NCBI GenBank assembly: GCA_031291755.1
Contig: JARLIK010000019.1
Coordinates: 248,001-312,000 of the forward strand
Direction: 5' to 3'
Source: Acidocella sp.
GTDB lineage: Bacteria; Pseudomonadota; Alphaproteobacteria; Acetobacterales; Acetobacteraceae
Length of the DNA: 64,000 nt
Both the position numbers and the translations under genes were made by a program. Below the pieces are notes generated by a model. The model had not been told where the DNA came from and did no database searches. It was given only the letters and a program-made list of their open reading frames with translations. Numbering within the stretch: the first letter of the stretch is position 1; every line of letters starts with the position of its first letter. Of this stretch, positions 1 to 64,000 are shown one piece after another.

Positions 1-91
1 CGTGGCAACCCGCCGTGGCAAGAAGGTAGCTGATCTTTATGGCTCAGCACCGGCCAAAAAAGATGTGGTTGTGGAGGCTTCTGATGTCTGA
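1..91 (+). CDS. rpsE: 30S ribosomal protein S5, C-terminal end (5' truncated by window edge)
   Basis: The open frame beginning at base 2 encodes about 29 residues ending ...KKDVVVEASDV and stops at TGA 89-91. Its position directly upstream of rpmD, with an 8-nt overlap, is the standard spc-operon place of rpsE, and VATRRGKKVADLYG resembles the end of alphaproteobacterial S5. S5 is a small-subunit protein acting in decoding accuracy. Only the tail is visible, so the call rests mainly on gene order. Confidence 0.85.
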   Translation, partial: VATRRGKKVADLYGSAPAKKDVVVEASDV

Positions 92-272
92 GAAAAAAAT
101 CCGCGTGACGCAGATCGGTTCGGGTAATGGCCAGAAGCCTGGCCAGCAGGCCACGCTGATTGGCCTGGGTCTGAACAAGATCAGCAAGAGCCGTGACTAT
201 GCCGACACTTTAGAAGTGCGCGGCATGATCAAGAAAGTCGCCCATCTGGTGAAGGTTGAAGAGCTGGCTTAA
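84..272 (+). CDS. rpmD: 50S ribosomal protein L30
   Basis: A 62-residue protein with the L30 pattern (IRVTQIGSGNG near the N-terminus, LGLNKI in the middle, a VRGMI..VAHLVKVEE C-terminus) of the usual bacterial length. The ATG at 84 overlaps the rpsE stop, implying translational coupling. An in-frame ATG at 39 lies inside rpsE and is not used. The gene sits between rpsE and rplO as in the canonical spc operon. Confidence 0.95.
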   Translation: MSEKKIRVTQIGSGNGQKPGQQATLIGLGLNKISKSRDYADTLEVRGMIKKVAHLVKVEELA

Positions 273-295
273 CGCCCGCTTGAAGGAATATGACG

Positions 296-787
296 ATGAA
301 ACTCAACGATCTGCGGGACAATCCCGGCGCCCGTCTGAAGTCCAAGCGGCTTGGTCGCGGCATTGGCTCCGGCAAGGGCAAAACCTCCGGTAAGGGCGTT
401 AAAGGCCAGAAGGCTCGTGAAGGCGTTTCGCTGAACGGCTTTGAGGGTGGCCAGTTGCCAATCTATCGCCGGTTGCCCAAGCGCGGCTTCCATAACGTCA
501 ACCGCAAGGAATACGCGCCTCTCAACCTCTCCAGCCTCGAAGCTGCGTTTGAGGATGGCAAACTCGATGCGACCAAGCCGATCAACGAAGCCGCTCTTCG
601 TGATGCTGGTCTGGTGCGTCTGGGTAAGGTCGATGGCGTGCGTTTGCTCGCTAAAGGCACCATTACCCGCGCCATCACCATCGAAGTCTCTGGCGCCTCG
701 GTGGCTGCCATTGCTGCGGTGGAACAGGCCGGCGGCAAAGTAACCACTCTGGTTGCTGCTAAGGTTCATGAGGCTCCGGCTGCGTAA
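296..787 (+). CDS. rplO: 50S ribosomal protein L15
   Basis: A 163-residue L15: the N-terminal [13 protein letters not shown] motif, the Gly/Lys-rich basic loop ([15 protein letters not shown], residues about 20-34) that threads into 23S rRNA, and the [16 protein letters not shown] segment are all present. AAGGA at 283-287 is 8 nt from the ATG at 296 but only 2 nt from the ATG at 290, so 296 is preferred. The gene lies between rpmD and secY in the spc operon and is expressed with them. Confidence 0.95.
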
Positions 788-895
788 ATCAAAGCCACTT
801 GCCTCCACCGGCTTAATGCCGGAAAACAAGCGTTGAACATTCGGCGCTTCCGGGTGCCAAACCTGGAAGCGCCGTTTCTATGAAAGAGGACTCGC

Positions 896-2233
896 ATGGC
901 TTCCGCCGCAGAACAAATGGCATCCAGCATGAATCTTGGCGCTTTCGCCAAGGCCACTGAGCTTAAAAAGCGCATTTGGTTTACGCTTGGCGCGCTGATC
1001 GTCTTCCGTCTCGGCACCTACATTCCGGTGCCGGGCGTGGATGGCACCGTGATGGCCCATATGATGACGCAAAATGGCGGCGGCATTTTAGGCATGTTCA
1101 ACATGTTCACCGGCGGCGCGCTTGGCCGGATGACGATTTTTGCTCTGAACATCATGCCGTATATCAGTGCCTCGATTATCATCCAGCTGATGACCTCGGC
1201 GATCCCGACGCTGGAGAGCCTGAAAAAGGAGGGCGAGTCGGGCCGCCAGAAGATCACCCAATATACCCGCTATCTCACGGTGCTGATTGCGGCGGTGCAG
1301 GCCTATGGCATTTCGGTTGGTCTGCAAGGCATGAAGAGCACCCTCGGCCCGGCGGTGATTGACCCGGGTTTCTTCTTTACCTTTACCTGCGTTGTGACGC
1401 TGGTGGGGGGCACCGTGTTCCTGATGTGGTTGGGTGAGCAGATCACCTCGCGCGGCATCGGCAATGGCGCCTCGCTGATCATCTTCTCGGGGATTGTGGC
1501 CAATTTGCCGGTCGCCATAGCCAATATTCTGGAGCTTGGCTCCACCGGCGCGCTTTCCACTCTGTTCATTATTACCTTCTTTATCGCAGCGTTCGGCATC
1601 ATCGCCTTTGTGGTGTTCATGGAACGCGCTCAGCGGCGGGTACTGGTGCAATATCCCAAGCGCCAGGTTGGCCAGCGCATGTTTGGCGGCGACTCGAGTT
1701 ACATGCCGCTGAAGGTGAACACCTCGGGAGTGATTCCACCGATTTTCGCCAGTTCCTTGCTGCTGATCCCCGCTACCATCGTCGGGTTTGCCAAGGGTGG
1801 GCCGGGTTGGCTGCAAGGAGTCGCGCATCAGCTCAGCCATGGTCAGCCAGGCTATATGCTGTTTTTTGCCTTTCTGATTATATTTTTCGCGTATTTCTAC
1901 ACCGCCATTGTGTTCAATCCGGAAGAGAAAGCCGACGAGTTGAAAAAATACGGCGGCTTTGTTCCGGGTATTCGCCCAGGTGCCAATACGGCGGCGTTCT
2001 TTGATACGGTGCTGACGCGGCTAACCACCATCGGGGCGGGGTATCTGGTGATTGTCTGCCTGCTGCCGGAGTTTGTGCTGAGCAACTATAGCCTGCCGTT
2101 CTATTTTGGCGGCACTTCGATTTTGATCATCGTCTCGGTAACGATGGATACCGTGAGCCAGATTCAATCACATCTGCTGGCCCACCAATATGAAGGTTTG
2201 ATTCGGAAAAACCGCGGCAAAAGCCGGAAATAA
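896..2233 (+). CDS. secY: Protein translocase subunit SecY
   Basis: A 445-residue polytopic inner-membrane protein with about ten hydrophobic segments, the pore-forming subunit of the SecYEG channel. The N-terminal LKKRIWFTLGALIVFRLGTY stretch, the plug region after GVDGTVM, and the cytosolic loop FMERAQRRVLVQYPKRQVG are typical SecY signatures. A GAAAGAGGA ribosome site precedes ATG 896. It follows rplO by about 110 nt and is followed after 15 nt by adk, the usual order in Alphaproteobacteria. Confidence 0.97.
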   Translation: MASAAEQMASSMNLGAFAKATELKKRIWFTLGALIVFRLGTYIPVPGVDGTVMAHMMTQNGGGILGMFNMFTGGALGRMTIFALNIMPYISASIIIQLMTSAIPTLESLKKEGESGRQKITQYTRYLTVLIAAVQAYGISVGLQGMKSTLGPAVIDPGFFFTFTCVVTLVGGTVFLMWLGEQITSRGIGNGASLIIFSGIVANLPVAIANILELGSTGALSTLFIITFFIAAFGIIAFVVFMERAQRRVLVQYPKRQVGQRMFGGDSSYMPLKVNTSGVIPPIFASSLLLIPATIVGFAKGGPGWLQGVAHQLSHGQPGYMLFFAFLIIFFAYFYTAIVFNPEEKADELKKYGGFVPGIRPGANTAAFFDTVLTRLTTIGAGYLVIVCLLPEFVLSNYSLPFYFGGTSILIIVSVTMDTVSQIQSHLLAHQYEGLIRKNRGKSRK

Positions 2234-2248
2234 AAAAGGAAGCACACG

Positions 2249-2923
2249 ATGGAACTGATTCTTTTAGGCCCGCCTGGGGCCGGCAAGGGTACCCAATCTA
2301 AGCTGCTGGAGACCCGCTACAAGGTAGCCCAGATCTCCACGGGCGATATGCTCCGGGCCGAGGTTAAGGCCGGGACGCCGATCGGGTTGGAGGCCAAGGG
2401 GGTGATGGCGGCCGGTGGTTTGGTGTCGGATGATCTGATCATCCGTATGATCGCTGAGCGGATCAGCCGCCCGGATTGTGCGAACGGCTTTATCCTGGAT
2501 GGTTTTCCCCGCACCGTACCGCAGGCCGAGGCGCTGGATCGGCTGCTGCACGACACGAAGGTCGACCTCGACGCCGTGATCGAGTTGAAGGTTGACGAAG
2601 CCATGCTGATCGAGCGGATCAGTGGCCGTTTCACCTGCGCAAAATGCGGGGCAGGGTATCACGATAAGTTCAAGCAACCGCATGTCGCGGGTGTGTGTGA
2701 TAAATGCGGCTCTACCGAGTTCTCTCGCCGCCCCGATGATAAGGCCGAGACCGTGCATGCCCGCATGGAGGCCTATAACGCTGATACTGTGCCGATTCTG
2801 CCCTATTACCAAGCCAAAGGGCGGCTTTTCACGGTGGATGGGATGGCCGATATGGATGAGGTGGAGCGCCAGATTGAGGCGGTTTTGCGCAAGGTTGGCG
2901 TTGCCGAGCCCACTCCGGCCTAA
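2249..2923 (+). CDS. adk: Adenylate kinase (zinc-type LID)
   Basis: A 224-residue adenylate kinase catalysing ATP + AMP <-> 2 ADP in the cytosol. The P-loop GPPGAGKGT is at residues 7-15 and DGFPRT, the AMP-site motif, follows near residue 85. The LID domain carries four cysteines, C130-x2-C133 and C150-x2-C153, the Zn-binding arrangement found in many long-form bacterial Adk proteins. AAAAGGA lies just upstream. It is the last gene before the inverted repeat that separates the spc block from the rpsM block. Confidence 0.96.
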
Positions 2924-2924
2924 T

Positions 2925-2959
2925 AATTTTTCGTGATCATGGTTCGATCACGAAAAATT
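2925..2959 (+). terminator. 14-bp perfect inverted repeat between adk and rpsM, possible terminator
   Basis: AATTTTTCGTGATC (2925-2938) and GATCACGAAAAATT (2946-2959) are perfect inverted copies separated by 7 nt, starting immediately after the adk stop. The stem is AT-rich at its base, so the RNA hairpin would end in paired U residues, which fits a bidirectional terminator or a 3'-end stabilising hairpin. A third GATCACG follows directly (2960-2966). Termination strength cannot be judged from sequence alone. Confidence 0.55.
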
Positions 2960-2971
2960 GATCACGTTTGA

Positions 2972-2999
2972 TTGACTCTGTTTGGGGCATCGCTATAAC
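2972..2999 (+). promoter_or_regulatory. Probable sigma70 promoter of rpsM-rpsK-rpoA-rplQ
   Basis: TTGACT (2972-2977) and TATAAC (2994-2999) are separated by 16 bp, each one base from consensus. The site lies just after the inverted repeat and about 90 bp before rpsM, the correct place for an independent promoter of the alpha-operon genes. Confidence 0.65.
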
Positions 3000-3009
3000 G
3001 CCCATCTCT

Positions 3010-3034
3010 GCGGCGCTCCAACTCGGGGCGCCGC
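3010..3034 (+). promoter_or_regulatory. GC-rich hairpin in the rpsM leader
   Basis: GCGGCGCTCC (3010-3019) pairs with GGGGCGCCGC (3025-3034), ten pairs with one G-U, around a 5-nt loop. It falls in the predicted 5' leader downstream of the TTGACT/TATAAC promoter and is followed by a pyrimidine-rich TTGCTTTTCT. It could be an attenuator or a ribosomal-protein-binding autoregulatory site; which one, if either, is not determinable here. Confidence 0.45.
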
Positions 3035-3089
3035 AACTTGCTTTTCTACCCCATTCCGCCGCAAGGCGAGACCATCAGGAGAGACCACC

Positions 3090-3467
3090 GTGGCGCGTAT
3101 TGCCGGCGTAAACATTCCCACGAATAAGCGTGTTCTGATCAGCCTTCGCTATATCTACGGCATTGGCCCGGTGAAAGCCCGTGACATTTGTACGGCGCTC
3201 AGCATCCCTGAGGACCGCCGCGTCAACCAGCTTTCCGACGATGAAGTGCTGAAAATCCGCGAGTTGATCGACCGGGACTACCGCGTTGAGGGTGACCTCC
3301 GCCGCGAAACCGCGATGAACATCAAGCGCTTGATGGATCTCGGCTGCTACCGGGGTCTGCGCCATCGTAAGGGCCTGCCGGTCCGCGGTCAGCGCACCCA
3401 CACCAATGCCCGTACCCGTAAGGGCAAGGCTGTGGCGATTGCCGGCAAGAAGAAAGTTACCAAGTAA
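3090..3467 (+). CDS. rpsM: 30S ribosomal protein S13
   Basis: A 125-residue S13 starting at GTG 3090, preceded by AGGAGA at 3077-3082. [10 protein letters not shown] and the helix-two-turn-helix [11 protein letters not shown] are diagnostic, as are the C-terminal basic tail [14 protein letters not shown] and the Lys-rich end that contacts tRNA. An upstream in-frame extension to 2982 has no ribosome site and covers the promoter and leader hairpin, so it is rejected. First gene of the rpsM-rpsK-rpoA-rplQ unit. Confidence 0.97.
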
Positions 3468-3503
3468 TTTTTCGCTATTTTCTAAGAATTCAGGATTAAA
3501 GAC

Positions 3504-3893
3504 ATGGCGAAACCCGCCTCACGCCCCCGTAAAAAAGAACGCAAGAACATCATCTCTGGTGTTGCCCATGTTCTGGCTAGCTTCAACAATACCATGGTGA
3601 ACATCACCGACGCCCAGGGCAACACCATTGCCTGGTCATCGGCTGGCAGCCAGGGTTTCAAAGGCAGCCGTAAATCGACTCCGTATGCTGCCCAGGTGGC
3701 GGCTGAGGATGCGGGCAAGAAGGCCCGTGAGCACGGCATGGAAATGCTGGAAATTGAAGTGAGCGGCCCTGGTTCGGGCCGTGAAAGTGCGTTGCGCGCT
3801 CTGCAGACTGTTGGCTTCCAAATCTCCGCGATCCGCGATTTGACGCCGATCCCGCATAATGGTTGCCGCCCGCGCAAGCGCCGCCGCGTTTAA
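3504..3893 (+). CDS. rpsK: 30S ribosomal protein S11
   Basis: A 129-residue S11 with the conserved [19 protein letters not shown]-terminal core, [19 protein letters not shown], and the C-terminal [18 protein letters not shown] signature. S11 forms part of the platform near the mRNA exit. It starts 36 nt after rpsM and precedes rpoA, the standard order. Confidence 0.97.
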
Positions 3894-3981
3894 GGCTAGG
3901 GTCTGGGGCTACTGGCAGCCCGTGGAACAATCATTTGGTTAAGGTTTGGGCGGTGATTTTATTGCCTGGCCGGAGGGTTAA

Positions 3982-5019
3982 ATGTTGAAAGAATCTAGTT
4001 TGTCGCTGCAACGCAACTGGCAAATGCTGATCAAGCCGGAACAGCTTGATGTTGAATTCGGGTCTGACCCGGCACGCGTGGCCACCATTATCGCTGAGCC
4101 GCTGGAGCGCGGCTTTGGCATGACGCTGGGCAATTCGCTGCGCCGGATTTTGCTGTCCTCGCTGCAAGGCGCTGCGGTTACGGCCGTGCGAATCGACGGC
4201 GTGCTGCATGAATTCTCCACTCTGGCCGGCGTGCGTGAAGACGTCACCGACATCGTGTTGAACATCAAGCAGCTTGCCGTTCGCATGCATGGCGAAGGCC
4301 CCAAGCGCATGGTGCTGACCGCTACCGGCCCTGGTGAAGTCAAGGCCGGCGCGATTCAGTCTGGCCATGATATTGAGATCATGAACCCGGATCTGGTGCT
4401 GTGCACCCTCGATGACGGCGCCACCCTGGGTATGGAATTCACCGTTGGCTCCGGCCGCGGCTATGAACCCGCCGCCAACAACCGCCCAGAAGATGCGCCG
4501 ATCGGCCTGATCCCGGTCGATGCGATTTATTCGCCGGTTCGCCGCGTGTCCTACCGGGTCGAACAGACCCGCGTTGGTCAGGTGACCGACTATGATAAGC
4601 TGATTTTGCAGATCGAAACCAACGGCGCCATTGCCCCGGAAGATTCCGTGGCCCTTGCCGCCCGCATCCTGCAGGACCAGCTCGGCATGTTCGTGAACTT
4701 TGAGGAACCGCAGCGCCTGCGCGCCGAAGAGCCGCGCATAGAGCTGCCGTTCAATGCCAATCTGCTTCGTAAGGTCGATGAGCTGGAGCTTTCGGTCCGT
4801 AGCGCCAACTGCCTGAAGAACGATAATATCGTGTATATCGGTGATCTCGTTCAGAAGTCTGAGCAGGAAATGCTGCGTACCCCGAATTTCGGACGCAAGT
4901 CGTTGAACGAAATCAAAGAAGTGCTCACCGTCATGGGCTTGTCCCTTGGCATGACCGTGACCGATTGGCCGCCCGAGAATATCGAGGAATTGGCCAAGCG
5001 TTCAGATCAACCCTTTTAA
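3982..5019 (+). CDS. rpoA: RNA polymerase alpha subunit
   Basis: A 345-residue alpha subunit. The N-terminal assembly domain (about 1-235) contains [21 protein letters not shown], the conserved dimerisation and beta-contact region. The C-terminal domain (about 255-320) contains [13 protein letters not shown] and the helix-hairpin-helix segment [16 protein letters not shown], which bind UP elements and activators. The start at ATG 3982 has GGAGG about 8 nt upstream; the extension before the conserved NWQMLIKP is short. Cotranscribed with rplQ. Confidence 0.97.
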
Positions 5020-5043
5020 AAGTCACACCAGGAATATTTAATC

Positions 5044-5469
5044 ATGCGTCACGGTCTCAGCGGACGGAAACTCAGCGTCACCTCGTCCCATCGCGCCGCC
5101 ATGTTTCGCAACATGGCTGTTGCTCTCATCAAGCATGAGCAGATCACCACCACCTTGCCGAAGGCGAAGGAACTTCGCCCGGTGGCTGAGAAGCTGGTGA
5201 CTCTCGCCAAGCGCGGCGATTTGCACGCCAAGCGTCAGGCCTTCAACCAGTTGCGCGACGAGACCATCGTCAGCAAGCTGTTTGCAACCCTGGCTGACCG
5301 CTACAAGACCCGCGCCGGCGGTTATACTCGCGTGCTGAAGGCCGGCATGCGCTTTGGCGACGCCGCCGACATGGCGGTGATCGAATTCGTGGATCGTGAT
5401 GTCTCCGCCAAGGGTCTCGATAGCGGCCCGGTTGCTGAGAAGACCGAGGACGACGATTCCGAGGACTAA
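5044..5469 (+). CDS. rplQ: 50S ribosomal protein L17
   Basis: A 141-residue L17 beginning [20 protein letters not shown], the invariant start of the family, followed by the [23 protein letters not shown]-type core. The last twenty residues are an acidic tail ([10 protein letters not shown]), common in Alphaproteobacteria. It lies 24 nt after rpoA and is followed by a strong intrinsic terminator. Confidence 0.97.
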
Positions 5470-5490
5470 GTTTCGCCTTTTAGGTGAATG

Positions 5491-5518
5491 AAAAAAGCAG
5501 GCTCCGGCCTGCTTTTTT
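5491..5518 (+). terminator. Intrinsic terminator after rplQ
   Basis: AAAAAAGCAGGC (5491-5502) pairs perfectly with GCCTGCTTTTTT (5507-5518) over a 4-nt loop, giving a 12-bp stem ending in a U tract. It closes the rpsM-rplQ transcript just before the lysR gene. The A/T symmetry also allows some termination on the other strand. Confidence 0.9.
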
Positions 5519-5548
5519 ATTTGGTCGTGCTGCTGCTACATTCCCCCC

Positions 5549-6436
5549 ATGCTCGGTAAACTCGAATATCTCATCGCTCTGGCCCGCGAGAAAAACTTTG
5601 GCCGTGCCGCGGAGGCTTGCGGGGTGACCCAGCCGAGCTTCTCGGCCGGAATCCGTGCCCTGGAAGAATTGATGGGCATGCCTCTGGTCAACCGTTCCTC
5701 GCGCTTTCAGGGCTTTACCCCGGAAGGCGAGGCGATGCTGGAATGGGCGCGGCGGATTACCGGCGATGTCCACGCTATGCGCGACGATGTCAGCCGGCTT
5801 AAACGGGGTTTGAGCGGTTTGCTGCGGATTGCTGCGGTGCCCACTGCCCTGGCGGTGGTGGCTGAACTGACCACGCCCTACCGCGCCCAGCATCCGAATG
5901 TGCGGTTTCAAATTTTCTCCTGCACATCCTCAGAGGTGCTGGATCGGCTGCATAATCTGGAGATCGATGCTGGGCTGACCTATCTTGATAATGAACCGGT
6001 GGGCAAAACACGGATCATCCCGCTGTATGAGGAACGCTACCGGTTGCTCACCTCAGCCAATGCTCCTTTGGGCGACCGTGAGAGCGTGACCTGGGCCGAA
6101 GTTGGGAAAATTCCGCTCTGCCTACTGACCCCGGATATGCAGAACCGCCGGATCATCGACAGGCTGCTGCGCAATGCCGGGGTGGTGGCGGAGCCGACAT
6201 TAGAGTCTAATTCTATCGTGGTGCTGGTCAGTCACGTGCAAACCGGCCGCTGGGCCAGCGTCATGCCGGAAAAGCTGGCGGAGATTTTTGGCCTGACCAC
6301 CCGGCTGCGGGCCATTCCCATTACCAACCCGCAAGAGGTGCACCGGGTAGGGCTGGTGGTGGCTGACCGCGACCCGCTCTCCCCCCTGACCGAGGCGCTG
6401 ATCGTACAAGCAACCCGACTGCAGCAGTTAAGCTAG
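5549..6436 (+). CDS. LysR-type regulator next to the formate dehydrogenase operon
   Basis: A 295-residue LysR-type transcription factor: winged HTH at residues about 3-60 (AAEACGVTQPSFSAGIRALE) and a periplasmic-binding-protein-like effector domain from about 90 to 290. It is codirectional with and 150 bp upstream of fdsG, the position of the FdsR-type regulator of fds operons in other Proteobacteria. The effector is likely formate or a related signal, but that is inference from position. Confident family call, moderate regulon call. Confidence 0.88.
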   Translation: MLGKLEYLIALAREKNFGRAAEACGVTQPSFSAGIRALEELMGMPLVNRSSRFQGFTPEGEAMLEWARRITGDVHAMRDDVSRLKRGLSGLLRIAAVPTALAVVAELTTPYRAQHPNVRFQIFSCTSSEVLDRLHNLEIDAGLTYLDNEPVGKTRIIPLYEERYRLLTSANAPLGDRESVTWAEVGKIPLCLLTPDMQNRRIIDRLLRNAGVVAEPTLESNSIVVLVSHVQTGRWASVMPEKLAEIFGLTTRLRAIPITNPQEVHRVGLVVADRDPLSPLTEALIVQATRLQQLS

Positions 6437-6497
6437 AGTACATAAAGCCGCATTATCCTGCCAAGGCGCCGTTCCGGCGGCTTGGGGGAGGCTTATG

Positions 6498-6512
6498 ATA
6501 GCTTTGTGCTAT
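6498..6512. promoter_or_regulatory. Inverted repeat in the fdsG upstream region, candidate LysR operator
   Basis: ATAGC (6498-6502) and GCTAT (6508-6512) are exact inverted repeats with a 5-nt spacer, a 15-bp dyad that fits the T-N11-A LysR recognition layout. It sits about 75 bp before fdsG. A further imperfect dyad (CCAAG..CTTGG, 6461-6485) follows the lysR stop and may be its terminator. Confidence 0.45.
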
Positions 6513-6585
6513 TGCAACACTGATATTTGATATTGTTTTTAGCTGTGAAATGGTTGAAACGCCAATCGAGCGGTAGGGGAAATCT

Positions 6586-7050
6586 GTGAACAACGACTTT
6601 AAACCTGAATTGGTTGAAGCGATTATTGATGCCAACCTGGGGCTGGAACGGCCCTTGTTGCCTGTTTTGCATGCCATACAGGAAGAATTCGGATTTATTT
6701 CCGAAGACGCCATGCGGCTGGTCGCGAATCGGCTGAATATCACCCGCGCCGAGGTTTATGGCGTGGTTTCCTTTTATCATGATTACCGGACCAAGCCTGC
6801 TGGCCGCCATGTGTTGAAGCTGTGCCGGGCGGAAGCCTGCCAGTCGATGGGGAGCGAGGCCAACGCTGCGGCATTGCTGACCCGGCTGGGGCTGGATTGG
6901 GGCGGCACTACCGAAGATGGCCGTCTGACGGTGGAACCGGTTTATTGCCTCGGCCTTTGCGCCTGTGCACCGAGTGCGATGCTGGACGGCGAACTGCATG
7001 GGCGGCTTGATGCGGCGGGTCTGGAATTTCTGGCGCAGGAGGCCGCGTGA
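6586..7050 (+). CDS. fdsG: NAD-dependent formate dehydrogenase gamma subunit (NuoE-like)
   Basis: A 154-residue NuoE-family protein. Cysteines C80, C85, C121 and C125 form the thioredoxin-like [2Fe-2S] site. In soluble FdsABG complexes this subunit passes electrons between the FMN of FdsB and the Fe-S chain. Start GTG 6586 is preceded by AGGGGA. The stop overlaps the fdsB start by one base (TGATG), implying coupled translation. First gene of fdsG-fdsB-fdsA-fdhD-fdsD. Confidence 0.93.
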   Translation: MNNDFKPELVEAIIDANLGLERPLLPVLHAIQEEFGFISEDAMRLVANRLNITRAEVYGVVSFYHDYRTKPAGRHVLKLCRAEACQSMGSEANAAALLTRLGLDWGGTTEDGRLTVEPVYCLGLCACAPSAMLDGELHGRLDAAGLEFLAQEAA

Positions 7051-8588
7051 TGAGAATCTACGTGCCCTGCGATGCCGCCGCACTGGCGACTGGCGCTGAT
7101 AAAGTTGCGGCTGCAATTGTAGCTGAAGCCGGCCGCCGGGGCGTTGAGGCGCAGATTGTCCGCAACGGATCGCGCGGCATGTTTTGGCTGGAGCCGCTGG
7201 TGGAAATTGTGACACCACAAGGCCGCACCGGCTTTGGGCCGATGACGGTGGCTGACGTGCCGGGTCTGTTTGATGCACCGGGGCAGCATCCCAAGGCGGT
7301 TGGGCTGGTTGAGGAAATTCCGTTCTTTGCCAAGCAACAGCGTCTGACGTTCGCCCGCTGTGGCGTCATCGACCCGTTGGATTTGGGTGATTACATCGCC
7401 TACGGTGGTTATGCTGGTTTGGCGCAGGCCATCAAGCTGGGGCCTGCCGGGATTTGCGCTGAGGTGAAGGACTCGGGCCTGCGAGGGCGTGGTGGCGCTG
7501 GTTTTCCGACAGGCATTAAATGGGAGACCGTGCGGACCGCCCAGGCCGACCAGAAATACGTTGTTTGTAACGCTGATGAGGGTGACTCCGGCACCTTCGC
7601 TGACCGGCTGATGATGGAGGGCGATCCGTTCAGCCTAGTGGAAGGCATGACCATCGCCGGCATCGCGACCGGCGCCACTAGGGGGTATGTTTATATCCGT
7701 TCGGAATATCCACATTCTATCCGCACCATGAATAAAGCGATCGCGCGGGCCCGGCAGGCTAAACTGCTCGGCGCTAACGTGATGGAGTCTAGCCACGACT
7801 TTGACATGGAGGTTTTTGTGGGTGCCGGCGCCTATGTGTGCGGCGAGGAAACCGCGTTGCTGGATAGTTTGGAAGGCAAGCGCGGCCAGGTTCGCGCCAA
7901 GCCGCCGTTGCCGGCGCTGGTGGGGCTGTTCGGCAAGCCGACCGTGATCAACAACGCCATTTCACTGCTCACCATTCCGGTGATTCTAGAAAAGGGTGCC
8001 AAGTATTACGCTGAATTCGGCATGGGCCGGTCACGCGGTACGATGCCGGTGCAAATTGCGGGCAATGTAAAACGCGGCGGCCTGTTCGAGGCGGCATTCG
8101 GCATTACTCTGGGTGAAATTATCAACGACATCGCCGGTGGAACGGCCTCGGGCCGTCCGGTGCGGGCGGTGCAGGCTGGTGGGCCGCTGGGGGCGTATTT
8201 TCCTCCCTCCTTGTTTGATACCGAATATGACTATGAAGCCTTCACCAAACGCAATGGCTTGATCGGGCATGGCGGCTTGGTGGTGTTTGACGATAGCGTG
8301 GACATGGCCAAAATGGCCCGCTTTGCCATGGAATTCTGTGCTCATGAATCTTGCGGCAAATGCACGCCATGCCGCATCGGTTCGACCCGCGGTGTTGAGG
8401 TGATCGACAAGATCATTGCGGGGATTGAGCCTGAGAAAAACCTCAGCCTCGTTGAAGACCTTTGTGAAACCATGAAGTTAGGCTCGCTGTGTGCGCTGGG
8501 CGGCTTCACGCCGTACCCGGTGATGAGTGCGATCACACATTTTCCTGAAGATTTCCAAAAACCAGCGATGCCGTTGGCGGCGGAATAG
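7050..8588 (+). CDS. fdsB: NAD-dependent formate dehydrogenase beta subunit (NuoF-like)
   Basis: A 512-residue flavoprotein that reduces NAD+ with electrons from FdsA. An N-terminal NuoE/thioredoxin-like extension (about 1-110) precedes the NuoF core with the FMN/NAD motif GRGGAGFPTG near residue 150 and the [4Fe-4S] motif ESCGKCTPCR (C435, C438, C441 plus a later Cys). AGGAGG at 7037-7042 is 7 nt from ATG 7050, so this is preferred over the GTG at 7047. Cytosolic; works with FdsG and FdsA. Confidence 0.94.
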   Translation: MRIYVPCDAAALATGADKVAAAIVAEAGRRGVEAQIVRNGSRGMFWLEPLVEIVTPQGRTGFGPMTVADVPGLFDAPGQHPKAVGLVEEIPFFAKQQRLTFARCGVIDPLDLGDYIAYGGYAGLAQAIKLGPAGICAEVKDSGLRGRGGAGFPTGIKWETVRTAQADQKYVVCNADEGDSGTFADRLMMEGDPFSLVEGMTIAGIATGATRGYVYIRSEYPHSIRTMNKAIARARQAKLLGANVMESSHDFDMEVFVGAGAYVCGEETALLDSLEGKRGQVRAKPPLPALVGLFGKPTVINNAISLLTIPVILEKGAKYYAEFGMGRSRGTMPVQIAGNVKRGGLFEAAFGITLGEIINDIAGGTASGRPVRAVQAGGPLGAYFPPSLFDTEYDYEAFTKRNGLIGHGGLVVFDDSVDMAKMARFAMEFCAHESCGKCTPCRIGSTRGVEVIDKIIAGIEPEKNLSLVEDLCETMKLGSLCALGGFTPYPVMSAITHFPEDFQKPAMPLAAE

Positions 8589-8596
8589 GAGCAGAT

Positions 8597-11437
8597 ATGG
8601 GCCTGATTCAAGAGATCGACTACGGCACCAAAGCCAGTAACGCCACAAAATTGGTAACGTTGCTCATTGATGGTGAAACTATCACTGTGCCAGAGGGCAC
8701 CTCGGTGATGCGCGCTGCTACCGAACTTGGTACACAAATTCCTAAACTCTGCGCCACCGATATGCTGGATAGTTTTGGTTCCTGCCGCCTATGCCTGGTG
8801 GAAATTGAAGGCCGTGCTGGTACGCCGGCCTCCTGTACGACGCCGGTGGCGGAGGGCATGGTGGTGCATACACAGAATGCTAAGCTGGCGAAGTTGCGCA
8901 GGGGCGTGATGGAGCTTTACATCTCCGACCATCCGCTCGACTGCTTGACCTGCTCAGCGAACAGCAATTGCGAGCTGCAGGATATGGCCGGCGCGGTGGG
9001 ACTTCGTGAGGTCCGCTATGGCTACGATGGCGCGAATCATCTTGACGCGGTTAAGGATGTTTCCAATCCGTATTTTCAGTTTGACCCCGCAAAATGCATT
9101 GTATGCTCGCGGTGTGTGCGCGCCTGTGAGGAAGTGCAGGGCACGTTTGCGTTAACCATTGATGGCTCCGGCTTTGCCTCGAAAGTCTCGCCGGGAATTG
9201 ATGAAGATTTTTTCTCCTCCGAATGCGTCTCCTGTGGCGCGTGCGTGCAAGCCTGCCCGACGGCAACACTGATGGAAAAATCCGTCATCGAGATGGGTCA
9301 ACCGGAACATTCCGCGGTGACCACCTGCGCCTATTGCGGGGTTGGCTGCACCTTCAAGGTGGAAATGCGCGGCGAGGAAGTGGTGCGCATGGTGCCGTAC
9401 AAGAATGGCAAAGCCAATCACGGTCATTCTTGCGTCAAGGGCCGCTTTGCCTGGGGTTATGCGACCCACCGTGACCGCATTACCAAGCCGATGATTCGTG
9501 CCAAAATCACCGACCCCTGGCGTGAGGTGAGTTGGGAAGAGGCGATTGCTTATACCGCCTCTGAATTCAAACGGATTCAGGCCCAGCATGGCAAGGACTC
9601 AATCGGCGGCATTACCTCTTCACGCTGCACCAACGAAGAAACCTATCTGGTACAAAAATTGGTGCGTGCGGGATTTGGTAACAACAACGTTGATACCTGC
9701 GCGCGTGTTTGTCATTCGCCGACCGGTTATGGTCTATCTAAAACCTTTGGCACCTCCGCCGGCACGCAGGATTTTGATAGCGTTGATGAGGCTGACTCCA
9801 TTCTCGTCATTGGCGCCAACCCGACTGATGGCCATCCGGTGTTTGCCTCCCGCATGAAGCGGCGGTTGCGTGAAGGGGCCAAGCTGATTGTGATTGATCC
9901 GCGCCGGACCGACCTCGTGCATTCCCCGCATGTGAACGCCGATTATCATCTGGCGTTGAAGCCTGGCACCAATGTTGCCATTGTCAATGCGCTCTCACAT
10001 GTCATCATCTCTGAAGGTTTAGCCGACGAAGATTTCATTCGTGATCAGTGCGATTGGAATGAATATACTGAGTGGGCAGAATTTATTTTGCGTCCGCATA
10101 ACAGCCCGGAAGCGGTGGAAAAACTCTCCGGTGTTCCGGCGCAAACCATTCGCGGCGCCGCAAGGCTTTATGCCACGGCCCGCAATGGGGCAATTTATTA
10201 TGGACTTGGTGTTACGGAACATAGCCAGGGTACCAGCACGGTGCTGGCGATTGCCAATCTCGCCATGCTCACCGGTAACATTGGCCGCAAGGGTGTTGGT
10301 GTAAATCCGCTGCGCGGCCAGAACAACGTGCAAGGCAGTTGCGATATGGGCAGCTTTCCGCATGAATTCCCCGGTTACCGCCATGTCTCCAACGAAACCG
10401 TACGCGAAATTTATGAGCAGGATTGGGGTGTCTCGCTCTCCGCTGAACCTGGCTTGCGGATTCCCAACATGCTGGATGCCGCGATGGATGGCAGCTTCCT
10501 GGGCCTTTACATCCAGGGCGAGGATATCGCGCAATCGGACCCTGATACTCAGCATATCGTTGGCGGTCTTAGCGCGATGGAATGTGTGGTGGTACAGGAT
10601 TTGTTCCTGAATGAAACCGCCAACTATGCACATGTGTTTTTGCCAGGCTGTTCGTTTCTCGAAAAAGATGGTACCTTCACCAATGCCGAACGCCGCATTC
10701 AGCGTATCCGCAAAGTGATGTCGCCCAAGAATGGTTATGGTGACTGGGAAATTACCCAGATGCTGGCGCAAGCCATGGGTATGAACATGCATTACAACCA
10801 TCCGTCTGAAATCATGGATGAAATTGCTCGTACCACCCATAGCTTTGGCGGCGTATCCTATGATTTGCTGGAGCGCATGGGCTCGGTACAGTGGCCATGC
10901 AACGAGCTGGCGCCGGAGGGCACGCCGATCATGCATATCGGCGCGTTTGTGCGTGGTCAGGGGCAGTTTGTGATTGCGGATTATGTGCCGACTGACGAGA
11001 AAACTGGCCCGCGCTTTCCGCTCTTGCTCACCACCGGGCGCATTCTTTCACAATATAATGTCGGAGCGCAAACTAGGCGCACTGAGAATGCCCAGTGGCA
11101 TGCAGAAGATTTGCTGGAAATCCACCCGCATGATGCTGAAGTGCGGGGTGTGAAGGATGGCGATTGGGTGAAACTCGCCTCTCGCGCTGGTGAAACCTCG
11201 TTGCGTGCGAAGCTGACTGACCGGGTAGCCCCTGGCGTGGTTTATACCACCTTCCATCATCCGATCACGCAAGCCAATGTCATCACCACCGAATATTCCG
11301 ATTGGGCGACCAACTGCCCGGAATATAAAGTCACCGCCGTGCAGGTTTCACTCTCGAACGGTCCGAGCGAATGGCAAACTAGCTACATGGCTCATTCGGC
11401 AGAATCGCGGCGCATCGGCGCCATCGCGGCCGAATGA
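8597..11437 (+). CDS. fdsA: NAD-dependent formate dehydrogenase alpha subunit (Mo/W-bisPGD catalytic)
   Basis: A 946-residue catalytic subunit oxidising formate to CO2. The order is NuoG-like [2Fe-2S] domain (about 20-90), His-Cys3 [4Fe-4S] site (HPLDCLTCSANSNC), two ferredoxin-type [4Fe-4S] motifs (CIVCSRCVRAC and CVSCGACVQAC), then the molybdopterin domain with its own CAYCGVGC cluster near residue 243. The active-site residue in ARVCHSPT is Cys372 (codon TGT), followed by the essential His, so this is the Cys and not the selenocysteine form. The C-terminal MopB-binding barrel is intact. It overlaps fdhD by 4 nt. Confidence 0.95.
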   Translation: MGLIQEIDYGTKASNATKLVTLLIDGETITVPEGTSVMRAATELGTQIPKLCATDMLDSFGSCRLCLVEIEGRAGTPASCTTPVAEGMVVHTQNAKLAKLRRGVMELYISDHPLDCLTCSANSNCELQDMAGAVGLREVRYGYDGANHLDAVKDVSNPYFQFDPAKCIVCSRCVRACEEVQGTFALTIDGSGFASKVSPGIDEDFFSSECVSCGACVQACPTATLMEKSVIEMGQPEHSAVTTCAYCGVGCTFKVEMRGEEVVRMVPYKNGKANHGHSCVKGRFAWGYATHRDRITKPMIRAKITDPWREVSWEEAIAYTASEFKRIQAQHGKDSIGGITSSRCTNEETYLVQKLVRAGFGNNNVDTCARVCHSPTGYGLSKTFGTSAGTQDFDSVDEADSILVIGANPTDGHPVFASRMKRRLREGAKLIVIDPRRTDLVHSPHVNADYHLALKPGTNVAIVNALSHVIISEGLADEDFIRDQCDWNEYTEWAEFILRPHNSPEAVEKLSGVPAQTIRGAARLYATARNGAIYYGLGVTEHSQGTSTVLAIANLAMLTGNIGRKGVGVNPLRGQNNVQGSCDMGSFPHEFPGYRHVSNETVREIYEQDWGVSLSAEPGLRIPNMLDAAMDGSFLGLYIQGEDIAQSDPDTQHIVGGLSAMECVVVQDLFLNETANYAHVFLPGCSFLEKDGTFTNAERRIQRIRKVMSPKNGYGDWEITQMLAQAMGMNMHYNHPSEIMDEIARTTHSFGGVSYDLLERMGSVQWPCNELAPEGTPIMHIGAFVRGQGQFVIADYVPTDEKTGPRFPLLLTTGRILSQYNVGAQTRRTENAQWHAEDLLEIHPHDAEVRGVKDGDWVKLASRAGETSLRAKLTDRVAPGVVYTTFHHPITQANVITTEYSDWATNCPEYKVTAVQVSLSNGPSEWQTSYMAHSAESRRIGAIAAE

Positions 11438-12264
11438 CGGCGTTGCCAAAACCTGTGGTGCGGGCCAGTTCCATGGCATGGCGCGGTGGGGTGCTTACCG
11501 CGTCCTCACGAGTGTTGCCGGAAGAGACGGCGGTGGTACTGACCTATGACCGTGTCAGCTTTGCCGTGATGATGGCCACCCCATCGGATTTGCGGGATTT
11601 CGCCATTGGGTTCTCGCTTTCGGAAGGAATCATCAATAATCTTTCTGATATCACTGAACTTGACATCGTGCCGCTTGAAATGGGCATTGAATGCCGCATG
11701 ACGCTGACAGCTTCTAAGCGCGATGCCTTGCAAACCCGGCGCCGGAAAATTATCGGACCGGTCGGATGTGGTTTGTGTGGTATTGATACGTTGGAGCAAG
11801 CGGTCCGGCCGGCGCGGAAAATTATGTCTGAAGCCAGCATTCCGGCAACGAAATTGGCGGATGCCGTTGCGCGTATGTCGCGCTTACAGACCATCAACCA
11901 CCAGACCAGGGGTGTTCACGCGGCGGCATTTTATAATCCGCTATCGGATGAAATTTTGTTGCGTGAAGATGCCGGCCGGCACAACGCGCTGGATAAATTG
12001 ATTGGCGCTGCCAGCAGTGTTGGTGTATCAGCGGGGCAGGGTGCTGTGCTGTTGACGAGTCGTGTTTCTATTGAATTGATCCAGAAAACCTCGATGTTTG
12101 GCGCCCCGATTCTGATCGCTATTTCAGTCCCGACCGCGCGTGCCGTGCGGGAGGCTGAAGCGGCGGGCCTTACATTGATTGCGATTGCCCGGGATGATGG
12201 GTTCGAGATTTTTTCTCACCCTGAGCGGATTATTTTTGAGGAAGCCCACGCCCATGTCGCCTAA
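11434..12264 (+). CDS. fdhD: Formate dehydrogenase accessory sulfurtransferase FdhD
   Basis: A 276-residue FdhD. The sulfur-transfer motif is seen as GCGLCG, with C112 and C115, and the AGRHNALDKLIG segment lies in the C-terminal half. FdhD carries sulfur from IscS to the bis-MGD cofactor, giving the Mo=S ligand needed for FdsA activity. It overlaps the fdsA stop (ATGA) and the fdsD start, so it is translated within the operon. Confidence 0.94.
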   Translation: MTALPKPVVRASSMAWRGGVLTASSRVLPEETAVVLTYDRVSFAVMMATPSDLRDFAIGFSLSEGIINNLSDITELDIVPLEMGIECRMTLTASKRDALQTRRRKIIGPVGCGLCGIDTLEQAVRPARKIMSEASIPATKLADAVARMSRLQTINHQTRGVHAAAFYNPLSDEILLREDAGRHNALDKLIGAASSVGVSAGQGAVLLTSRVSIELIQKTSMFGAPILIAISVPTARAVREAEAAGLTLIAIARDDGFEIFSHPERIIFEEAHAHVA

Positions 12265-12487
12265 AAATACGCCGGATAAATTGGTGTATATGGCCAACCA
12301 GATCGGCAAAGCCTTTGCGCTGAAGCCGCGGGCGCAAGCCGTGGCGGATATTACTGATCATTTCAAAAAATTCTGGGAGAAGCGGATGCTGGTTCAAATA
12401 TTCGCTTATCTTGAAGCAGGAGGGCAGGGATTAGACGAATTGCCCAAACAAAGCTTGCAGAATCTGCAGAAAATAACACAATATTAA
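12254..12487 (+). CDS. fdsD: Formate dehydrogenase delta subunit
   Basis: A 77-residue protein starting at ATG 12254, overlapping the fdhD stop by 11 nt. VYMANQIGKAF and the following HFKKFWEKRM are typical of the FdsD family, which copurifies with or aids maturation of FdsGBA. An upstream in-frame start at 12179 lies inside fdhD and gives a non-homologous extension, so it is rejected. Last fds gene; 55 nt separate it from the MFS transporter. Confidence 0.88.
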   Translation: MSPKNTPDKLVYMANQIGKAFALKPRAQAVADITDHFKKFWEKRMLVQIFAYLEAGGQGLDELPKQSLQNLQKITQY

Positions 12488-12542
12488 TCACTAGCAACTA
12501 TCCGGCACTAGACCGGAGACATTCCAACGAAGGGAAAACGTA

Positions 12543-13907
12543 ATGAGTATGTTGTCGTTTCTGGACCGTGAGCACACGGTCGCACCCGCCGGGTTCAACC
12601 GCTGGCTAGTGCCTCCCGCAGCTCTGTGCATTCATCTTTGTATCGGTGAGGCCTACGCTTTCAGCGTGTTTAACCTGCCGTTGACCAAGCTGATCGGCCT
12701 GACGAAATCTGCACCGGGCGATTGGTCTCTGGTTGATGTCGGTTGGATTTTCTCCGTTGCGATTGCGGTTTTGGGTATCTCAGCGGCATTCGGCGGCAAG
12801 TGGCTCGACCGGGTTGGTCCGCGCAAAGCCATGTCGCTGGCGGCGCTCTGTTTCGGGGGCGGGTTCATCATTTCTTCTTTTGGTGTCACAACGCATAATT
12901 TGCTGCTCATCTATCTGGGCTATGGTCTGCTGGGCGGAATCGGGCTTGGTATCGGATACATCTCCCCGGTTCGGACTTTGATGACCTGGTTTCCAGATCG
13001 GCCCGGCATGGCAACCGGTCTTGCCATTATGGGCTTCGGCGGCGGCGCCATGATTGCCGCACCGCTGTCGGTGCTGCTCATGCATTCCTATGCCACCCCG
13101 ACCGACCTTGGCGTAGCCCCGGCTTTCATTACGCTGGGCGTTATCTATGGGGTGTTCATGCTGATCGGTGCGACCATCGTGCGGGTTCCGCCGCATGATT
13201 GGCGTCCGGCTGGCTATGTGCCGGCCGCCTCATCAGCGCGGCTGATCACCAACGGAACCGTGGACGTCGGCACCGCTTTGCGGACTCCGCAATTCTATTT
13301 GTTATGGGCGGTTCTGTTCCTGAATGTGACTGCCGGTATCGGTGTGCTCAGCCAGGCGTCGCCGATGATCCAGGAAATGTTCAAGGGCGCGGTAACACCA
13401 GCAACGGCGGCTGGGTTTGTCGGCTTGCTTAGCCTGTTCAACATGGGCGGGCGATTTTTCTGGGCGTCCACCTCGGATAAAATTGGCCGTAAGCCAACCT
13501 ATTTCGTGTTTTTCCTGCTGGGTATTCTACTTTATGCGTCGGTACCGTCGATTGCACGCCTCGGCAGTGTCGCCGGGTTCGTAATTTGCTACGGCATTAT
13601 CCTCAGCATGTATGGCGGCGGTTTCGCGACGATCCCGGCCTATCTGAAAGACATGTTCGGCACCCGTCATGTCGGCGCCATCCACGGCTGTTTGCTGACC
13701 GCCTGGTCCGCAGCGGGTGTGCTTGGTCCGGTGCTGGTGGATTACATCCGCCAGTATCAGATTAGCAACGGCGTGGCGAAAGCCGATGCCTATACGGTCA
13801 CCATGTATATCATGGCGGGCCTGCTGGCGGTCGGTGCGATCTGCAACTATCTGATCACGCCAGTCTCCACGCATTATCATGAACCATCAGCCGCCCCGGC
13901 GGAATAA
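12543..13907 (+). CDS. Oxalate/formate antiporter-family MFS transporter
   Basis: A 454-residue transporter with about twelve transmembrane segments and the OFA-family layout: GKWLDRVGPRKAM loop 2-3 motif, GIGLGIGYISPV in TM4 and a mid-protein cytosolic loop near residue 230. Placed directly after fdsD with a 37-residue membrane peptide gene behind it. OFA members exchange or import small mono/dicarboxylates; formate is the obvious candidate here, but no oxalate decarboxylation genes are present, so the substrate is inferred. A GAAGGGA ribosome site lies before ATG 12543; ATG 12549 is an alternative. Confidence 0.82.
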   Translation: MSMLSFLDREHTVAPAGFNRWLVPPAALCIHLCIGEAYAFSVFNLPLTKLIGLTKSAPGDWSLVDVGWIFSVAIAVLGISAAFGGKWLDRVGPRKAMSLAALCFGGGFIISSFGVTTHNLLLIYLGYGLLGGIGLGIGYISPVRTLMTWFPDRPGMATGLAIMGFGGGAMIAAPLSVLLMHSYATPTDLGVAPAFITLGVIYGVFMLIGATIVRVPPHDWRPAGYVPAASSARLITNGTVDVGTALRTPQFYLLWAVLFLNVTAGIGVLSQASPMIQEMFKGAVTPATAAGFVGLLSLFNMGGRFFWASTSDKIGRKPTYFVFFLLGILLYASVPSIARLGSVAGFVICYGIILSMYGGGFATIPAYLKDMFGTRHVGAIHGCLLTAWSAAGVLGPVLVDYIRQYQISNGVAKADAYTVTMYIMAGLLAVGAICNYLITPVSTHYHEPSAAPAE

Positions 13908-13919
13908 GGAAACATAACG

Positions 13920-14033
13920 ATGGAACAATCATCAAGCGGCGCGAAACTTATCTTCTACTGGGCAATCGTGATCATTCCGCTTTCCTGGGGCGTTTATCAC
14001 ACGCTGCAAGCGGCCTTGAAATTATTTAGCTGA
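13920..14033 (+). CDS. MFS transporter-associated small membrane subunit (37 aa)
   Basis: ATG 13920 to TGA 14031-14033 encodes 37 residues: a short polar N-terminus (MEQSSSGAK), one hydrophobic helix of about 20 residues (LIFYWAIVIIPLSWGVYHTL) and a basic end. It begins 13 nt after the transporter stop. Small single-helix proteins encoded directly after OFA-family MFS genes are a recurrent arrangement, annotated as MFS small subunits; I rely on that for the name. The 3' end overlaps the convergent DUF429 gene by 12 nt. Function is probably stabilising or gating the neighbour. Confidence 0.7.
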   Translation: MEQSSSGAKLIFYWAIVIIPLSWGVYHTLQAALKLFS

Positions 14034-14954
14034 CGTCGGTAAGTCGGTCTGACCCAGCACCCAACCCTGCCATTTATCGGCAGGGAAGGGAGTTGTGTCG
14101 GGCCGGTTGCCGCTAAGAACGTTAATGACGCCGAGGACTCCGATGAGGCTATCAAAGGGGTCTTCGGCGGATTTTTTGGGACCAAAGCCAGCTTCAATTT
14201 GCAGGCGTAAATCGTCAGATGTCTTTGCATCGAGCTGGCGCATCACCGAGAAAATATTGTGCGCTATCGCAGCGCGGCTGGCCTGGTTCTGCTTGCTGCC
14301 GAGCAATTTCAGCCCGAGTTGCCGTAGGGCTTCGGCGGGATAAGTCTCCGCAATCGCTATCTGGCCGGGCTGCACTAAATCCCGCAATGCGCCGTCGAAC
14401 GGCCATAACTTCACTCGGCCCTGCGTAAGGCCAGGTACAATCAAGTCCCGCCACGCCGCCAGCCCGGCCTTGCCGCACTGGTTGGCTCCCAAGGTCCAGA
14501 ATAACTGCCCACCGGCAGGGCGGTTGGCGGTGCGCAAATCAACCAGCCGCGAAAGACTGGCGGTATCGGGCAAATTCAGCGCCTTTGCCAAAGCCAGCTT
14601 ATGCCCCGCCCCACTTATGCTTCCCGCCGGGTAGAACGGCCGCGCCGGACTCACCTCGTCGATCGTCCGCGCCACCGAAAAAAATGCCACGTCAGGCGTC
14701 AGGCGCCGCAAGAATGCCGGAAAATCTGCAAATCCCTGCAATTGTGCCGCGTAGGCCGCCGGCAGCCCAATCGGGCAATCAATCCCCAGCGCCACCGCAC
14801 CGCCGCCGGCGGCAGCGGTCAGCCGATCTAGAAACGTGGCCACATCGCCGACAGGTCGGGGTGCATCTAAATGCCAACCGTGCGCGGTTTTAACCGCAGC
14901 CGTTACCCAGCGCTTGCGTGGATCGACGCTCCAATCTGCATGCGCCGCCAGCAT
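14022..14954 (-). CDS. DUF429-like predicted RNase H-fold protein
   Basis: A 310-residue cytosolic protein. The N-terminal ADWS..RKRW strand, central ALGIDCPIGLP (acidic residue after a hydrophobic strand) and C-terminal SAEDPFDSLIGVLGVINVL are consistent with DUF429, predicted to have an RNase H/resolvase-like fold. No biochemical role is established for the family. It is monocistronic or leads nothing; its 3' end overlaps the small membrane-peptide gene on the opposite strand. Confidence 0.6.
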   Translation of the reverse strand: MLAAHADWSVDPRKRWVTAAVKTAHGWHLDAPRPVGDVATFLDRLTAAAGGGAVALGIDCPIGLPAAYAAQLQGFADFPAFLRRLTPDVAFFSVARTIDEVSPARPFYPAGSISGAGHKLALAKALNLPDTASLSRLVDLRTANRPAGGQLFWTLGANQCGKAGLAAWRDLIVPGLTQGRVKLWPFDGALRDLVQPGQIAIAETYPAEALRQLGLKLLGSKQNQASRAAIAHNIFSVMRQLDAKTSDDLRLQIEAGFGPKKSAEDPFDSLIGVLGVINVLSGNRPDTTPFPADKWQGWVLGQTDLPTSAK

Positions 14955-14968
14955 CAGATTGGCGCTTG

Positions 14969-15217
14969 TCAGATTGGTTTATGGGCCTTATCGAGCAACC
15001 GGCTGATCAACCCTGGTTTCTTGACAGGCTTCGGCTTGGCTTTCTGGGCTTCGGCTTCCTCGGCCTTTATCTTGGCCGTGATCCAGGCTTCCAGCGACTT
15101 ACCCGCCGCCTTGGCGCGTTCCTGCTCGTAGGCCAACTGGCCCTTTGAGAGTTTCCGCCCGGCGACAAGGGTGTATTCGGGTTTTGCCACGGGCTTGGGC
15201 GTCGGCTTGGTGGTCAT
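14969..15217 (-). CDS. Small Lys/Ala/Pro-rich basic protein, unknown function
   Basis: An 82-residue protein starting at ATG 15217 with GGAG upstream; a TTG 15 nt earlier is less likely. The N-terminus is TKPTPKPVAKPEYT, the middle a charged helix (KLSKGQLAYEQERAKAAGKSLEAWI) and the end PKPVKKPGLISRLLDK. No catalytic motif, no membrane segment. It may bind nucleic acid or protein through its charge, but nothing in the sequence decides this. It lies between the ABC permease and the DUF429 gene on the same strand. Confidence 0.6.
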   Translation of the reverse strand: MTTKPTPKPVAKPEYTLVAGRKLSKGQLAYEQERAKAAGKSLEAWITAKIKAEEAEAQKAKPKPVKKPGLISRLLDKAHKPI

Positions 15218-15235
15218 GGTGAAACTCTCCAAAAA

Positions 15236-16000
15236 TCAGGCAGCGTCGCGCCGCCTTAGCATCAAACGTGAAAACAATCCCAGAGCACCATAAATCGCCA
15301 TGCCGGCCAAGGCCAGCAGCACCAGGGCGGCGAACATACGGGGAATTTCCAGCCGGTAGCCGGCTTCGAGAATCCGATAGGCCAGCCCGGAGGCAAACCC
15401 GCCGGAGCCGGCCACAAATTCGGCCACCACCGCGCCCACCAATGCCAGCGTACCGGAAATGCGCAGCCCCGCCAGGAAATAAGGCAGGGCGGCGGGTAGG
15501 CGCAGGAGAATCAGCGTTTGCCAGCGGGTGGCACCGTTCAACCGAAATAAATCCAATAATTCTGGCGGTGTTGCGACCAGCCCGGCGGCAGTATTGGAGA
15601 GTACTGGAAAGAACGCCACGATGGTTGCGCACACCACCAGCGCCATAAAGGGCTGATTGACCCAAATGATAATCAGCGGGGCGATCGCTACCACCGGTGT
15701 CACCTGTAAAATCACCGCCCAGGGTTGAATGGCGGCGCGCGCCAGATTGCTGGCCGCCATGGTCAGGGCCAGCGCTACCCCCAGCGCGGCTGAGACCAGC
15801 AAAGCAACGAAGGTGACCGTAAGGGTCGAAAGCAAAGCGGCATTCAACACGTCATAATCACCGGCATAGGCCGCTACGATGGCGATGGGTCCCGGCAGCA
15901 CATAGGGCGGGACCTGCAGCCACCAGACGGCTCCCTGCCAAAGCCCCAGACCGATGAGCCCGAACAAAAACGGTGCGGCGCGTTCCAGAGTACGGTTCAT
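15236..16000 (-). CDS. NitT/TauT-type ABC transporter permease
   Basis: A 254-residue inner-membrane permease with about six hydrophobic segments and the BPD_transp_1 EAA loop (ELLDLFRLNGATRWQTLILLRLPAALP, residues about 150-176 region). It is the last gene of a three-gene importer: binding protein 17729-16731, ATPase 16734-15997 and this permease, each overlapping the next by 4 nt. The binding protein looks THI5/NMT1-like, so a thiamine pyrimidine precursor, riboflavin or sulfonate are possible substrates. Confidence 0.85.
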   Translation of the reverse strand: MNRTLERAAPFLFGLIGLGLWQGAVWWLQVPPYVLPGPIAIVAAYAGDYDVLNAALLSTLTVTFVALLVSAALGVALALTMAASNLARAAIQPWAVILQVTPVVAIAPLIIIWVNQPFMALVVCATIVAFFPVLSNTAAGLVATPPELLDLFRLNGATRWQTLILLRLPAALPYFLAGLRISGTLALVGAVVAEFVAGSGGFASGLAYRILEAGYRLEIPRMFAALVLLALAGMAIYGALGLFSRLMLRRRDAA

Positions 16001-16734
16001 GCCGGCATGACCCCGCGCAGCACGCCGGAGAGTTGCTTCACAAACGCCGTGTAATCAGCCGCCGTCCGCCGTTCCGGCCCCTCCGCCACCTCACTTGTTA
16101 TATTGGCGGCCACGCGCCCGGGCCTGGGCGACATCACCAGTACGCGGGTGGCCAGATAGGCGGCCTCGTAGATCGAATGGGTGACAAATACGATGGTGGT
16201 GCCGGTGCGGTGCCAGACCTCGTGCAAATCGGCCTGCAGCTTGAATCTGGTAAATTCATCGAGGGCGGCGAACGGCTCATCCATCAGCAGCAGTTTTGGC
16301 GACCCCACCAGCGCTCGCGCGATCGACACCCGCATTTTCATGCCGCCTGATAGCGCTGCAGGTTTGGTGTCAGCAAAATCCGCCAGCCCGACCTGTGTCA
16401 GAGCAGCCGTTACTGAATCCCTGGTTTCGGACCGGCTTTTACCGCGCAGCCGCAGCGGCAGGAACACATTCTCAGCCGCACTCATCCACGGCATCAGGGT
16501 GGCGTCCTGAAAAACGAAGCCGATATCGCCGGGTTCAGCCGTTCCTCCCGGCCAGATGATTTGCCCCCCAGATGGTGCCTCAAGTCCCGCCAGCAGCCGC
16601 AGCAGGGTGGACTTGCCGCAGCCGGACGGCCCCAGCAGCGCAATGAATTCCCCCTCGCCAATTTTGGCGGAGGTATTGTTAAGCGCTACCGTGCCATTGG
16701 GGAATGTTTTGGAGACCCCATCAACAACAATCAT
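15997..16734 (-). CDS. NitT/TauT-type ABC transporter ATPase
   Basis: A 245-residue ATP-binding subunit: Walker A GPSGCGKST near residue 34, Q-loop FVFQDATLMPW, signature LSGGMKMRVSIARAL, Walker B LLLMDEPFAALD and the switch histidine in FVTHSIYEA. LSGGMKMR is characteristic of the nitrate/sulfonate/taurine subfamily. It overlaps both neighbours by 4 nt (ATGA), so the three genes are one operon. Confidence 0.9.
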   Translation of the reverse strand: MIVVDGVSKTFPNGTVALNNTSAKIGEGEFIALLGPSGCGKSTLLRLLAGLEAPSGGQIIWPGGTAEPGDIGFVFQDATLMPWMSAAENVFLPLRLRGKSRSETRDSVTAALTQVGLADFADTKPAALSGGMKMRVSIARALVGSPKLLLMDEPFAALDEFTRFKLQADLHEVWHRTGTTIVFVTHSIYEAAYLATRVLVMSPRPGRVAANITSEVAEGPERRTAADYTAFVKQLSGVLRGVMPA

Positions 16735-17729
16735 GGATTGGGCTTACCGAAACCCTTATCGACAAATTGCAGCGTGTATCCGGCTTTGTAATCCATGTTT
16801 TTATCATACAGCCCAGTGGCGGCCATCTGGTCGAAGAAGGCTTTCCAGCGGGCGTCCGTCATGGCGTAGATGCCAAGGGTTTTAGTGTCGCCGGAATCGA
16901 CGATGCCGCGCGCCTTGATTTGTTCATAGCCATAATGCAGCAGTCCGGTGCTCATGTCTGGGTTGGCTTTCTGGATGGCGGCAAACGCCGGCGCCGGATC
17001 ACCGTAGAGGAACGAATACCAGCCTTCGGTGGAGGCTTCGATGAAGCGCTTCACGAGGTCGGGGTTGGTTGCAACCAGTTTTTTTGAGGTCGCGATCAAG
17101 CTCGCGTAGCCATCAAACCCGGCGTCTGAAATCATCAGCACCACCGGCATTTTGCCGGTTTGCTGTTGCACCAGATACGGCTCGGAGGTGACGTAAGCCT
17201 CCTCGATGGCCGTGGGGTTGGTAAAAAACGGTGTCAGGCTGAAACCGTAAGGGCGCAACTGGTCGTCGGAAAAGCCGTATTTGGCTTTCAGATACAGCCA
17301 CCAGCTTGCTCTTGTGTCGTCGCTCACCGCAATCGGCTTGCCCTTGAGGTCGGCAAAATTATCGTCGCCGGTACCAGGGTGCGCGATCAGAACATCCGGG
17401 TCTTTCTGAAATCCAGCCGCGATAACCTCATAGGGGATGTTCTCCTGTACGAAGTTCAGCGCCAGAAACGAATTTGAGGTGATATCGAACGTTAGCCGTC
17501 CTGCCACCAGCAGCTCCGCATTGTTCACCTGCGGGCCGCCCTCGACGATGCTCACGTCGAGTCCGTATTTTTTGTAAATGCCTGTAGCCAGCGCCTGATA
17601 ATACCCGCCATATTCCGGCTCGGCCACCCAATCCAGCCCGAACGTCACCTTGTCGGCGGCGGCACGGGCCTGGGGGGCCAGCAGGAGGCAGGCGGCGAGA
17701 GCGGTAGCGAAGCGAACTTTCATGTTCAT
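16731..17729 (-). CDS. THI5/NMT1-like ABC substrate-binding protein
   Basis: A 332-residue secreted binding protein starting at ATG 17729, with AGGAG 9 nt upstream. A Sec signal peptide (KVRFATALAACLLLAPQARA) ends near residue 22. The mature start KVTFGLDWVAEPEYGGYYQA and GIYKKYGLDVSIVEGGP resemble NMT1/THI5-like pyrimidine-precursor and riboflavin binding proteins; the aromatic/acidic cluster fits an organic ring ligand. No riboswitch was recognised upstream. Substrate remains uncertain. Divergent from the DUF1491 gene, only 43 bp away. Confidence 0.82.
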   Translation of the reverse strand: MNMKVRFATALAACLLLAPQARAAADKVTFGLDWVAEPEYGGYYQALATGIYKKYGLDVSIVEGGPQVNNAELLVAGRLTFDITSNSFLALNFVQENIPYEVIAAGFQKDPDVLIAHPGTGDDNFADLKGKPIAVSDDTRASWWLYLKAKYGFSDDQLRPYGFSLTPFFTNPTAIEEAYVTSEPYLVQQQTGKMPVVLMISDAGFDGYASLIATSKKLVATNPDLVKRFIEASTEGWYSFLYGDPAPAFAAIQKANPDMSTGLLHYGYEQIKARGIVDSGDTKTLGIYAMTDARWKAFFDQMAATGLYDKNMDYKAGYTLQFVDKGFGKPNP

Positions 17730-17772
17730 ATCCGATGTCTCCTCGAAGCCAGTAATGAGAGTACCGATTAGC

Positions 17773-18108
17773 ATGAGTGAGCCACGGATCAAGGCCGGAT
17801 TATGGGTGCAGGCCGCCCTTCGCTTAGGTCAGGCGGATGGCCGCTACGGGATGGTTATTCGCAAGGGCGATGCCGATGCCGGCGGCGTGCTGGTGGTGCT
17901 GCGGGGCCATAGCGGGGTGATGGTTCTGACCCAGATTCGCGACGCCTCGGGTGCGCCGGCCTGGCTGCGCGGAACCGGCGAGGTGGCGGTCGAGGAGCCG
18001 GTGGCGGACGCCTATATAGCCAAACAACTGAAATATGATTCTGACCTGTGGGTGATCGAGTTCGAAGCACCGGATTATCTGCCGCCGTTCGAGGCTAAAA
18101 TTATTTAA
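17773..18108 (+). CDS. DUF1491 family protein
   Basis: A 111-residue protein starting MSEPRIKAGLWVQAALRL at ATG 17773. The pattern, with GDADAGGVLVVL in the middle, D..WVIEFEAPD near the end, and the overall length, matches DUF1491, a family common in Alphaproteobacteria and of unknown function. An upstream extension to 17650 would overlap the divergent binding-protein gene and is rejected. No signal peptide or membrane helix. Confidence 0.75.
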   Translation: MSEPRIKAGLWVQAALRLGQADGRYGMVIRKGDADAGGVLVVLRGHSGVMVLTQIRDASGAPAWLRGTGEVAVEEPVADAYIAKQLKYDSDLWVIEFEAPDYLPPFEAKII

Positions 18109-18172
18109 TCTGCAAATATTTGCCAAACCGCAATGTTTGCGCTTTCCTCGTGAAAAAGCTGGAGGTTGCGTT

Positions 18173-19414
18173 ATGTTGAACCGCATTACAATGCTCGCCT
18201 TGCTGGCTGCCAGCCTGATAGTGCGCCCAACCTTGGCGCAGGTGGCGTTGCCGTCATCGCCTTTAACCCAGGCGGAAAACGCGACGGCGGTAGATTTATA
18301 CGGCAAGCTGAAAGCCCAGCCCGGTAATTTATTTTTCTCGCCCTCCAGTATCAGTACCGCCATGGGCATGGTGTTTGCGGGAGCCAAGGGCGATACCGCG
18401 GGCGAGATTGCTGCCGCCTTGCATCTGAACCTGTTGTCGGCCAGCAACGCTGATTTACGCAGCGTGTTTCTGCGTGCCGAGGCACAGCAGATTGCCGCCA
18501 ATAATACCGCCAGCACCGGGTTTGAACTGCATGAGGCCAATGCGATGTGGGCAGCGGCGAATTATCCGTTCAGCAAAGCTTACATCAACAGTATTCAAAC
18601 CAGCTTTGGTGCCGCATTGAAGCCGACGGATTTTTCCAATGAGCCAGACGCCCGCGCCAATATCAATAATTGGGTGGCGGCCCAGACCAATAATAAAATT
18701 CAGGACCTCATCGGCCCCGGGATTTTAACGGCGGATACCAGGATGGTGCTGACCAATGCCATCTATTTTAAATCTGATTGGGAAAAATCGTTCGAAAAAT
18801 CGGATACCTACAAGCAAATGTTCCATGTGGAGCCAGGCACCGATGTGTCCGTGGATATGATGCATGATACCGATAGTTATGCCTTGACCACTGCTCCCGG
18901 CGTAAAAATTCTGCAGGTGTCTTACCGCTTTGGCACTACCGCGCTGGTAGTGATATTGCCTGATGATAATGCCGGGCTGCCAGCTATTGAGGCTGGGCTT
19001 ACTGCGGCCCAGCTTAACACATGGCTGGCAGGCGGCCAGGATACGCTGGTGGCGCTAACCCTGCCGAAATTCACCACCAGCGGGGCGTTCGATCTCAATC
19101 ATGTTCTGATGATGCTGGGGATCAACAAGGCGTTCAGTGAATCCCAAGCTGATCTCACCGATATTGCCAATGTGCCGGGGCACCCGCTGTACGTGGGTAG
19201 CGTGATTCATCAGGCCTATGTTGATGTCGATGAAACCGGCACTGAAGCGGCGGCGGCTACGGCCGTGACCATGATGGCAACCGCGGCGGCTCCCTCGCCG
19301 GTGACGATTCAACCGGTGCCGTTTGTGGCGGACCATCCATTTCTCTATCTCATCCGCAATAACCAGACCGGTGAGATATTGTTTATGGGCCGGATGGCGA
19401 ATCCGGCGGAATAA
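18173..19414 (+). CDS. Secreted serpin-family protease inhibitor
   Basis: A 413-residue serpin starting at ATG 18173 behind GGAGG (18161-18165). A signal peptide (about 1-22, ending PTLA/QVA) predicts export. Serpin landmarks are NLFFSPSSISTAMGM (residues 52-66), LTNAIYFKSDWEKSF, and the C-terminal PFLYLIRNNQTGEILFMGRM. The reactive-centre hinge is DETGTEAAAATA; counting 17 residues from E354 puts P1-P1' at T370-A371. The small hinge residues are those of an inhibitory serpin. The mature chain has no cysteine. Likely targets small-residue-preferring (elastase-like) serine proteases, which is inference. Confidence 0.93.
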   Translation: MLNRITMLALLAASLIVRPTLAQVALPSSPLTQAENATAVDLYGKLKAQPGNLFFSPSSISTAMGMVFAGAKGDTAGEIAAALHLNLLSASNADLRSVFLRAEAQQIAANNTASTGFELHEANAMWAAANYPFSKAYINSIQTSFGAALKPTDFSNEPDARANINNWVAAQTNNKIQDLIGPGILTADTRMVLTNAIYFKSDWEKSFEKSDTYKQMFHVEPGTDVSVDMMHDTDSYALTTAPGVKILQVSYRFGTTALVVILPDDNAGLPAIEAGLTAAQLNTWLAGGQDTLVALTLPKFTTSGAFDLNHVLMMLGINKAFSESQADLTDIANVPGHPLYVGSVIHQAYVDVDETGTEAAAATAVTMMATAAAPSPVTIQPVPFVADHPFLYLIRNNQTGEILFMGRMANPAE

Positions 19415-19463
19415 TGCTTGGATAAGCCTGTCAGAACGAGCGGACATGCGTTAGAGTCGTTTT

Positions 19464-20984
19464 ATGATGTCTGACACGAACCGGGCAAAGCCGGTTGATC
19501 TGTTGATCGTCGGCGGCGGTATTAATGGCGCGGGGATCGCCCGTGATGCGGCGGGCCGCGGCCTGTCGGTTTTGCTGGTCGAACAGCATGATCTTGCGGC
19601 CCATACGTCATCGGCGAGTACCAAGCTGATCCACGGTGGTTTGCGTTATCTCGAGTATTATGACTTCCGGCTGGTGCGGGAAGCGCTGATGGAGCGTGAG
19701 CGGCTGTTGAATATCGCGCCGCATATTATTTGGCCGCTGCAATTTGTGTTACCGCACGCCAAGGACCAGCGCCCGGCTTGGATGATTCGCGCCGGATTGT
19801 TTCTCTATGACCATCTGGCGCGGCGGAAGCGGCTGGCAGCATCACGCGCGTTGCGTTTTGACAAGCATCCTGCTGCTAATATCTTGCAGCCGCAATTTTA
19901 TCGAGGGTTCACCTATTCTGATTGCTGGGTGGAGGATAGCCGCCTGGTGGTGCTCAATGCGATGGATGCGGCCGAGCGAGGCGCTGATATTCGCACACTT
20001 ACCCGCCTGATCTTAGCGGAGCCGCAGGGGCAGACCTGGCGTGCCGTCATTGAGACTTCAGATGGTGTGCACGAGACGGTTAGCGCGCATGCGTTGATCA
20101 ACGCCGCAGGACCTTGGGTTGGGGATGTGCTCGGCGCCAAGCTGGGCCGTACCAATCAGAAGACAGTGCGGTTGGTCAAAGGCAGCCATATTATCGTGCC
20201 GCGGCTTTACGAGGGCGATTTTGCGTTTCTTTTGCAAAATCCGGACAAGCGAATTGTGTTTACGATTCCCTATGAGCATGAGTTTACGCTGATTGGTACA
20301 ACGGATATTGCCTACGACGGTGATCCGGCTGGCGTGACGATTTCTGTACCGGAAGTAACTTACCTTTGTGAGAGTGTCTCACGGTATTTTCGTAAAGCTG
20401 TCTCGCCGGATGATGTGGTGTGCAGTTACGCTGGCGTGCGGCCATTATATGATGATCACGCGGAGAATGCCTCGGCGGTGACGCGTGATTACGTGCTGGA
20501 TGTGCAGGGCGGCATGGGCGAGCCGGCTGTACTCTCGGTCTTTGGTGGCAAAATAACGACCTATCGCAAGCTGGCCGAGCATGTGCTGGAAAAACTTCTG
20601 CCGGTGATGGGGCGTGAGGTTGGGAAGGGCTGGACAGCCGATGCGGCGTTACCGGGGGGTGATTTACCGGATGCTTCGTTTGAAAACTATCTCGCGGAAT
20701 TTTCGGCGCGGTATAGGTTTTTACCGCCGTCTTTGGCGCATCGGCTGGTCAGGGCCTATGGCACGCGGGCTGACCGGATCATCGGGGACGCCACCAGCCT
20801 TGCCGATATGGGGGAAGATTTCGGTGGCGGTTTAACCGAAGCGGAAGTGAATTATTTGGTCACGCAGGAATGGGCACGTACGCCGGAGGATATTCTGTGG
20901 CGCCGCTCGAAGCTGGAACTGCATACGCCAGATGATACGGCATCGAGACTTGCGGCGTATCTGGCCGCCAAATTTCGTAAATAG
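19464..20984 (+). CDS. glpD: Aerobic glycerol-3-phosphate dehydrogenase
   Basis: A 506-residue FAD enzyme oxidising sn-glycerol 3-phosphate to dihydroxyacetone phosphate at the inner membrane, feeding quinone. The FAD site LLIVGGGINGAGIARDAAGRG is near residues 12-32, STKLIHGGLRYLE and the C-terminal domain (LAHRLVRAYGTRAD) are typical of GlpD. It converges on a ugp-type glycerol-3-phosphate ABC importer with a gap of only 2 bp, which supports the substrate assignment. ATG 19467 is an equivalent start. No glpK or glpR is seen. Confidence 0.95.
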   Translation: MMSDTNRAKPVDLLIVGGGINGAGIARDAAGRGLSVLLVEQHDLAAHTSSASTKLIHGGLRYLEYYDFRLVREALMERERLLNIAPHIIWPLQFVLPHAKDQRPAWMIRAGLFLYDHLARRKRLAASRALRFDKHPAANILQPQFYRGFTYSDCWVEDSRLVVLNAMDAAERGADIRTLTRLILAEPQGQTWRAVIETSDGVHETVSAHALINAAGPWVGDVLGAKLGRTNQKTVRLVKGSHIIVPRLYEGDFAFLLQNPDKRIVFTIPYEHEFTLIGTTDIAYDGDPAGVTISVPEVTYLCESVSRYFRKAVSPDDVVCSYAGVRPLYDDHAENASAVTRDYVLDVQGGMGEPAVLSVFGGKITTYRKLAEHVLEKLLPVMGREVGKGWTADAALPGGDLPDASFENYLAEFSARYRFLPPSLAHRLVRAYGTRADRIIGDATSLADMGEDFGGGLTEAEVNYLVTQEWARTPEDILWRRSKLELHTPDDTASRLAAYLAAKFRK

Positions 20985-20986
20985 CG

Positions 20987-21985
20987 TTACAGCCGCATAC
21001 CGCTTGTGGTATCGAATATATGCAATGCATCTTGCGGGAACGAAACCCGTAAGGTTGAGACGCCTGGCGGTCCGCCGGGCCGCCGCAACGTCAGGCGCTG
21101 ACCGCTGGGGAGCGTGCCGTAGATCAAGGTTTCAGCGCCCAGCGGTTCGACCAGGTCAATCAGCAATTCCAGCCCATTGTCATCGAGCGCCACATGTTCA
21201 GGTCGGATACCAATCACCGCATTGGCGGGAATATTTGCGAATGCAGCCTCGGCAGGTTGCAGGATATTCATGGCGGGCGAGCCGATAAATTGCGCGACGA
21301 ACAAATTTGCCGGCTTCTCGAAAATTTCCATCGGTGTGGCAATCTGCGAGGCGCGTCCAGCCTCCATGACAATCAGACGGTCCGCCATCGTCATGGCTTC
21401 GACCTGATCATGCGTGACATAGAGCGAGGTGATGCCGAGACGCTGTTGCAGGCGGCGGATTTCGGCGCGCATCGTTACGCGCAATTTGGCGTCGAGATTA
21501 GAGAGCGGCTCGTCGAATAAAAATAGTTTTGGTTCGCGAACAATCGCCCGGCCCATTGCAACGCGCTGACGCTGACCGCCGGAGAGCTGACCGGGCCGGC
21601 GGGTGAGGAGTTCGCCCAGCCCCAGCAGCTTTGCCGTTTCGGCAACTTTGTGTGCAATTTCCTCTTTCGTTTCACCGCGAAGTTTCAGCGCGTAACCCAT
21701 GTTCTGCGCTACCGTCATATGCGGGTAGAGCGCGTAGTTTTGAAACACCATGGCGATGTCACGCTTTGAAGGATCGCGGTTGGTGATGTCTTCACCTTCC
21801 AAAATGATCCGCCCGCTGCTGGGGCTTTCCAAGCCAGCCACCAAACGCAGTAACGTCGATTTTCCGCAGCCGGAAGCACCGACGATGACCAGCATTTCGC
21901 CGGAAGCCAAGGTGAGGTCGAGCGATTTCAAGACGCTGGTGGCGCCGAAGTTTTTGGTCAGGCTCTGTAATTCAAGAGTTGCCAT
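20987..21985 (-). CDS. ugpC: sn-Glycerol-3-phosphate ABC importer ATPase
   Basis: A 332-residue MalK/UgpC-type ATPase with Walker A GASGCGKST, Q-loop MVFQNYALYPHM, signature LSGGQRQRVAMGRAI, Walker B LFLFDEPLSNLD and switch YVTHDQVEA. The C-terminal OB/TOBE domain (about 240-332) has IGIRPEHV. Last gene of ugpB-ugpA-ugpE-ugpC on the minus strand; the partner genes and glpD support glycerol-3-phosphate or its diesters, though MalK-like ATPases are promiscuous. Confidence 0.88.
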   Translation of the reverse strand: MATLELQSLTKNFGATSVLKSLDLTLASGEMLVIVGASGCGKSTLLRLVAGLESPSSGRIILEGEDITNRDPSKRDIAMVFQNYALYPHMTVAQNMGYALKLRGETKEEIAHKVAETAKLLGLGELLTRRPGQLSGGQRQRVAMGRAIVREPKLFLFDEPLSNLDAKLRVTMRAEIRRLQQRLGITSLYVTHDQVEAMTMADRLIVMEAGRASQIATPMEIFEKPANLFVAQFIGSPAMNILQPAEAAFANIPANAVIGIRPEHVALDDNGLELLIDLVEPLGAETLIYGTLPSGQRLTLRRPGGPPGVSTLRVSFPQDALHIFDTTSGMRL

Positions 21986-21994
21986 GCTATTGCT

Positions 21995-22831
21995 TTATTT
22001 ATCCACATCGGTGAGGCCGCGCACGAATGCGCGCTGCAGTAAAATCACCACCACGATTGGCGGCATTAACGCCAGCGTGGTGGTGGCCATGATCATATTC
22101 CACGGGGTCATTTCGTCAGGCGAGATCATCTGCACGATGCCCAGCACGATGGTGGAATAGGCTGGCGTGCTGGCGACCAGCAGCGGCCAAAGATATTGAT
22201 TCCAGCCATAGACGAACAGAATCACGAATAATGCGGCGATGTTGGCGCGGCTAACCGGCAGCACCATGTCCCGCAAAAATGTCAGCGGTCCGGCGCCGTC
22301 CAGCCGGGCCGCTTCCACCAGCTCATCGGGGATGGCGGTGAAGACCTGCCGGAATAACAAGGTCGCGGTGGCTGATGCAATCAAGGGCAGCGTTAGCCCA
22401 CCATAGGTATTCACCAGATGCAGCGAGGATAATACTGCGAAGCTCGGAATAATTCGTACCTCTACCGGCAGCATCAGGGTCAAGAAAATTGTCCAGAACA
22501 TCACGCGGCGAAATGGGAATCTAAAAAATACCACGGCGAAAGCAGAGGTCAGAGAAATCGCGATTTTGCCGACCGCAATGCCGAGGGCCATGGTGAATGA
22601 GACCAGCAGCATGTGCCATACCGGGTAGCCTGCACTCGCCACCCCTTTAAAAAATAGCGCGTGCCAAAAAATCCCAAGCCCGTGGATATTGGGGATGAGC
22701 GAGATATCGCCGCGAGCGATGGCGGCGGCATCTTGCGTGGCGCCAGCCACCATTACCCAGATCGGCAGCAGGAACAGCAGCACGCCAAATATCAGCACGG
22801 TGTGGGCTAGGTAATTGTTGTGATGATTCAT
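21995..22831 (-). CDS. ugpE: sn-Glycerol-3-phosphate ABC importer permease UgpE
   Basis: A 278-residue permease of the MalG/UgpE group with about six membrane segments and the EAA-type loop PDELVEAARLDGAGPLTFLRDMVLP (residues about 185-209 region) that contacts the ATPase. The long N-terminal periplasmic loop after TM1 is normal for UgpE. It overlaps ugpA by 4 nt and precedes ugpC by 9 nt. Confidence 0.88.
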   Translation of the reverse strand: MNHHNNYLAHTVLIFGVLLFLLPIWVMVAGATQDAAAIARGDISLIPNIHGLGIFWHALFFKGVASAGYPVWHMLLVSFTMALGIAVGKIAISLTSAFAVVFFRFPFRRVMFWTIFLTLMLPVEVRIIPSFAVLSSLHLVNTYGGLTLPLIASATATLLFRQVFTAIPDELVEAARLDGAGPLTFLRDMVLPVSRANIAALFVILFVYGWNQYLWPLLVASTPAYSTIVLGIVQMISPDEMTPWNMIMATTTLALMPPIVVVILLQRAFVRGLTDVDK

Positions 22832-23700
22832 GACTGAACCCGCCGGTTGAGAAACCTGAACTGCAGGCTGACCAGGGCGACCACTAAAACCATCAGGGCA
22901 ACGGATTGCGCGGCTGAGCCGCCGATATCGTTGCCGATATAGCCATCCTCATAGACCTTCACCACCAAAGTTTCCGTGGCCCCCGCCGGGCCGCCGCCGG
23001 TGAGGGCGTAGATGGCACCGAACGTATCGAACGCCGCATACACCAGATTAACAACCAGCAGGAACATCGTGGTCGGCCATAACAGCGGCCAGACGATGGT
23101 GCGAAAGCGGGTTAAGCCGCGTGCGCCGTCCAATGTTGCGGCCTCAACGAGGCTGCGCGGAATTGCCTGCAAGGCAGCAAGGTAGAAGATGAAATTGTAG
23201 CTTACCTGTTTCCAGGCGCAGGCGGCGATCACCAATCCCATCGCCTGCGCGCCGTTCAGGCCATAGTTCCAGTTTGGGCCTAGATATCTGCCGATCACGC
23301 CAATTTGCGGGTCAGCCATAAATACCCAGACCACGGCGGAAAGGGCAGGGGCCACCGCATATGGCCAGATCAGGAAAGTACGGTACCAGTTTTTCCCGCG
23401 CAGATTGCGGTCGGTAAAGTTGGCGAACAGCATCCCCAGAACCATCGCGATCAAACTGACCGAGGCACAGAAGACCAAAGTTCGCCACACCGACGACCAA
23501 TATTGCGAGTCGGCGAACAGGGCGGTGAAATTATCGATCCCGACGAAAATCGTTGATGTACCGAAGGCATTGGTCGCGGTGACAGCTTCGCCAACCGCAC
23601 GGGCAGCGGGCCACAGGAAAAATACGAAGGTCAACGCAAGTTGCGGCGCGATCAGCAACATCGGCAGCAGCTTGCCGGGGAAGATTGTCCGGCGTTCCAT
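22828..23700 (-). CDS. ugpA: sn-Glycerol-3-phosphate ABC importer permease UgpA
   Basis: A 290-residue MalF/UgpA-type permease: N-terminal helix LLIAPQLALTFVFFLWPAA, six predicted membrane segments and the EAA loop RSLVEAATLDGARGLTRFRT. The segment LTGGGPAGATETLVVKVYEDGY near the end is typical of UgpA. It lies 71 nt downstream of ugpB and overlaps ugpE. Confidence 0.88.
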   Translation of the reverse strand: MERRTIFPGKLLPMLLIAPQLALTFVFFLWPAARAVGEAVTATNAFGTSTIFVGIDNFTALFADSQYWSSVWRTLVFCASVSLIAMVLGMLFANFTDRNLRGKNWYRTFLIWPYAVAPALSAVVWVFMADPQIGVIGRYLGPNWNYGLNGAQAMGLVIAACAWKQVSYNFIFYLAALQAIPRSLVEAATLDGARGLTRFRTIVWPLLWPTTMFLLVVNLVYAAFDTFGAIYALTGGGPAGATETLVVKVYEDGYIGNDIGGSAAQSVALMVLVVALVSLQFRFLNRRVQS

Positions 23701-23771
23701 TTATTTTAACGGTCCCGGACAGGCTTCATGAAAAACTTAATCATGAAACCCATCCGGCCCTCGCGTTATAT

Positions 23772-25094
23772 TCAGGTTCGCGCAAAAGACTTAATCACGG
23801 CATCGCCGCGGGTCTGGGCGTCGGCCAGTACGGAGGCCGCCGATGCGCCGCTGGCAATGGCACCTTCCCAGGCAGCTTCGATGATAATGCGGATTTGCGG
23901 CATGCCTCCCAACCGGATGCCACGCGAATAATTGGTGGTGGGCTGCCGGGCAAGCTGCTTGATGGCGACATCCGCACCCGGGGTCTTTTCGTAATACCCG
24001 CTGCTGACGTCCTGTTGATAGCCGGCATGCGTGACCGGCACGTAACCGGTTGACTGGCTGAATCCGGCGTCGTTTTCGGGTTGGCCAAGAAACGCAAAGA
24101 ATTTGGCAATGCCCTTATATTCGGTGGCGCTGCGGTTTGGCGCGGTCATCGCCCATAGTGCCGCGCCGCCGATGATCGAGTTGATCGGCTTGGCGATGAT
24201 CTTCGGGTCATACGGCAGATAGGCAGCGGCGTAGCGGAAGGTGGCTGACTTGCGGAGCTGTCCCAGAATACCCGAACTATCGAACCCAATTCCGGCCTTA
24301 CCTGAAAAGAAGGTGGGGCTGGGTATATTGTCGCGGCCAAGGTATTTGAAAATGCCTTCCTTCTCGGCATCCAGCAGGCGCTGCAGGTTGCGCACGAACG
24401 GTGCGGCGCTGATGTTCAACTTCGCATCGGCCCCGCCAAACCCGTTGTTCAGCGAGGCGAATTCCACGTTATGGATCGCCGCGAATTCCTCGAAATGCGC
24501 CCAGGTCGGCCAGGCGCTCATCATCGGGACTGGCGCTGAATTTTTTTCCTTAATGGCACGAGCGGCGGCGATCACTTCTGGCCAGGTGGTGGGCAGCTTG
24601 GTGGTGTCGAGGCCGGCATGCTCGAACGCATCTAGGTTGAGCCACATCACCACGGTTGAGGAGTTGAAGGGCAGTCCAGCCATCTTGCCGTCATTCAGCG
24701 CGTAATAGCCGCGGATTGAAGGCACATAGCTGTTAGGGTCGATGGTCACGCCGGTTTTGGCCGAGAGCTGCGCGACATCCACCACTGCGGAAGCGGCTGA
24801 CATCATCGTGGCGGTGCCGACATCGAATACCTGGGAGATATGCGGCGCGGTGCCGGCGCGCCAGGCGGCGATGGTGGCGGTCAGGTTGTCGGCATACACG
24901 CCTTTATAGACCGGTTGGACAACGTAATCGCTCTGGCTCTTGTTGAAGCTGTCGGTGAGGGAGTTGACCTCCTCACCCAACTGGCCGGGCATGGCATGCC
25001 AGAAGCTGATGGCCGTCGGGCCGTCGGCGGCGCGTGCCATGGCAGGCAGAGTGGCGGCAGCGGCGGCGGTGCTGAGAATTGTGCGGCGTTTCAT
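23772..25094 (-). CDS. ugpB: sn-Glycerol-3-phosphate ABC importer binding protein
   Basis: A 440-residue extracellular solute-binding protein starting MKRRTILSTAAAAATLPAMARA at 25094; the twin-basic signal peptide ends near residue 22. The mature start ISFWHAMPGQLGEEVNSL and later AAYLPYDPKI are close to UgpB, whose FWHAM segment helps bind glycerol 3-phosphate. The longer frame to 25169 has an implausible N-terminus. First gene of the ugp operon, transcribed toward glpD. Confidence 0.9.
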   Translation of the reverse strand: MKRRTILSTAAAAATLPAMARAADGPTAISFWHAMPGQLGEEVNSLTDSFNKSQSDYVVQPVYKGVYADNLTATIAAWRAGTAPHISQVFDVGTATMMSAASAVVDVAQLSAKTGVTIDPNSYVPSIRGYYALNDGKMAGLPFNSSTVVMWLNLDAFEHAGLDTTKLPTTWPEVIAAARAIKEKNSAPVPMMSAWPTWAHFEEFAAIHNVEFASLNNGFGGADAKLNISAAPFVRNLQRLLDAEKEGIFKYLGRDNIPSPTFFSGKAGIGFDSSGILGQLRKSATFRYAAAYLPYDPKIIAKPINSIIGGAALWAMTAPNRSATEYKGIAKFFAFLGQPENDAGFSQSTGYVPVTHAGYQQDVSSGYYEKTPGADVAIKQLARQPTTNYSRGIRLGGMPQIRIIIEAAWEGAIASGASAASVLADAQTRGDAVIKSFART

Positions 25095-25251
25095 GTGATT
25101 GGTCCCTGTTGTTGGCACGCGGTTAGTGATGCGCGGGCATAGCGGTTTTTCATGACGTTCCGATGACACTTATATCTCAATTTCGTGGCATGCACAGCCG
25201 GTTATTTTAGCGCCGAAGTTCTTGGGTTTTTTGACGCAGGAGAAAATGTTC

Positions 25252-26217
25252 CTAATACCGGCCAAAAAGGGCAGTACGAGCAGCCTCGGACGGAAACACG
25301 CAGGTAACGGAATGGCCGCAGCCCGGTACGATGGTGATGGGATGGGCACCGTGGGATAGGCTGGCTTTATCATAAGCGGCGTAAAATTCCCCGCGTTGCA
25401 GCCGGAATGGGCCCTGCAACTCGGCGCGGCAATTTCTGGCGAGCAATTTGTAGGCCGTGCCCGGACCAGCACTCGAATCTAGGGCGCCTTCAAGATATTG
25501 GATGTTGGCGGCGGCATATGCCTGACGTGCGGCGGCGGCGCTGCGGTTGAAATAGGCGGGCAGTCTATCGGTGCCGTATTTCCAGTTGTTGAAGCCGGAG
25601 CAGGTTTGGGTATTCGGCTCCGGGCGTGCGGCGTCAAAATACACGAAGGTTGAGGGATCGGCGACAACGTAGTGGATTGTCATACCGGATGCGGACAGTT
25701 GCGCAAACCCGGCATAGCGCTGCACATACTGACCACCTGCTGAGAAACCGGCGATGGTAATGGTACGGACCGATTTGTAGCGTTGCAACAAAGTGCTGAT
25801 GAGTTGGTCCATCGCTTGAAATGATGAAACGGCACCGTTGATGGCCAGCAGGCCATCGGACCAGCCGTCGCAGTGCCAAAGCGCGTCGCCCGCCGCCGGG
25901 CCGGGCACGCCATGAAAGCTGCATTTGCCGGCTTCATCGCCTGGGACTTGGAAAATAGGCGCGACGATCAACGTGTTGGCCGCAACCCCGGCGGTGCTGG
26001 CAGCGTTGGAGGCGGCATCGTAAGTGCGAGTGGCATCGCGGGTATAGCCGTGGATGGCGATGAGAATGTTGGTGTCCGCCGTTCCTGCCGGGGCCGAGAC
26101 ATAATATTGCAGATGTAATCCGTCCGTCAGCGTTATGGAGGCGAGCGTCCGGGCAGTGGCAGTGCTGATCGGCAAGAGGAAAATCAGCAGTGCAAGGATG
26201 GCGTTTTTAAAACTCAT
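25252..26217 (-). CDS. Secreted alpha/beta-hydrolase
   Basis: A 321-residue exported hydrolase with a signal peptide (about 1-22, ISTATA/RTLA). The oxyanion motif is AIHGYT near residue 55, the nucleophile elbow GFSAGG has Ser159, a candidate acid is Asp247, and His302 lies in GCGHS. Five or more cysteines suggest disulfides in the periplasm. The substrate is not identifiable; feruloyl-esterase or polyester-depolymerase-like fold members are possible relatives. It stands alone between the ugp and amino-acid transport operons, on the same strand as both. Confidence 0.75.
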   Translation of the reverse strand: MSFKNAILALLIFLLPISTATARTLASITLTDGLHLQYYVSAPAGTADTNILIAIHGYTRDATRTYDAASNAASTAGVAANTLIVAPIFQVPGDEAGKCSFHGVPGPAAGDALWHCDGWSDGLLAINGAVSSFQAMDQLISTLLQRYKSVRTITIAGFSAGGQYVQRYAGFAQLSASGMTIHYVVADPSTFVYFDAARPEPNTQTCSGFNNWKYGTDRLPAYFNRSAAAARQAYAAANIQYLEGALDSSAGPGTAYKLLARNCRAELQGPFRLQRGEFYAAYDKASLSHGAHPITIVPGCGHSVTCVFPSEAARTALFGRY

Positions 26218-26246
26218 GCAGTGCCTGCGGGCAATCTGACTGTGGG

Positions 26247-26981
26247 TTAAAGCACCTGGCTGAGGAAGGCTTTGGTGCGCGGGTCGGTCGGGTTGGCAAA
26301 GAAGCTGGCGGGCGGCGCATGTTCAACAATCACGCCGCGGTCGGTGAAATAGACTTCGTTGGCGACTTCACGGGCGAAGCCCATTTCATGCGTTACCAGC
26401 ACGCAGGTCATGCCTTCCTCGGCGAGTTGCCGGATGGTAATGAGAACTTCGCCGACGGTTTCAGGGTCGAGCGCGGCTGTCACCTCGTCGAACAGCATTA
26501 AATCGGGCTTCATGGCGAGTGAGCGCGCGATGGCGACCCGCTGTTGCTGGCCGCCGGAAAGTTCGCCGGGGTAGGAATGCTCCTTGCCTTCAAGCCGGAC
26601 TTTTTTGAGCAGTGCATAGGCTTCGGCCTCGACCTCGGGCTTGTTGCGCTTCAGCACCTGGATCGGCGCCATCATCACATTCTGCAGCGCGGTGCGGTGC
26701 GGAAACAGATTATATTGCTGGAACACCATGCCGACATGCTTGCGCAATTGCAGCTTGTCGAGCTTGGGGTCATTCACTTCAATACCAAGAACCTTGATGG
26801 AGCCTTGCTCAAACGGCACCAGTGCGTTGACGCAGCGGATAAGAGTGGATTTGCCGGAGCCTGAAGGTCCGATGATGCAGGCCACCTCGCCTTTGCCAAC
26901 CGTCAGGCTGACACCTTTGATGACTTCGACATGGGCGAAGCGCTTGTGCAAATTGTCGATGATGAGGAGGGGTTCAACCAT
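26247..26981 (-). CDS. Polar amino acid ABC transporter ATPase (GlnQ-like)
   Basis: A 244-residue ATPase: Walker [11 protein letters not shown]-loop [11 protein letters not shown], signature [16 protein letters not shown], Walker [15 protein letters not shown], switch VTHEMGFA. These are GlnQ/HisP hallmarks. The start is set at ATG 26981, just after the upstream permease stop; a longer frame to 27050 overlaps that permease. Note the Walker B glutamate is followed by V (DEVTAALD) where most relatives have P. Last gene of SBP-permease-permease-ATPase. Confidence 0.9.
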
Positions 26982-26982
26982 G

Positions 26983-27834
26983 TTAGTTGTGGACCTGATA
27001 TTTATGCTCAAGGCGGCGGGTCGCCCAGGCGATGGGGTAGATGTAAACATAGAACATGATCAGCACGTAGCCGTAAATTGGCGCCAGCAGATCAGGGCGG
27101 CTGCCCTCGGCAGATAATACCTGGCCCGCCAATGTTACTACATCATTCACGCCGACAATCGAGGCTAGCGTGGTTGAGGTGGTAAGGATGGCGTAGAGAT
27201 TCATCCATGGCGGCAGCATCCGCCGGACCGCCTGCGGCAGAATGATCATCCAAAGCTGTTGGTGGCGGGTGAAGCCGAGAGATTCCGATGCTTCCCATTG
27301 GCCTTTCGGGATCGACTGCACACCGCCGCGAACAATTTCCGCAACGTTGGCCATCACCGGCAGGCTCAGGCCGATGACGGCTTTCGACCAATCCGGCAAA
27401 ACGAAGCTGAACGAGCCGATATGTAAATGATACGGCAAAATGAAGATCATGAAGAACAGCAGCACCAGCCAAGGCGCGTTGCGGAAAAATTGTGTGACGC
27501 CCCAGGCGGCGCCACGCAACGGCCGGTCAGGCGAAATCAGGGCCAGTCCTAAAAAGGCGCCTAGGGCCGTGCCGATGGCCATCGAAAGAATGCTGATGAG
27601 GATGTTCAGCGCAAAGCCGTGCAGCAAAAGTGGTGTCCAGCGAGCCAGGACGGCAAATACGCTGGAACGGACAGGGGCAGCACCGGCTGCGTCGGCGGCG
27701 ATGGTGAACAGGCACAACAAACCGGCGAGCAGAATACCATGCCGCCACGAAAGGCGTATCACCGGTAAGGCGCGTGAGGACTCTCGTTGCAGAACCTCGG
27801 GTAGCGGCAGGATAACGCGCATGTTCTCGCTCAT
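26983..27834 (-). CDS. Polar amino acid ABC transporter permease 2
   Basis: A 283-residue HisM/GlnP-family permease. A hydrophilic N-terminal extension of about 30 residues precedes roughly five membrane segments. The family motif [21 protein letters not shown] (residues about 195-215) marks the ATPase-contact loop. It overlaps the preceding permease by 4 nt and is separated from the ATPase by 1 nt, so translation is coupled. Confidence 0.88.
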
Positions 27835-28577
27835 AATCCTAAACCCGGCACGCGCAGGGCGCGTTCCCAGCGGTGCATGATGAACACCAGCACGCCGACG
27901 AGGGCGATGTAGATGATGAAGAGCAGCAGCATCATTTCGGGAACGTTCTCGTTATCCGACCAGATCTGGTTGGACACATACAGCAGTTCGGGCACCGCGA
28001 TGGCGTAGGCTAGCGGTGTTGTCTTGATCAGATTCACCAGATTATTAGTCAGGGCCGGCATACATATCCGCAATCCCAACGGCAGCACGACCTGGCGGTA
28101 GGTTTGCAAGCGGGTAAAGCCGAGCGCCTCAGCAGCTTCTATGGTTGAGTGCGGGATGGCTTCGATGCCGGAGCGGAAAATTTCAACGTTGAAGGCGCCG
28201 GCAAAACATATCAGGGAAATACTTGCCCAGACGAAGCCGCCGATTAGTGGTTGCGACATGCCGAGGCTGTTTTTAACCTCAGGCAACAAAGCGCTGAGGC
28301 CGAAATAGAAAAAATACACTTGCACCAGCGGCGGTGTGTTGCGAAACATCTGGATGTAGAACTGCACCAGCCTGCGCAGCCAGATAGAAGCAGCCCCCTG
28401 GCCCCAGGCACCCAGAATGCCTAGCATTACAGAGCCGGTAATGGTGACGCCGCAGAGTTCAAGCGTGACCAAAAAGCCTTGCACGAAACGGGCACGATCA
28501 AACGGATCGTAAAAAACCGTGAAATTGATGCCGGTGGTATCGTTGAGATGCGAAAACCACGCGGCGATCAAATTCAT
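27831..28577 (-). CDS. Polar amino acid ABC transporter permease 1
   Basis: A 248-residue HisQ/GlnP-type permease with motif FRSGIEAIPHSTIEAAEALG and about five membrane helices. It pairs with the next gene to form the heterodimeric channel. The spacing to the binding-protein gene is 13 nt. In this family glutamate, aspartate or glutamine are common substrates, but nothing here fixes which. Confidence 0.88.
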   Translation of the reverse strand: MNLIAAWFSHLNDTTGINFTVFYDPFDRARFVQGFLVTLELCGVTITGSVMLGILGAWGQGAASIWLRRLVQFYIQMFRNTPPLVQVYFFYFGLSALLPEVKNSLGMSQPLIGGFVWASISLICFAGAFNVEIFRSGIEAIPHSTIEAAEALGFTRLQTYRQVVLPLGLRICMPALTNNLVNLIKTTPLAYAIAVPELLYVSNQIWSDNENVPEMMLLLFIIYIALVGVLVFIMHRWERALRVPGLGL

Positions 28578-28590
28578 GGCGGGCGGTTAC

Positions 28591-29400
28591 TTATTTATAT
28601 TTGTTATGCATCTGCACGGCGAAAGCAGCGTGCTTGATGCCGTATTTCGTCTCCAGCGACAGGATAAGGCCCGTCTTGTCCCAGCTGATGATCGATTTTG
28701 AAATATAGTCGGCCAAACTCGTGTCGCCCAGCCTTACAGCGATACCCCAGGGCTGCGCATCCTGCGACTGCAGCGGCATGTCGTAATCTTTCCAGGTCGG
28801 GTCTTGTAACTTACCTTCGATGGCGGTGTCGTCATAGACGAAAGCGTTGCAACGGCCTTGGCGCAGCGCGGTAAGTGCTTCGGCAACGCCGGTGAAAGCC
28901 ACCGTTTCGGCCCCGAATTTCTCAGCCACTTCCTTGTTATAGAAAGCACCCTGGATGGCGCAGACGGGAACGCCCTTCAACTGGCTCCAACTGGTCAAAC
29001 TAAGCGTCTTCGGCACCATAATATTATAACCAGAGGCGTAATAATCCGGATGTACGATGTCGACCACTTTGGCACGCTCGGGCGTGTCGTTCATCGTGGC
29101 GATCATCACGTCGATTTTGCCCTGTTCGAGGAACTGCATGCGGTTGGAGGCCACCACCGGAACGAACTGCACCTTGACGCCCAGGCCTTTGGCAAGGTCA
29201 CGGGCGAGATCCGGTTCGATGCCGATATTCTCGCCGCTTGGGCTGAGTGAGCCGAAAGGCGGATAGTCGGCCTTGACGCCAACCACCAGCACGCCTTTGG
29301 TTTTAATATCCTGCAGTGTGTCCGCCCGGGCGGCATTTATGGCGACGGTAGCGCCGAGGCCGGCGAGAATGCCCAGCAGGGCAAATTTTTTGGTGTTCAT
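28591..29400 (-). CDS. Polar amino acid ABC transporter binding protein
   Basis: A 269-residue periplasmic binding protein (SBP_bac_3) starting at ATG 29400, with AAGGG 8 nt upstream. Signal peptide about 1-26 (ending NAARA/DTL). The mature KGVLVVGVKADYPPFGSL and IGIEPDLARDLAKGLGVKV are classic for the family; DYPPFG contacts the amino-acid ligand. First gene of the operon. A FadR-type regulator gene lies about 180 bp upstream on the same strand and may control it. Confidence 0.9.
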   Translation of the reverse strand: MNTKKFALLGILAGLGATVAINAARADTLQDIKTKGVLVVGVKADYPPFGSLSPSGENIGIEPDLARDLAKGLGVKVQFVPVVASNRMQFLEQGKIDVMIATMNDTPERAKVVDIVHPDYYASGYNIMVPKTLSLTSWSQLKGVPVCAIQGAFYNKEVAEKFGAETVAFTGVAEALTALRQGRCNAFVYDDTAIEGKLQDPTWKDYDMPLQSQDAQPWGIAVRLGDTSLADYISKSIISWDKTGLILSLETKYGIKHAAFAVQMHNKYK

Positions 29401-29582
29401 GTGTGTCACCCTTTTTTGGTTAGGTCAGAGATTTGAAAAGCCATCATCGCAGTCGTCAGGTCTCTCAAAAACAGAGCCTGCCTATTCTGTTCGCATCTGG
29501 CAAGGGGTTATAAAGCAATGCGCAAGACGCATATCGAAAAGAGCTGCTATTGGTTGGTAGCAGGGATTATTTTCGTAATTGT

Positions 29583-30251
29583 TTAGGTGTTTATATCAAG
29601 GAACCGTTGGTAACCGTTTTCAACATGCTTGCGCAATATTGCCGCAGCCAGGTCCGGGTCGCGGCTTTCCAATGCCGCCACAATGGCGCGATGCTCCTGC
29701 CGCGAGGGGTTGCTGCCTCCGGGAGCGCTGAAACTCTGACGCCGAAGCAAGTGCATCCGGTCGATCGCGCGGCGGTAAAACTCCAGCAAGGTGATATTGC
29801 CGGTCATTTCGACGATACGGTCATGGAAAGCGATATTCAGTGGAAAATAATCACCAACCTGACCGGTGGCTGCAGCCGCTTCCAGGCGGGTCAGCCAGCC
29901 CTGTAATTCGATGATCTCGGTATCGCTGATCCGGGGTGCCAGATAGCGCCCGGCGGTTTCATCGAGGATAGCCCGCAATTGGTAAAGCTCTCTCGCTTCA
30001 TCGCCGGATATTTCACGCACGAAAACCCCGCGGTTTTTTTCCAGCTTCACCAGTCCGGCGGCTTCAAGAGCGCGGAAGGCTTCACGAATCGGAGCGCGGC
30101 TTACACGCAAGAGTTGTACGAAGGTGAGCTCATTCAGTTTTGCACCGGCGGCAATCTCGCCTGCTTTAATGAGTCGCAAAATCTCCTGCTGCACCAGGTC
30201 AGCGAGGGTCCGGGACTGCAGAAGGTCAAGATTTGTCATCGTACTAGCCAT
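29583..30251 (-). CDS. GntR/FadR-family transcription regulator (FCD domain)
   Basis: A 222-residue GntR protein: winged HTH at residues about 12-75 (LRVSRAPIREAFRALEAAGLV) and an all-helical FCD effector domain from about 85, with likely metal/ligand histidines (NIAFHDRIVEM). It is divergent from the MFS gene at 30517, and a perfect 12-bp palindrome lies 57 bp beyond its start. It may control both itself and the MFS transporter, and possibly the amino-acid importer behind it. Confidence 0.88.
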   Translation of the reverse strand: MASTMTNLDLLQSRTLADLVQQEILRLIKAGEIAAGAKLNELTFVQLLRVSRAPIREAFRALEAAGLVKLEKNRGVFVREISGDEARELYQLRAILDETAGRYLAPRISDTEIIELQGWLTRLEAAAATGQVGDYFPLNIAFHDRIVEMTGNITLLEFYRRAIDRMHLLRRQSFSAPGGSNPSRQEHRAIVAALESRDPDLAAAILRKHVENGYQRFLDINT

Positions 30252-30307
30252 GATGAAGACCTACAATGAAACAACAATGGCGTCACGCGCTCGTTAATAG
30301 TTGCCAT

Positions 30308-30319
30308 ATTGTCGACAAT
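30308..30319. promoter_or_regulatory. 12-bp perfect palindrome, candidate FadR/GntR operator
   Basis: ATTGTCGACAAT is its own reverse complement and contains the TTGT...ACAA half-sites typical of FadR/VanR-subfamily operators. It lies in the divergent region between the GntR gene and the MFS transporter. Another TGACAAT begins 2 bp further on. Confidence 0.6.
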
Positions 30320-30424
30320 GTGACAATCTTGGAAAAAGCTTTTTGGGGGAGCCTCGATGTTGCCAAGGCCAGAACTCGGTTCTGCGGGCTGTCATAGGGA
30401 TCGTGATTTTTGGAATGTTAGCCG

Positions 30425-30443
30425 CCGGGCCAGACAGGCCCGG
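30425..30443 (+). promoter_or_regulatory. Leader hairpin upstream of the MFS gene
   Basis: CCGGGCC (30425-30431) and GGCCCGG (30437-30443) form a perfect 7-bp stem with loop AGACA, in the long leader of the MFS gene. There is no U tract, so it is not a simple terminator. It may affect mRNA stability or be incidental. Confidence 0.3.
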
Positions 30444-30516
30444 TGTTGTGGGCACCGTGCGGGACGCTGTCCGCATTGGTCACCTTAATGCGTTAAATTA
30501 CCAGGGGAGTGAAAAA

Positions 30517-31914
30517 ATGAACGATAATTCGTTGCCTGCACAAAATTATGCGATCCTTGCCCGCATTGATCGCTTACCGCCGTCACGTTATCTGATGGGG
30601 TTGGTCGGACGGATCGCCGCCGGTGGCTGGTTCGAGTTTTTTGAATTGTTCATGCCGGGCTTTATATCGCTCGGCCTGGTGCGTGCGGGAATTTACACGA
30701 TATCGAATAAAGGGCTGCTGGATACCAACAGCTTTGCCAGCTTTCTGGCTTCATTTTTTGTCGGCATGTTTCTTAGCACTGCTGTATTCGGCTTTGTGTC
30801 CGATAAATTTGGACGGCGCTCGATCTTTATTTACTCGATGATCGGCTATTCCGTCGCGCAATTTGCCATTGCATGTCTAAGCTCACCGGTGATGATTGAC
30901 ATTGCGCGGTTTTGCGCCGGGTTTGCGGTTGGCATGCAACTGATCAACAACGACAGCTACATCACGGAACTGACACCGCGTGCTCAGCGCGGCCGTTACA
31001 TGACAACCTCCTTCATTTTTATTCTTTCGGCAATTCCTGTTGCGGCTCTGTTGGCCGCGTTGCTGGTGCCGCACGATCCATTTGGCATTTCCGGATGGCG
31101 TTTTGTGGTGGCAATCGGTGCTGCCAGCGGTATTGTGGTTTGGTTCGTGCAACGCGGCTTGCCGGAATCACCGCGCTGGCTGGAAGTTCATGGCCGGGTG
31201 GCTGAGGCCGATGCGGTGGTCGCCAAAATTGAAGCCAGGGTCGAGGCTGAACAAGGCCGCCGGTTGGCAGCGCCTGATTTAACTGTGCCAGATGCGGTTG
31301 TTGAGACCGGGTATTGGACGGAGATGTTCAGCGCCTTCTATCTGCCAAGGACTTTAATGATCTCGGTGTTTCAATTTTCGCAAACGATCGCGGTCTTCGG
31401 CTTCACGGCTTTTGTGCCGGTGCTGCTGATGAAACAAGGGTTCACGATCGTTCATTCACTGTATTATTCGATGTTCATTGTTTTGCTGGCACCGGTGGGT
31501 GCGGCATTTGGTGCGTATTTCTCGGAACGGATCGAGCGTAAATGGCAATTGGTGTTTACGGCCATCCTGATCGGCCTTGGCGGTGCCATTTTTGCTTCTG
31601 CGATCAATGTTCCGGTGGTGGTGTTCGGTGGGTGCTTGATAGCGCTGGGGAATAACTGGATGATCAGTATTTTCCATCCTTATGCGGCTGAATTGTTCCC
31701 GACCCGCATTCGGGCACGGGCTATCGGCTTTACCTTCTCCTGGAGCCGGATCAGCTCAATTTTTGTGGGCTACTGGGTGGGGGATCTGCTGGCGGTCTAT
31801 GGCGCCTATGCGGTGTTTGTTATGATCGGTGCGGCCATGCTCGCGATCGTGATCGGTGTGGGTGTGTTCGGTCCCGCCACCAATGGCCGCAGCCTTGAGA
31901 CTCTTTCGCCATAG
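30517..31914 (+). CDS. MFS metabolite transporter
   Basis: A 465-residue MFS protein with twelve predicted helices. The DKFGRRSIF motif between TM2 and TM3, the central charged loop (about 220-260, rich in E/A/R) and the LFPTRIRARAIGFTFSW motif after TM10 place it with sugar/organic-acid H+ symporters. ATG 30517 has AGGGGAG upstream; the frame continues to 30301 but that part crosses the palindrome. Substrate unknown; control by the divergent FadR-type regulator is likely. Confidence 0.85.
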   Translation: MNDNSLPAQNYAILARIDRLPPSRYLMGLVGRIAAGGWFEFFELFMPGFISLGLVRAGIYTISNKGLLDTNSFASFLASFFVGMFLSTAVFGFVSDKFGRRSIFIYSMIGYSVAQFAIACLSSPVMIDIARFCAGFAVGMQLINNDSYITELTPRAQRGRYMTTSFIFILSAIPVAALLAALLVPHDPFGISGWRFVVAIGAASGIVVWFVQRGLPESPRWLEVHGRVAEADAVVAKIEARVEAEQGRRLAAPDLTVPDAVVETGYWTEMFSAFYLPRTLMISVFQFSQTIAVFGFTAFVPVLLMKQGFTIVHSLYYSMFIVLLAPVGAAFGAYFSERIERKWQLVFTAILIGLGGAIFASAINVPVVVFGGCLIALGNNWMISIFHPYAAELFPTRIRARAIGFTFSWSRISSIFVGYWVGDLLAVYGAYAVFVMIGAAMLAIVIGVGVFGPATNGRSLETLSP

Positions 31915-31972
31915 CACTGTCTTGATTTGTCGAGGGGAGGGAGGTTTGCGAGTTGCCTCCCTCTATTACGGT

Positions 31973-32015
31973 AACCCTTCAGGCTTTCTCGAGAGAAAGT
32001 CTGAAGGGGTTTTTT
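31973..32015 (+). terminator. Terminator after the MFS gene
   Basis: An extended stem, ACCCTTCAGGCTTTCTC against GAGAAAGTCTGAAGGGGT with one mismatch, centred near 31990 and followed by GTTTTTTG. A weaker upstream hairpin (GAGGGAGG ... CCTCCCTC, about 31934-31962) precedes it. It separates the MFS transcript from the convergent OmpA gene. Confidence 0.85.
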
Positions 32016-32032
32016 GCGCGAAACGCAGCCGT

Positions 32033-33118
32033 TTACTTCAGAATAATTTCCACGCGGCGGTTCTGTGGCTCACGCACGCCTGGGCCGGTAGGGACCAGCA
32101 AATGCGTTTCACCAAAGGCATGGATTTCGATTTCCGATTGCGGAACACCATCTGCCACCAACTGGGTAGCCACCGCTTTTGCCCGGCGTTCAGAGAGGCC
32201 CATGTTATAGTCGGGCGTGCCTGAAGTGTCAGTATAGCCGGACACATCAAGCGTGGTAACTGCGCTTGTCTTGCTGGTGGAGGCCGCTTGCGCGATGATC
32301 TGCGTCGCACGCGGCGTCAGGTTTGACTTGTCCCAGTCAAAGAAGACCAGATAGGTTTGCGCCGTTACGGGTGCTGGCGATGCAGCCGGAGCCGCGGTCT
32401 GAGTTACAGCAGGTGCTGGCGGTTGCGGGGTGAATAGCTGATAGCGCAGCCCGATCAGGATTTGGTTGTTATATTCGTGCAGGAGCTTGGCTGAGGCAGG
32501 CAAGCCATCATACGAACCGTCATATTTGCGCGAATTTGCCAGACCCACGAAGCGATATTCCAAAGTTGCGGACAAGCCGGGAACATACGCAATCGGCACA
32601 GCCAACCCGGCAATACCTTGATAGGCCAGGGCGCCGCGAGTCTTGGTAGTGCTGGCACCAGCAGCCCCGAAGCTGTTCAAATCAGCTTCCTGCCAGCCGA
32701 TGCCGCCGCCGACGTAGGGATAAAGATAGGGCAGGCCGATGTCAAAGTCGTAAAGCACATTGCCGAAGACGCCGTAGCGAGCCTCGGAGCCGCCGGCAGC
32801 ATATGTTGCGCCGTCGGCACTCACCTTGTCAGCATTATCGTGAATATAATCGCCTTCAACCTCAACCCGGAAGCCGTTGCCAAAGCCATAACCAAGGCTG
32901 GCCTCGCCGGTATAGCCGTTTTTCATTTTGATTTTGGCCTCGTAGGGAACCCCGGTGCCATCCACACTGAGATCCTTGGCCTTCTGCGAATTCTCAATAT
33001 TGTAGCCAAACCCGCCCGCCACATAGGGGCCGGTAACTGGCTGAGCGTGAGCGATGTGCGATAGTGCAAAGGGGGCGACGAGGACGGTGGCGGTTAATAG
33101 CGCGAGACGAAATTTCAT
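32033..33118 (-). CDS. OmpA-family outer-membrane protein (beta-barrel plus peptidoglycan-binding domain)
   Basis: A 361-residue protein from ATG 33118 (TAGGAGT upstream). Signal peptide about 1-26 (ending IAHA/QPV). An eight-strand barrel region (about 27-220) has alternating aromatic/hydrophobic strands and a G-Y-x-F ending; a Pro/Ala linker follows; the OmpA C-terminal domain (about 245-361) has DVSGYTDTSGTPDYNMGLSERR and the peptidoglycan-binding NRRVEI end. Anchors the outer membrane to murein and may act as a slow porin. Confidence 0.92.
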   Translation of the reverse strand: MKFRLALLTATVLVAPFALSHIAHAQPVTGPYVAGGFGYNIENSQKAKDLSVDGTGVPYEAKIKMKNGYTGEASLGYGFGNGFRVEVEGDYIHDNADKVSADGATYAAGGSEARYGVFGNVLYDFDIGLPYLYPYVGGGIGWQEADLNSFGAAGASTTKTRGALAYQGIAGLAVPIAYVPGLSATLEYRFVGLANSRKYDGSYDGLPASAKLLHEYNNQILIGLRYQLFTPQPPAPAVTQTAAPAASPAPVTAQTYLVFFDWDKSNLTPRATQIIAQAASTSKTSAVTTLDVSGYTDTSGTPDYNMGLSERRAKAVATQLVADGVPQSEIEIHAFGETHLLVPTGPGVREPQNRRVEIILK

Positions 33119-33549
33119 GAGTGGTACTCCTAACATTTGCAGACAAATTCAGCCACGCGGTGTGACTGGTAGGGTAAGTGGCGTTCAATCTCGGCATTAT
33201 TAAGGCTAGCCGGACAAAATACGGCAGCCTGTGATTAAAATACAACAGATCATGTAAATTACTGCATTTTTTAAATTTATGTCATCCTATTGAAATTTTT
33301 TTATGGAAAGCCAGACCAAAAATATCCTATGGCTCCTCTGTTTTTTTGACGGATAGTTACATTAACATAATGCTTTCCTCATCCGCAGGCGATTTTATGT
33401 CTTGCGGCATTTTGTCAGCACGATCCTCACAAACTGGTAGCTGGTGCGGTATTTGGTCATTGACAAAGTTCAATGGAACTGAATATTAATCCAAAATTAA
33501 TTTAAATTTTATTGAGTTAGCGGCGGCGGTTATAGGAGCATTTTCTGCT
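33119..33549. other. AT-rich divergent intergenic region between ompA and lysR
   Basis: 431 bp without a supportable gene, much more AT-rich than its surroundings and with several poly-T runs. It must hold the ompA promoter on the minus strand and the lysR promoter on the plus strand. A small dyad AGTTC-N4-GAACT lies at 33467-33480 inside the lysR promoter spacer. No RNA gene could be recognised. Confidence 0.7.
33460..33489 (+). promoter_or_regulatory. Candidate promoter with embedded dyad ahead of lysR
   Basis: TTGACA (33460-33465) and TATTAA (33484-33489) with an 18-bp spacer. AGTTC-AATG-GAACT (33467-33480) lies wholly inside the spacer, a position where a bound regulator would block polymerase, consistent with LysR autoregulation. 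Confidence 0.5.
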
Positions 33550-34473
33550 TTGTCCATCCGTGATCTAAAAACATTTCTTGCCATCGCCAAAGCTGGATCG
33601 TTTGTCGCCGCGGCGCGCACGGTTTACCGCACCCAGTCGGCGGTGACGGCGCAGATGCAAGCATTGGAAGACCAGCTTGGTGTCATTTTGTTTGACCGTT
33701 CCACCCGCCCGCCGACTTTAACGGACGAAGGCCGTGGTTTTGTTGCCAAGGCCCAGAATGTTGTGGCGGAGTATGAACGTTTGTTCAGTGAGCCGCAGGA
33801 TGAACATTTGCGCGGCAATTTGCGGTTGGGTGTGGTGCCCAGCGTCATTACCGGCCTCACGCCACGGGTGCTGGTGATGTTGCGCGACCGCTACCCGGGG
33901 TTGCGCGTGGAATTGGCGATGGGACTGTCGGCAGAGCTGGTGGAGCGGGTCCGGCGCAATTTATTGGATGTCGCCCTGGTCAGCGATCCATTGGAAAAAG
34001 GCTTCAGCTTGCAATGGTCGCCGTTTTTACGTGAGCCGCTGGTGCTGGTGGCGCCCATTGATGCTCCGGCGCAATCGGTCGAGGATTTGCTCGAAAAATA
34101 TCCGTTCATTCGCTATACGCGCCACGCCTGGGTGGGGCAGTTGATCGAAAAGCAGTTGAAACAACAAAAATTGCGCGTGCGCGAGACGATGGTGCTCGAT
34201 ACGCTGGAAGCCATCATCGCAATGGTGCATGCGGGTATGGGCGTTTCGATTGTGCCGATGCGGTTGATTGAACCGGCAGGTTCGCCGCCGGTGCGGCGCC
34301 TGACCTTGCCGGGGCCGATGGTCTATCGCACGCTCGGACTGGTCGAGATTCAGGATCACCCAAAATCGGCACTTATGGCAACTTTACTGGGGGTTTTGCA
34401 AGCCGTCACAGCGCAGGCGGGGGTGGCAGCACCCTTACCTAGTCGGACGGCAACACGGGTACGGCGAAAGTAA
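33550..34473 (+). CDS. LysR-type regulator of the Sdh-like/fumarase-like operon
   Basis: A 307-residue LysR-family protein, HTH at residues about 1-60 (SFVAAARTVYRTQSAVTAQMQALE) and effector-binding domain about 85-290. The start is TTG 33550, the only reasonable initiator, with TAGGAG 11 nt upstream. It is codirectional with the operon at 34598 and a 7-5-7 inverted repeat lies between them. The effector may be the dicarboxylate or sulfonate handled by that operon (inference). Confidence 0.88.
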   Translation: MSIRDLKTFLAIAKAGSFVAAARTVYRTQSAVTAQMQALEDQLGVILFDRSTRPPTLTDEGRGFVAKAQNVVAEYERLFSEPQDEHLRGNLRLGVVPSVITGLTPRVLVMLRDRYPGLRVELAMGLSAELVERVRRNLLDVALVSDPLEKGFSLQWSPFLREPLVLVAPIDAPAQSVEDLLEKYPFIRYTRHAWVGQLIEKQLKQQKLRVRETMVLDTLEAIIAMVHAGMGVSIVPMRLIEPAGSPPVRRLTLPGPMVYRTLGLVEIQDHPKSALMATLLGVLQAVTAQAGVAAPLPSRTATRVRRK

Positions 34474-34483
34474 GTTCTGATAA

Positions 34484-34502
34484 ATTGAATTTTATATTCA
34501 AT
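34484..34502. promoter_or_regulatory. 19-bp inverted repeat, candidate LysR operator
   Basis: ATTGAAT (34484-34490) and ATTCAAT (34496-34502) are perfect inverted copies separated by TTTAT. It lies 11 bp after the lysR stop and about 95 bp ahead of the first sdh-like gene, with the T-N11-A geometry of LysR sites. Confidence 0.5.
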
Positions 34503-34597
34503 CTTATACGTTTTATTTGAATAATTAGGTATGCTAGTCATAACTGGCTAGTTTTACTGACGATAAGCGGCCGCATATGGCTGCATTGGGATGGGAA

Positions 34598-35329
34598 ATG
34601 TCTAACGCATCGGATGTATTGCAGGTCTCATTGTGGCGCGGCGGCGCGGAGGGCGGCTTCAAAACCTACGAAGTGCCGCTGCGTCCGAATCAGACGATAT
34701 TGGATATTGTCACCTGGGTGCAGCGTAATCTCGATGCGACCTTGTCGTACCGGTTTGCTTGCCGGGTCGGCATGTGCGGCTCCTGCGCCATGATGGTGAA
34801 CGGGCATCCGCGCTGGACCTGCCGTACCCATGTGGCAAAGGTGGCGCAAAAGGGCGTAGTTGAAATTGCGCCGCTGGCGAATATGCCGATCATCAAAGAC
34901 CTGGCGGCGGACATGCGGCAGTTTTTTGATAAATGGGTGGTGGCGCATGGCGCTTTCGCCGGCAGCAAGACACGGGCCGATGAAATTGAGTTGATCAAAC
35001 CAGCCGAGCCGGCGCGCGTGGCTGTGGATGCAGCGATTGAATGCATCAATTGCGGAATATGTTACGCAGCGTGTGATACTGTACGCTGGAACCCGGAATA
35101 TCTGGGCCCGGCGGCGCTCAACCGGGCCTGGAGTTTGAATAACGATGTGCGCGACGCTGACCATGCTGGCAGGCTGGCAGCCGTTTCGGCCGATGGTGGC
35201 TGCCATAATTGCCATTCACATCAATCGTGCCAGGCGCACTGCCCGCAATCTTTGAATCCGACGCGCTCGATTGCGGGGCTGAAACGCCTATCGACTCAGG
35301 CGTATTTGCGGGGAGATCTCAAGCCGTGA
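34598..35329 (+). CDS. Succinate dehydrogenase/fumarate reductase-like iron-sulfur subunit
   Basis: A 243-residue SdhB/FrdB-type protein. The plant-type [2Fe-2S] ligands are C55, C60, C63 and C75; the [4Fe-4S] motif CINCGICYAAC starts at C149; the third cluster is CHNCHSHQSCQAHCP (C202, C205, C211, C215). All three clusters are complete, so electron transfer between flavin and quinone should work. ATG 34598 follows GGGATGGGA; ATG 34577 would add seven residues. First of a coupled sdhB-D-C-A order unlike the common sdhCDAB. Confidence 0.85.
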   Translation: MSNASDVLQVSLWRGGAEGGFKTYEVPLRPNQTILDIVTWVQRNLDATLSYRFACRVGMCGSCAMMVNGHPRWTCRTHVAKVAQKGVVEIAPLANMPIIKDLAADMRQFFDKWVVAHGAFAGSKTRADEIELIKPAEPARVAVDAAIECINCGICYAACDTVRWNPEYLGPAALNRAWSLNNDVRDADHAGRLAAVSADGGCHNCHSHQSCQAHCPQSLNPTRSIAGLKRLSTQAYLRGDLKP

Positions 35330-35655
35330 ATGTGCGCTTTTATATTTGGCAACGCGCCACAGCGGCGGTGATGCTGCCAATGATCCTGGTGCATCTGGTC
35401 GTGATTTTCTATGCGATGAACCACCAATTGACCGCCGCTGATATTCTGTCCCGCACGCAGGGTAGCATCGCCTGGGGGTTGTTTTATGGGTTGTTCGTGG
35501 TACTGGCGTCAATTCATGCTTCCATTGGTGTGAGCAATATTCTGCGGGAATGGGGACATATGAAGGCGCGGCTAGCGGAAATGGCGGCTTCAGCTTTGGG
35601 CGTCACATTGCTGGTACTGGGTCTGCGCGCCGTGGCGGCGGTGGTGCTGCCATGA
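35326..35655 (+). CDS. Sdh/Frd-like membrane anchor subunit 1
   Basis: A 109-residue protein with three hydrophobic helices, starting at GTG 35326 and overlapping the preceding stop (GTGA). RFYIWQRATAAVMLPMILVH has the R..QR and a helix-internal His typical of heme b/quinone-binding anchors; a second His occurs in ASIHASIGV. The frame extends upstream into sdhB but without homology. Forms the membrane domain with the next gene. Confidence 0.78.
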   Translation: MNVRFYIWQRATAAVMLPMILVHLVVIFYAMNHQLTAADILSRTQGSIAWGLFYGLFVVLASIHASIGVSNILREWGHMKARLAEMAASALGVTLLVLGLRAVAAVVLP

Positions 35656-36002
35656 GTGTTACGCGTCGGACCTACCGTTACAATATTTTGTGGAATGCCG
35701 CGTTGATTCACCGGCTTTCGGGAATCGGGCTGGTGGTGTTTTTGCCGCTGCATTTTCTGGTGCTTGGGCTGGCCATTGAAAGTGCGGGTAAGCTGGATAG
35801 CTTTTTGCAACTGGCACAGATGCCGGTGGTCAAACTCGCTGAGTTTGCGTTGGTCTTTCTGCTGGTTGTGCATCTTCTGGGCGGCGCGCGATTGCTGGCC
35901 CTGGAATTATTGCCCTGGCTCGATGGCCAAAAACTATTGGCGGTGGGTGCTGCGAGCGTGGCGGCGCTGGTTGCCATCATATTCCTGATCCGCGTGTTGT
36001 GA
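35652..36002 (+). CDS. Sdh/Frd-like cytochrome b subunit 2
   Basis: A 116-residue three-helix protein starting at ATG 35652, overlapping the previous stop by 4 nt. The segment IHRLSGIGLVVFLPLHFLV is the SdhC hallmark (H-R-x-S-G plus a heme-ligand-type His in the first helix), and VVHLLGGARLL supplies another His. Together the two anchors predict a membrane-bound, quinone-linked complex. Confidence 0.8.
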   Translation: MSVTRRTYRYNILWNAALIHRLSGIGLVVFLPLHFLVLGLAIESAGKLDSFLQLAQMPVVKLAEFALVFLLVVHLLGGARLLALELLPWLDGQKLLAVGAASVAALVAIIFLIRVL

Positions 36003-36011
36003 GATGATGCG

Positions 36012-37748
36012 ATGAACATTGAGCGGCAGAAAACTGATATTCTGATTTTAGGCTCCGGGGGGGCCGGATTATTTGCAGCCTTGCACGCTAAGACCGCCGA
36101 TCCTGGCTTGCATATCACCATCGCTACCAAGGGCTTACTTGGCAAGTGCGGTTGTACGCGCATGGTGCAGGGCGGGTATAATGTCGCGTTAAATCCGGGT
36201 GATTCGATAGAGCGGCATTTCATGGATACGATTGAAGGCGGCAAATGGCTGCCGGATCAGGAGCTTGCCTGGACCCTGGTCAACAAAGCCATTGAACGCG
36301 TGCAAGAGCTTGAAAATGAGATCGGTTGCTTCTTTGACCGTAACCCTGACGGCACCTTGCATGGCAAGGCATTTGCCGGGCAAACCTTTGACCGTACCGT
36401 GCATAAAGGCGATCTCACAGGCATCGAAATTATCAGCCGTCTTATGGAGCAGGTGTGGGCGCGGCCTGGCATCGAAAAGCTTGAGGAACACAGGGCGCTC
36501 GGTTTGATTAAATCGGCGGACGGCAAGTCGCTGGCTGGCGTGCTGATGTTGGATATCCGTACCGGTCAGTTCAAATTCATTCAAGCCAAAGCTGTTTTAT
36601 TGGCAACCGGCGGTGGCCCGACCATGTATCGGTATCATACGCCGTCAGGCGACAAGAGCATGGACGGGCTGGCCATGGCGCTACGGGCCGGGCTGGCGTT
36701 GCGTGATATGGAAATGGTGCAGTTTCATCCAACGGGGCTGCTGGCCGGACCAGACACACGAATGACCGGCACAGTGTTGGAAGAAGGTTTGCGTGGCGCT
36801 GGCGGGTATTTGCTTAACGGCAATATGGAACGCTTCATGGGCGTCTATGATCCGAAGCTTGAACGTGCCACACGCGATATCGTCAGCCGGGCCATATATG
36901 CCGAAATGAAAGCCGGACGAACCACGCCCAATGGCGGGGTTTATATTCAAATGAGCCATTTGGGTCCGGCCCTGGTTGCAAAAAAATTCAAAGGCATGGT
37001 GGACCGTTGCCGGGATTGCGGTTTTGACTTGGCGGGGGGCATCGTCGAAGTGGTGCCGACCGCACATTATTTCATGGGCGGCATCGTTTGTAACGTGGAT
37101 ACCGCCACTGAACTTGCCGGCTTGTTCGTTGCCGGTGAAGACGCCGGTGGCGTGCATGGCGCCAATCGTCTCGGCGGCAATGGGGTTGCAAACTCCACGG
37201 TCTATGGTGGAATCGCCGGCGACGTGATGCCGCAATGGGTGACGCAGAACCCGGAATTTTTGCCACCTGATGAAACCTTGCTGGCGGCGGAAATTGAGCG
37301 CGCATTGCAGCCGTTCCAGAAGCCTGCAGGAGACATCAACAAGTTGCGTGAGAAATTGCTGGATGTCATGTGGGATGATGTAGGCGTGGTGCGTGATGCC
37401 GAGGGACTAGCCCGCGGTGTTGCGGCGCTTGACAACATTGAACGTGAGCTTCTGGAAACGGGTGTTGCCGATACCGACCGGGCGTTTAATCTCACCTGGC
37501 AGGATTGGTTGAACTTGCGCTCGTTGTGTGAAACCAGCCGTGTGATTGCTTTGGCCGCGATCTGCCGGTGCAATTCGCGCGGTGCGCATTACCGGTCCGA
37601 TTATCCAGAGCCTGGTGATTTGGAAACCTCCTTCTACACGTTGGCGCGGCAGACGAGTTCGGGAATTGCGATGAACGAGGCACCGGTTCTGTTCACCCGC
37701 ATCAAGCCAGGTGAAACGCTTCTGACCACAGAGATCGCCGCAGAATGA
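36012..37748 (+). CDS. Succinate dehydrogenase/fumarate reductase-like flavoprotein lacking the covalent-FAD histidine
   Basis: A 578-residue flavoprotein. The FAD Rossmann motif is ILGSGGAGLFAAL (about 12-24), catalytic-site motifs are MVQFHPTG, EEGLRGAGGYL, AHYFMGGI and RLGGNGVANSTVYGG, all consistent with dicarboxylate dehydrogenation or reduction. In classical SdhA/FrdA the flavin is tethered to the His of RSHTVAAQGG; here the aligned segment is GCTRMVQGG with Cys48 at that place, so FAD is probably non-covalent. This lowers flavin potential in studied mutants and suggests a different substrate or direction. Followed by fumarase-like subunits. Confidence 0.85.
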   Translation: MNIERQKTDILILGSGGAGLFAALHAKTADPGLHITIATKGLLGKCGCTRMVQGGYNVALNPGDSIERHFMDTIEGGKWLPDQELAWTLVNKAIERVQELENEIGCFFDRNPDGTLHGKAFAGQTFDRTVHKGDLTGIEIISRLMEQVWARPGIEKLEEHRALGLIKSADGKSLAGVLMLDIRTGQFKFIQAKAVLLATGGGPTMYRYHTPSGDKSMDGLAMALRAGLALRDMEMVQFHPTGLLAGPDTRMTGTVLEEGLRGAGGYLLNGNMERFMGVYDPKLERATRDIVSRAIYAEMKAGRTTPNGGVYIQMSHLGPALVAKKFKGMVDRCRDCGFDLAGGIVEVVPTAHYFMGGIVCNVDTATELAGLFVAGEDAGGVHGANRLGGNGVANSTVYGGIAGDVMPQWVTQNPEFLPPDETLLAAEIERALQPFQKPAGDINKLREKLLDVMWDDVGVVRDAEGLARGVAALDNIERELLETGVADTDRAFNLTWQDWLNLRSLCETSRVIALAAICRCNSRGAHYRSDYPEPGDLETSFYTLARQTSSGIAMNEAPVLFTRIKPGETLLTTEIAAE

Positions 37749-37761
37749 TAGGTTTTTTGAA

Positions 37762-38721
37762 ATGATTTCCATCGATATTTTACAGCGGACCGCTGAAACG
37801 CTGATGGCGAAAGCCGCGATTGAAATTCCAGATGATTATTTGGCTGGGTTGCGCCGCTGCGTGGATACCGAAACAGGAGATCTCTCCTCGTTCGTGATTC
37901 AGGCCATGCTGGAAAATTATGAGGCAGCCAAGGAGGACCGCCGGGCCATGTGCGGCGATACTGGCGTGCCGCGCTGGTACGTGAAGTATGGCAATGAGGC
38001 GCGCGTTGAAGGCGGGCCGGTTGCGGTGGAAGCGGCATTACGGCGGGCCACCGCGCATGCCACTCATTCTGTGCCGTTGCGGCCCAATCGCGTGCACCCG
38101 CTTTGGCGGACTGATCATAATAACAACTGCGGCATCTTTGCTCCGGAGATTGATTATGCGTTTGATCCTGAAGGGGACTGGGTTGATTTAACCACGGTGC
38201 ATAAGGGCGGCTTGTTTGGCTCAGATTACCGGATGCTGTTTCCGGGTGACGGCATCGAGGGGATCAGGCGGTTTTATCTTGATACGCTGATCGGGTTTGG
38301 CAAACGCGGCCTTGCCTGTCAGCCGGCAATTGTGGGGATTGGCCTGGGCGGTTCAAAAGATGCCTGCATGGTGCTGGGCAAACAGGCATCGTGTTTGCGG
38401 GTCGTCGGTTCCCGGCACCCTGACCCGAAAATCGCGGCGCTGGAGGAGGAGTTGAAGGAGCTGGGCAATAAAATCGGGATGGGGGCGATGGGATTCATTG
38501 GCACCTCCATGGTGATAGATTGCCACATTGAAGTTGGTTATTGCCATACCGGCGGTATGCCGATGAGCGTGCATATGTTCTGTCTCTCCTCGCGCCGGGC
38601 GACCGCCCGGATTTACGCTGATGGGCAGGTGAAATTCCGGACTGACCCTGAATGGTTCAGTGATTATATGCGCCGTACCGGGGTTGAGTGGCCTGGCCTG
38701 CAGACTCAGGCGGCGGAGTAA
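37762..38721 (+). CDS. Class I fumarase/tartrate dehydratase-like alpha subunit
   Basis: A 319-residue [4Fe-4S] hydro-lyase subunit (Fumerase N-terminal family, like TtdA). CGDTG (Cys64), a central Cys near 186 and a distal Cys in EVGYCHTGG are candidates for the three cluster ligands. The GGLFGSDYRMLFPGDG segment is common to the family. It starts 14 nt after the flavoprotein and is followed 6 nt later by the beta subunit. Substrate could be fumarate/malate, tartrate, or a substituted dicarboxylate; the coupling to a dehydrogenase favours a substrate made by that enzyme. Confidence 0.82.
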   Translation: MISIDILQRTAETLMAKAAIEIPDDYLAGLRRCVDTETGDLSSFVIQAMLENYEAAKEDRRAMCGDTGVPRWYVKYGNEARVEGGPVAVEAALRRATAHATHSVPLRPNRVHPLWRTDHNNNCGIFAPEIDYAFDPEGDWVDLTTVHKGGLFGSDYRMLFPGDGIEGIRRFYLDTLIGFGKRGLACQPAIVGIGLGGSKDACMVLGKQASCLRVVGSRHPDPKIAALEEELKELGNKIGMGAMGFIGTSMVIDCHIEVGYCHTGGMPMSVHMFCLSSRRATARIYADGQVKFRTDPEWFSDYMRRTGVEWPGLQTQAAE

Positions 38722-38726
38722 GCGCG

Positions 38727-39395
38727 ATGGCTGGATTGAAAATCGTGGAATTGCAACTGCCTGCAACCACTGAGCAATTACGGGCGCTGGAGCTTGGCAC
38801 CGTGGTGTATTTGACGGGGCGGGTTTTTACCGGACGCGAGGGCGTCTATAAGCGTGCCGTAGAGGAAGGGCACGGCATGCCGGCTGCCCCTGAAGCTCTG
38901 GGGCGGGTGAATTTTCATTGTTCGCCGGCAGCTACTATTGAGGCTGACGGCAGCTTCACCATGGGGGCGGTTTCAGCCACGGCCTCGTTCCGGTTCGCCA
39001 AGTGGCTGGACGGCTGGTTTAAGCTTTCAGGCTGCAACATCATTATTGGCAAAGGCGGCATGACTTCGGCTGATTACCGGAAATTGTTCGTGCCACACGA
39101 TGCCATTTATTTGACCACTGTCGGTTACGGGACTGGCGCCCTGCTGGGCCGCGGGATCACCAAGGTGGTTGATGTGCTGTGGAAGGAAGAACTGGGGTTG
39201 GCACAGGCGGTTTGGGTGCTCGATGTGGTACGGTTTGGACCATTTCTGGTTGAAAGCGACATGGCGGGAAACAGTCTTTTTGAGCGTGAGAATGCCAAAA
39301 TTGCGGGCAATATAGCTGCACTTTATGAAGGCACGCGGCCGGCGACGCTGCGGCGTTATGGTGAGACCGACGATAAAACAGATGAGGTGATTTGA
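38727..39395 (+). CDS. Class I fumarase/tartrate dehydratase-like beta subunit
   Basis: A 222-residue C-terminal-domain subunit (like TtdB), starting ATG 38727. Recognisable are LELGTVVYLTGRVFTGREGVYK, INFHC-like VNFHCSPA, the SGCNIIIGKGGMTSADY block and the acidic end. It completes the split fumarase-type enzyme with the preceding gene. The preceding frame extension to 38688 overlaps the alpha subunit and is not used. Last gene of the LysR-linked operon. Confidence 0.82.
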   Translation: MAGLKIVELQLPATTEQLRALELGTVVYLTGRVFTGREGVYKRAVEEGHGMPAAPEALGRVNFHCSPAATIEADGSFTMGAVSATASFRFAKWLDGWFKLSGCNIIIGKGGMTSADYRKLFVPHDAIYLTTVGYGTGALLGRGITKVVDVLWKEELGLAQAVWVLDVVRFGPFLVESDMAGNSLFERENAKIAGNIAALYEGTRPATLRRYGETDDKTDEVI

Positions 39396-39429
39396 GCGGC
39401 CGGGAACGTGGGAGCGTCAGGTGGTTTTT

Positions 39430-39463
39430 TTGACAATCTGATATAAGATATATAAAGTTGACA
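39430..39463 (+). promoter_or_regulatory. Possible promoter/operator ahead of the NitT/TauT operon
   Basis: TTGACA (39430-39435), then GATATAAGATATATAAAGTTGACA up to 39463 with TATAAA at 39451-39456 (spacer 15 bp, short). The TATATAAAGTT string resembles the TATATAAGTT arm of the suy/hps operator, differing by one inserted A. Shared control with the sulfonate island is possible but weakly supported. Confidence 0.3.
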
Positions 39464-39569
39464 AGGTGGGTCAGTCCCCTCTAGTCTTTCTTAGTCCAAT
39501 GAAGTCGTGCGGTCTGAGCGATCGGAGCCGCGAAAAAGCAGGCTAAAAAACAGCGATGGGAGAATGAAT

Positions 39570-40562
39570 ATGCGGTTATTGCGCGGACTAGCTTTAGTAT
39601 TGATATCAGGCTTCTTGCTTCTCACTGGCGGCACTGGCTGGGCGCGGGCAGAAACGGTCGCGATCGCCCAGCAATACGGTATTTCCTATCTGCCATTGAC
39701 CATTATGCGTGTGCAAGATTTACTGGGTAAAGCCGGCAAGGCTGAGGGGATCGATATTACCACCAATTGGCTGACCTTTACCGGTGGCGCACCGATGAAC
39801 GAAGCACTGATTTCAGGAAATCTTGATATTGCCTCCGGTGGTGTGGCGCCAATGCTGGTATTATGGGACCGCACGCGCGGGAACATGGATGTAAAGGCAT
39901 TGGCAGCGCTGGGTTCGATGCCGCTATTCCTCAACACCTCCGATGCCAATGTGAAAACGATCAAGGATTTTACCGATAACGACCGGATTGCTCTGCCGGC
40001 TGTGAAAGTCTCCATCCAGGCTATTATTCTTGAAATGGCGGCGGCGCAGACATTCGGTGACGACAACTACAACAAGCTGAACGGCTTGACCGTTTCGATG
40101 TCACACCCCGATGGCTTGTCATCACTAATGAACGGCACTGCGGGGATCACGGCCCATTTTACCTCGGCACCGTTTCAGTACCAGGAATTGGCTGATCCGA
40201 AGATCCATAAAGTGCTGGACAGCTATCAAGTATTGGGCGGGCCGCACACGTTTAATGTGGTTTGGGCCAGCAAAAAGTTTGTCGATGGCAATCCAAAGGT
40301 CGTGAAAGCCTTCATGGTTGCGCTGCAGCAGGCGGTGAATTTTATAAATGCTCATCCAACCGAGGCGGCAAAAATTTATATCGCCGATGAAAAATCAAAA
40401 TCTTCTGTGCAGTCGATTGTGAGCATGATCAAAGACCCGCAGAATGTCTGGACCACGAAACCACAGCGGATCATGGAATTTGCCAAATTCATGCAAAAGA
40501 CGGGGCTGATCAAGCAGGTTCCGGCTACCACCAGCGACGTATTTTTCCAGTTTTCAAAATGA
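39570..40562 (+). CDS. NitT/TauT-family ABC substrate-binding protein
   Basis: A 330-residue secreted binding protein, starting at ATG 39570 with GGGAGA 6 nt upstream. Signal peptide about 1-27 (ending WARA/ETV). Mature VAIAQQYGISYLPLTIMR, GGAPMNEALISGNLDIASGG and VWASKKFVDGNPKVVKAF match the aliphatic sulfonate/nitrate/taurine-type binding fold. With an adjacent TauE/SafE exporter and the downstream sulfonate genes, an organosulfonate ligand is reasonable; a dicarboxylate for the preceding operon is the alternative. Confidence 0.85.
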   Translation: MRLLRGLALVLISGFLLLTGGTGWARAETVAIAQQYGISYLPLTIMRVQDLLGKAGKAEGIDITTNWLTFTGGAPMNEALISGNLDIASGGVAPMLVLWDRTRGNMDVKALAALGSMPLFLNTSDANVKTIKDFTDNDRIALPAVKVSIQAIILEMAAAQTFGDDNYNKLNGLTVSMSHPDGLSSLMNGTAGITAHFTSAPFQYQELADPKIHKVLDSYQVLGGPHTFNVVWASKKFVDGNPKVVKAFMVALQQAVNFINAHPTEAAKIYIADEKSKSSVQSIVSMIKDPQNVWTTKPQRIMEFAKFMQKTGLIKQVPATTSDVFFQFSK

Positions 40563-40615
40563 AGATTTTGTATTGCAGCTTACGTGATGGATGTTTGCGA
40601 TGATCGGAGGCCAGT

Positions 40616-41407
40616 GTGTCTGATAAAGATGATCTCGTACTCGATGTCAGTGGTGTAACGCTGCAATATAAAACGCCGCAATATCTGGTAACGGCCACCT
40701 ACCGGGTGAACCTTGAAGTGCACCAGAGCGATCGGTTTGTGCTTCTCGGTCCATCGGGTTGTGGAAAGTCAACATTGCTGAAGGCCATTGGCGGGTTCAT
40801 GGAACCAGTCGAAGGGACGATTTCGTTACGTGGCCGCCCGGTGACAAAGCCAGGGCCGGACCGGATGATGGTCTTTCAGGAATTTGAGCAGTTGATGCCC
40901 TGGAAAACTGTTTTGGGAAATGTAAAGTTCCCCATGCTGGCCAGCGGGCGTTTCAAGGGCCGCGATGCGCATGAGCGGGCTTTGGCGGCGATTGACAAGG
41001 TTCGATTAACAAAATTCACTGACGTCTATCCGCACATGCTCTCAGGCGGCATGAAGATGCGTGTCGCCATCGCCCGGGCCATGGCGATGGAGCCGGATAT
41101 TTTGCTGATGGATGAGCCTTTCGCGGCGCTGGATGCACTTACCCGCCGTAAGATGCAGGATGAATTGCTGGCGCTGTGGGAACAGGTTCGTTTCACCATG
41201 CTTTTTGTAACCCATTCCATTGAAGAGGCCATCGTGATCGGCTCACGTATCATGCTGCTCTCGCCGCATCCCGGTCGGGTACGGGCCGAATTGAATTCGC
41301 CCGGTCCGCATGGCGATGAAGCCGAGATTTCACATCTATCAAAGCATATTCATGACTTGTTATTTGGTCATGAGCTTTCGGCGCGACGCCCCGCGGGGGT
41401 AGCATGA
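40616..41407 (+). CDS. NitT/TauT-family ABC transporter ATPase
   Basis: A 263-residue ATPase (GTG start 40616). Walker A GPSGCGKST, Q-loop MVFQEFEQLMPWK, signature LSGGMKMRVAIARAM, Walker B ILLMDEPFAALD, switch FVTHSIEEA. The LSGGMKMR signature is that of sulfonate/nitrate importers. It follows the binding protein by 53 nt and overlaps the permease by 4 nt. Confidence 0.9.
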   Translation: MSDKDDLVLDVSGVTLQYKTPQYLVTATYRVNLEVHQSDRFVLLGPSGCGKSTLLKAIGGFMEPVEGTISLRGRPVTKPGPDRMMVFQEFEQLMPWKTVLGNVKFPMLASGRFKGRDAHERALAAIDKVRLTKFTDVYPHMLSGGMKMRVAIARAMAMEPDILLMDEPFAALDALTRRKMQDELLALWEQVRFTMLFVTHSIEEAIVIGSRIMLLSPHPGRVRAELNSPGPHGDEAEISHLSKHIHDLLFGHELSARRPAGVA

Positions 41408-42297
41408 ATACCAATACGATGAAAAAAGACGCCTTGAAATTGCGCGTGAGGCCCGAGTTTGAGCGCGATTTGGTGGATGCCAGCACAATCGGGGCCGCAG
41501 AAATACCGCTAACACCCTTGCAGCGCTTGCGGAATAACACAGCTTTTCGCCGCGGTGCCATTTTGGTGATGATGGCGCTAATCTGGCAAGGCTACGCGCT
41601 ATGGCTTAATAATCCTCTGTTATTCCCAACTTTCAGCGACACTGTGACGGTAATGGTGCGCGACTTCATCAACGGTGAGCTTCTGGGCCGGGTGATGACA
41701 TCAATGAAAGTGCTGATCATTGGCTATGTGATCGGCGTTGCCTTGGCGGCTGTGCTCACCACGTTGGCGGTCGCTAGCCGTTTGGGTAGCGATGTGCTCG
41801 CAACCTTGACGGCGATGTTCAATCCGCTGCCGGCCATCGCGCTGCTGCCGCTGGCCCTTATCTGGTTTGGACTCGGCATGTGGTCGCTGGTGTTTGTGCT
41901 GGTGCATGGCGTGCTCTGGGCCATTGCGCTGAATACCAATTCAGGGTTTCGCTCGGTGCCGGAAACGTTGCGGATGAGCGGCCGCAATTACGGGCTGACT
42001 GGCGTGCGTTATGTTGTATTGATCCTCATCCCCGCGGCGTTTCCCTCGATCTTGACCGGATTGAAAATTGGCTGGGCATTTGCCTGGCGGACGCTGATCG
42101 CGGCGGAGCTGGTGTTTGGCGTATCTTCGCGCTCCGGCGGTCTGGGCTGGTATATTTTCGAGGCGCGCGAGGAGTTGAATACCTCCAGCGTGTTTGCGGG
42201 GTTGCTGACCGTGATTGTCATTGGTTTGCTGGTGGAATCGGTATTGTTCCGCGCCATCGAAGTCCGCACGGTGCAAAAATGGGGTATGCAGCGATAG
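41404..42297 (+). CDS. NitT/TauT-family ABC transporter permease
   Basis: A 297-residue permease: a hydrophilic N-terminus of about 50 residues, then six membrane helices, with PETLRMSGRNYGLTGVRYVV as the EAA loop and SRSGGLGWYIFEAREELNTSSVFAGL near the end, typical of SsuC/TauC. It overlaps the ATPase and is followed 7 nt later by the TauE/SafE gene, so all four are probably one transcript. Confidence 0.88.
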   Translation: MNTNTMKKDALKLRVRPEFERDLVDASTIGAAEIPLTPLQRLRNNTAFRRGAILVMMALIWQGYALWLNNPLLFPTFSDTVTVMVRDFINGELLGRVMTSMKVLIIGYVIGVALAAVLTTLAVASRLGSDVLATLTAMFNPLPAIALLPLALIWFGLGMWSLVFVLVHGVLWAIALNTNSGFRSVPETLRMSGRNYGLTGVRYVVLILIPAAFPSILTGLKIGWAFAWRTLIAAELVFGVSSRSGGLGWYIFEAREELNTSSVFAGLLTVIVIGLLVESVLFRAIEVRTVQKWGMQR

Positions 42298-42304
42298 CCC
42301 CGAT

Positions 42305-43039
42305 ATGAGCTTCGCGCTCCCCTATAATTTGCTGCTGGTCGTCTGGCTTGGAGCATTTTTTGGCGGGATCATTTCCGGCGCCAGCGGCTTCGGATTCGCG
42401 TTGATCGCGGCCTCTTTCTGGCTGCACCGGCTGACACCGGTTGAGACGACGGCTTTAATTACCGGGTGCAGTATTATCGTGAACGCCGGACTCATGTGGC
42501 CGATGCGCGCCTCTATCGAGCCGCGCCGGCTGGCACCTTTTGTGTTTGGCGGGTTGCTGGGCGTACCTGTAGGGGTTTGGGTGCTGTCGATTTTGAACGT
42601 CAGCGATTTTAAAATAATTCTCGGCACGTTGATGACATTGTTTGGGCTGTATGTTTTGTTCGTTAGGCGTCTGCCGGCTTTCGCGCGGGTGCCCCTGGCC
42701 GTTGATATTTCAGTTGGTGCCGCTGGCGGGATTCTCAGCGGGCTGGGCGGCTTCGCCGGAGTATTGCCGATGATCTGGACACAGTTGCGTGGCTGGCCGC
42801 GTGACACAGCGCGCGGAGTCTACCAGCCATTTGTTCTGGTTGTGCAGATTTTTACTTTAGCGCTTATCGTCGTATCGCAGATCGACAAAATGGCCTTGAT
42901 GCTGATCATCGTTTCCGTTCCCCCCTTGGCCGCCGGAAGCTGGATCGGCTGGCAGCTTTATAGCCGGATGAACCACGAATTATTCCGCAAGGTGGTGGCT
43001 GCCGGCGTTATGGTGTCAGGGCTTACGCTGGTATTTTGA
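42305..43039 (+). CDS. TauE/SafE-family exporter, probable sulfite exporter
   Basis: A 244-residue inner-membrane protein with about eight helices and the repeated TauE glycine motif (GAFFGGIISGASGFGFALIA near residues 17-36, and GAAGGILSGLGGFAGVLP midway). ATG 42305 fits better than the upstream frame that overlaps the permease. Family members TauZ/CuyZ/SuyZ export sulfite released by C3 and C2 sulfonate desulfonation. Downstream on the other strand, 3 bp away, is the end of the sulfolactate operon, which would generate sulfite. Confidence 0.8.
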   Translation: MSFALPYNLLLVVWLGAFFGGIISGASGFGFALIAASFWLHRLTPVETTALITGCSIIVNAGLMWPMRASIEPRRLAPFVFGGLLGVPVGVWVLSILNVSDFKIILGTLMTLFGLYVLFVRRLPAFARVPLAVDISVGAAGGILSGLGGFAGVLPMIWTQLRGWPRDTARGVYQPFVLVVQIFTLALIVVSQIDKMALMLIIVSVPPLAAGSWIGWQLYSRMNHELFRKVVAAGVMVSGLTLVF

Positions 43040-43042
43040 AAG

Positions 43043-43789
43043 TTAGGTCACTTCCGTGGCGTAGCTATAGTCGTTGGTTTTGCAATAGCTGATACGTAGT
43101 TCGGCTATTTTACCATTGACGTCACGAGCGACGCGAGCGATTTCCAGCAGCGGAAAATCCTTCGGAACATCCAAATGCTTCATTTCATCTCGGCCTGCCG
43201 GAACGGCGCGTAATGTTTCGCTGGCATTGGCAATCGTGATCCGGTAGCGCTCCTGATAAATCACATACATTTCGTCAACCATGTCGACGCCAGGCGTGAC
43301 CGCGAGATCGGGCATCAAGACCACGGGAATGTAAACCCGTTCAAAAATGGCCGGATCATTACCAAAATACCGCACCCGCGTAATCACGTGCAGCATCTCG
43401 CCCACTGTGACCGCCAGCAGCCTGGCCAGTTCCTTGTTGGCTCGCATTTGTTTTTGCGATAACGGCCGGCTCACCGGTGTCAGCCGTTGATGCTCAGCGT
43501 CCACCATCCGGAAAAACTGGAACAAGGTCTGCTCACCGGTATGGCGCGCCACATAAGTGCCACGCCCCTGGCGGCGCACGATCAGTTTATCGGCCTCAAG
43601 CGCGATGAGAGCCTTGCGCACGGTCCCTTGGCTCACCTTGAACTCGGCGGCAAGCTGGAATTCGTTGGGAATCATTTCGCCCGGTTGCCAAAGCCCGGAC
43701 CCAATGCGCTGCGTCATCAGCGCCTTGACCTGCGCATAGAGTGGCTGGAAGCTCATGCCGGCGTCGGGCTTATTTGCGGCTTCACTCAT
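43043..43789 (-). CDS. GntR/HutC-family regulator of the sulfonate genes
   Basis: A 248-residue regulator: winged HTH about 20-85 (EFKVSQGTVRKALIALEADKLIVRRQGRGTYV lies here) followed by a UTRA ligand-binding domain (about 105-240). It is the last gene on the minus strand of suyA-suyB-slcC-comC-gntR, 105 nt after comC. The likely operators are the two inverted 15-bp copies at 47325 and 47421; the ligand would be sulfolactate or DHPS. Assignment to those sites is inference from position. Confidence 0.85.
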   Translation of the reverse strand: MSEAANKPDAGMSFQPLYAQVKALMTQRIGSGLWQPGEMIPNEFQLAAEFKVSQGTVRKALIALEADKLIVRRQGRGTYVARHTGEQTLFQFFRMVDAEHQRLTPVSRPLSQKQMRANKELARLLAVTVGEMLHVITRVRYFGNDPAIFERVYIPVVLMPDLAVTPGVDMVDEMYVIYQERYRITIANASETLRAVPAGRDEMKHLDVPKDFPLLEIARVARDVNGKIAELRISYCKTNDYSYATEVT

Positions 43790-43844
43790 GTCATGTCAGG
43801 CTTCGGGTTACGGGCAGGTACGATAAATGTATCATACCCCTTAT

Positions 43845-43855
43845 AGATAATATCT
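43845..43855. promoter_or_regulatory. Short palindrome upstream of the GntR gene
   Basis: AGATA-A-TATCT is an 11-bp dyad in the 105-bp gap between comC and gntR, next to GATA-AATG-TATC (43831-43842). Its sequence differs from the operator in the suy/hps control region. It may serve gntR autoregulation. Confidence 0.3.
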
Positions 43856-43894
43856 GACCTGTAACGGCAAGGGCTAATGGCGCTTTCGGCCCCG

Positions 43895-44872
43895 TTATGA
43901 TCCCGCAAACCATGATTCCTGCACCTCCAGCCCCTCGCGGGCCGCTTTTTGCCGGTTGGCAAGGCGGCGCTCACCCGGCAAACGGGCATTTTTCTCCGCG
44001 GCAACGGCGGCGAACAGCCGCTCAATATGGCTCACTCCGAGGCCGAACAGGGCCGGATTTATGGCGATTATGAATTGGCCAGTGCCTGGGGGCGGGCCTT
44101 TGGCATCGAGAAACGATGAGGCTTCGAATGCAAAATGGCTGCCGGTCAGTCCGGCGGCCATGGCTTCCACCATCAGCGCCAGTGCCGCCCCTTTGGCGCC
44201 GCCCAGCGGCAGCATGGTGCCCGCCAGCGCGGCCTTGGCATTGGTGGTTGGGTTGCCGTCAACATCCAGCGCCCAGTCATCAGGGATAGCTTCGCCGCGC
44301 TGCGCTGCCGCCACCACGTTACCGCGTGCCACTTTCGAGAGCGACAAATCAATCACCACCGGCGGGTTATCAGGGCGCGGAAACGCACTGGCGATCGGGT
44401 TGGTGCCCATTAATGGCGTTTGCCCGCCCCAGGGCGCCATGGCGGCGGGGGCGTTGGCGAACATTATGGCGATCAGGCCGCGTTCGGCCAGGCGTTCCAC
44501 CGCCAGCCCCATAGCGCCGCAATGGCCGGAGCGGGTGATGGCTACCGCAGCAATGCCTTGCGCGGCGGCTACTGGCACCAGCGCGTTGATGGCGAGGTCG
44601 ATGGCGGGGTAGGCAAAACCGTTGGCGGCATCCACAATCAGGGCGGAAGGAGCGGTCTGGCTAAGGTTGGGAACGGCAAAACCATCAACCTTGCCGCAGT
44701 TGGCCTGCGCCGCGTAAGTGCCAAGCCGCAACAGCCCGTGCGTGCCCAGCCCGTCCGCTTGCGCCGACACCAAGGCCGTGGCAACCGATTTAGCATTGGC
44801 GGCGGAGATTTTATGCGCCACCAGCACAGCTTCAGCCTTGGCTTGCACCTCTGCGAGGGATAATATTTCCAT
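43895..44872 (-). CDS. comC: Malate/L-lactate dehydrogenase-family enzyme, probable (R)-sulfolactate dehydrogenase
   Basis: A 325-residue Ldh2/ComC-family NAD(P)-dependent 2-hydroxyacid dehydrogenase. DGLGTHGLLRL near residue 40, the catalytic-His region ITRSGHCGAMG near residue 112 and MGTNPIASAFP are family hallmarks. ComC oxidises or reduces the (R)-sulfolactate/sulfopyruvate pair. It follows slcC by 5 nt in the suyAB operon; in Chromohalobacter-type pathways SlcC plus ComC act as a racemase, converting (S)- to (R)-sulfolactate, the SuyAB substrate. Assignment rests on context plus family. Confidence 0.78.
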   Translation of the reverse strand: MEILSLAEVQAKAEAVLVAHKISAANAKSVATALVSAQADGLGTHGLLRLGTYAAQANCGKVDGFAVPNLSQTAPSALIVDAANGFAYPAIDLAINALVPVAAAQGIAAVAITRSGHCGAMGLAVERLAERGLIAIMFANAPAAMAPWGGQTPLMGTNPIASAFPRPDNPPVVIDLSLSKVARGNVVAAAQRGEAIPDDWALDVDGNPTTNAKAALAGTMLPLGGAKGAALALMVEAMAAGLTGSHFAFEASSFLDAKGPPPGTGQFIIAINPALFGLGVSHIERLFAAVAAEKNARLPGERRLANRQKAAREGLEVQESWFAGS

Positions 44873-44877
44873 TTAAT

Positions 44878-45807
44878 CTATCCCAGTTTGAGGTCACGCA
44901 GCACGATGTCGGCAATCATGCTGGAAACCCGCACGTTGGATTCTGCCGTTACCCCGGCGATGTGCGGGGTGAGGATCAGATTATCGATACCTTGGAACAA
45001 AGCGCCATGCACGGTATCGAGCGGTTCATTCTCGAATACGTCGAGGGCGGCACCAGCAATTTGCCGGGCACGCAGGGAATCCGCCAGAGCCGCCTCATCC
45101 ACCACGCCGCCGCGCGCTGCATTGATCAGGACGGCGTTCGGTTTCATCAAGGCCAGCGTTTCGCGGTTCACCAAATGCCGGGTCTCCGCCGATAACGGCA
45201 CATGCAGGCTGATAACGTCACATGTTGCGAAAAGCTCGCTAAGTTCCAGCCGCTCGGCTGTTTGCCAGGCTGGGTGCGAGGCAGGCAAAAACGGATCAGC
45301 GGCGCTTATATGCATGCCCAACGCCGCCAGCCGCGCCGCTGCCTGCCGGGCGGTGCCGCCGAAACCAACCAGCCCGGCGCGCTTGCCGGCAATCTCGAGG
45401 CCGATCAACCGCTCACGCGGCCAGCTTCCCGCAGCCACGGCGGCGGTGTCGCGGTAGGCGCCGCGCAGCAGCATCATTGCCGTGCAAACTACATATTCGG
45501 CCACCGCCGCGTCATTGGCGCCGGTGGCCGGATATACGGCAATGTTGCGTGCCGCACAGGCTGCAAGGTCGATATTATCCAACCCAACACCGAGCCGCCC
45601 CACCAGTTGCAGTTTTGGACCGGCGTCCAGTAATGCCGCTCGTACTTGCGTGCGGTTGCGAACGATCAGCGCCCGCGCCGAGCCCAGGGCCGCCCGCAAA
45701 TCATCCGGGCGGTCAACGAGGTCCGGTTCATACAGCACAGGCGTCTTTGCCTGCAGCCGATGCACCGAAGCCTCGTCCATGAACTCGGCGATAACAATAT
45801 CCGCCAT
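44878..45807 (-). CDS. slcC: D-2-hydroxyacid dehydrogenase-family enzyme, probable (S)-sulfolactate dehydrogenase
   Basis: A 309-residue NAD-binding dehydrogenase of the D-isomer 2-hydroxyacid family. LVGRLGVGLDNIDL, the nucleotide-binding VGFGGTARQAAARL near residue 148, catalytic Arg in NAARGGVVDE, Glu in DVFENEPL and His in LTPHIAGVT are all present. In sulfolactate-degrading bacteria SlcC oxidises (S)-sulfolactate to sulfopyruvate. It is 7 nt from suyB and 5 nt from comC, so the three are tightly coupled. Confidence 0.78.
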   Translation of the reverse strand: MADIVIAEFMDEASVHRLQAKTPVLYEPDLVDRPDDLRAALGSARALIVRNRTQVRAALLDAGPKLQLVGRLGVGLDNIDLAACAARNIAVYPATGANDAAVAEYVVCTAMMLLRGAYRDTAAVAAGSWPRERLIGLEIAGKRAGLVGFGGTARQAAARLAALGMHISAADPFLPASHPAWQTAERLELSELFATCDVISLHVPLSAETRHLVNRETLALMKPNAVLINAARGGVVDEAALADSLRARQIAGAALDVFENEPLDTVHGALFQGIDNLILTPHIAGVTAESNVRVSSMIADIVLRDLKLG

Positions 45808-45814
45808 GATAATC

Positions 45815-46987
45815 TCAGGCGCTGCGATACAGCTTTGTCATGCTGAATTCGCGGTGCCCCAGCGCCTCGGCGGCGGTCAGGCGGCCATTGGCAGTCCGGC
45901 CGATATTATCGATCAACGCATCGCCGGCCTGATCGATTGTCATTTCCCGGCGCAGTACGCCGGACACATCAACATCGATATGCTCGGGCATGGTCCGCAC
46001 CGTGCGCGGATTACCAGTGATTTTGATCACCGGCACGATAGGATTGCCGATCACGTTACCTTGGCCGGTCGGGAAGGTATGGATGACATAACCAGCGGCA
46101 GCCATTAACGTGACGCATTCAGCAGCAGCGGATGATGTGTCCATGTAATACAAGCCAGGCCCGCGTGCCGGGGCTTCAGCCGGCTGCAAGGCATCGAGGA
46201 ACTTGCTGTTATGGCCAATCTTTTCAAGATTACCCAGGGCCTTTTCCTCAATGGTGGTCAAGCCGCCAAGGATATTGCCTTTGGTGGGCTGGCTGTCCGA
46301 GAGGTCATCGGTTTTGTGAGCTTCGATCACATCTTCCTGATAGGCCTTCCACATTTTATACCATTTTTCCTCGATCTCCGGGGAGATGGCCCGCTTGCGC
46401 GCCAGATGTTCACCGCCGGTGATTTCCGAGGTTTCACCAAACACGCCGTAAATACCGTGCGGGATGAGTTTATCATACATATTGCCAACCGCCGGGCAGG
46501 AGGCGAGGCCGGTGGTGGTATCGCTTTCACCGCATTTGGTGGAAATCCAAAGGTCTGAAACCGGCACCGGCTCGCGCTTCAGCTCAGAAGCCCATTGCAC
46601 GAATTCCTTGGCCTTGCGCGAGGCGGAGGCAATGGTGTTGATGTCGCCATGCTGCTCGATCCAGAAACCTTCAACAGGTTTGCCGGTTTTGCGGATGCCG
46701 TCCACTACCCGGCCGGTCCATGATGGTTCGATCCCGATTACGATGACAGCAGCGACATTCGGGTTCGAGCCGGTGCCGATGAGGGTGCGGAAATGCACTT
46801 CCAAATCCTCGCCAAACTGCAAACGCCCGTAGGCGTGCGGAATGGCCATGGTGCCTTTGATATTGTTGGCGACTGCCTCGCAGGCGGCGTTCGACAAATC
46901 ATCGAGCGGTAAAATCAAAACATGATTGCGTACGCCAACGCGGTTATTTTCGCGGCGCCAGCCGGTCAGGGTCATTTCATTCATCAT
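45815..46987 (-). CDS. suyB: (2R)-sulfolactate sulfo-lyase, large subunit
   Basis: A 390-residue UxaA/altronate-dehydratase-family protein. Typical blocks are [33 protein letters not shown], the Cys-containing [20 protein letters not shown] and [25 protein letters not shown]. The SuyB-type split with a separate 95-residue SAF partner, plus neighbouring sulfolactate dehydrogenases, separates it from true altronate dehydratase. SuyAB cleaves (R)-sulfolactate to pyruvate and sulfite. It lies 11 nt after suyA. Confidence 0.87.
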
Positions 46988-46998
46988 ACGCGCTCCGG

Positions 46999-47286
46999 TT
47001 ACCAGCGTTTCGTTTTAAGATTTTGGGTGTGAACATGGCTGCCCTTACGGGTATCAGCCACCATTTTGCCGATATCTTCGCCATATTTAATTGCCGTATC
47101 CCCCGCTTTCAGGTCGCGCAGGGCCACTTTATGGCCGATCGGCACATCATCATTCACGGTCAGATGAAACGCTGTGTTGGTTTTGGTGATTACGCATAAC
47201 ATGTCAGTGCCGGCCTTGAGGTCTTCAACAACAACAACGCCGACATTGTCTTCTGGGTTATGAACTAAAAGCTGTGGTATGCTCAT
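46999..47286 (-). CDS. suyA: (2R)-sulfolactate sulfo-lyase, small subunit (SAF domain)
   Basis: A 95-residue SAF-domain protein: [17 protein letters not shown] at the start, [25 protein letters not shown] in the middle (the UxaA N-terminal signature) and a [14 protein letters not shown] end that is typical of this subunit. First gene of the minus-strand operon. Its promoter lies about 40-70 bp upstream with the left operator over the -10. Works as a complex with SuyB in the cytosol. Confidence 0.87.
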
Positions 47287-47324
47287 GGCAGGAGTATTCC
47301 TCTCTCTTTAAAATCCCGTGCTCC

Positions 47325-47339
47325 ATAACTTATATAAGA
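47325..47339. promoter_or_regulatory. Left operator copy of the suy/hps control region
   Basis: ATAACTTATATAAGA, containing the perfect palindrome CTTATATAAG, is an exact reverse-complement copy of 47421-47435. It overlaps the -10 of the minus-strand suyA promoter, so a bound repressor would block transcription. GntR/HutC binding is inferred. Confidence 0.7.
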
Positions 47340-47356
47340 TAGCAATTTAATGTCAA
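47329..47356 (-). promoter_or_regulatory. suyA promoter
   Basis: On the minus strand TTGACA (47356-47351), 16-bp spacer, TATAAG (47334-47329). The -35 is perfect consensus and the -10 five of six. It drives suyA-suyB-slcC-comC and perhaps gntR. Confidence 0.7.
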
Positions 47357-47410
47357 CCTCTACCTCTGATTACGGATATATTAGTCCACGGGAGCTATAA
47401 TATTTACCGC

Positions 47411-47438
47411 TTGACACAAGTCTTATATAAGTTATATT
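47411..47438 (+). promoter_or_regulatory. Promoter of the MFS-hpsN-SDR-ADH operon
   Basis: TTGACA (47411-47416), 16-bp spacer, TATATT (47433-47438), one base from consensus. The right operator copy falls in the spacer and -10. About 85 bp precede the MFS start; the leader carries two GAGCTATAA direct repeats (47392-47400, 47501-47509), the first spanning a TATAAT that may be a second -10. Confidence 0.7.
47421..47435. promoter_or_regulatory. Right operator copy of the suy/hps control region
   Basis: TCTTATATAAGTTAT is the exact inverse of the left copy, 81 bp away (between inner ends). It lies between the -35 and -10 of the plus-strand promoter, a classic repressor position. The pair in inverse orientation would allow one regulator to shut both operons. 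Confidence 0.7.
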
Positions 47439-47523
47439 AGTGGTTGTCGAGTATAAAATACAGGCTATCAAAAAGGCCGTGAATAAAATGCTAAATACCA
47501 GAGCTATAAACGGGAGATAATTA

Positions 47524-50246
<2,723 letters not shown>

Positions 50247-50249
50247 AGC

Positions 50250-51014
50250 ATGACGCATCGTCTTGATGATTTATTCAACCTCGATGGTCGTCATGCGCTC
50301 GTAACGGGTGGCAGTAGCGGCATTGGTTTGGCCATCGCAGAAGCTCTCGGGCGGCAAGGTGCATCCATTACCCTGGTTGCACGGAGGGAGGCCGAACTGC
50401 TAGCCGCCGCTGCACGGTTGCGCGGCCTTGGTATCACGGCTGATTTCATAGCGGCAGATTTAGTTAAATATGAGGGACCGGATGCAGTTTCTGACGTTAT
50501 AAAAACGCCGGTGGATATTATGGTAAATGCGGCCGGCATGAATTTGCGCCAACCGTTTGAATCGGTAACGCTGGAGGCGTTTGATGAACACATGGCGGTG
50601 CATCTTCGCGCGCCGTTCCGGCTTGTGCAGCGTCTGGCCCCCGCCATGGCGAAGCGGAACTATGGCCGCGTGATCATGATCGGCTCATTGCAATCATACC
50701 GCGCTTTCCCCAACTCGGCGCCCTACGGTGCGGCCAAAGGGGGTGTGATACAATTAACCCGTGCCATCGCCGAGCAATGGTCACGTCACGGTATTACCTG
50801 CAATGCCATTGTGCCGGGATTTTTCCGCACAGGCTTGACCGAAGCCGTGTTCAAGGATGAAGCGATCGCGGCACGCAATGCGGCTCAAACTGCCATTGGC
50901 CGCAACGGTGAACTGGAAGATTTGTTCGGCACCGCGATTTTTTTAGCGTCAGCCGCATCGGCCTATGTGACAGGTCAGATATTGCCGGTGGATGGCGGAT
51001 TTTCTGCCAAGTAA
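50250..51014 (+). CDS. SDR-family oxidoreductase, candidate DHPS 2-dehydrogenase
   Basis: A 254-residue classical short-chain dehydrogenase: NAD(P)-binding TGGSSGIG (about 19-26), NAAG near 93, and the catalytic triad Ser146, Tyr159, Lys163 (YGAAK). It starts 3 nt after hpsN. In hps clusters two C2-directed dehydrogenases (HpsO and HpsP) interconvert DHPS enantiomers via the 2-ketone; this gene and the next fill those two roles. Which corresponds to which symbol I cannot say. Confidence 0.75.
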   Translation: MTHRLDDLFNLDGRHALVTGGSSGIGLAIAEALGRQGASITLVARREAELLAAAARLRGLGITADFIAADLVKYEGPDAVSDVIKTPVDIMVNAAGMNLRQPFESVTLEAFDEHMAVHLRAPFRLVQRLAPAMAKRNYGRVIMIGSLQSYRAFPNSAPYGAAKGGVIQLTRAIAEQWSRHGITCNAIVPGFFRTGLTEAVFKDEAIAARNAAQTAIGRNGELEDLFGTAIFLASAASAYVTGQILPVDGGFSAK

Positions 51015-51024
51015 AGGAGGCGTC

Positions 51025-52020
51025 ATGAAAGCGCTGATGTATCTTGCCCCAGGGGCATTGGAATACCGCGAAGTGCCGATCCCCGTAGCAGGGTCCGGCG
51101 AACTTTTGGTGAAGGTTGAGGCGGTCGGCATTTGCGGCTCGGACATGCATGCCTACCATGGCCACGACGACCGCCGCCCGCCGCCGCTGGTGCTGGGCCA
51201 TGAAGCCGCGGGCGTGATTGCCGAAGGCCCGCGCCGCGGCCAGCGTGTAACCATAAATCCGCTGGTGACATGTGGACATTGCGAATTCTGTATTGCGGGT
51301 GACACGCATCTCTGCGAGCAGCGGCAGATCATCTCAATGCCGCCACGGCCCGGCGCATTTGGTGATTATGTCACGATACCAGAACGTAATGTCGTGATGA
51401 TCCCTGATGCGATGCCGTTCAATGTCGCGGCGCTGGCGGAACCTTTGGCAGTTTCCTGGCATGCCGTGCGCATTGGGGTGGAATTGTTGCGGCGGCCCTT
51501 GGCGGTTGCTTCCTGTTGCGTGCTGGGAGGCGGGGCGATTGGGCTCGGCGCGGCCCTGGTGCTGCGCCGCTTTGGTGCCCATGATATTCATTTGGGTGAG
51601 CCGAATGAAAAACGCCGCGCCACTGCGGCGGCGGCGCTGACATTGAACGCTTATGCGCCAGGCAGCCATGATGAGCCACCGGCAGCCTCGGTTGATTTTG
51701 TGATTGATGCTGTGGGCGCCAAGGCTACCCGCGAGGCGGCCAGCCGTCTGGTCAAGCCGGGCGGCGTCATCGTTCATGCCGGTTTGCTGCCGGGGCAGGA
51801 GGGTTTTGATGTCCGTAGGATCACTTTGCAAGAAGTCACAGTGCGTGGAACCTATTGCTACACCCAGGGTGATTTCCGCGACGTTGTCGACACACTTGCA
51901 GTCAATGGCTTTGGCGACCTCAACTGGGTGGCACAGATGCAGTTGAGCGCGGGTGCGCAGGCGTTTGCTGCCATCGATCAGGGCGAACTAGCCGCTGCCA
52001 AGATTATTTTAATTCCTTGA
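51025..52020 (+). CDS. Zn-dependent medium-chain dehydrogenase, candidate DHPS 2-dehydrogenase
   Basis: A 331-residue MDR-family alcohol dehydrogenase. Catalytic-Zn residues are seen in GICGSDMHAYHGH and LGHEAAGVI; the structural-Zn loop is CGHCEFCIAGDTHLC. The nucleotide-binding glycine motif LGGGAIGLG is mid-protein. AAAGGAGG precedes ATG 51025; an upstream frame overlaps the SDR stop. Last gene of the MFS-hpsN-SDR-ADH operon. Sorbitol/threonine-type dehydrogenases are relatives, so substrate comes from context. Confidence 0.78.
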   Translation: MKALMYLAPGALEYREVPIPVAGSGELLVKVEAVGICGSDMHAYHGHDDRRPPPLVLGHEAAGVIAEGPRRGQRVTINPLVTCGHCEFCIAGDTHLCEQRQIISMPPRPGAFGDYVTIPERNVVMIPDAMPFNVAALAEPLAVSWHAVRIGVELLRRPLAVASCCVLGGGAIGLGAALVLRRFGAHDIHLGEPNEKRRATAAAALTLNAYAPGSHDEPPAASVDFVIDAVGAKATREAASRLVKPGGVIVHAGLLPGQEGFDVRRITLQEVTVRGTYCYTQGDFRDVVDTLAVNGFGDLNWVAQMQLSAGAQAFAAIDQGELAAAKIILIP

Positions 52021-52134
52021 TCTCGCTGCATCGGTCTCGCTAACAAGCGGCTTGACTTTCCCGGCGTGTCGAAGCTACCTTAATCAAAACTAAAGTTCGA
52101 TATACGTACAAAAATAAAATACGGGAAAGCAACG

Positions 52135-53097
52135 ATGGTCAAGCTTGCGATAACACGCAGGAATAGTCTTCAATTCGCCGGCGCTGTGACAGCCAGCAGT
52201 TATCTCGGGATTAGGCGCGCTGCGGCGGCAGACCCTTATCCGAGCGCTACGATCAATTTTGTTATTCCCTTTGGTCCAGGCGGAACATTTGATGCTTATG
52301 GCCGTGAGTTCTCGATGCTTCTTACAAAGTCGCTGGGCGTCAATGTGGAGCCAATCAATGACCCAGGCGCCGGCGGTATGGAGGCCATTGTGGCGCTGTT
52401 CCATGAGAAACCGGATGGCTATACCTTCAGCCTGGCGGATGTTCCTGGAACTCAGATTCGTAAAACCGAGCCTGGAGAGCCGTTAAAAAATCTCACCTGG
52501 GTCGCCAATCTCGGTCGCGACGCCTTTGGCCTCGCTGTCGGCGCTGATTCGCCGATTAAAAACCTAGCCGACCTGCAAGCCATTTCGGCAAAGCGGCCGA
52601 TCAAATTTGCGGCTACCGGCGTTGATTCAGCCTATGTGGCAACTAAAATTTTCCTGGCAGCGCTGGGACTGCGTTCGGAATTTATTACCGGCTATGAAAG
52701 CTCAGTGAATTCTTCCATTGCAGCAAAACGCGGCGATGTTGACGCCGTGGTTTTTTCACAGACAGCCATTACCAAAATGCAAAAATCGGGAATTTTGAAG
52801 CTGATTTTTGTGTTCCAAAATGAATCCCCATCAGCCGATGTTGAAAATGCGCTCTCGGCAAATCAGCCCGATCTGGGTAAAGTGTTTGCCTGGCGTACGG
52901 TAGTGGCGCCACCAGGACTGCCGCCTAGTGTGACGGCAAAATTATCCAGCGCCTTGGTGGCTGCCGCAAAAACAAATGAAGCCAAAGCTTGGGCTGACAA
53001 AATCAAGGCCACCCTATATCCACTCGACCATGCGCAAACCTTAAAAATGCTGGCCGAGCAAGATGTGATCTTGAAGAAATGGCATAGCGTTTTTTAA
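52135..53097 (+). CDS. Tripartite tricarboxylate transporter-type binding protein (Bug family)
   Basis: A 320-residue extracytoplasmic binding protein with a Tat-like signal (ITRRNSLQFAG, cleavage near residue 32 after RRAAAA). YPSATINFVIPFGPGGTFDAYGR and DPGAGGMEAI are Bug-family ligand loops. No large and small membrane subunits (TctA/TctB) follow, so it is an orphan here. SlcH of some sulfolactate clusters belongs to this family, so a sulfonate ligand is possible. About 115 bp separate it from the ADH gene. Confidence 0.83.
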   Translation: MVKLAITRRNSLQFAGAVTASSYLGIRRAAAADPYPSATINFVIPFGPGGTFDAYGREFSMLLTKSLGVNVEPINDPGAGGMEAIVALFHEKPDGYTFSLADVPGTQIRKTEPGEPLKNLTWVANLGRDAFGLAVGADSPIKNLADLQAISAKRPIKFAATGVDSAYVATKIFLAALGLRSEFITGYESSVNSSIAAKRGDVDAVVFSQTAITKMQKSGILKLIFVFQNESPSADVENALSANQPDLGKVFAWRTVVAPPGLPPSVTAKLSSALVAAAKTNEAKAWADKIKATLYPLDHAQTLKMLAEQDVILKKWHSVF

Positions 53098-53131
53098 TCC
53101 GGCAGCCGAAATTTCTAATGTGCAAACGGAC

Positions 53132-54826
53132 TTACGAAACGTCCCATAATCTCACGGTCTGATCATCGCTGGCAGATGCCAGCGTGTTGCCGTCCGGCGA
53201 ATAGGCCACACAGAAAACCTTGCCGGTATGGCCGGTCAAGGTACTGGCCACCGTCCCGCTGCTGATATTCCAAAGCTTAATGGTGAAATCATCGCTGCCG
53301 GATGCTAGGGTGGTTCCGTCCGGTGAAAACACCACTGACTCAACCACTTTGGTATGTCCGCTCAAGGTGCGAATTTGATTGCCGCTGGCAATATCCCAAA
53401 GCGTGATGTTGGTATTGCTGCTGCCGGTGGCGAGGGTTTTGCCATCCCGTGAAATCGCCACCGAGTTGATATCCGAGGTGTCGACCGAGACGCTGCGGGT
53501 CCGGCTGGCTGAAGCCACGTCCCACAGCGTGGCCGAACCGCCGACACTGCCGGAGGCCAGCACACTGCCGTCAGGTGAAAATGTCACCGCCAGAACCCGG
53601 TTTGCGTCGGATGTCATGATATGGGTAAGGGCACCATCCAGCGTCCAGAGTTTGACATTGCCATCAAAGCCACCCGAGGCGAGCGGACCAGAGGCCGAGC
53701 CGAAAGCCACATACATCACCGAGTTGGTATTGCCGGTGATGTTAACGATTAAGCTGCCGTCTGAGACATTCCAAAGCCGGATGGTCTTGTCGCTGCCGCA
53801 CGACGCCAGCGGCCCGCCGCCGGGGCAGAAAGCCACGGACTGCACGGTGTCGGTGTGACCGGTAAGGGTTCGTATCGGGTCTCCGCTGGCCGGGTCCCAT
53901 AGCCGGACGGTCTTATCGCTGCCGCCCGAAGCCAGCGTGTGGCCGTCCGATGAAAACGCCACGGCTGCCACGCTGCCGGTATGGCCGGTCAATATCCGTG
54001 GGAGGCTCGGGCCATGGTGCCGCAGAAGGAGAAAGCCGCCGCCGGCCGCCGCTGCCCCAACGCCGGCTGCAGCAATCAGCAGCCCTCGCCGGCTCGGCTT
54101 CGGTTGTGCGGCCTCCTTGAAACTTGTGTTGTCGTGGAAGCGGTCATCGACCGGGACAGAACGCGGGGTTGCATCCACAGGCGATTGCAATGCCTCAGTT
54201 AGCTTGGGAGCAGGCTGACCGATTTGAGTCTCAAGATGCGACATTTCAGTCACCGGCTCGAGGATCGTAATCGGCGATTTCGGAGGGGCAACTGGTTTGG
54301 GTGGATCAACGGGCCGCGGTGCGTCAACCGGCGGCGGTTCGGCATGCTTTATACTGGGCGGCGCAACGACCGGCGGCGCTTCCGGTGTCTCTTCATGCAA
54401 GGGCGCTGCGTCAGTCCGGGCCGGCCCGTTCAAAACCCGCTGCAATACCTCGACCAGATACTGCAGATGCCGCTCCATCGGCTCCGTAAAGGCATCGAGC
54501 CAATGCGGCATTGAGAGGAAGAATTCCAGCGATTTGGTGGGTTCCACATCCTCAATCCGCAGCGGAATGATGGGGATACCTAAATGAACAGCGCGTTCAA
54601 CCTCGCGCTTGACCTGCGGCGAGGCATTGGCCCAGGCCGAAAACACCAGCACCATGGCGTGTGCGCTGGCCAGCGCCTCAATGATGGATTCGCCCCAGTC
54701 GGCAGAGGGCAAAATATCCCGTGGGGCGATCCAACAGCGGATAAGGTTGGCTTCCAGCACGGCGCAAACCGCATCCGCCACTGGTTTGTCCTGCTTTGAG
54801 TAGCTTATGAAGACATCATGGGCCAT
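53132..54826 (-). CDS. TIR domain-transmembrane-WD40 repeat protein
   Basis: A 564-residue protein. The TIR domain (1-133) has HDVFISYSKQDKPVADAV, CWIAPRDILPSADWGESI (Glu46 is the candidate NADase glutamate) and QVKREVERAV. A Pro-rich linker (about 135-245) leads to a basic-flanked hydrophobic helix (248-268) and seven WD40 blades (about 277-564), each ending in variants of LWD. With N-in topology the propeller would lie in the periplasm and TIR in the cytosol. Follows STAS and HATPase genes on the same strand. NADase, scaffold or adaptor roles all possible. Confidence 0.88.
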   Translation of the reverse strand: MAHDVFISYSKQDKPVADAVCAVLEANLIRCWIAPRDILPSADWGESIIEALASAHAMVLVFSAWANASPQVKREVERAVHLGIPIIPLRIEDVEPTKSLEFFLSMPHWLDAFTEPMERHLQYLVEVLQRVLNGPARTDAAPLHEETPEAPPVVAPPSIKHAEPPPVDAPRPVDPPKPVAPPKSPITILEPVTEMSHLETQIGQPAPKLTEALQSPVDATPRSVPVDDRFHDNTSFKEAAQPKPSRRGLLIAAAGVGAAAAGGGFLLLRHHGPSLPRILTGHTGSVAAVAFSSDGHTLASGGSDKTVRLWDPASGDPIRTLTGHTDTVQSVAFCPGGGPLASCGSDKTIRLWNVSDGSLIVNITGNTNSVMYVAFGSASGPLASGGFDGNVKLWTLDGALTHIMTSDANRVLAVTFSPDGSVLASGSVGGSATLWDVASASRTRSVSVDTSDINSVAISRDGKTLATGSSNTNITLWDIASGNQIRTLSGHTKVVESVVFSPDGTTLASGSDDFTIKLWNISSGTVASTLTGHTGKVFCVAYSPDGNTLASASDDQTVRLWDVS

Positions 54827-54896
54827 AGCATAGAGGTAACATTAAAACGCATTGAAGGAAAAAGAATTTCTGCCGCCAAATGTAACAAACTGCCGG

Positions 54897-55343
54897 TCAG
54901 GCATGGGCGGCCGGGCTGTTAAACGGAAACCGCAGCTTTAGCTGGTTGCGGCCATCCAGGCGGGCATAGGAAATATCCGGGCAGTAACGTTTCAGCAGCT
55001 TCATCCCCAGCCCGCCCACCTCGGCCTCGGCCAGGCTGGCCGGCTGGGGCTTCTCAGCGACTGACAGCGGATCGAATTCCGGCCCGGAATCCTCAATCAC
55101 CAGCTCTGCGACGGCTTGCATCGCCGACAGCCGGACCTCGATTTTATCCGCGCTGCCGGGGGCGTAGGCGTGCATGGCCACGTTCATGACGGCTTCTTCA
55201 GCCGCTACCTGCATCTTTTGCACCAGCGGTTTCGGCAGCCCTAGTTTCGCCGCAGCGTCTTCAAACCAGGGGTAAAGCCGCGATAAATCCGCTAATGCAT
55301 TGGTAATACGCAAAATTTCCGGCGCGGCCCCCGGTTCGGACAT
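54897..55343 (-). CDS. HATPase-domain anti-sigma-factor-like kinase (RsbW/SpoIIAB type)
   Basis: A 148-residue protein with a GHKL ATPase fold: AAEEAVMNVAMHAY (N-box) in the middle, EDSGPEFDP (G1-box) and GGLGMKLLKRY (G2-box). Start taken at ATG 55343, 7 nt after the STAS stop; ATG 55391 would overlap STAS. In partner switching such a kinase binds a sigma factor or other target and phosphorylates the STAS protein, which is encoded immediately upstream here. The real target is unknown; no sigma gene is adjacent. Confidence 0.83.
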   Translation of the reverse strand: MSEPGAAPEILRITNALADLSRLYPWFEDAAAKLGLPKPLVQKMQVAAEEAVMNVAMHAYAPGSADKIEVRLSAMQAVAELVIEDSGPEFDPLSVAEKPQPASLAEAEVGGLGMKLLKRYCPDISYARLDGRNQLKLRFPFNSPAAHA

Positions 55344-55350
55344 CAAGCTA

Positions 55351-55695
55351 TCAGGCGGCAGGGCTGACCGCCGCAATCGCAGCAGCTTCATCGGTATAAA
55401 TGGCGATCAGCTCATCGATACCGCTGGTGGTGATCACTTCCTCGACCGCCGGTTGTGGTGAGAGCAGGGCCACCTTGCCGCCTTTGCTCATAATCGCCTT
55501 GCCGCTCAACACGATGCTGCGCAGGCCCAGCGAGGCCATGAAATCGACGCCCGAGAGGTCGATCACAACATTACGGCGTGACCCACCGACAATGCTCATC
55601 GGCATATCGATGGCGGCGGCTCCGGCAATGTCGATACGGCCGGTGATGACAACTTTGGTAATTCCGCCTGCGAGATCTTCAATAACGATTGGCAT
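55351..55695 (-). CDS. STAS-domain anti-anti-sigma-like protein (RsbV type)
   Basis: A 114-residue STAS domain: IDIAGAAAIDMPM, the strand NVVIDLSGVDFMASLGLRS with candidate phosphoacceptor Ser55 in ASLG, and GKVALLSPQ. AGGGAGA lies about 8 nt before ATG 55695. Pairs with the HATPase protein in the same transcript; the PP2C phosphatase gene is divergent, 175 bp away. Together they form a complete RsbU-V-W-like switch. Confidence 0.88.
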   Translation of the reverse strand: MPIVIEDLAGGITKVVITGRIDIAGAAAIDMPMSIVGGSRRNVVIDLSGVDFMASLGLRSIVLSGKAIMSKGGKVALLSPQPAVEEVITTSGIDELIAIYTDEAAAIAAVSPAA

Positions 55696-55870
55696 AAATA
55701 ACTCTCCCTAAGCCGCCGGCCGGTCTCCGGCCTGTCTGTTCCGATTAATGACAGAGGCGCAATGGGCTTACAAGGGAGCTAATTGACCTTAGTATTCCCG
55801 GCAAATGAGCATTACATGACATTTTCGTGGCAGAATTGTTTCCGGGTCAGAAATCGGATTAGAAGTACCC

Positions 55871-56992
55871 ATGGAACAAGATGACGATAGTGCAGAACAA
55901 ACCGTCGTTGGCCGGAGCATTATCGCCCCGGCCCCGGTTGCGGAATTTGGGCATTTTCTGAGCTTCACTATCAATGACGTGCTTTCGCGGGTGCAAATTG
56001 CCCCAGGCGGCGCCACCATCGGCAGAACCGCGCCGGCGGAGGTAGTCATTGCCAGCCCCGAGGTATCGCGCCGCCATTGCCGCATTGAAATTCAAGGCGA
56101 TTACGCAATTCTAACTGACCTGGGCTCCACCAACGGCACCCGCATTGATGGGGTCCGGCTGGAGCGCTCTACCCGGCTGCTGAGCGGGGCGCAATTCACC
56201 TTGGGCTCGTTCGTGGTGCGTTATGAGCGCCGCGATTCCCGCGAAGTGGCAGACGAGGCCGAGTTGAGCGCCGATCTGAAACGTGCCGAGGATTATGTCC
56301 GCGCCATTTTGCCGCAACCCATCACCGAAGGGCCGATCAAGACTGAGTGGTGCTTCATTCCGTCCACCAAGCTGGGCGGCGATGCGTTTGGCTATCAATA
56401 TCTCGACGAGTCGACCTTCACGGGTTTTTTACTCGACGTCTCTGGCCACGGTATCGGTTCGGCCATGCACGCCGCTAACGTCGCCAACACGTTACGGCGC
56501 CGTGCCCTGCCAGGGGTGGATTTCCACGACCCGGCAAAAGTGGCGGCAGGGGTCAATGAGGTGTTCCCGATGGAGGAGCATAACGGCCTCATGTTCTCGC
56601 TTTGGTGCTTCTCCTATGATCTTCCTTCCCGGCAACTGACTTTCTGCGCCGCTGGGCATCATCCGTCATTTCTGGTGACCCCGGAAGCACCGGAGCCCGC
56701 CAATCTATGGCAGCGCAGCCCGGTGATCGGCATGCTGCCGTTCGGCAAATGGGCGAACGGTACCGCACAAATGCCGCCAGGTGCCAAACTGTTCGTGTTT
56801 AGTGACGGCGCGTTTGAAATTGTGACCGCTGACGGTGATCAATGGAGCATGGAGAATTTGCGCAACATCCTCATGCAGCCTGAAATATCCGGGCTGGATG
56901 AGCCGCAGCGCCTGTTCAAGGCGGTGCGGGCAGCGGCCCGGCCGGGGCCGCTCGATGATGATTTTTCTGTGATGATGGTAACATTCGAATAG
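55871..56992 (+). CDS. FHA domain-PP2C (SpoIIE-type) phosphatase
   Basis: A 373-residue cytosolic fusion. FHA domain (about 28-115) with GR at 51-52, SRRH at 66-69, and STNGT at 86-90, phosphothreonine-binding residues. PP2C/SpoIIE domain (about 140-373) with metal-binding Asp171 (GGDAFGY), Asp189 (DVSGHG), SDGAFE and DDDFS. FHA likely docks it to a phosphorylated partner, such as the membrane kinase at 60393-62207; the phosphatase half would reactivate the STAS protein. Confidence 0.9.
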   Translation: MEQDDDSAEQTVVGRSIIAPAPVAEFGHFLSFTINDVLSRVQIAPGGATIGRTAPAEVVIASPEVSRRHCRIEIQGDYAILTDLGSTNGTRIDGVRLERSTRLLSGAQFTLGSFVVRYERRDSREVADEAELSADLKRAEDYVRAILPQPITEGPIKTEWCFIPSTKLGGDAFGYQYLDESTFTGFLLDVSGHGIGSAMHAANVANTLRRRALPGVDFHDPAKVAAGVNEVFPMEEHNGLMFSLWCFSYDLPSRQLTFCAAGHHPSFLVTPEAPEPANLWQRSPVIGMLPFGKWANGTAQMPPGAKLFVFSDGAFEIVTADGDQWSMENLRNILMQPEISGLDEPQRLFKAVRAAARPGPLDDDFSVMMVTFE

Positions 56993-57119
56993 ATATTTGC
57001 CGTCCGGCTTGTTTCTGGCTGCTGATTTTGCTTAACAACGCCTAAGCGGCCCAAAGAGAGTCATCGCGTAAAGGACAGACTTTGCATCGATTTGCGGCGA
57101 CCGGCCGGGTTCATTCCTA

Positions 57120-58718
57120 GTGACAAATGTCAGCGTGATTGCCCCTCTGTTGGGCGGGCTGGGGATGTTTTTCATCGGTGTGCGTTCGCTTTCCGTCAAT
57201 CTGGTGCCGCTGGTCGGCCACCGGGCTCGCAGCAGCTTTGCCAAAGCATTGCGCGGGCCAGCCAGTAGCGCGGTTGGCGGGGTGGTTGCCGGGTTGCTCA
57301 CGCAAAGTTCTACAGCGGTTTCCTGGATCATTCTGGGTTTGATAAGGGCTGGTATGCCGCCCACCATATGGGTGCTGCTGGCACCCGCCTGGTCGAACGT
57401 CGGCACCGCCTTGCTGCCCATTCTGGTGGCGATCAACCTAGCTACCTCGGCCAGCTATGTTATCGGGCTGGTGGGGTTTGCCACCTACTTCAAGCTCGAC
57501 AGCACGGACCGCCGCCGCAATTTGATGGACGCGGCCTTCGGCGCCGCCTTGCTGATGTTTGGCATGCAGGTTGTCTCCAACTCGGTCGACCCGGTGCGTG
57601 AAGCCATGACCGCCAATGGCGACTTGGCGTTCATCCTAGGTTCACCGATTCTGCTAATCGTCATTGGCGCCATCTTGTCGCTGGTCACGCAATCATCCTC
57701 GGTCGCTGCCGCCATCGCCGTGGCCGGCGTCAATAACGGAATGCTGACGGTTCCTGCCTCGTTACCGTTGATCGCCGCCGCGAATGCCGCAGGTATTTTG
57801 AATAATCTGCTGAAGTTACGCGGTGAAACCTCTGCAGGCCGGATGATATTCGGCCTGCAGGTGGTTCAGAAGGCTGCCGGGTCATTGCTGCTGGTGGCGA
57901 TAGCCATCTGGGCAGCCTGGCGGCCGGAGCAGGCCACGGCAGTCTCGGCGTTGACCTCAAAGCACGCCAGCGGGCAGATCGCCGTCATCTTTACCTTGAC
58001 GCAAGTCTTCGGCGCCTTCCTGGCCAGCGCGACCGGCAAACCATTTGCCTTGTTGATGGCCAGGTGGAAGCCGGTCACCGAAAGCGAGACTTTGGCGCAG
58101 CCGGTGTTTCTGCTGCGCGAGGCGCTGGCGGACCCGCCGGTGGCGCTCGATCTGGCACTGCGTGAATTATCCCGCCTGTCGGCCCGGCTGCCGATGTTGC
58201 TCGACCGCGTCAGGGAGAATGCCGAGGCCAGCGGCCCACCGGCCAACGCTTTGCGGGCCGCCGGGACGCAACTGGCTGATGTTATCAAAGGCTATTTGAT
58301 CAATCTGTTGGACCAGCATCCCAACCGCAATCAGGTAGCGGCCGCTCTGCTGTTGGAAAATGCCACGGGTAATCTGGGGGCGCTGCATGAGGCGCTGGCC
58401 GAGTTGGCCGCTGCCGTGCCAGAGGCAGCGGCATTGCCGGCAGCGGGAAGGCTGGTCGAATCATTACACGTGCTGATGGGATTTGTGGCTGACCATGCCG
58501 CCAGTTTTGGCGTTGACGATGCAACCTTCGTGTTGCGGCTGCTCGGTGATCGAAACGCCATGATGGCGGACCTCCGGCAAAAGCTCGCCAACGGCGAAAC
58601 CGCATCGGCAGCCCATGATGCGTTATTCCGGATGACGATACTATTCGAGCGGGCGGTCTGGCTGGCGCGGCGGCTGGTGACTGATTTGAGCCAGGCGCAA
58701 CAGGTGCTGGCAGCCTGA
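57120..58718 (+). CDS. Na/Pi-cotransporter II-family membrane protein with PhoU-like tail
   Basis: A 532-residue protein: N-terminal about 310 residues contain two inverted repeats each with the family motif (LTQSSTAVSWI and VTQSSSVAAAIA) for phosphate/sodium coordination; the C-terminal about 200 residues are helical and charged, PhoU-like. Start GTG 57120 has no strong Shine-Dalgarno; an ATG at codon 16 is an alternative. It lies between phosphatase and OmpA genes; phosphate transport or envelope signalling both possible. Confidence 0.85.
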   Translation: MTNVSVIAPLLGGLGMFFIGVRSLSVNLVPLVGHRARSSFAKALRGPASSAVGGVVAGLLTQSSTAVSWIILGLIRAGMPPTIWVLLAPAWSNVGTALLPILVAINLATSASYVIGLVGFATYFKLDSTDRRRNLMDAAFGAALLMFGMQVVSNSVDPVREAMTANGDLAFILGSPILLIVIGAILSLVTQSSSVAAAIAVAGVNNGMLTVPASLPLIAAANAAGILNNLLKLRGETSAGRMIFGLQVVQKAAGSLLLVAIAIWAAWRPEQATAVSALTSKHASGQIAVIFTLTQVFGAFLASATGKPFALLMARWKPVTESETLAQPVFLLREALADPPVALDLALRELSRLSARLPMLLDRVRENAEASGPPANALRAAGTQLADVIKGYLINLLDQHPNRNQVAAALLLENATGNLGALHEALAELAAAVPEAAALPAAGRLVESLHVLMGFVADHAASFGVDDATFVLRLLGDRNAMMADLRQKLANGETASAAHDALFRMTILFERAVWLARRLVTDLSQAQQVLAA

Positions 58719-58789
58719 GAGGGCGTGATTCACTGTTTCATTTTCGCGTTAATTATGTTAGACGCTGGGCAGTTTTGGGAGTTATTGTC

Positions 58790-59398
58790 ATGAATAAACC
58801 AATGATTTCGTTGTTGCTGCTGGGCGGCGTTATGGCGGGCTTGGTGGTTGCTGGTTCCGCGCATGCGCAAAGCAGCCCGTCGGCCGATCAGATTATCAAT
58901 TCCTTGAAGCCTACCGGCACGGTGGGTGACACCACCCGCGGCATCAAGCCGCTGGCCCCGGGCGGCACGGGCAGCCCATCTGCCCCGATGGGCACCATGG
59001 CGGCGGCGCATCCCGGTGGCCCGACCGGCATCCGCACCGCGACCTCGGCACCAACCGCTAACCTGAATGTCGAGTTCCGCCCCGGTTCTGCGGATTTGAC
59101 GCCGCAGGCGATCGTGGTGCTCAACCATCTCGGTCAGGCGCTGACCAGTGCGCAGCTTTCGTCTTATCATTTCAAGATCGTTGGCCACACCGACACCACC
59201 GGCAATGCCGCCAGCAATCTCACCCTGTCGCAGCAGCGTGCCGCGGCGGTGAAGAATTATCTCGCCACTAAGTTCAACGTGCCGGCTGACAAGTTGCAGG
59301 CTACCGGTGATGGCGAGGCCGATCTTTTGGTTCCGACCCCGCCTAACACGCCGGAGCTGCGAAACCGCCGGGTGGAAATCGTCAATATCGGCCAATAG
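58790..59398 (+). CDS. OmpA-like periplasmic peptidoglycan-binding protein
   Basis: A 202-residue exported protein (signal peptide about 1-26, ending SAHA/QSS). A Gly/Pro/Thr-rich linker is followed by an OmpA C-terminal domain (about 90-202): NVEFRPGSADLTPQA, VGHTDTTGNAASNLTLSQQRA, NRRVEIVNIG. Start ATG 58790 with GGGAG 8 nt upstream. Lacks a barrel and has no evident lipobox, so it is soluble in the periplasm bound to murein, or anchored by its signal sequence. Confidence 0.88.
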   Translation: MNKPMISLLLLGGVMAGLVVAGSAHAQSSPSADQIINSLKPTGTVGDTTRGIKPLAPGGTGSPSAPMGTMAAAHPGGPTGIRTATSAPTANLNVEFRPGSADLTPQAIVVLNHLGQALTSAQLSSYHFKIVGHTDTTGNAASNLTLSQQRAAAVKNYLATKFNVPADKLQATGDGEADLLVPTPPNTPELRNRRVEIVNIGQ

Positions 59399-59416
59399 CA
59401 CCTAAAGCTCGCCTAA

Positions 59417-60385
59417 ATGCAGTATGACGGGCTGGATCCGGACCAGAGAATCCGGATCCTCCCGCAGCCCAAGCGAAACAAAACCGGACTTTGGGTCGCG
59501 TTGGGAGGCGCTCTGGCTTTCATCTGCGTCATTCTGCTGGCCGGTGGGGCTTGGTTTATGTTTGGCCGCTCCCCCCCTCCCATCCCGATTGATACTGAGA
59601 CCGAGGCGCAGATCGACGCCACCCAGCCGTGCGACACAAAAGTCTCGCGCTTCGCGCCCGACCCTGAAATTGTGGTGCTGGATTTTCCGAACCTCACGAT
59701 CCAGGGTCTGATGCTCGACCGGGTGGCGGCGTTGATTGAAAAAGCCCATCTGCCGCGTAATCAGGTACTCGACGATGTTGACCTCCGTGAGGCCATCTAT
59801 AATTGCGGCGATACGATCGAGAGCTATTACTACGGCCATGACTATAAAGCCGCAGACCTCGCCAGGTTCTTCCAACTGGCGGCGCAGCAGAACATTACGC
59901 TGAACGCCAATGAGCTATGGCTTAAGCAATTGCTCAATCAGCTTGGCTGGCTGGACCCCGGTGCCGTAGGAGCATTGATCACACTGCCGGCCGCCCGGCC
60001 TCCCGTTACCGAGGCGATGCGTGCCGTGATTTTGCATCATGAAATTTCGCATGGCGCGTTTTTTACCATTCCCGCTTACGAGGCTTATGCCGAGTCATTC
60101 TGGGATAGCCTGACCGATGCGGACCGCGCTGCTTTCACCAGTTTTCTGGGCACCGAAGGCTATGACACCAACAACACCAATTTGATGCTAAACGAAACGC
60201 AGGCGTATTTGGTGTTCACCCCTGATCCGCAGTTCTTCAGCGCCAAGGCAGTGGGAATGTCACAGGCGCAGCTTGATACGCTGCGTGACGGTTATATCGC
60301 CAACATGCCGAATTTCTGGCTGACCCCAATGGCCACCGAAACCTTGCCACTGGGTCCAACGCCGAAAAGCTGCAATACCAATTGA
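59417..60385 (+). CDS. Membrane-anchored putative gluzincin-like metallopeptidase, unknown family
   Basis: A 322-residue protein with a basic N-terminus, one transmembrane helix (about 24-48) and a large periplasmic part. I see HExxH at 208-212 (HHEISHG) and, 47 residues later, NETQA with Glu260, which together match the gluzincin HExxH...NExxA zinc-site pattern. Two cysteines at 72 and 130 could be disulfide-bonded. I do not recognise a named family. Follows the OmpA-like gene by 18 nt and converges on the kinase gene, 7 nt apart. Confidence 0.7.
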   Translation: MQYDGLDPDQRIRILPQPKRNKTGLWVALGGALAFICVILLAGGAWFMFGRSPPPIPIDTETEAQIDATQPCDTKVSRFAPDPEIVVLDFPNLTIQGLMLDRVAALIEKAHLPRNQVLDDVDLREAIYNCGDTIESYYYGHDYKAADLARFFQLAAQQNITLNANELWLKQLLNQLGWLDPGAVGALITLPAARPPVTEAMRAVILHHEISHGAFFTIPAYEAYAESFWDSLTDADRAAFTSFLGTEGYDTNNTNLMLNETQAYLVFTPDPQFFSAKAVGMSQAQLDTLRDGYIANMPNFWLTPMATETLPLGPTPKSCNTN

Positions 60386-60392
60386 GCCAGGG

Positions 60393-62207
60393 TTATTGTT
60401 TTGGTTGGGTAATTACCTGAATCGCTGCCACCGAGAGATTCTGGCCTGAAGATGCGGCGTTTTGCAATGCTGCGCGCAAGGCCGGCAAATAATCGCTGGC
60501 ATTTTCATCCTGCGGACGGCGCACCGAAAACAACGGTGATGAGGAGGCAATCGAGATCACCAGATCGGTGCCATAGGGTGCGCTCACCTGCCAACTGGCA
60601 CCGCCTTTGGTAGGATCGCCGAGAACCTTGATGCTATCAGCAGGCTGCAACTTTAGGGCGTCGGTCGGGGTGGGATATAGGTGAAACACCGTGCCATCGC
60701 CGGAGAAATAATCAGTCTCCAGATAACCCGCATATTTTGGCATCATATTATCGACGGTGATCAGGTCGCCATCATGTAAAACCGTGGCACCACCATCCAG
60801 GCTGACTTTCAATTGCATGCCCGGTTTGCCGAAGAAATCATGATAGGGGCGGATCGCGTTCAGCGCATCGCAGTATGGGCCGTCGACCGTCTGCACCGAT
60901 GATGCTGGGACAATATTCGGCGGCAGTGAATTGATCGCCGCCGTCAGGGCAGCCTGCGGGGCGCCGGCACCCGCAAGGCCGGTGAGGCTCGGCTGGGTGC
61001 CGCCATCAGTGCCGTTGAGGAACGTGCAGGGCAGCGAGGCAAGCGTGCCGGATAATATTGACTGGCGCTGTGCAGCCGTCATCGCCGGGGCTGCGGCTGG
61101 TATCGTGGCAGGGGGCGCACTGACCACTGCGACGGGTGGGGCCGGTGTGTGGCTGGTCATAAAATATGCCGCCATGCCAGCCGCCAGCAGGCCACCAGCG
61201 CCGATGCCGCCCAACAACGCGACTGGCAGCGGCTTCTTAGACGGCGCTGGCTTGCTGGCAGTCTGGCCGGAGCCCGACACCGGCTTGGCCGCCGCTGCTT
61301 GCGCCGTCATCGGAATGGTGCGTGTACCGGCCACAATGGTTGCATCATCATCACTGGCGTCTTCGGCGATCATGCCAAGCCCCGCCGCCACCTTATTCTC
61401 GAAAGCATCCCGCAGGGCGCGGGCAAATTCGCCCGCCGAGCCAAACCGTTCCTGCGGCCGCTTCGCCATCGCCCGTTGCACAACCGAATCAAATGCCTGC
61501 GGCACATTAACCGATAGCGCTGATGGCGGTGGTGGCTCGCTGTTCAGCACCTTGTGCATGATGGCGGTCAGCCCGCCCTCGAACGGTTTTTCGCCGGTGA
61601 GAAGCTGGTAGAGCATCACGCCGGCGGAATAAATATCGGTGCGCAGGTCAACCGTCTGTCCCATGAATTGCTCGGGCGACATATAGGAGGGTGTACCCAG
61701 CATAGTCCCCGCCTGTGTCATGCTGCTGCTCTCGATCCGCGCGATGCCGAAATCCGCGATTTTTACTTCACCGGCCTTGGTCAGCATGATGTTGGCGGGC
61801 TTGATGTCACGGTGGATCACCCCGCGCTCATGGCTGAACTGCAGCCCTGCCAGCAGCCCCTCCATGATCCGCACAATCTCGCTGGTCTCGAAACGTTCCT
61901 TTTTGTCGAGCACATGCTTCAGCGTGGTGCCGTCGACAAATTCCATGACGATGTAAGCCAGCTCCGGCGTCTCGCCGTAATCGAACACGCCGACTATGTT
62001 AGGGTGGCTTAACCTTCCGGCAGCCTGCGCCTCGCGCTTGAAACGGGCCAGCTCCTCCTGCGCTTCGGCATCGCCCGCGTCGGGCAGACGAACGGTTTTA
62101 ATCGCCAGGCGCCGGGCGATGATCGGGTCGAACCCCTCATACACCGTGCCCATCGCACCTTTGCCTAGAATCTGCAGGAGTTCGTATTTACCTAAATATT
62201 CGGCCAT
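60393..62207 (-). CDS. Membrane Ser/Thr protein kinase (PknB-like kinase domain, periplasmic C-terminal domain)
   Basis: A 604-residue kinase. The kinase domain (7-270) has GKGAMGTV, Lys37 (AIK), HRDIKPANI at 132-140, DFG at 152-154, and PSYMSPEQ; all catalytic residues are present. A linker leads to a hydrophobic helix (about 328-350), then an exported C-terminal domain (about 365-604) with GDGTVFHLYPTPTDALKL and APYGTDLVIS, similar to DUF4384-type modules. Coupled to the CHAT gene, 6 nt upstream on the same strand. Its outputs may dock to the FHA phosphatase. Confidence 0.9.
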   Translation of the reverse strand: MAEYLGKYELLQILGKGAMGTVYEGFDPIIARRLAIKTVRLPDAGDAEAQEELARFKREAQAAGRLSHPNIVGVFDYGETPELAYIVMEFVDGTTLKHVLDKKERFETSEIVRIMEGLLAGLQFSHERGVIHRDIKPANIMLTKAGEVKIADFGIARIESSSMTQAGTMLGTPSYMSPEQFMGQTVDLRTDIYSAGVMLYQLLTGEKPFEGGLTAIMHKVLNSEPPPPSALSVNVPQAFDSVVQRAMAKRPQERFGSAGEFARALRDAFENKVAAGLGMIAEDASDDDATIVAGTRTIPMTAQAAAAKPVSGSGQTASKPAPSKKPLPVALLGGIGAGGLLAAGMAAYFMTSHTPAPPVAVVSAPPATIPAAAPAMTAAQRQSILSGTLASLPCTFLNGTDGGTQPSLTGLAGAGAPQAALTAAINSLPPNIVPASSVQTVDGPYCDALNAIRPYHDFFGKPGMQLKVSLDGGATVLHDGDLITVDNMMPKYAGYLETDYFSGDGTVFHLYPTPTDALKLQPADSIKVLGDPTKGGASWQVSAPYGTDLVISIASSSPLFSVRRPQDENASDYLPALRAALQNAASSGQNLSVAAIQVITQPKQ

Positions 62208-62213
62208 GAGGGT

Positions 62214-64000
62214 TTATAGTCCGGGCTTTGGGGAATCGGAAAGGGCCGAGAGCTTGGAATTTCCGATCGCCCCGCCGTCCCCGATGACGGCAAAAGCGGC
62301 CCAGAAGAACGGGTCGGCGATATTCGCAGCCATCCCGTGTCCGGCGTTATCAATCAGCGCCAGTTGAGCCGCCCGCAAACTGCCGGCCACCCCGCCATCG
62401 GCGCCACTATGCAGCCGGTTCAGCGTATCCGCCACCAGATATGCTGAGACCTGATCGTTCACCGACCATTGCGTCACCATCATCGCCCGCGCCCCGGCGT
62501 AGAAGAAGCTGCGCGCTAAGCCTGAAAGCGCTTCACCACCCTCCGCGCCGCCGCCGGTATTGCAGGCCGAGAGAATGACGAGGTTGGCATCCAGATGCAG
62601 ATTGGTGACATCGCCGGTGTTCAAAAGCGCCTGATCCGCTGAATGGGCATTGGCAGGGGCGGAGGTCACGATGGCGGGCTGGTTTTGGCAGGGCAGGTCG
62701 GTCGGCAACAGCGCATGTGTGGCAAAATGCAGAATTTGGAAATCCTTTAAATCCGCGGCTTCAACTTTTGGCACGGTGAAGTCAGACCCGAGTAATTCAT
62801 CGGCGGGTGAAGCGCCAAAAATTGCAGCGCCTGCTTTCAACTCAAGCGTTGCGTAGGGCAAGTGCGGCAGCCCGGCGAATTCGGCGGCACTATCACCGCA
62901 ACTGGCGGTGTTATAAGTGGCTTGTGCCTGCGACAGCGTCACGGGTTGGAAATCTCCGAAGCCAAACCAAGGATTTTTCGCAGCCGATGTACCCTCGATT
63001 TTGCGCAGTGAGACAAAGTTGGACGCTGCCGGCACGTAGGACAGATTGGTTTCGCGTACCAGCCACGGTGCTCCGGCCAGATTATCCGGGCTGGCGGGGC
63101 CGGTTGGCAGTAAGGCAAATGGCAAGGCCATCAACGCGCCGGAAGGCGCAATCACCAACTCATGCACCTGCGCCATATCGGCCCCAAACGGTGCCAGCGT
63201 GAGTTGATAGATTTTGCTGGCATCCGCCATGTCGTAGGGCGGCAAACCGCTTGGTGCCGGCTCGATGCTGTTGAGTACCGACTTGACCAATTGCGTCATC
63301 CCGGCATCAGAAATATCGCTGCTCGCCACTTGAATTTTACCGTTCTGCATCAGGAACAGCCAGGTCCGGCTAGGGGTTGCGGTGATGCCCAAAAACCCTT
63401 CATCCGGACGCAAGGCTTTCAACACATCCTGAGCCGAAACCACCTGCTGCACCAACTGCCCGAAATTCGGTGCCGCTGCCTGCACGGCCTGGTTATCCGC
63501 TTGTAAATTTCTATTGGCCGCAGCGATCTGTTTATCGATATCAGCTAAAGTTTCCCCCGGCGTTGCCGATGCCGCTGCCCCCGGTGCCTTTACGAACCGG
63601 TCGCGCTCTTCATACAATGACGCCAGCTTCGCCTGATCATCCTGCTGTGCCCGGATCGCTGCAGCAACTCTCGGGTTTGACGAACTGCTGGAAAGCCGAG
63701 CCGCGGCTTCGCCAATTTCCCGCGCCGTCACGCTGCCCTGCGCCAGCTCGGCGGCCTCGAACATCTCGCCGTGCAATGTTTGCGCATTCGCGGGGTCCAC
63801 CTTGGCCGCATCGGCAAATACATCCAGGCAGGGACCGATCAATGCCGCCGAGCTGCCGCGCTGCAAGGTTTTCAATAAAGCCACACCGTTCCTGCAAGAT
63901 TGCAAGGCGGTTATTTGATCGCCTTGGGCGTGCTGAGCGCCGCCTTGAAGCAGATCGGTCTCGGCCACCGGGAACGAACCCGGCAGCGCGGCAGAAAAAT
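62214..64000 (-). CDS. CHAT-domain peptidase, N-terminus beyond window (partial)
   Basis: At least 584 residues from the first in-frame GTG (63968); the frame stays open to the edge and the preceding residues FSAALPGSFPVA look like the end of a signal peptide, so the true start is probably outside. An N-terminal helical region (about 1-180) leads to a C-terminal CHAT caspase-like domain (about 235-584) with ILHFATHAL (His418) and ILSACNTG (Cys469), the catalytic dyad. It is the first gene of a CHAT-kinase operon; secreted or envelope-associated protease is likely. Confidence 0.85.
   Translation of the reverse strand, partial: FSAALPGSFPVAETDLLQGGAQHAQGDQITALQSCRNGVALLKTLQRGSSAALIGPCLDVFADAAKVDPANAQTLHGEMFEAAELAQGSVTAREIGEAAARLSSSSSNPRVAAAIRAQQDDQAKLASLYEERDRFVKAPGAAASATPGETLADIDKQIAAANRNLQADNQAVQAAAPNFGQLVQQVVSAQDVLKALRPDEGFLGITATPSRTWLFLMQNGKIQVASSDISDAGMTQLVKSVLNSIEPAPSGLPPYDMADASKIYQLTLAPFGADMAQVHELVIAPSGALMALPFALLPTGPASPDNLAGAPWLVRETNLSYVPAASNFVSLRKIEGTSAAKNPWFGFGDFQPVTLSQAQATYNTASCGDSAAEFAGLPHLPYATLELKAGAAIFGASPADELLGSDFTVPKVEAADLKDFQILHFATHALLPTDLPCQNQPAIVTSAPANAHSADQALLNTGDVTNLHLDANLVILSACNTGGGAEGGEALSGLARSFFYAGARAMMVTQWSVNDQVSAYLVADTLNRLHSGADGGVAGSLRAAQLALIDNAGHGMAANIADPFFWAAFAVIGDGGAIGNSKLSALSDSPKPGL

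Follow-up and report, generated by a model that had tools for sequence, protein, structure and literature searches.

Extent and layout of the sulfonate genes

How far does the group of sulfonate genes in Acidocella sp. extend, and which substrates feed it? A first-pass annotation of the 64,000-nucleotide stretch of DNA that we analyzed (hereafter, the window) had assigned genes for the degradation of DHPS and sulfolactate to positions 43043-52020, and every gene it named was present there as an open reading frame (ORF) whose fold was confirmed with Pfam. The two divergent operons that it described were also recovered. They part around positions 47287-47523, with the genes for GntR, ComC-like, SlcC-like, SuyB and SuyA proteins on the minus strand and those for MFS, HpsN, HpsO and HpsP on the plus strand. 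As an explanation of the whole, we are reasonably confident that positions 33550-53097 form a single sulfonate-degrading island with branches that meet at sulfolactate, that is, a set of genes for eating small sulfur-containing breakdown products of plants and algae.

Predicted enzymes of DHPS and sulfolactate degradation

HpsN (48939-50246, plus strand), a HisD-family protein annotated as (R)-DHPS 3-dehydrogenase, scored 683 bits against a solved sulfopropanediol 3-dehydrogenase (8v35) and just 227 bits against the best HisD. It carries the GRY[AS]H motif, which is absent from HisD and contains the His that binds the sulfonate (GRYAH at residues 121-125, H125), and its E317, H318 and D351 match the active-site residues E318, H319 and D352 of CpHpsN with an offset of one. 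The first-pass annotation would have been refuted by an HpsN inside the histidinol dehydrogenase clades; compared here by score and motif, the protein came out on the HpsN side. On these grounds we identify HpsN as a DHPS dehydrogenase, with a predicted NAD-dependent four-electron oxidation of (R)-DHPS. The next gene on the same strand encodes the SDR-type DHPS dehydrogenase HpsO (50250-51014), in which S146, Q148, Y159 and K163 correspond to S145, Q147, Y158 and K162 of RpHpsO, i.e., the SDR triad and the Gln147 for (R)-DHPS. HpsP, a Zn-dependent (S)-DHPS dehydrogenase of the Zn-ADH type (plus strand, ORF 50992-52020), retains the published active-site residues H59, E60 and E139 in numbering identical to DsHpsP when counted from its likely start at 51025.

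On the minus strand, SuyB (45815-46987), the GD_AH/UxaA-type large subunit of (R)-sulfolactate sulfo-lyase, fell in a SuyB clade of 21 rows (100/100; the tool warned of long branches among the outgroups). In this phylogeny, which the first-pass annotation had proposed as a check against altronate dehydratases, the protein grouped with known SuyB sequences, apart from the altronate and galactarate dehydratases of E. coli and far from UxaA/GarD. It is 66, 79 and 85% identical to the proteins of Cupriavidus pinatubonensis, P. versutus and Methylobacterium oryzae, respectively, and 30% identical to E. coli UxaA. The small SAF-domain subunit SuyA (46999-47286, minus strand; PF08666, 22.8 bits, cut-off 21) completes the split arrangement of a SAF subunit and a UxaA-type subunit, and SuyAB is predicted to be an Fe-dependent (R)-sulfolactate sulfo-lyase that yields pyruvate and sulfite. 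The SlcC-like (S)-sulfolactate dehydrogenase (44878-45807, minus strand; PF02826 and PF00389) has a 2-hydroxyacid dehydrogenase fold and is paired with ComC and SuyAB. The ComC-like (R)-sulfolactate dehydrogenase (43895-44872, minus strand; Ldh_2, PF02615, 315 bits) had the L-sulfolactate dehydrogenase model NF040650 as its best match, but its 180.5 bits lie under the curated cut-off of 500, so we label it ComC-like only. The putative identities of both proteins come from family and gene context; their genes adjoin suyAB in M. oryzae and others. At the level of sequence, the pathway proposed by the first-pass annotation held in the comparisons made here, and overall its interpretation is partly supported.

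Together, these genes make it very likely that the host degrades DHPS through sulfolactate to pyruvate and sulfite (branch 1). DHPS would enter by the MFS carrier (47524-48942, plus strand; PF07690), which probably imports DHPS/sulfolactate; an MFS gene is also present in the hps cluster of C. pinatubonensis. HpsO and HpsP would interconvert or oxidize the DHPS enantiomers and HpsN would form (R)-sulfolactate by oxidizing (R)-DHPS. Any (S)-sulfolactate would be turned into the (R) form by SlcC and ComC via sulfopyruvate, and cleavage of the (R) form by SuyAB would release pyruvate and sulfite. A TctC-type solute-binding protein (52135-53097, plus strand; PF03401) possibly belongs to the same pathway; a tripartite tricarboxylate transporter (TTT) binding protein comes after suyAB in C. 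pinatubonensis too.

An hpsNOP-suyAB cluster has been described for C. pinatubonensis JMP134 (PMC11382572), and plasmid p2 of C. pinatubonensis HN-2 carries hpsN, hpsO, an hpsP-like gene, suyA, suyB and the genes for an MFS carrier and a TTT binding protein together. This conserved company and the 683-bit match of HpsN to 8v35 show that the grouping is not due to chance. Identities to the C. pinatubonensis proteins are 69% for HpsN, 56% for HpsO, 43% for HpsP and, as above, 66% for SuyB. In contrast to that species, the window has two divergent operons, additional slcC-like and comC-like genes and a GntR rather than a LacI regulator. Counterparts of suyB (85%), slcC (63%), comC (58%) and gntR (41%) do occur together in M. 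oryzae. The sulfolactate pathway via SlcC/ComC and SuyAB described for Chromohalobacter salexigens and Paracoccus has the same four kinds of genes in one operon with a TauE gene beside them (PMC12421959). There it is fed by sulfofucose breakdown, whereas in the window it would be fed by the DHPS enzymes and probably by an SDH/fumarase-like module. The genes hpsO, hpsP and hpsN were reported in 609 genomes from 126 genera (PMC11131964), and within the family of the host we matched HpsN-like proteins in 22 of 200 genomes (E<=1e-120) and SuyB in 30 of 200, so neither is unique there. The DHPS/sulfolactate core is, on its own, another instance of a widespread and already known type of pathway. The operon upstream is the more novel part, as a possible second entrance to the sulfolactate pathway.

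The SDH-like and fumarase-like operon

Genes that fit the same sulfonate setting flank positions 43043-52020 on both sides and had gone unmentioned in the first-pass annotation. The upstream operon (33550-43039, plus strand) opens with a LysR-type regulator (33550-34473; PF03466/PF00126) and continues with an SdhB-like iron-sulfur subunit (34577-35329; TIGR00384, 189 bits, cut-off 88), an SdhD-like membrane anchor (35332-35655, inside the ORF 35209-35655), an SdhC-like cytochrome b subunit (35652-36002) and an SdhA-like flavoprotein (36012-37748; PF00890 and PF02910), a proposed 3-sulfopropanoate dehydrogenase. A class I fumarase alpha-like protein follows (37762-38721; TIGR00722, 211 bits, cut-off 101), the proposed sulfoacrylate hydratase, with its beta-like partner (38688-39395, likely start 38727; PF05683, 77 bits, cut-off 22). 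The latter scored 105 bits on TIGR00723, under the cut-off of 145, and the pair has the alpha (PF05681) and beta (PF05683) domains of the class I fumarase/tartrate dehydratase family. Transport genes complete the operon: an SsuA/TauA-type sulfonate binding protein (39507-40562; TIGR01728, 82.9 bits, under the cut-off of 163.5), a TauB-type ABC ATPase (40616-41407; best NCBIfam model the taurine ATPase, 203 bits, under the cut-off of 357), a TauC/SsuC-type permease (41404-42297; PF00528, with the SaoP, SsuC, TauC and NtrB models all under cut-off) and a TauE/SafE-type exporter (42305-43039; PF01925, 91.8 bits for the longer ORF from 42215, cut-off 32.6) that probably exports sulfite.

The enzymes resemble SDH/fumarate reductase and class I fumarase in subunit make-up, catalytic His and Arg residues and folds. 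However, the SdhA-like protein shares just 28-32% identity with its paralogues in the same genome, and the host encodes SDH and fumarase separately from the module, including a second class I fumarase. A tree on 38 of 115 rows resolved the SdhA-like proteins of the module as a clade (33 rows, 99/98) apart from housekeeping SDH. In all 110 module SdhA-like rows, Cys48 replaces the FAD-linking His and Glu257 replaces the substrate Thr of SDH; a 6-residue insertion precedes Glu257 in comparison to E. coli. In SDH/complex II, the His at the Cys48 position links FAD covalently, and the Thr (FrdA T244/SdhA T254) binds the second carboxylate. Without that His, the flavin should have a lower potential, which does not favor oxidation by the SdhA-like enzyme and counts against the scheme that we propose below.

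Recurrence of the module and its association with sulfolactate enzymes

We collected 80 named loci of the module, many of them ending at contig ends, and scored homologues by blastp (E<=1e-8). SdhA was present in all 80, SdhC in 79, FumA in 78, SdhB and SdhD (42-55% identity) in 77 each and FumB in 74, with LysR in 56 and TauE in 49. The TauE matches were weak (28-36% identity, none at E<=1e-40). Two types of fumarase alpha subunit could be told apart by their identity to that of the window (61-89% in one, 33-37% in the other). A second arrangement of the module occurs within the host's family, and one genome (G197, locus L091) has, in succession on one strand, SuyAB, TauABC, SdhBDC, TauE, FumAB, SdhA, SlcC and ComC. 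The module is also joined to suyAB, slcC and comC on plasmids of M. oryzae and P. versutus, and lies within about 20 kb of these genes in R. jostii RHA1. SuyB was found inside the flank of only 2 of the 80 loci. At the level of genomes, 18 of 200 from the family carried the module, and 15 of these also had SuyB (Fisher p=7e-12; 12 of 12 genera). In a sample of 387 genomes from the class, the module was present in 36, and SuyB accompanied it in 22 of them (p=5e-17). This leaves 3 and 14 module genomes without SuyB. Counting module genomes alone, SuyB, CuyA or Xsc exceeded the threshold in 38 of 42, and none of the three did in the other four (G095, G201, G221 and G224).

Neighboring genes varied. 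In NT-26, the module adjoins genes for an SSADH (691 bits, cut-off 646) and for a protein resembling sulfolactaldehyde reductase (324 bits against a cut-off of 348), and a TPP enzyme adjoins 18 of the 80 loci. Genes for sulfite dehydrogenase and a sulfate exporter were among the neighbors of the module; in M. nodulans they accompany TauE and a dicarboxylate symporter, and suyAB was not found within 12 kb. In two haloarchaea, TauE, a UxaA-type pair and an ArgH-like enzyme accompany SdhA and SdhB, and no fumarase was annotated within 10 kb. The UxaA-type pair fell outside the SuyB clade, and the ArgH-like enzyme of Haloarcula reached 257 bits on XcbC, a model of CoM synthesis (cut-off 575). R. 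nubinhibens ISM (locus L160) has the same SDH-like/fumarase-like gene set, 83% identical to our query. According to a thesis cited in PMC11489063, homotaurine breakdown in this strain proceeds by way of 3-sulfopropanoate, sulfoacrylate and sulfolactate. It differs from the window in having CuyA and Xsc over cut-off and no SuyB at E<=1e-120, and in the class III CoA-transferase gene that sits between fumA and fumB. Such a CoA-transferase is found in 10 of the 80 loci, one of the ten being just 34% identical.

Proposed function of the upstream module and alternatives

Linkage, co-occurrence and the route reported for R. nubinhibens point to 3-sulfopropanoate, the sulfonate twin of succinate, as the likely substrate of the module (branch 2). 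The recurring gene set, the separate SdhA-like clade with its changed residues, the NT-26 neighbors and the haloarchaeal loci also speak for this reading. The ABC importer would take it up and the SdhABCD-like enzyme would oxidize it to 3-sulfoacrylate, passing electrons to quinone. The fumarase-like enzyme would then add water to form 3-sulfolactate, joining branch 1 in mimicry of succinate, fumarate and malate. Sulfite would leave by TauE or be oxidized by a SorA-like enzyme encoded elsewhere. For this host, we infer the reactions of both branches, and the branch 2 substrate above all, from identities, clades, motifs, linkage and co-occurrence. With somewhat less assurance, we generalize the module as a sulfonate version of a partial citric-acid cycle, in which a dedicated SDH-like/fumarase-like pair would convert 3-sulfopropanoate via sulfoacrylate to sulfolactate for SuyAB, CuyA or Xsc, with the ArgH-like enzyme replacing fumarase in the two haloarchaea. 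The CoA-transferase would be superfluous in the 3-sulfopropanoate scheme and is a point against it. Other such points are the scarcity of SuyB in the flanks, the module genomes that lack SuyB or all of SuyB, CuyA and Xsc, the weak TauE matches, the TPP enzyme, the two types of fumarase alpha subunit, the position of the haloarchaeal UxaA-type pair in the tree and the importer and fumarase-beta scores under cut-off.

Class I fumarases also hydrate mesaconate, and the module could act on a non-sulfonated dicarboxylate (e.g., methylsuccinate/mesaconate), or be a spare SDH and fumarase, and neighbor sulfonate genes because such islands gather catabolic genes. The CoA-transferase of the 10 loci is related to succinyl-CoA:mesaconate CoA-transferases (195 bits, under the cut-off of 700), and TTT genes in 28-29 of the 80 loci would suit this reading as well. 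We nevertheless regard it as unlikely in view of the TauE-like gene in 49 loci, the sulfite dehydrogenase and sulfate exporter neighbors, the sulfonate-type importer in the window, the SuyB association in two samples and the one cluster with slcC-comC-suyAB. Degradation of sulfosuccinate or another sulfonated dicarboxylate would keep the sulfonate context: the SDH-like enzyme would make sulfofumarate, and hydration at the sulfonated carbon would give a hydroxysulfonate that yields oxaloacetate and sulfite, the latter exported by TauE. Needing no SuyAB, this route suits the module genomes that lack it and the M. nodulans module with its dicarboxylate symporter. It leaves unexplained the link to slcC-comC-suyAB, the co-occurrence in both samples, the SSADH neighbor and the R. 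nubinhibens route, and we think it quite improbable.

A far more remote alternative is that the downstream genes are ordinary. HpsN would then be a histidinol dehydrogenase, and SuyAB would dehydrate altronate or galactarate. Homologues are indeed auto-annotated as hisD and UxaA, and HpsN passes the TIGR00069 hisD model (418 bits, cut-off 244). The reading is contradicted by the HpsN scores, the GRYAH motif and the SuyB clade, as well as by a further HisD-family protein, which is encoded on a different contig and scores higher on PF00815, and the 126 bits of SuyB on the galactarate dehydratase model TIGR03248 (cut-off 731).

In the open-access literature that we searched, we found no genes named for the 3-sulfopropanoate route. 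If our proposal is true, the module is the missing gene set for the breakdown of 3-sulfopropanoate, homotaurine and 3-hydroxypropanesulfonate, spanning Proteobacteria, an actinobacterium and haloarchaea, partly on conjugative plasmids. It could then account for many of the "fumarate reductase" and "fumarate hydratase" labels on genes that adjoin sulfite exporters, and the question becomes testable in a cultured strain.

Putative operators between the divergent operons

The GntR/UTRA regulator (43043-43789, minus strand; PF00392 and PF07702) is a probable repressor of both divergent operons. Between them lies a putative operator, ACTTATATAAGA (47328-47339), with the palindromic core CTTATATAAG, and a second putative copy, TCTTATATAAGT (47421-47432), is inside a sigma-70-like promoter (47411-47438). 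These two sites are the only ones in the window, where 0.18 matches are expected, and look like candidate GntR operators through which the repressor would switch both operons. The putative operator site is kept upstream of suyA in most of the relatives examined.

The DHPS and sulfolactate island

The first-pass annotation described a catabolic island for DHPS and sulfolactate (43043-52020) arranged as two divergent operons, and the gene order bears this out. The genes diverge around a gap at 47287-47523, with suyA, suyB, slcC-like, comC-like and gntR genes running leftward, in order away from the gap, and an MFS transporter, hpsN, hpsO and hpsP, then a TctC-type binding protein, running rightward. 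The finding is right, and the island is ordinary in kind. The HpsN protein scored 683 bits against the solved sulfopropanediol 3-dehydrogenase 8v35 and 475 bits against the (R)-DHPS dehydrogenase 8wwe, versus 227 bits for the best HisD, and HpsN of C. pinatubonensis HN-2 is 68.8% identical to it. It carries GRYAH (H125), E317, H318 and D351; the paper on CpHpsN describes GRY[AS]H as the motif separating HpsN from HisD (PMC11382572). A second HisD-family gene on contig C25 of the same genome, whose PF00815 score exceeds that of HpsN, is probably the true hisD. We therefore rejected HpsN as a HisD from the scores, the motif and the C25 gene, and its assignment as HpsN stands. HpsO and HpsP keep, respectively, the Ser-x-Gln, Tyr and Lys set reported for RpHpsO and the H59, E60 and E139 reported for DsHpsP (PMC11131964).

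A phylogeny had been proposed to separate SuyB from altronate dehydratases. In a tree of 27 hand-chosen rows, including 13 of the 29 other family matches and carrying the tool's warning of long outgroup branches, SuyB of the window fell outside those enzymes and inside a 21-row clade (100/100) with SuyB of C. pinatubonensis, Paracoccus and Methylobacterium. Given this position with known SuyB, and identities of only 30% to E. coli UxaA and 28% to a partial GarD, we rejected an altronate or galactarate dehydratase. The slcC-like and comC-like genes fared less evenly: family and context agree with the putative SlcC and ComC assignments, which rest on both, yet the ComC model, although the top match of the ComC-like protein, scored far under its cut-off.

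The sequence ACTTATATAAG, allowing one mismatch, turned up at just two places in the window, 47328-47339 and 47421-47432, matching each on both strands (expected matches, 0.18; four were never reached in 100 shuffles). Read by eye, the exact palindrome CTTATATAAG lies upstream of suyA in five of nine regions (the window, L106, L107, L110 and M. oryzae L004) and a variant in three (L108, L111 and L091); the remaining region, L109, has no palindrome there. One site falls inside a promoter-like element, TTGACA-16-TATATT, which is weak evidence alone because shuffles average 1.1 such elements against the two found. The natural reading of these sequences is that a GntR repressor would control both divergent operons through the palindromes, with TCTTATATAAGT as its putative operator.

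An extra set of SDH-like and fumarase-like genes

Next to the island, at 33550-43039, lies an operon (hereafter the module) of LysR, SdhB-D-C-A-like, FumA-B-like, TauABC-like and TauE genes. The rest of the genome holds three other Succ_DH_flav_C proteins (32%, 28% and 30% identical to the module SdhA) and a second class I fumarase, so the module set is an extra one. Locus L127 on contig C1 encodes a further SdhA/FrdA-like protein (open frame of 643 aa), besides the housekeeping SdhA and a NadB-like protein.

We compared SdhA residues across 109 loci (12 plasmid, 17 family and 80 named), each giving a row, or 110 rows with the window, taking the residue roles to be those of SdhA/FrdA. All 110 module rows have Cys in place of the FAD-carrying His of E. 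coli SdhA/FrdA, Glu in place of the substrate-pocket Thr and Asn-Gly-Val in place of Asn-Ser-Leu, and all 110 keep the His of HPTG. Every row displayed, eight module rows included, also retains both catalytic Arg and the second His. In a tree of 38 of 115 rows, to which long-branch warnings apply, module SdhA proteins formed a clade of 33 rows (99/98) in which Rhodococcus and two haloarchaea also fall. Outside it lie the paralogues from the window's genome as well as E. coli SdhA and FrdA.

A proposed route from 3-sulfopropanoate to sulfolactate

3-Sulfopropanoate (3-SP) is succinate with a sulfonate replacing one carboxylate; likewise, sulfoacrylate corresponds to fumarate, sulfolactate to malate and sulfopyruvate to oxaloacetate. 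The SDH-like and fumarase-like enzymes of the module would thus carry out the chemistry from succinate through fumarate to malate on the sulfonate counterparts, and SlcC, ComC and SuyAB would complete the route. Similar mimicry is described for HpfX and HpfYZ, which resemble succinic semialdehyde dehydrogenase and succinyl-CoA synthetase, respectively, and act on C3 sulfonates (PMC11489063); as proposed for the module, homologues of succinate-metabolism enzymes work there on C3 sulfonates.

A scan of named contigs for SdhA-like proteins with a Sulfitobacter query gave at least 593 stretches matching the pattern, 581 of which encode a relative at E≤1e-3, though not all need belong to a module; the best 80 (the named loci) are 77-87% identical to the query. 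The matches listed are mostly from Rhodobacterales, and the best 80 include Roseovarius nubinhibens ISM. This strain is reported to degrade homotaurine via 3-sulfopropanoate, sulfoacrylate and sulfolactate (Konstanz thesis, as cited in PMC11489063), degradation of 3-SP and 3-hydroxypropanesulfonate (3-HPS) being otherwise called unreported (PMC11489063). P. pantotrophus NKNCYSA is likewise reported to degrade homotaurine (PMC12421959). In the text available from these two articles, no SDH- or fumarase-like genes are named, and a word search of PMC11489063 found neither fumarase nor succinate dehydrogenase. The module and island together make a specific, testable claim about the genes of a route that the available text of these sources gives only as metabolites.

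Distribution and linkage of the module

Among 200 family genomes (SdhA-like, E≤1e-150; SuyB and HpsN-like, E≤1e-120), 18 had SdhA-like proteins, 30 SuyB and 15 both (p=6.8e-12); by genus, SdhA-like occurred with SuyB in 12 of 12. HpsN-like proteins, with identities down to 48%, were found in 22 of the 200 and in 7 of the 18 SdhA-like genomes (p=0.001). The 387 class genomes gave 36, 37 and 22 (p=4.9e-17), or 21 with both once the window's own genome was removed (p=3.1e-16). These p-values overstate independence because the genomes are related.

Physical linkage was seen on several plasmids. Those of M. oryzae and P. versutus carry suyAB, slcC and comC together with the module, that of R. jostii RHA1 has SuyB within 20 kb of it, and in Pseudomonas sp. 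MPC6 it is accompanied by CuyA and HpsN. In genome G197 (L091), SuyA, SuyB, TauABC, SdhBDC, TauE, FumAB, SdhA, SlcC and ComC follow one another on a single strand, with GntR divergent. In Pseudorhizobium banfieldiae NT-26, SSADH and sulfolactaldehyde-reductase-like genes adjoin the module; they fit conversion of 3-HPS through 3-sulfopropanal to 3-sulfopropanoate, though DHPS would be compatible too. The module plasmids of MPC6 and NT-26 (L033 and L035) are typed conjugative, so the module may spread.

XcbC is a coenzyme M-synthesis enzyme whose product is sulfoacrylate. Natribaculum and Haloarcula encode SdhA and SdhB with TauE, a UxaA-type pair and an ArgH-like enzyme (L034:8200-9702 and L039:8275-9777), and no fumarase is annotated within 10 kb. 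The Haloarcula ArgH-like enzyme scored 323 bits with argH (cut-off 280) and 257 with XcbC (cut-off 575). With just 34-35% identity to SuyB and a position outside the SuyB clade, the UxaA-type pair is not named SuyAB.

Misfits and alternative readings

Against the link counts the flank of the module in the best 80 named loci, with SuyB in 2 and HpsN in 3. Among 42 module genomes (39 reached through 40 loci selected from the 80 named ones, plus G058, G095 and G134, selected as lacking SuyB), 9 had SuyB, 24 CuyA and 33 Xsc, the latter two over their cut-offs; by our count 38 had at least one, and four had no known sulfo-lyase over threshold. These four genomes do not fit the proposed 3-SP route, nor do the rarity of adjacent suyAB in named loci, the weak TauE matches, the FAD-site change, the two fumarase types, a CoA-transferase and a thiamine-diphosphate enzyme. 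That the upstream module instead acts on sulfosuccinate, or has a non-sulfonate role, are readings we set lower than the route from 3-SP.

Ten of the best 80 named loci have a class III CoA-transferase (PF02515) close to the module; that of R. nubinhibens (L160:12162-13874) is between fumA and fumB. The thiamine-diphosphate enzyme, of the acetolactate synthase/2-hydroxyacyl-CoA lyase type, stands beside the module in 18 of the best 80 named loci and, within the family, in 9 of 17 loci (for example L004:4562-6187 and L036:7410-9011, both below the Xsc cut-off). Its substrate could be sulfolactyl-CoA, which it would split, or sulfopyruvate. The M. oryzae enzyme was rejected as an Xsc (158 bits versus a cut-off of 676).

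Host genome and flanking genes

The host assembly totals 2.59 Mb across 38 contigs, with a completeness of 83.67% and contamination of 1.36%. Judging from sequence similarity, a SorA-like sulfite dehydrogenase on contig C5 (L222:1075-2355, minus strand; 461 bits versus a cut-off of 600) could oxidize the released sulfite. Genome G187, of the same genus, has a suyB 91% identical to that of the window and the operator (L106), with neither hpsN nor the SDH-like module found at the thresholds used; the island is thus patchy even within the genus. Directly after the island, the gene at 53132-54826 seems, read by eye, to encode a protein with a TIR domain at its N-terminus and WD40 repeats after it.
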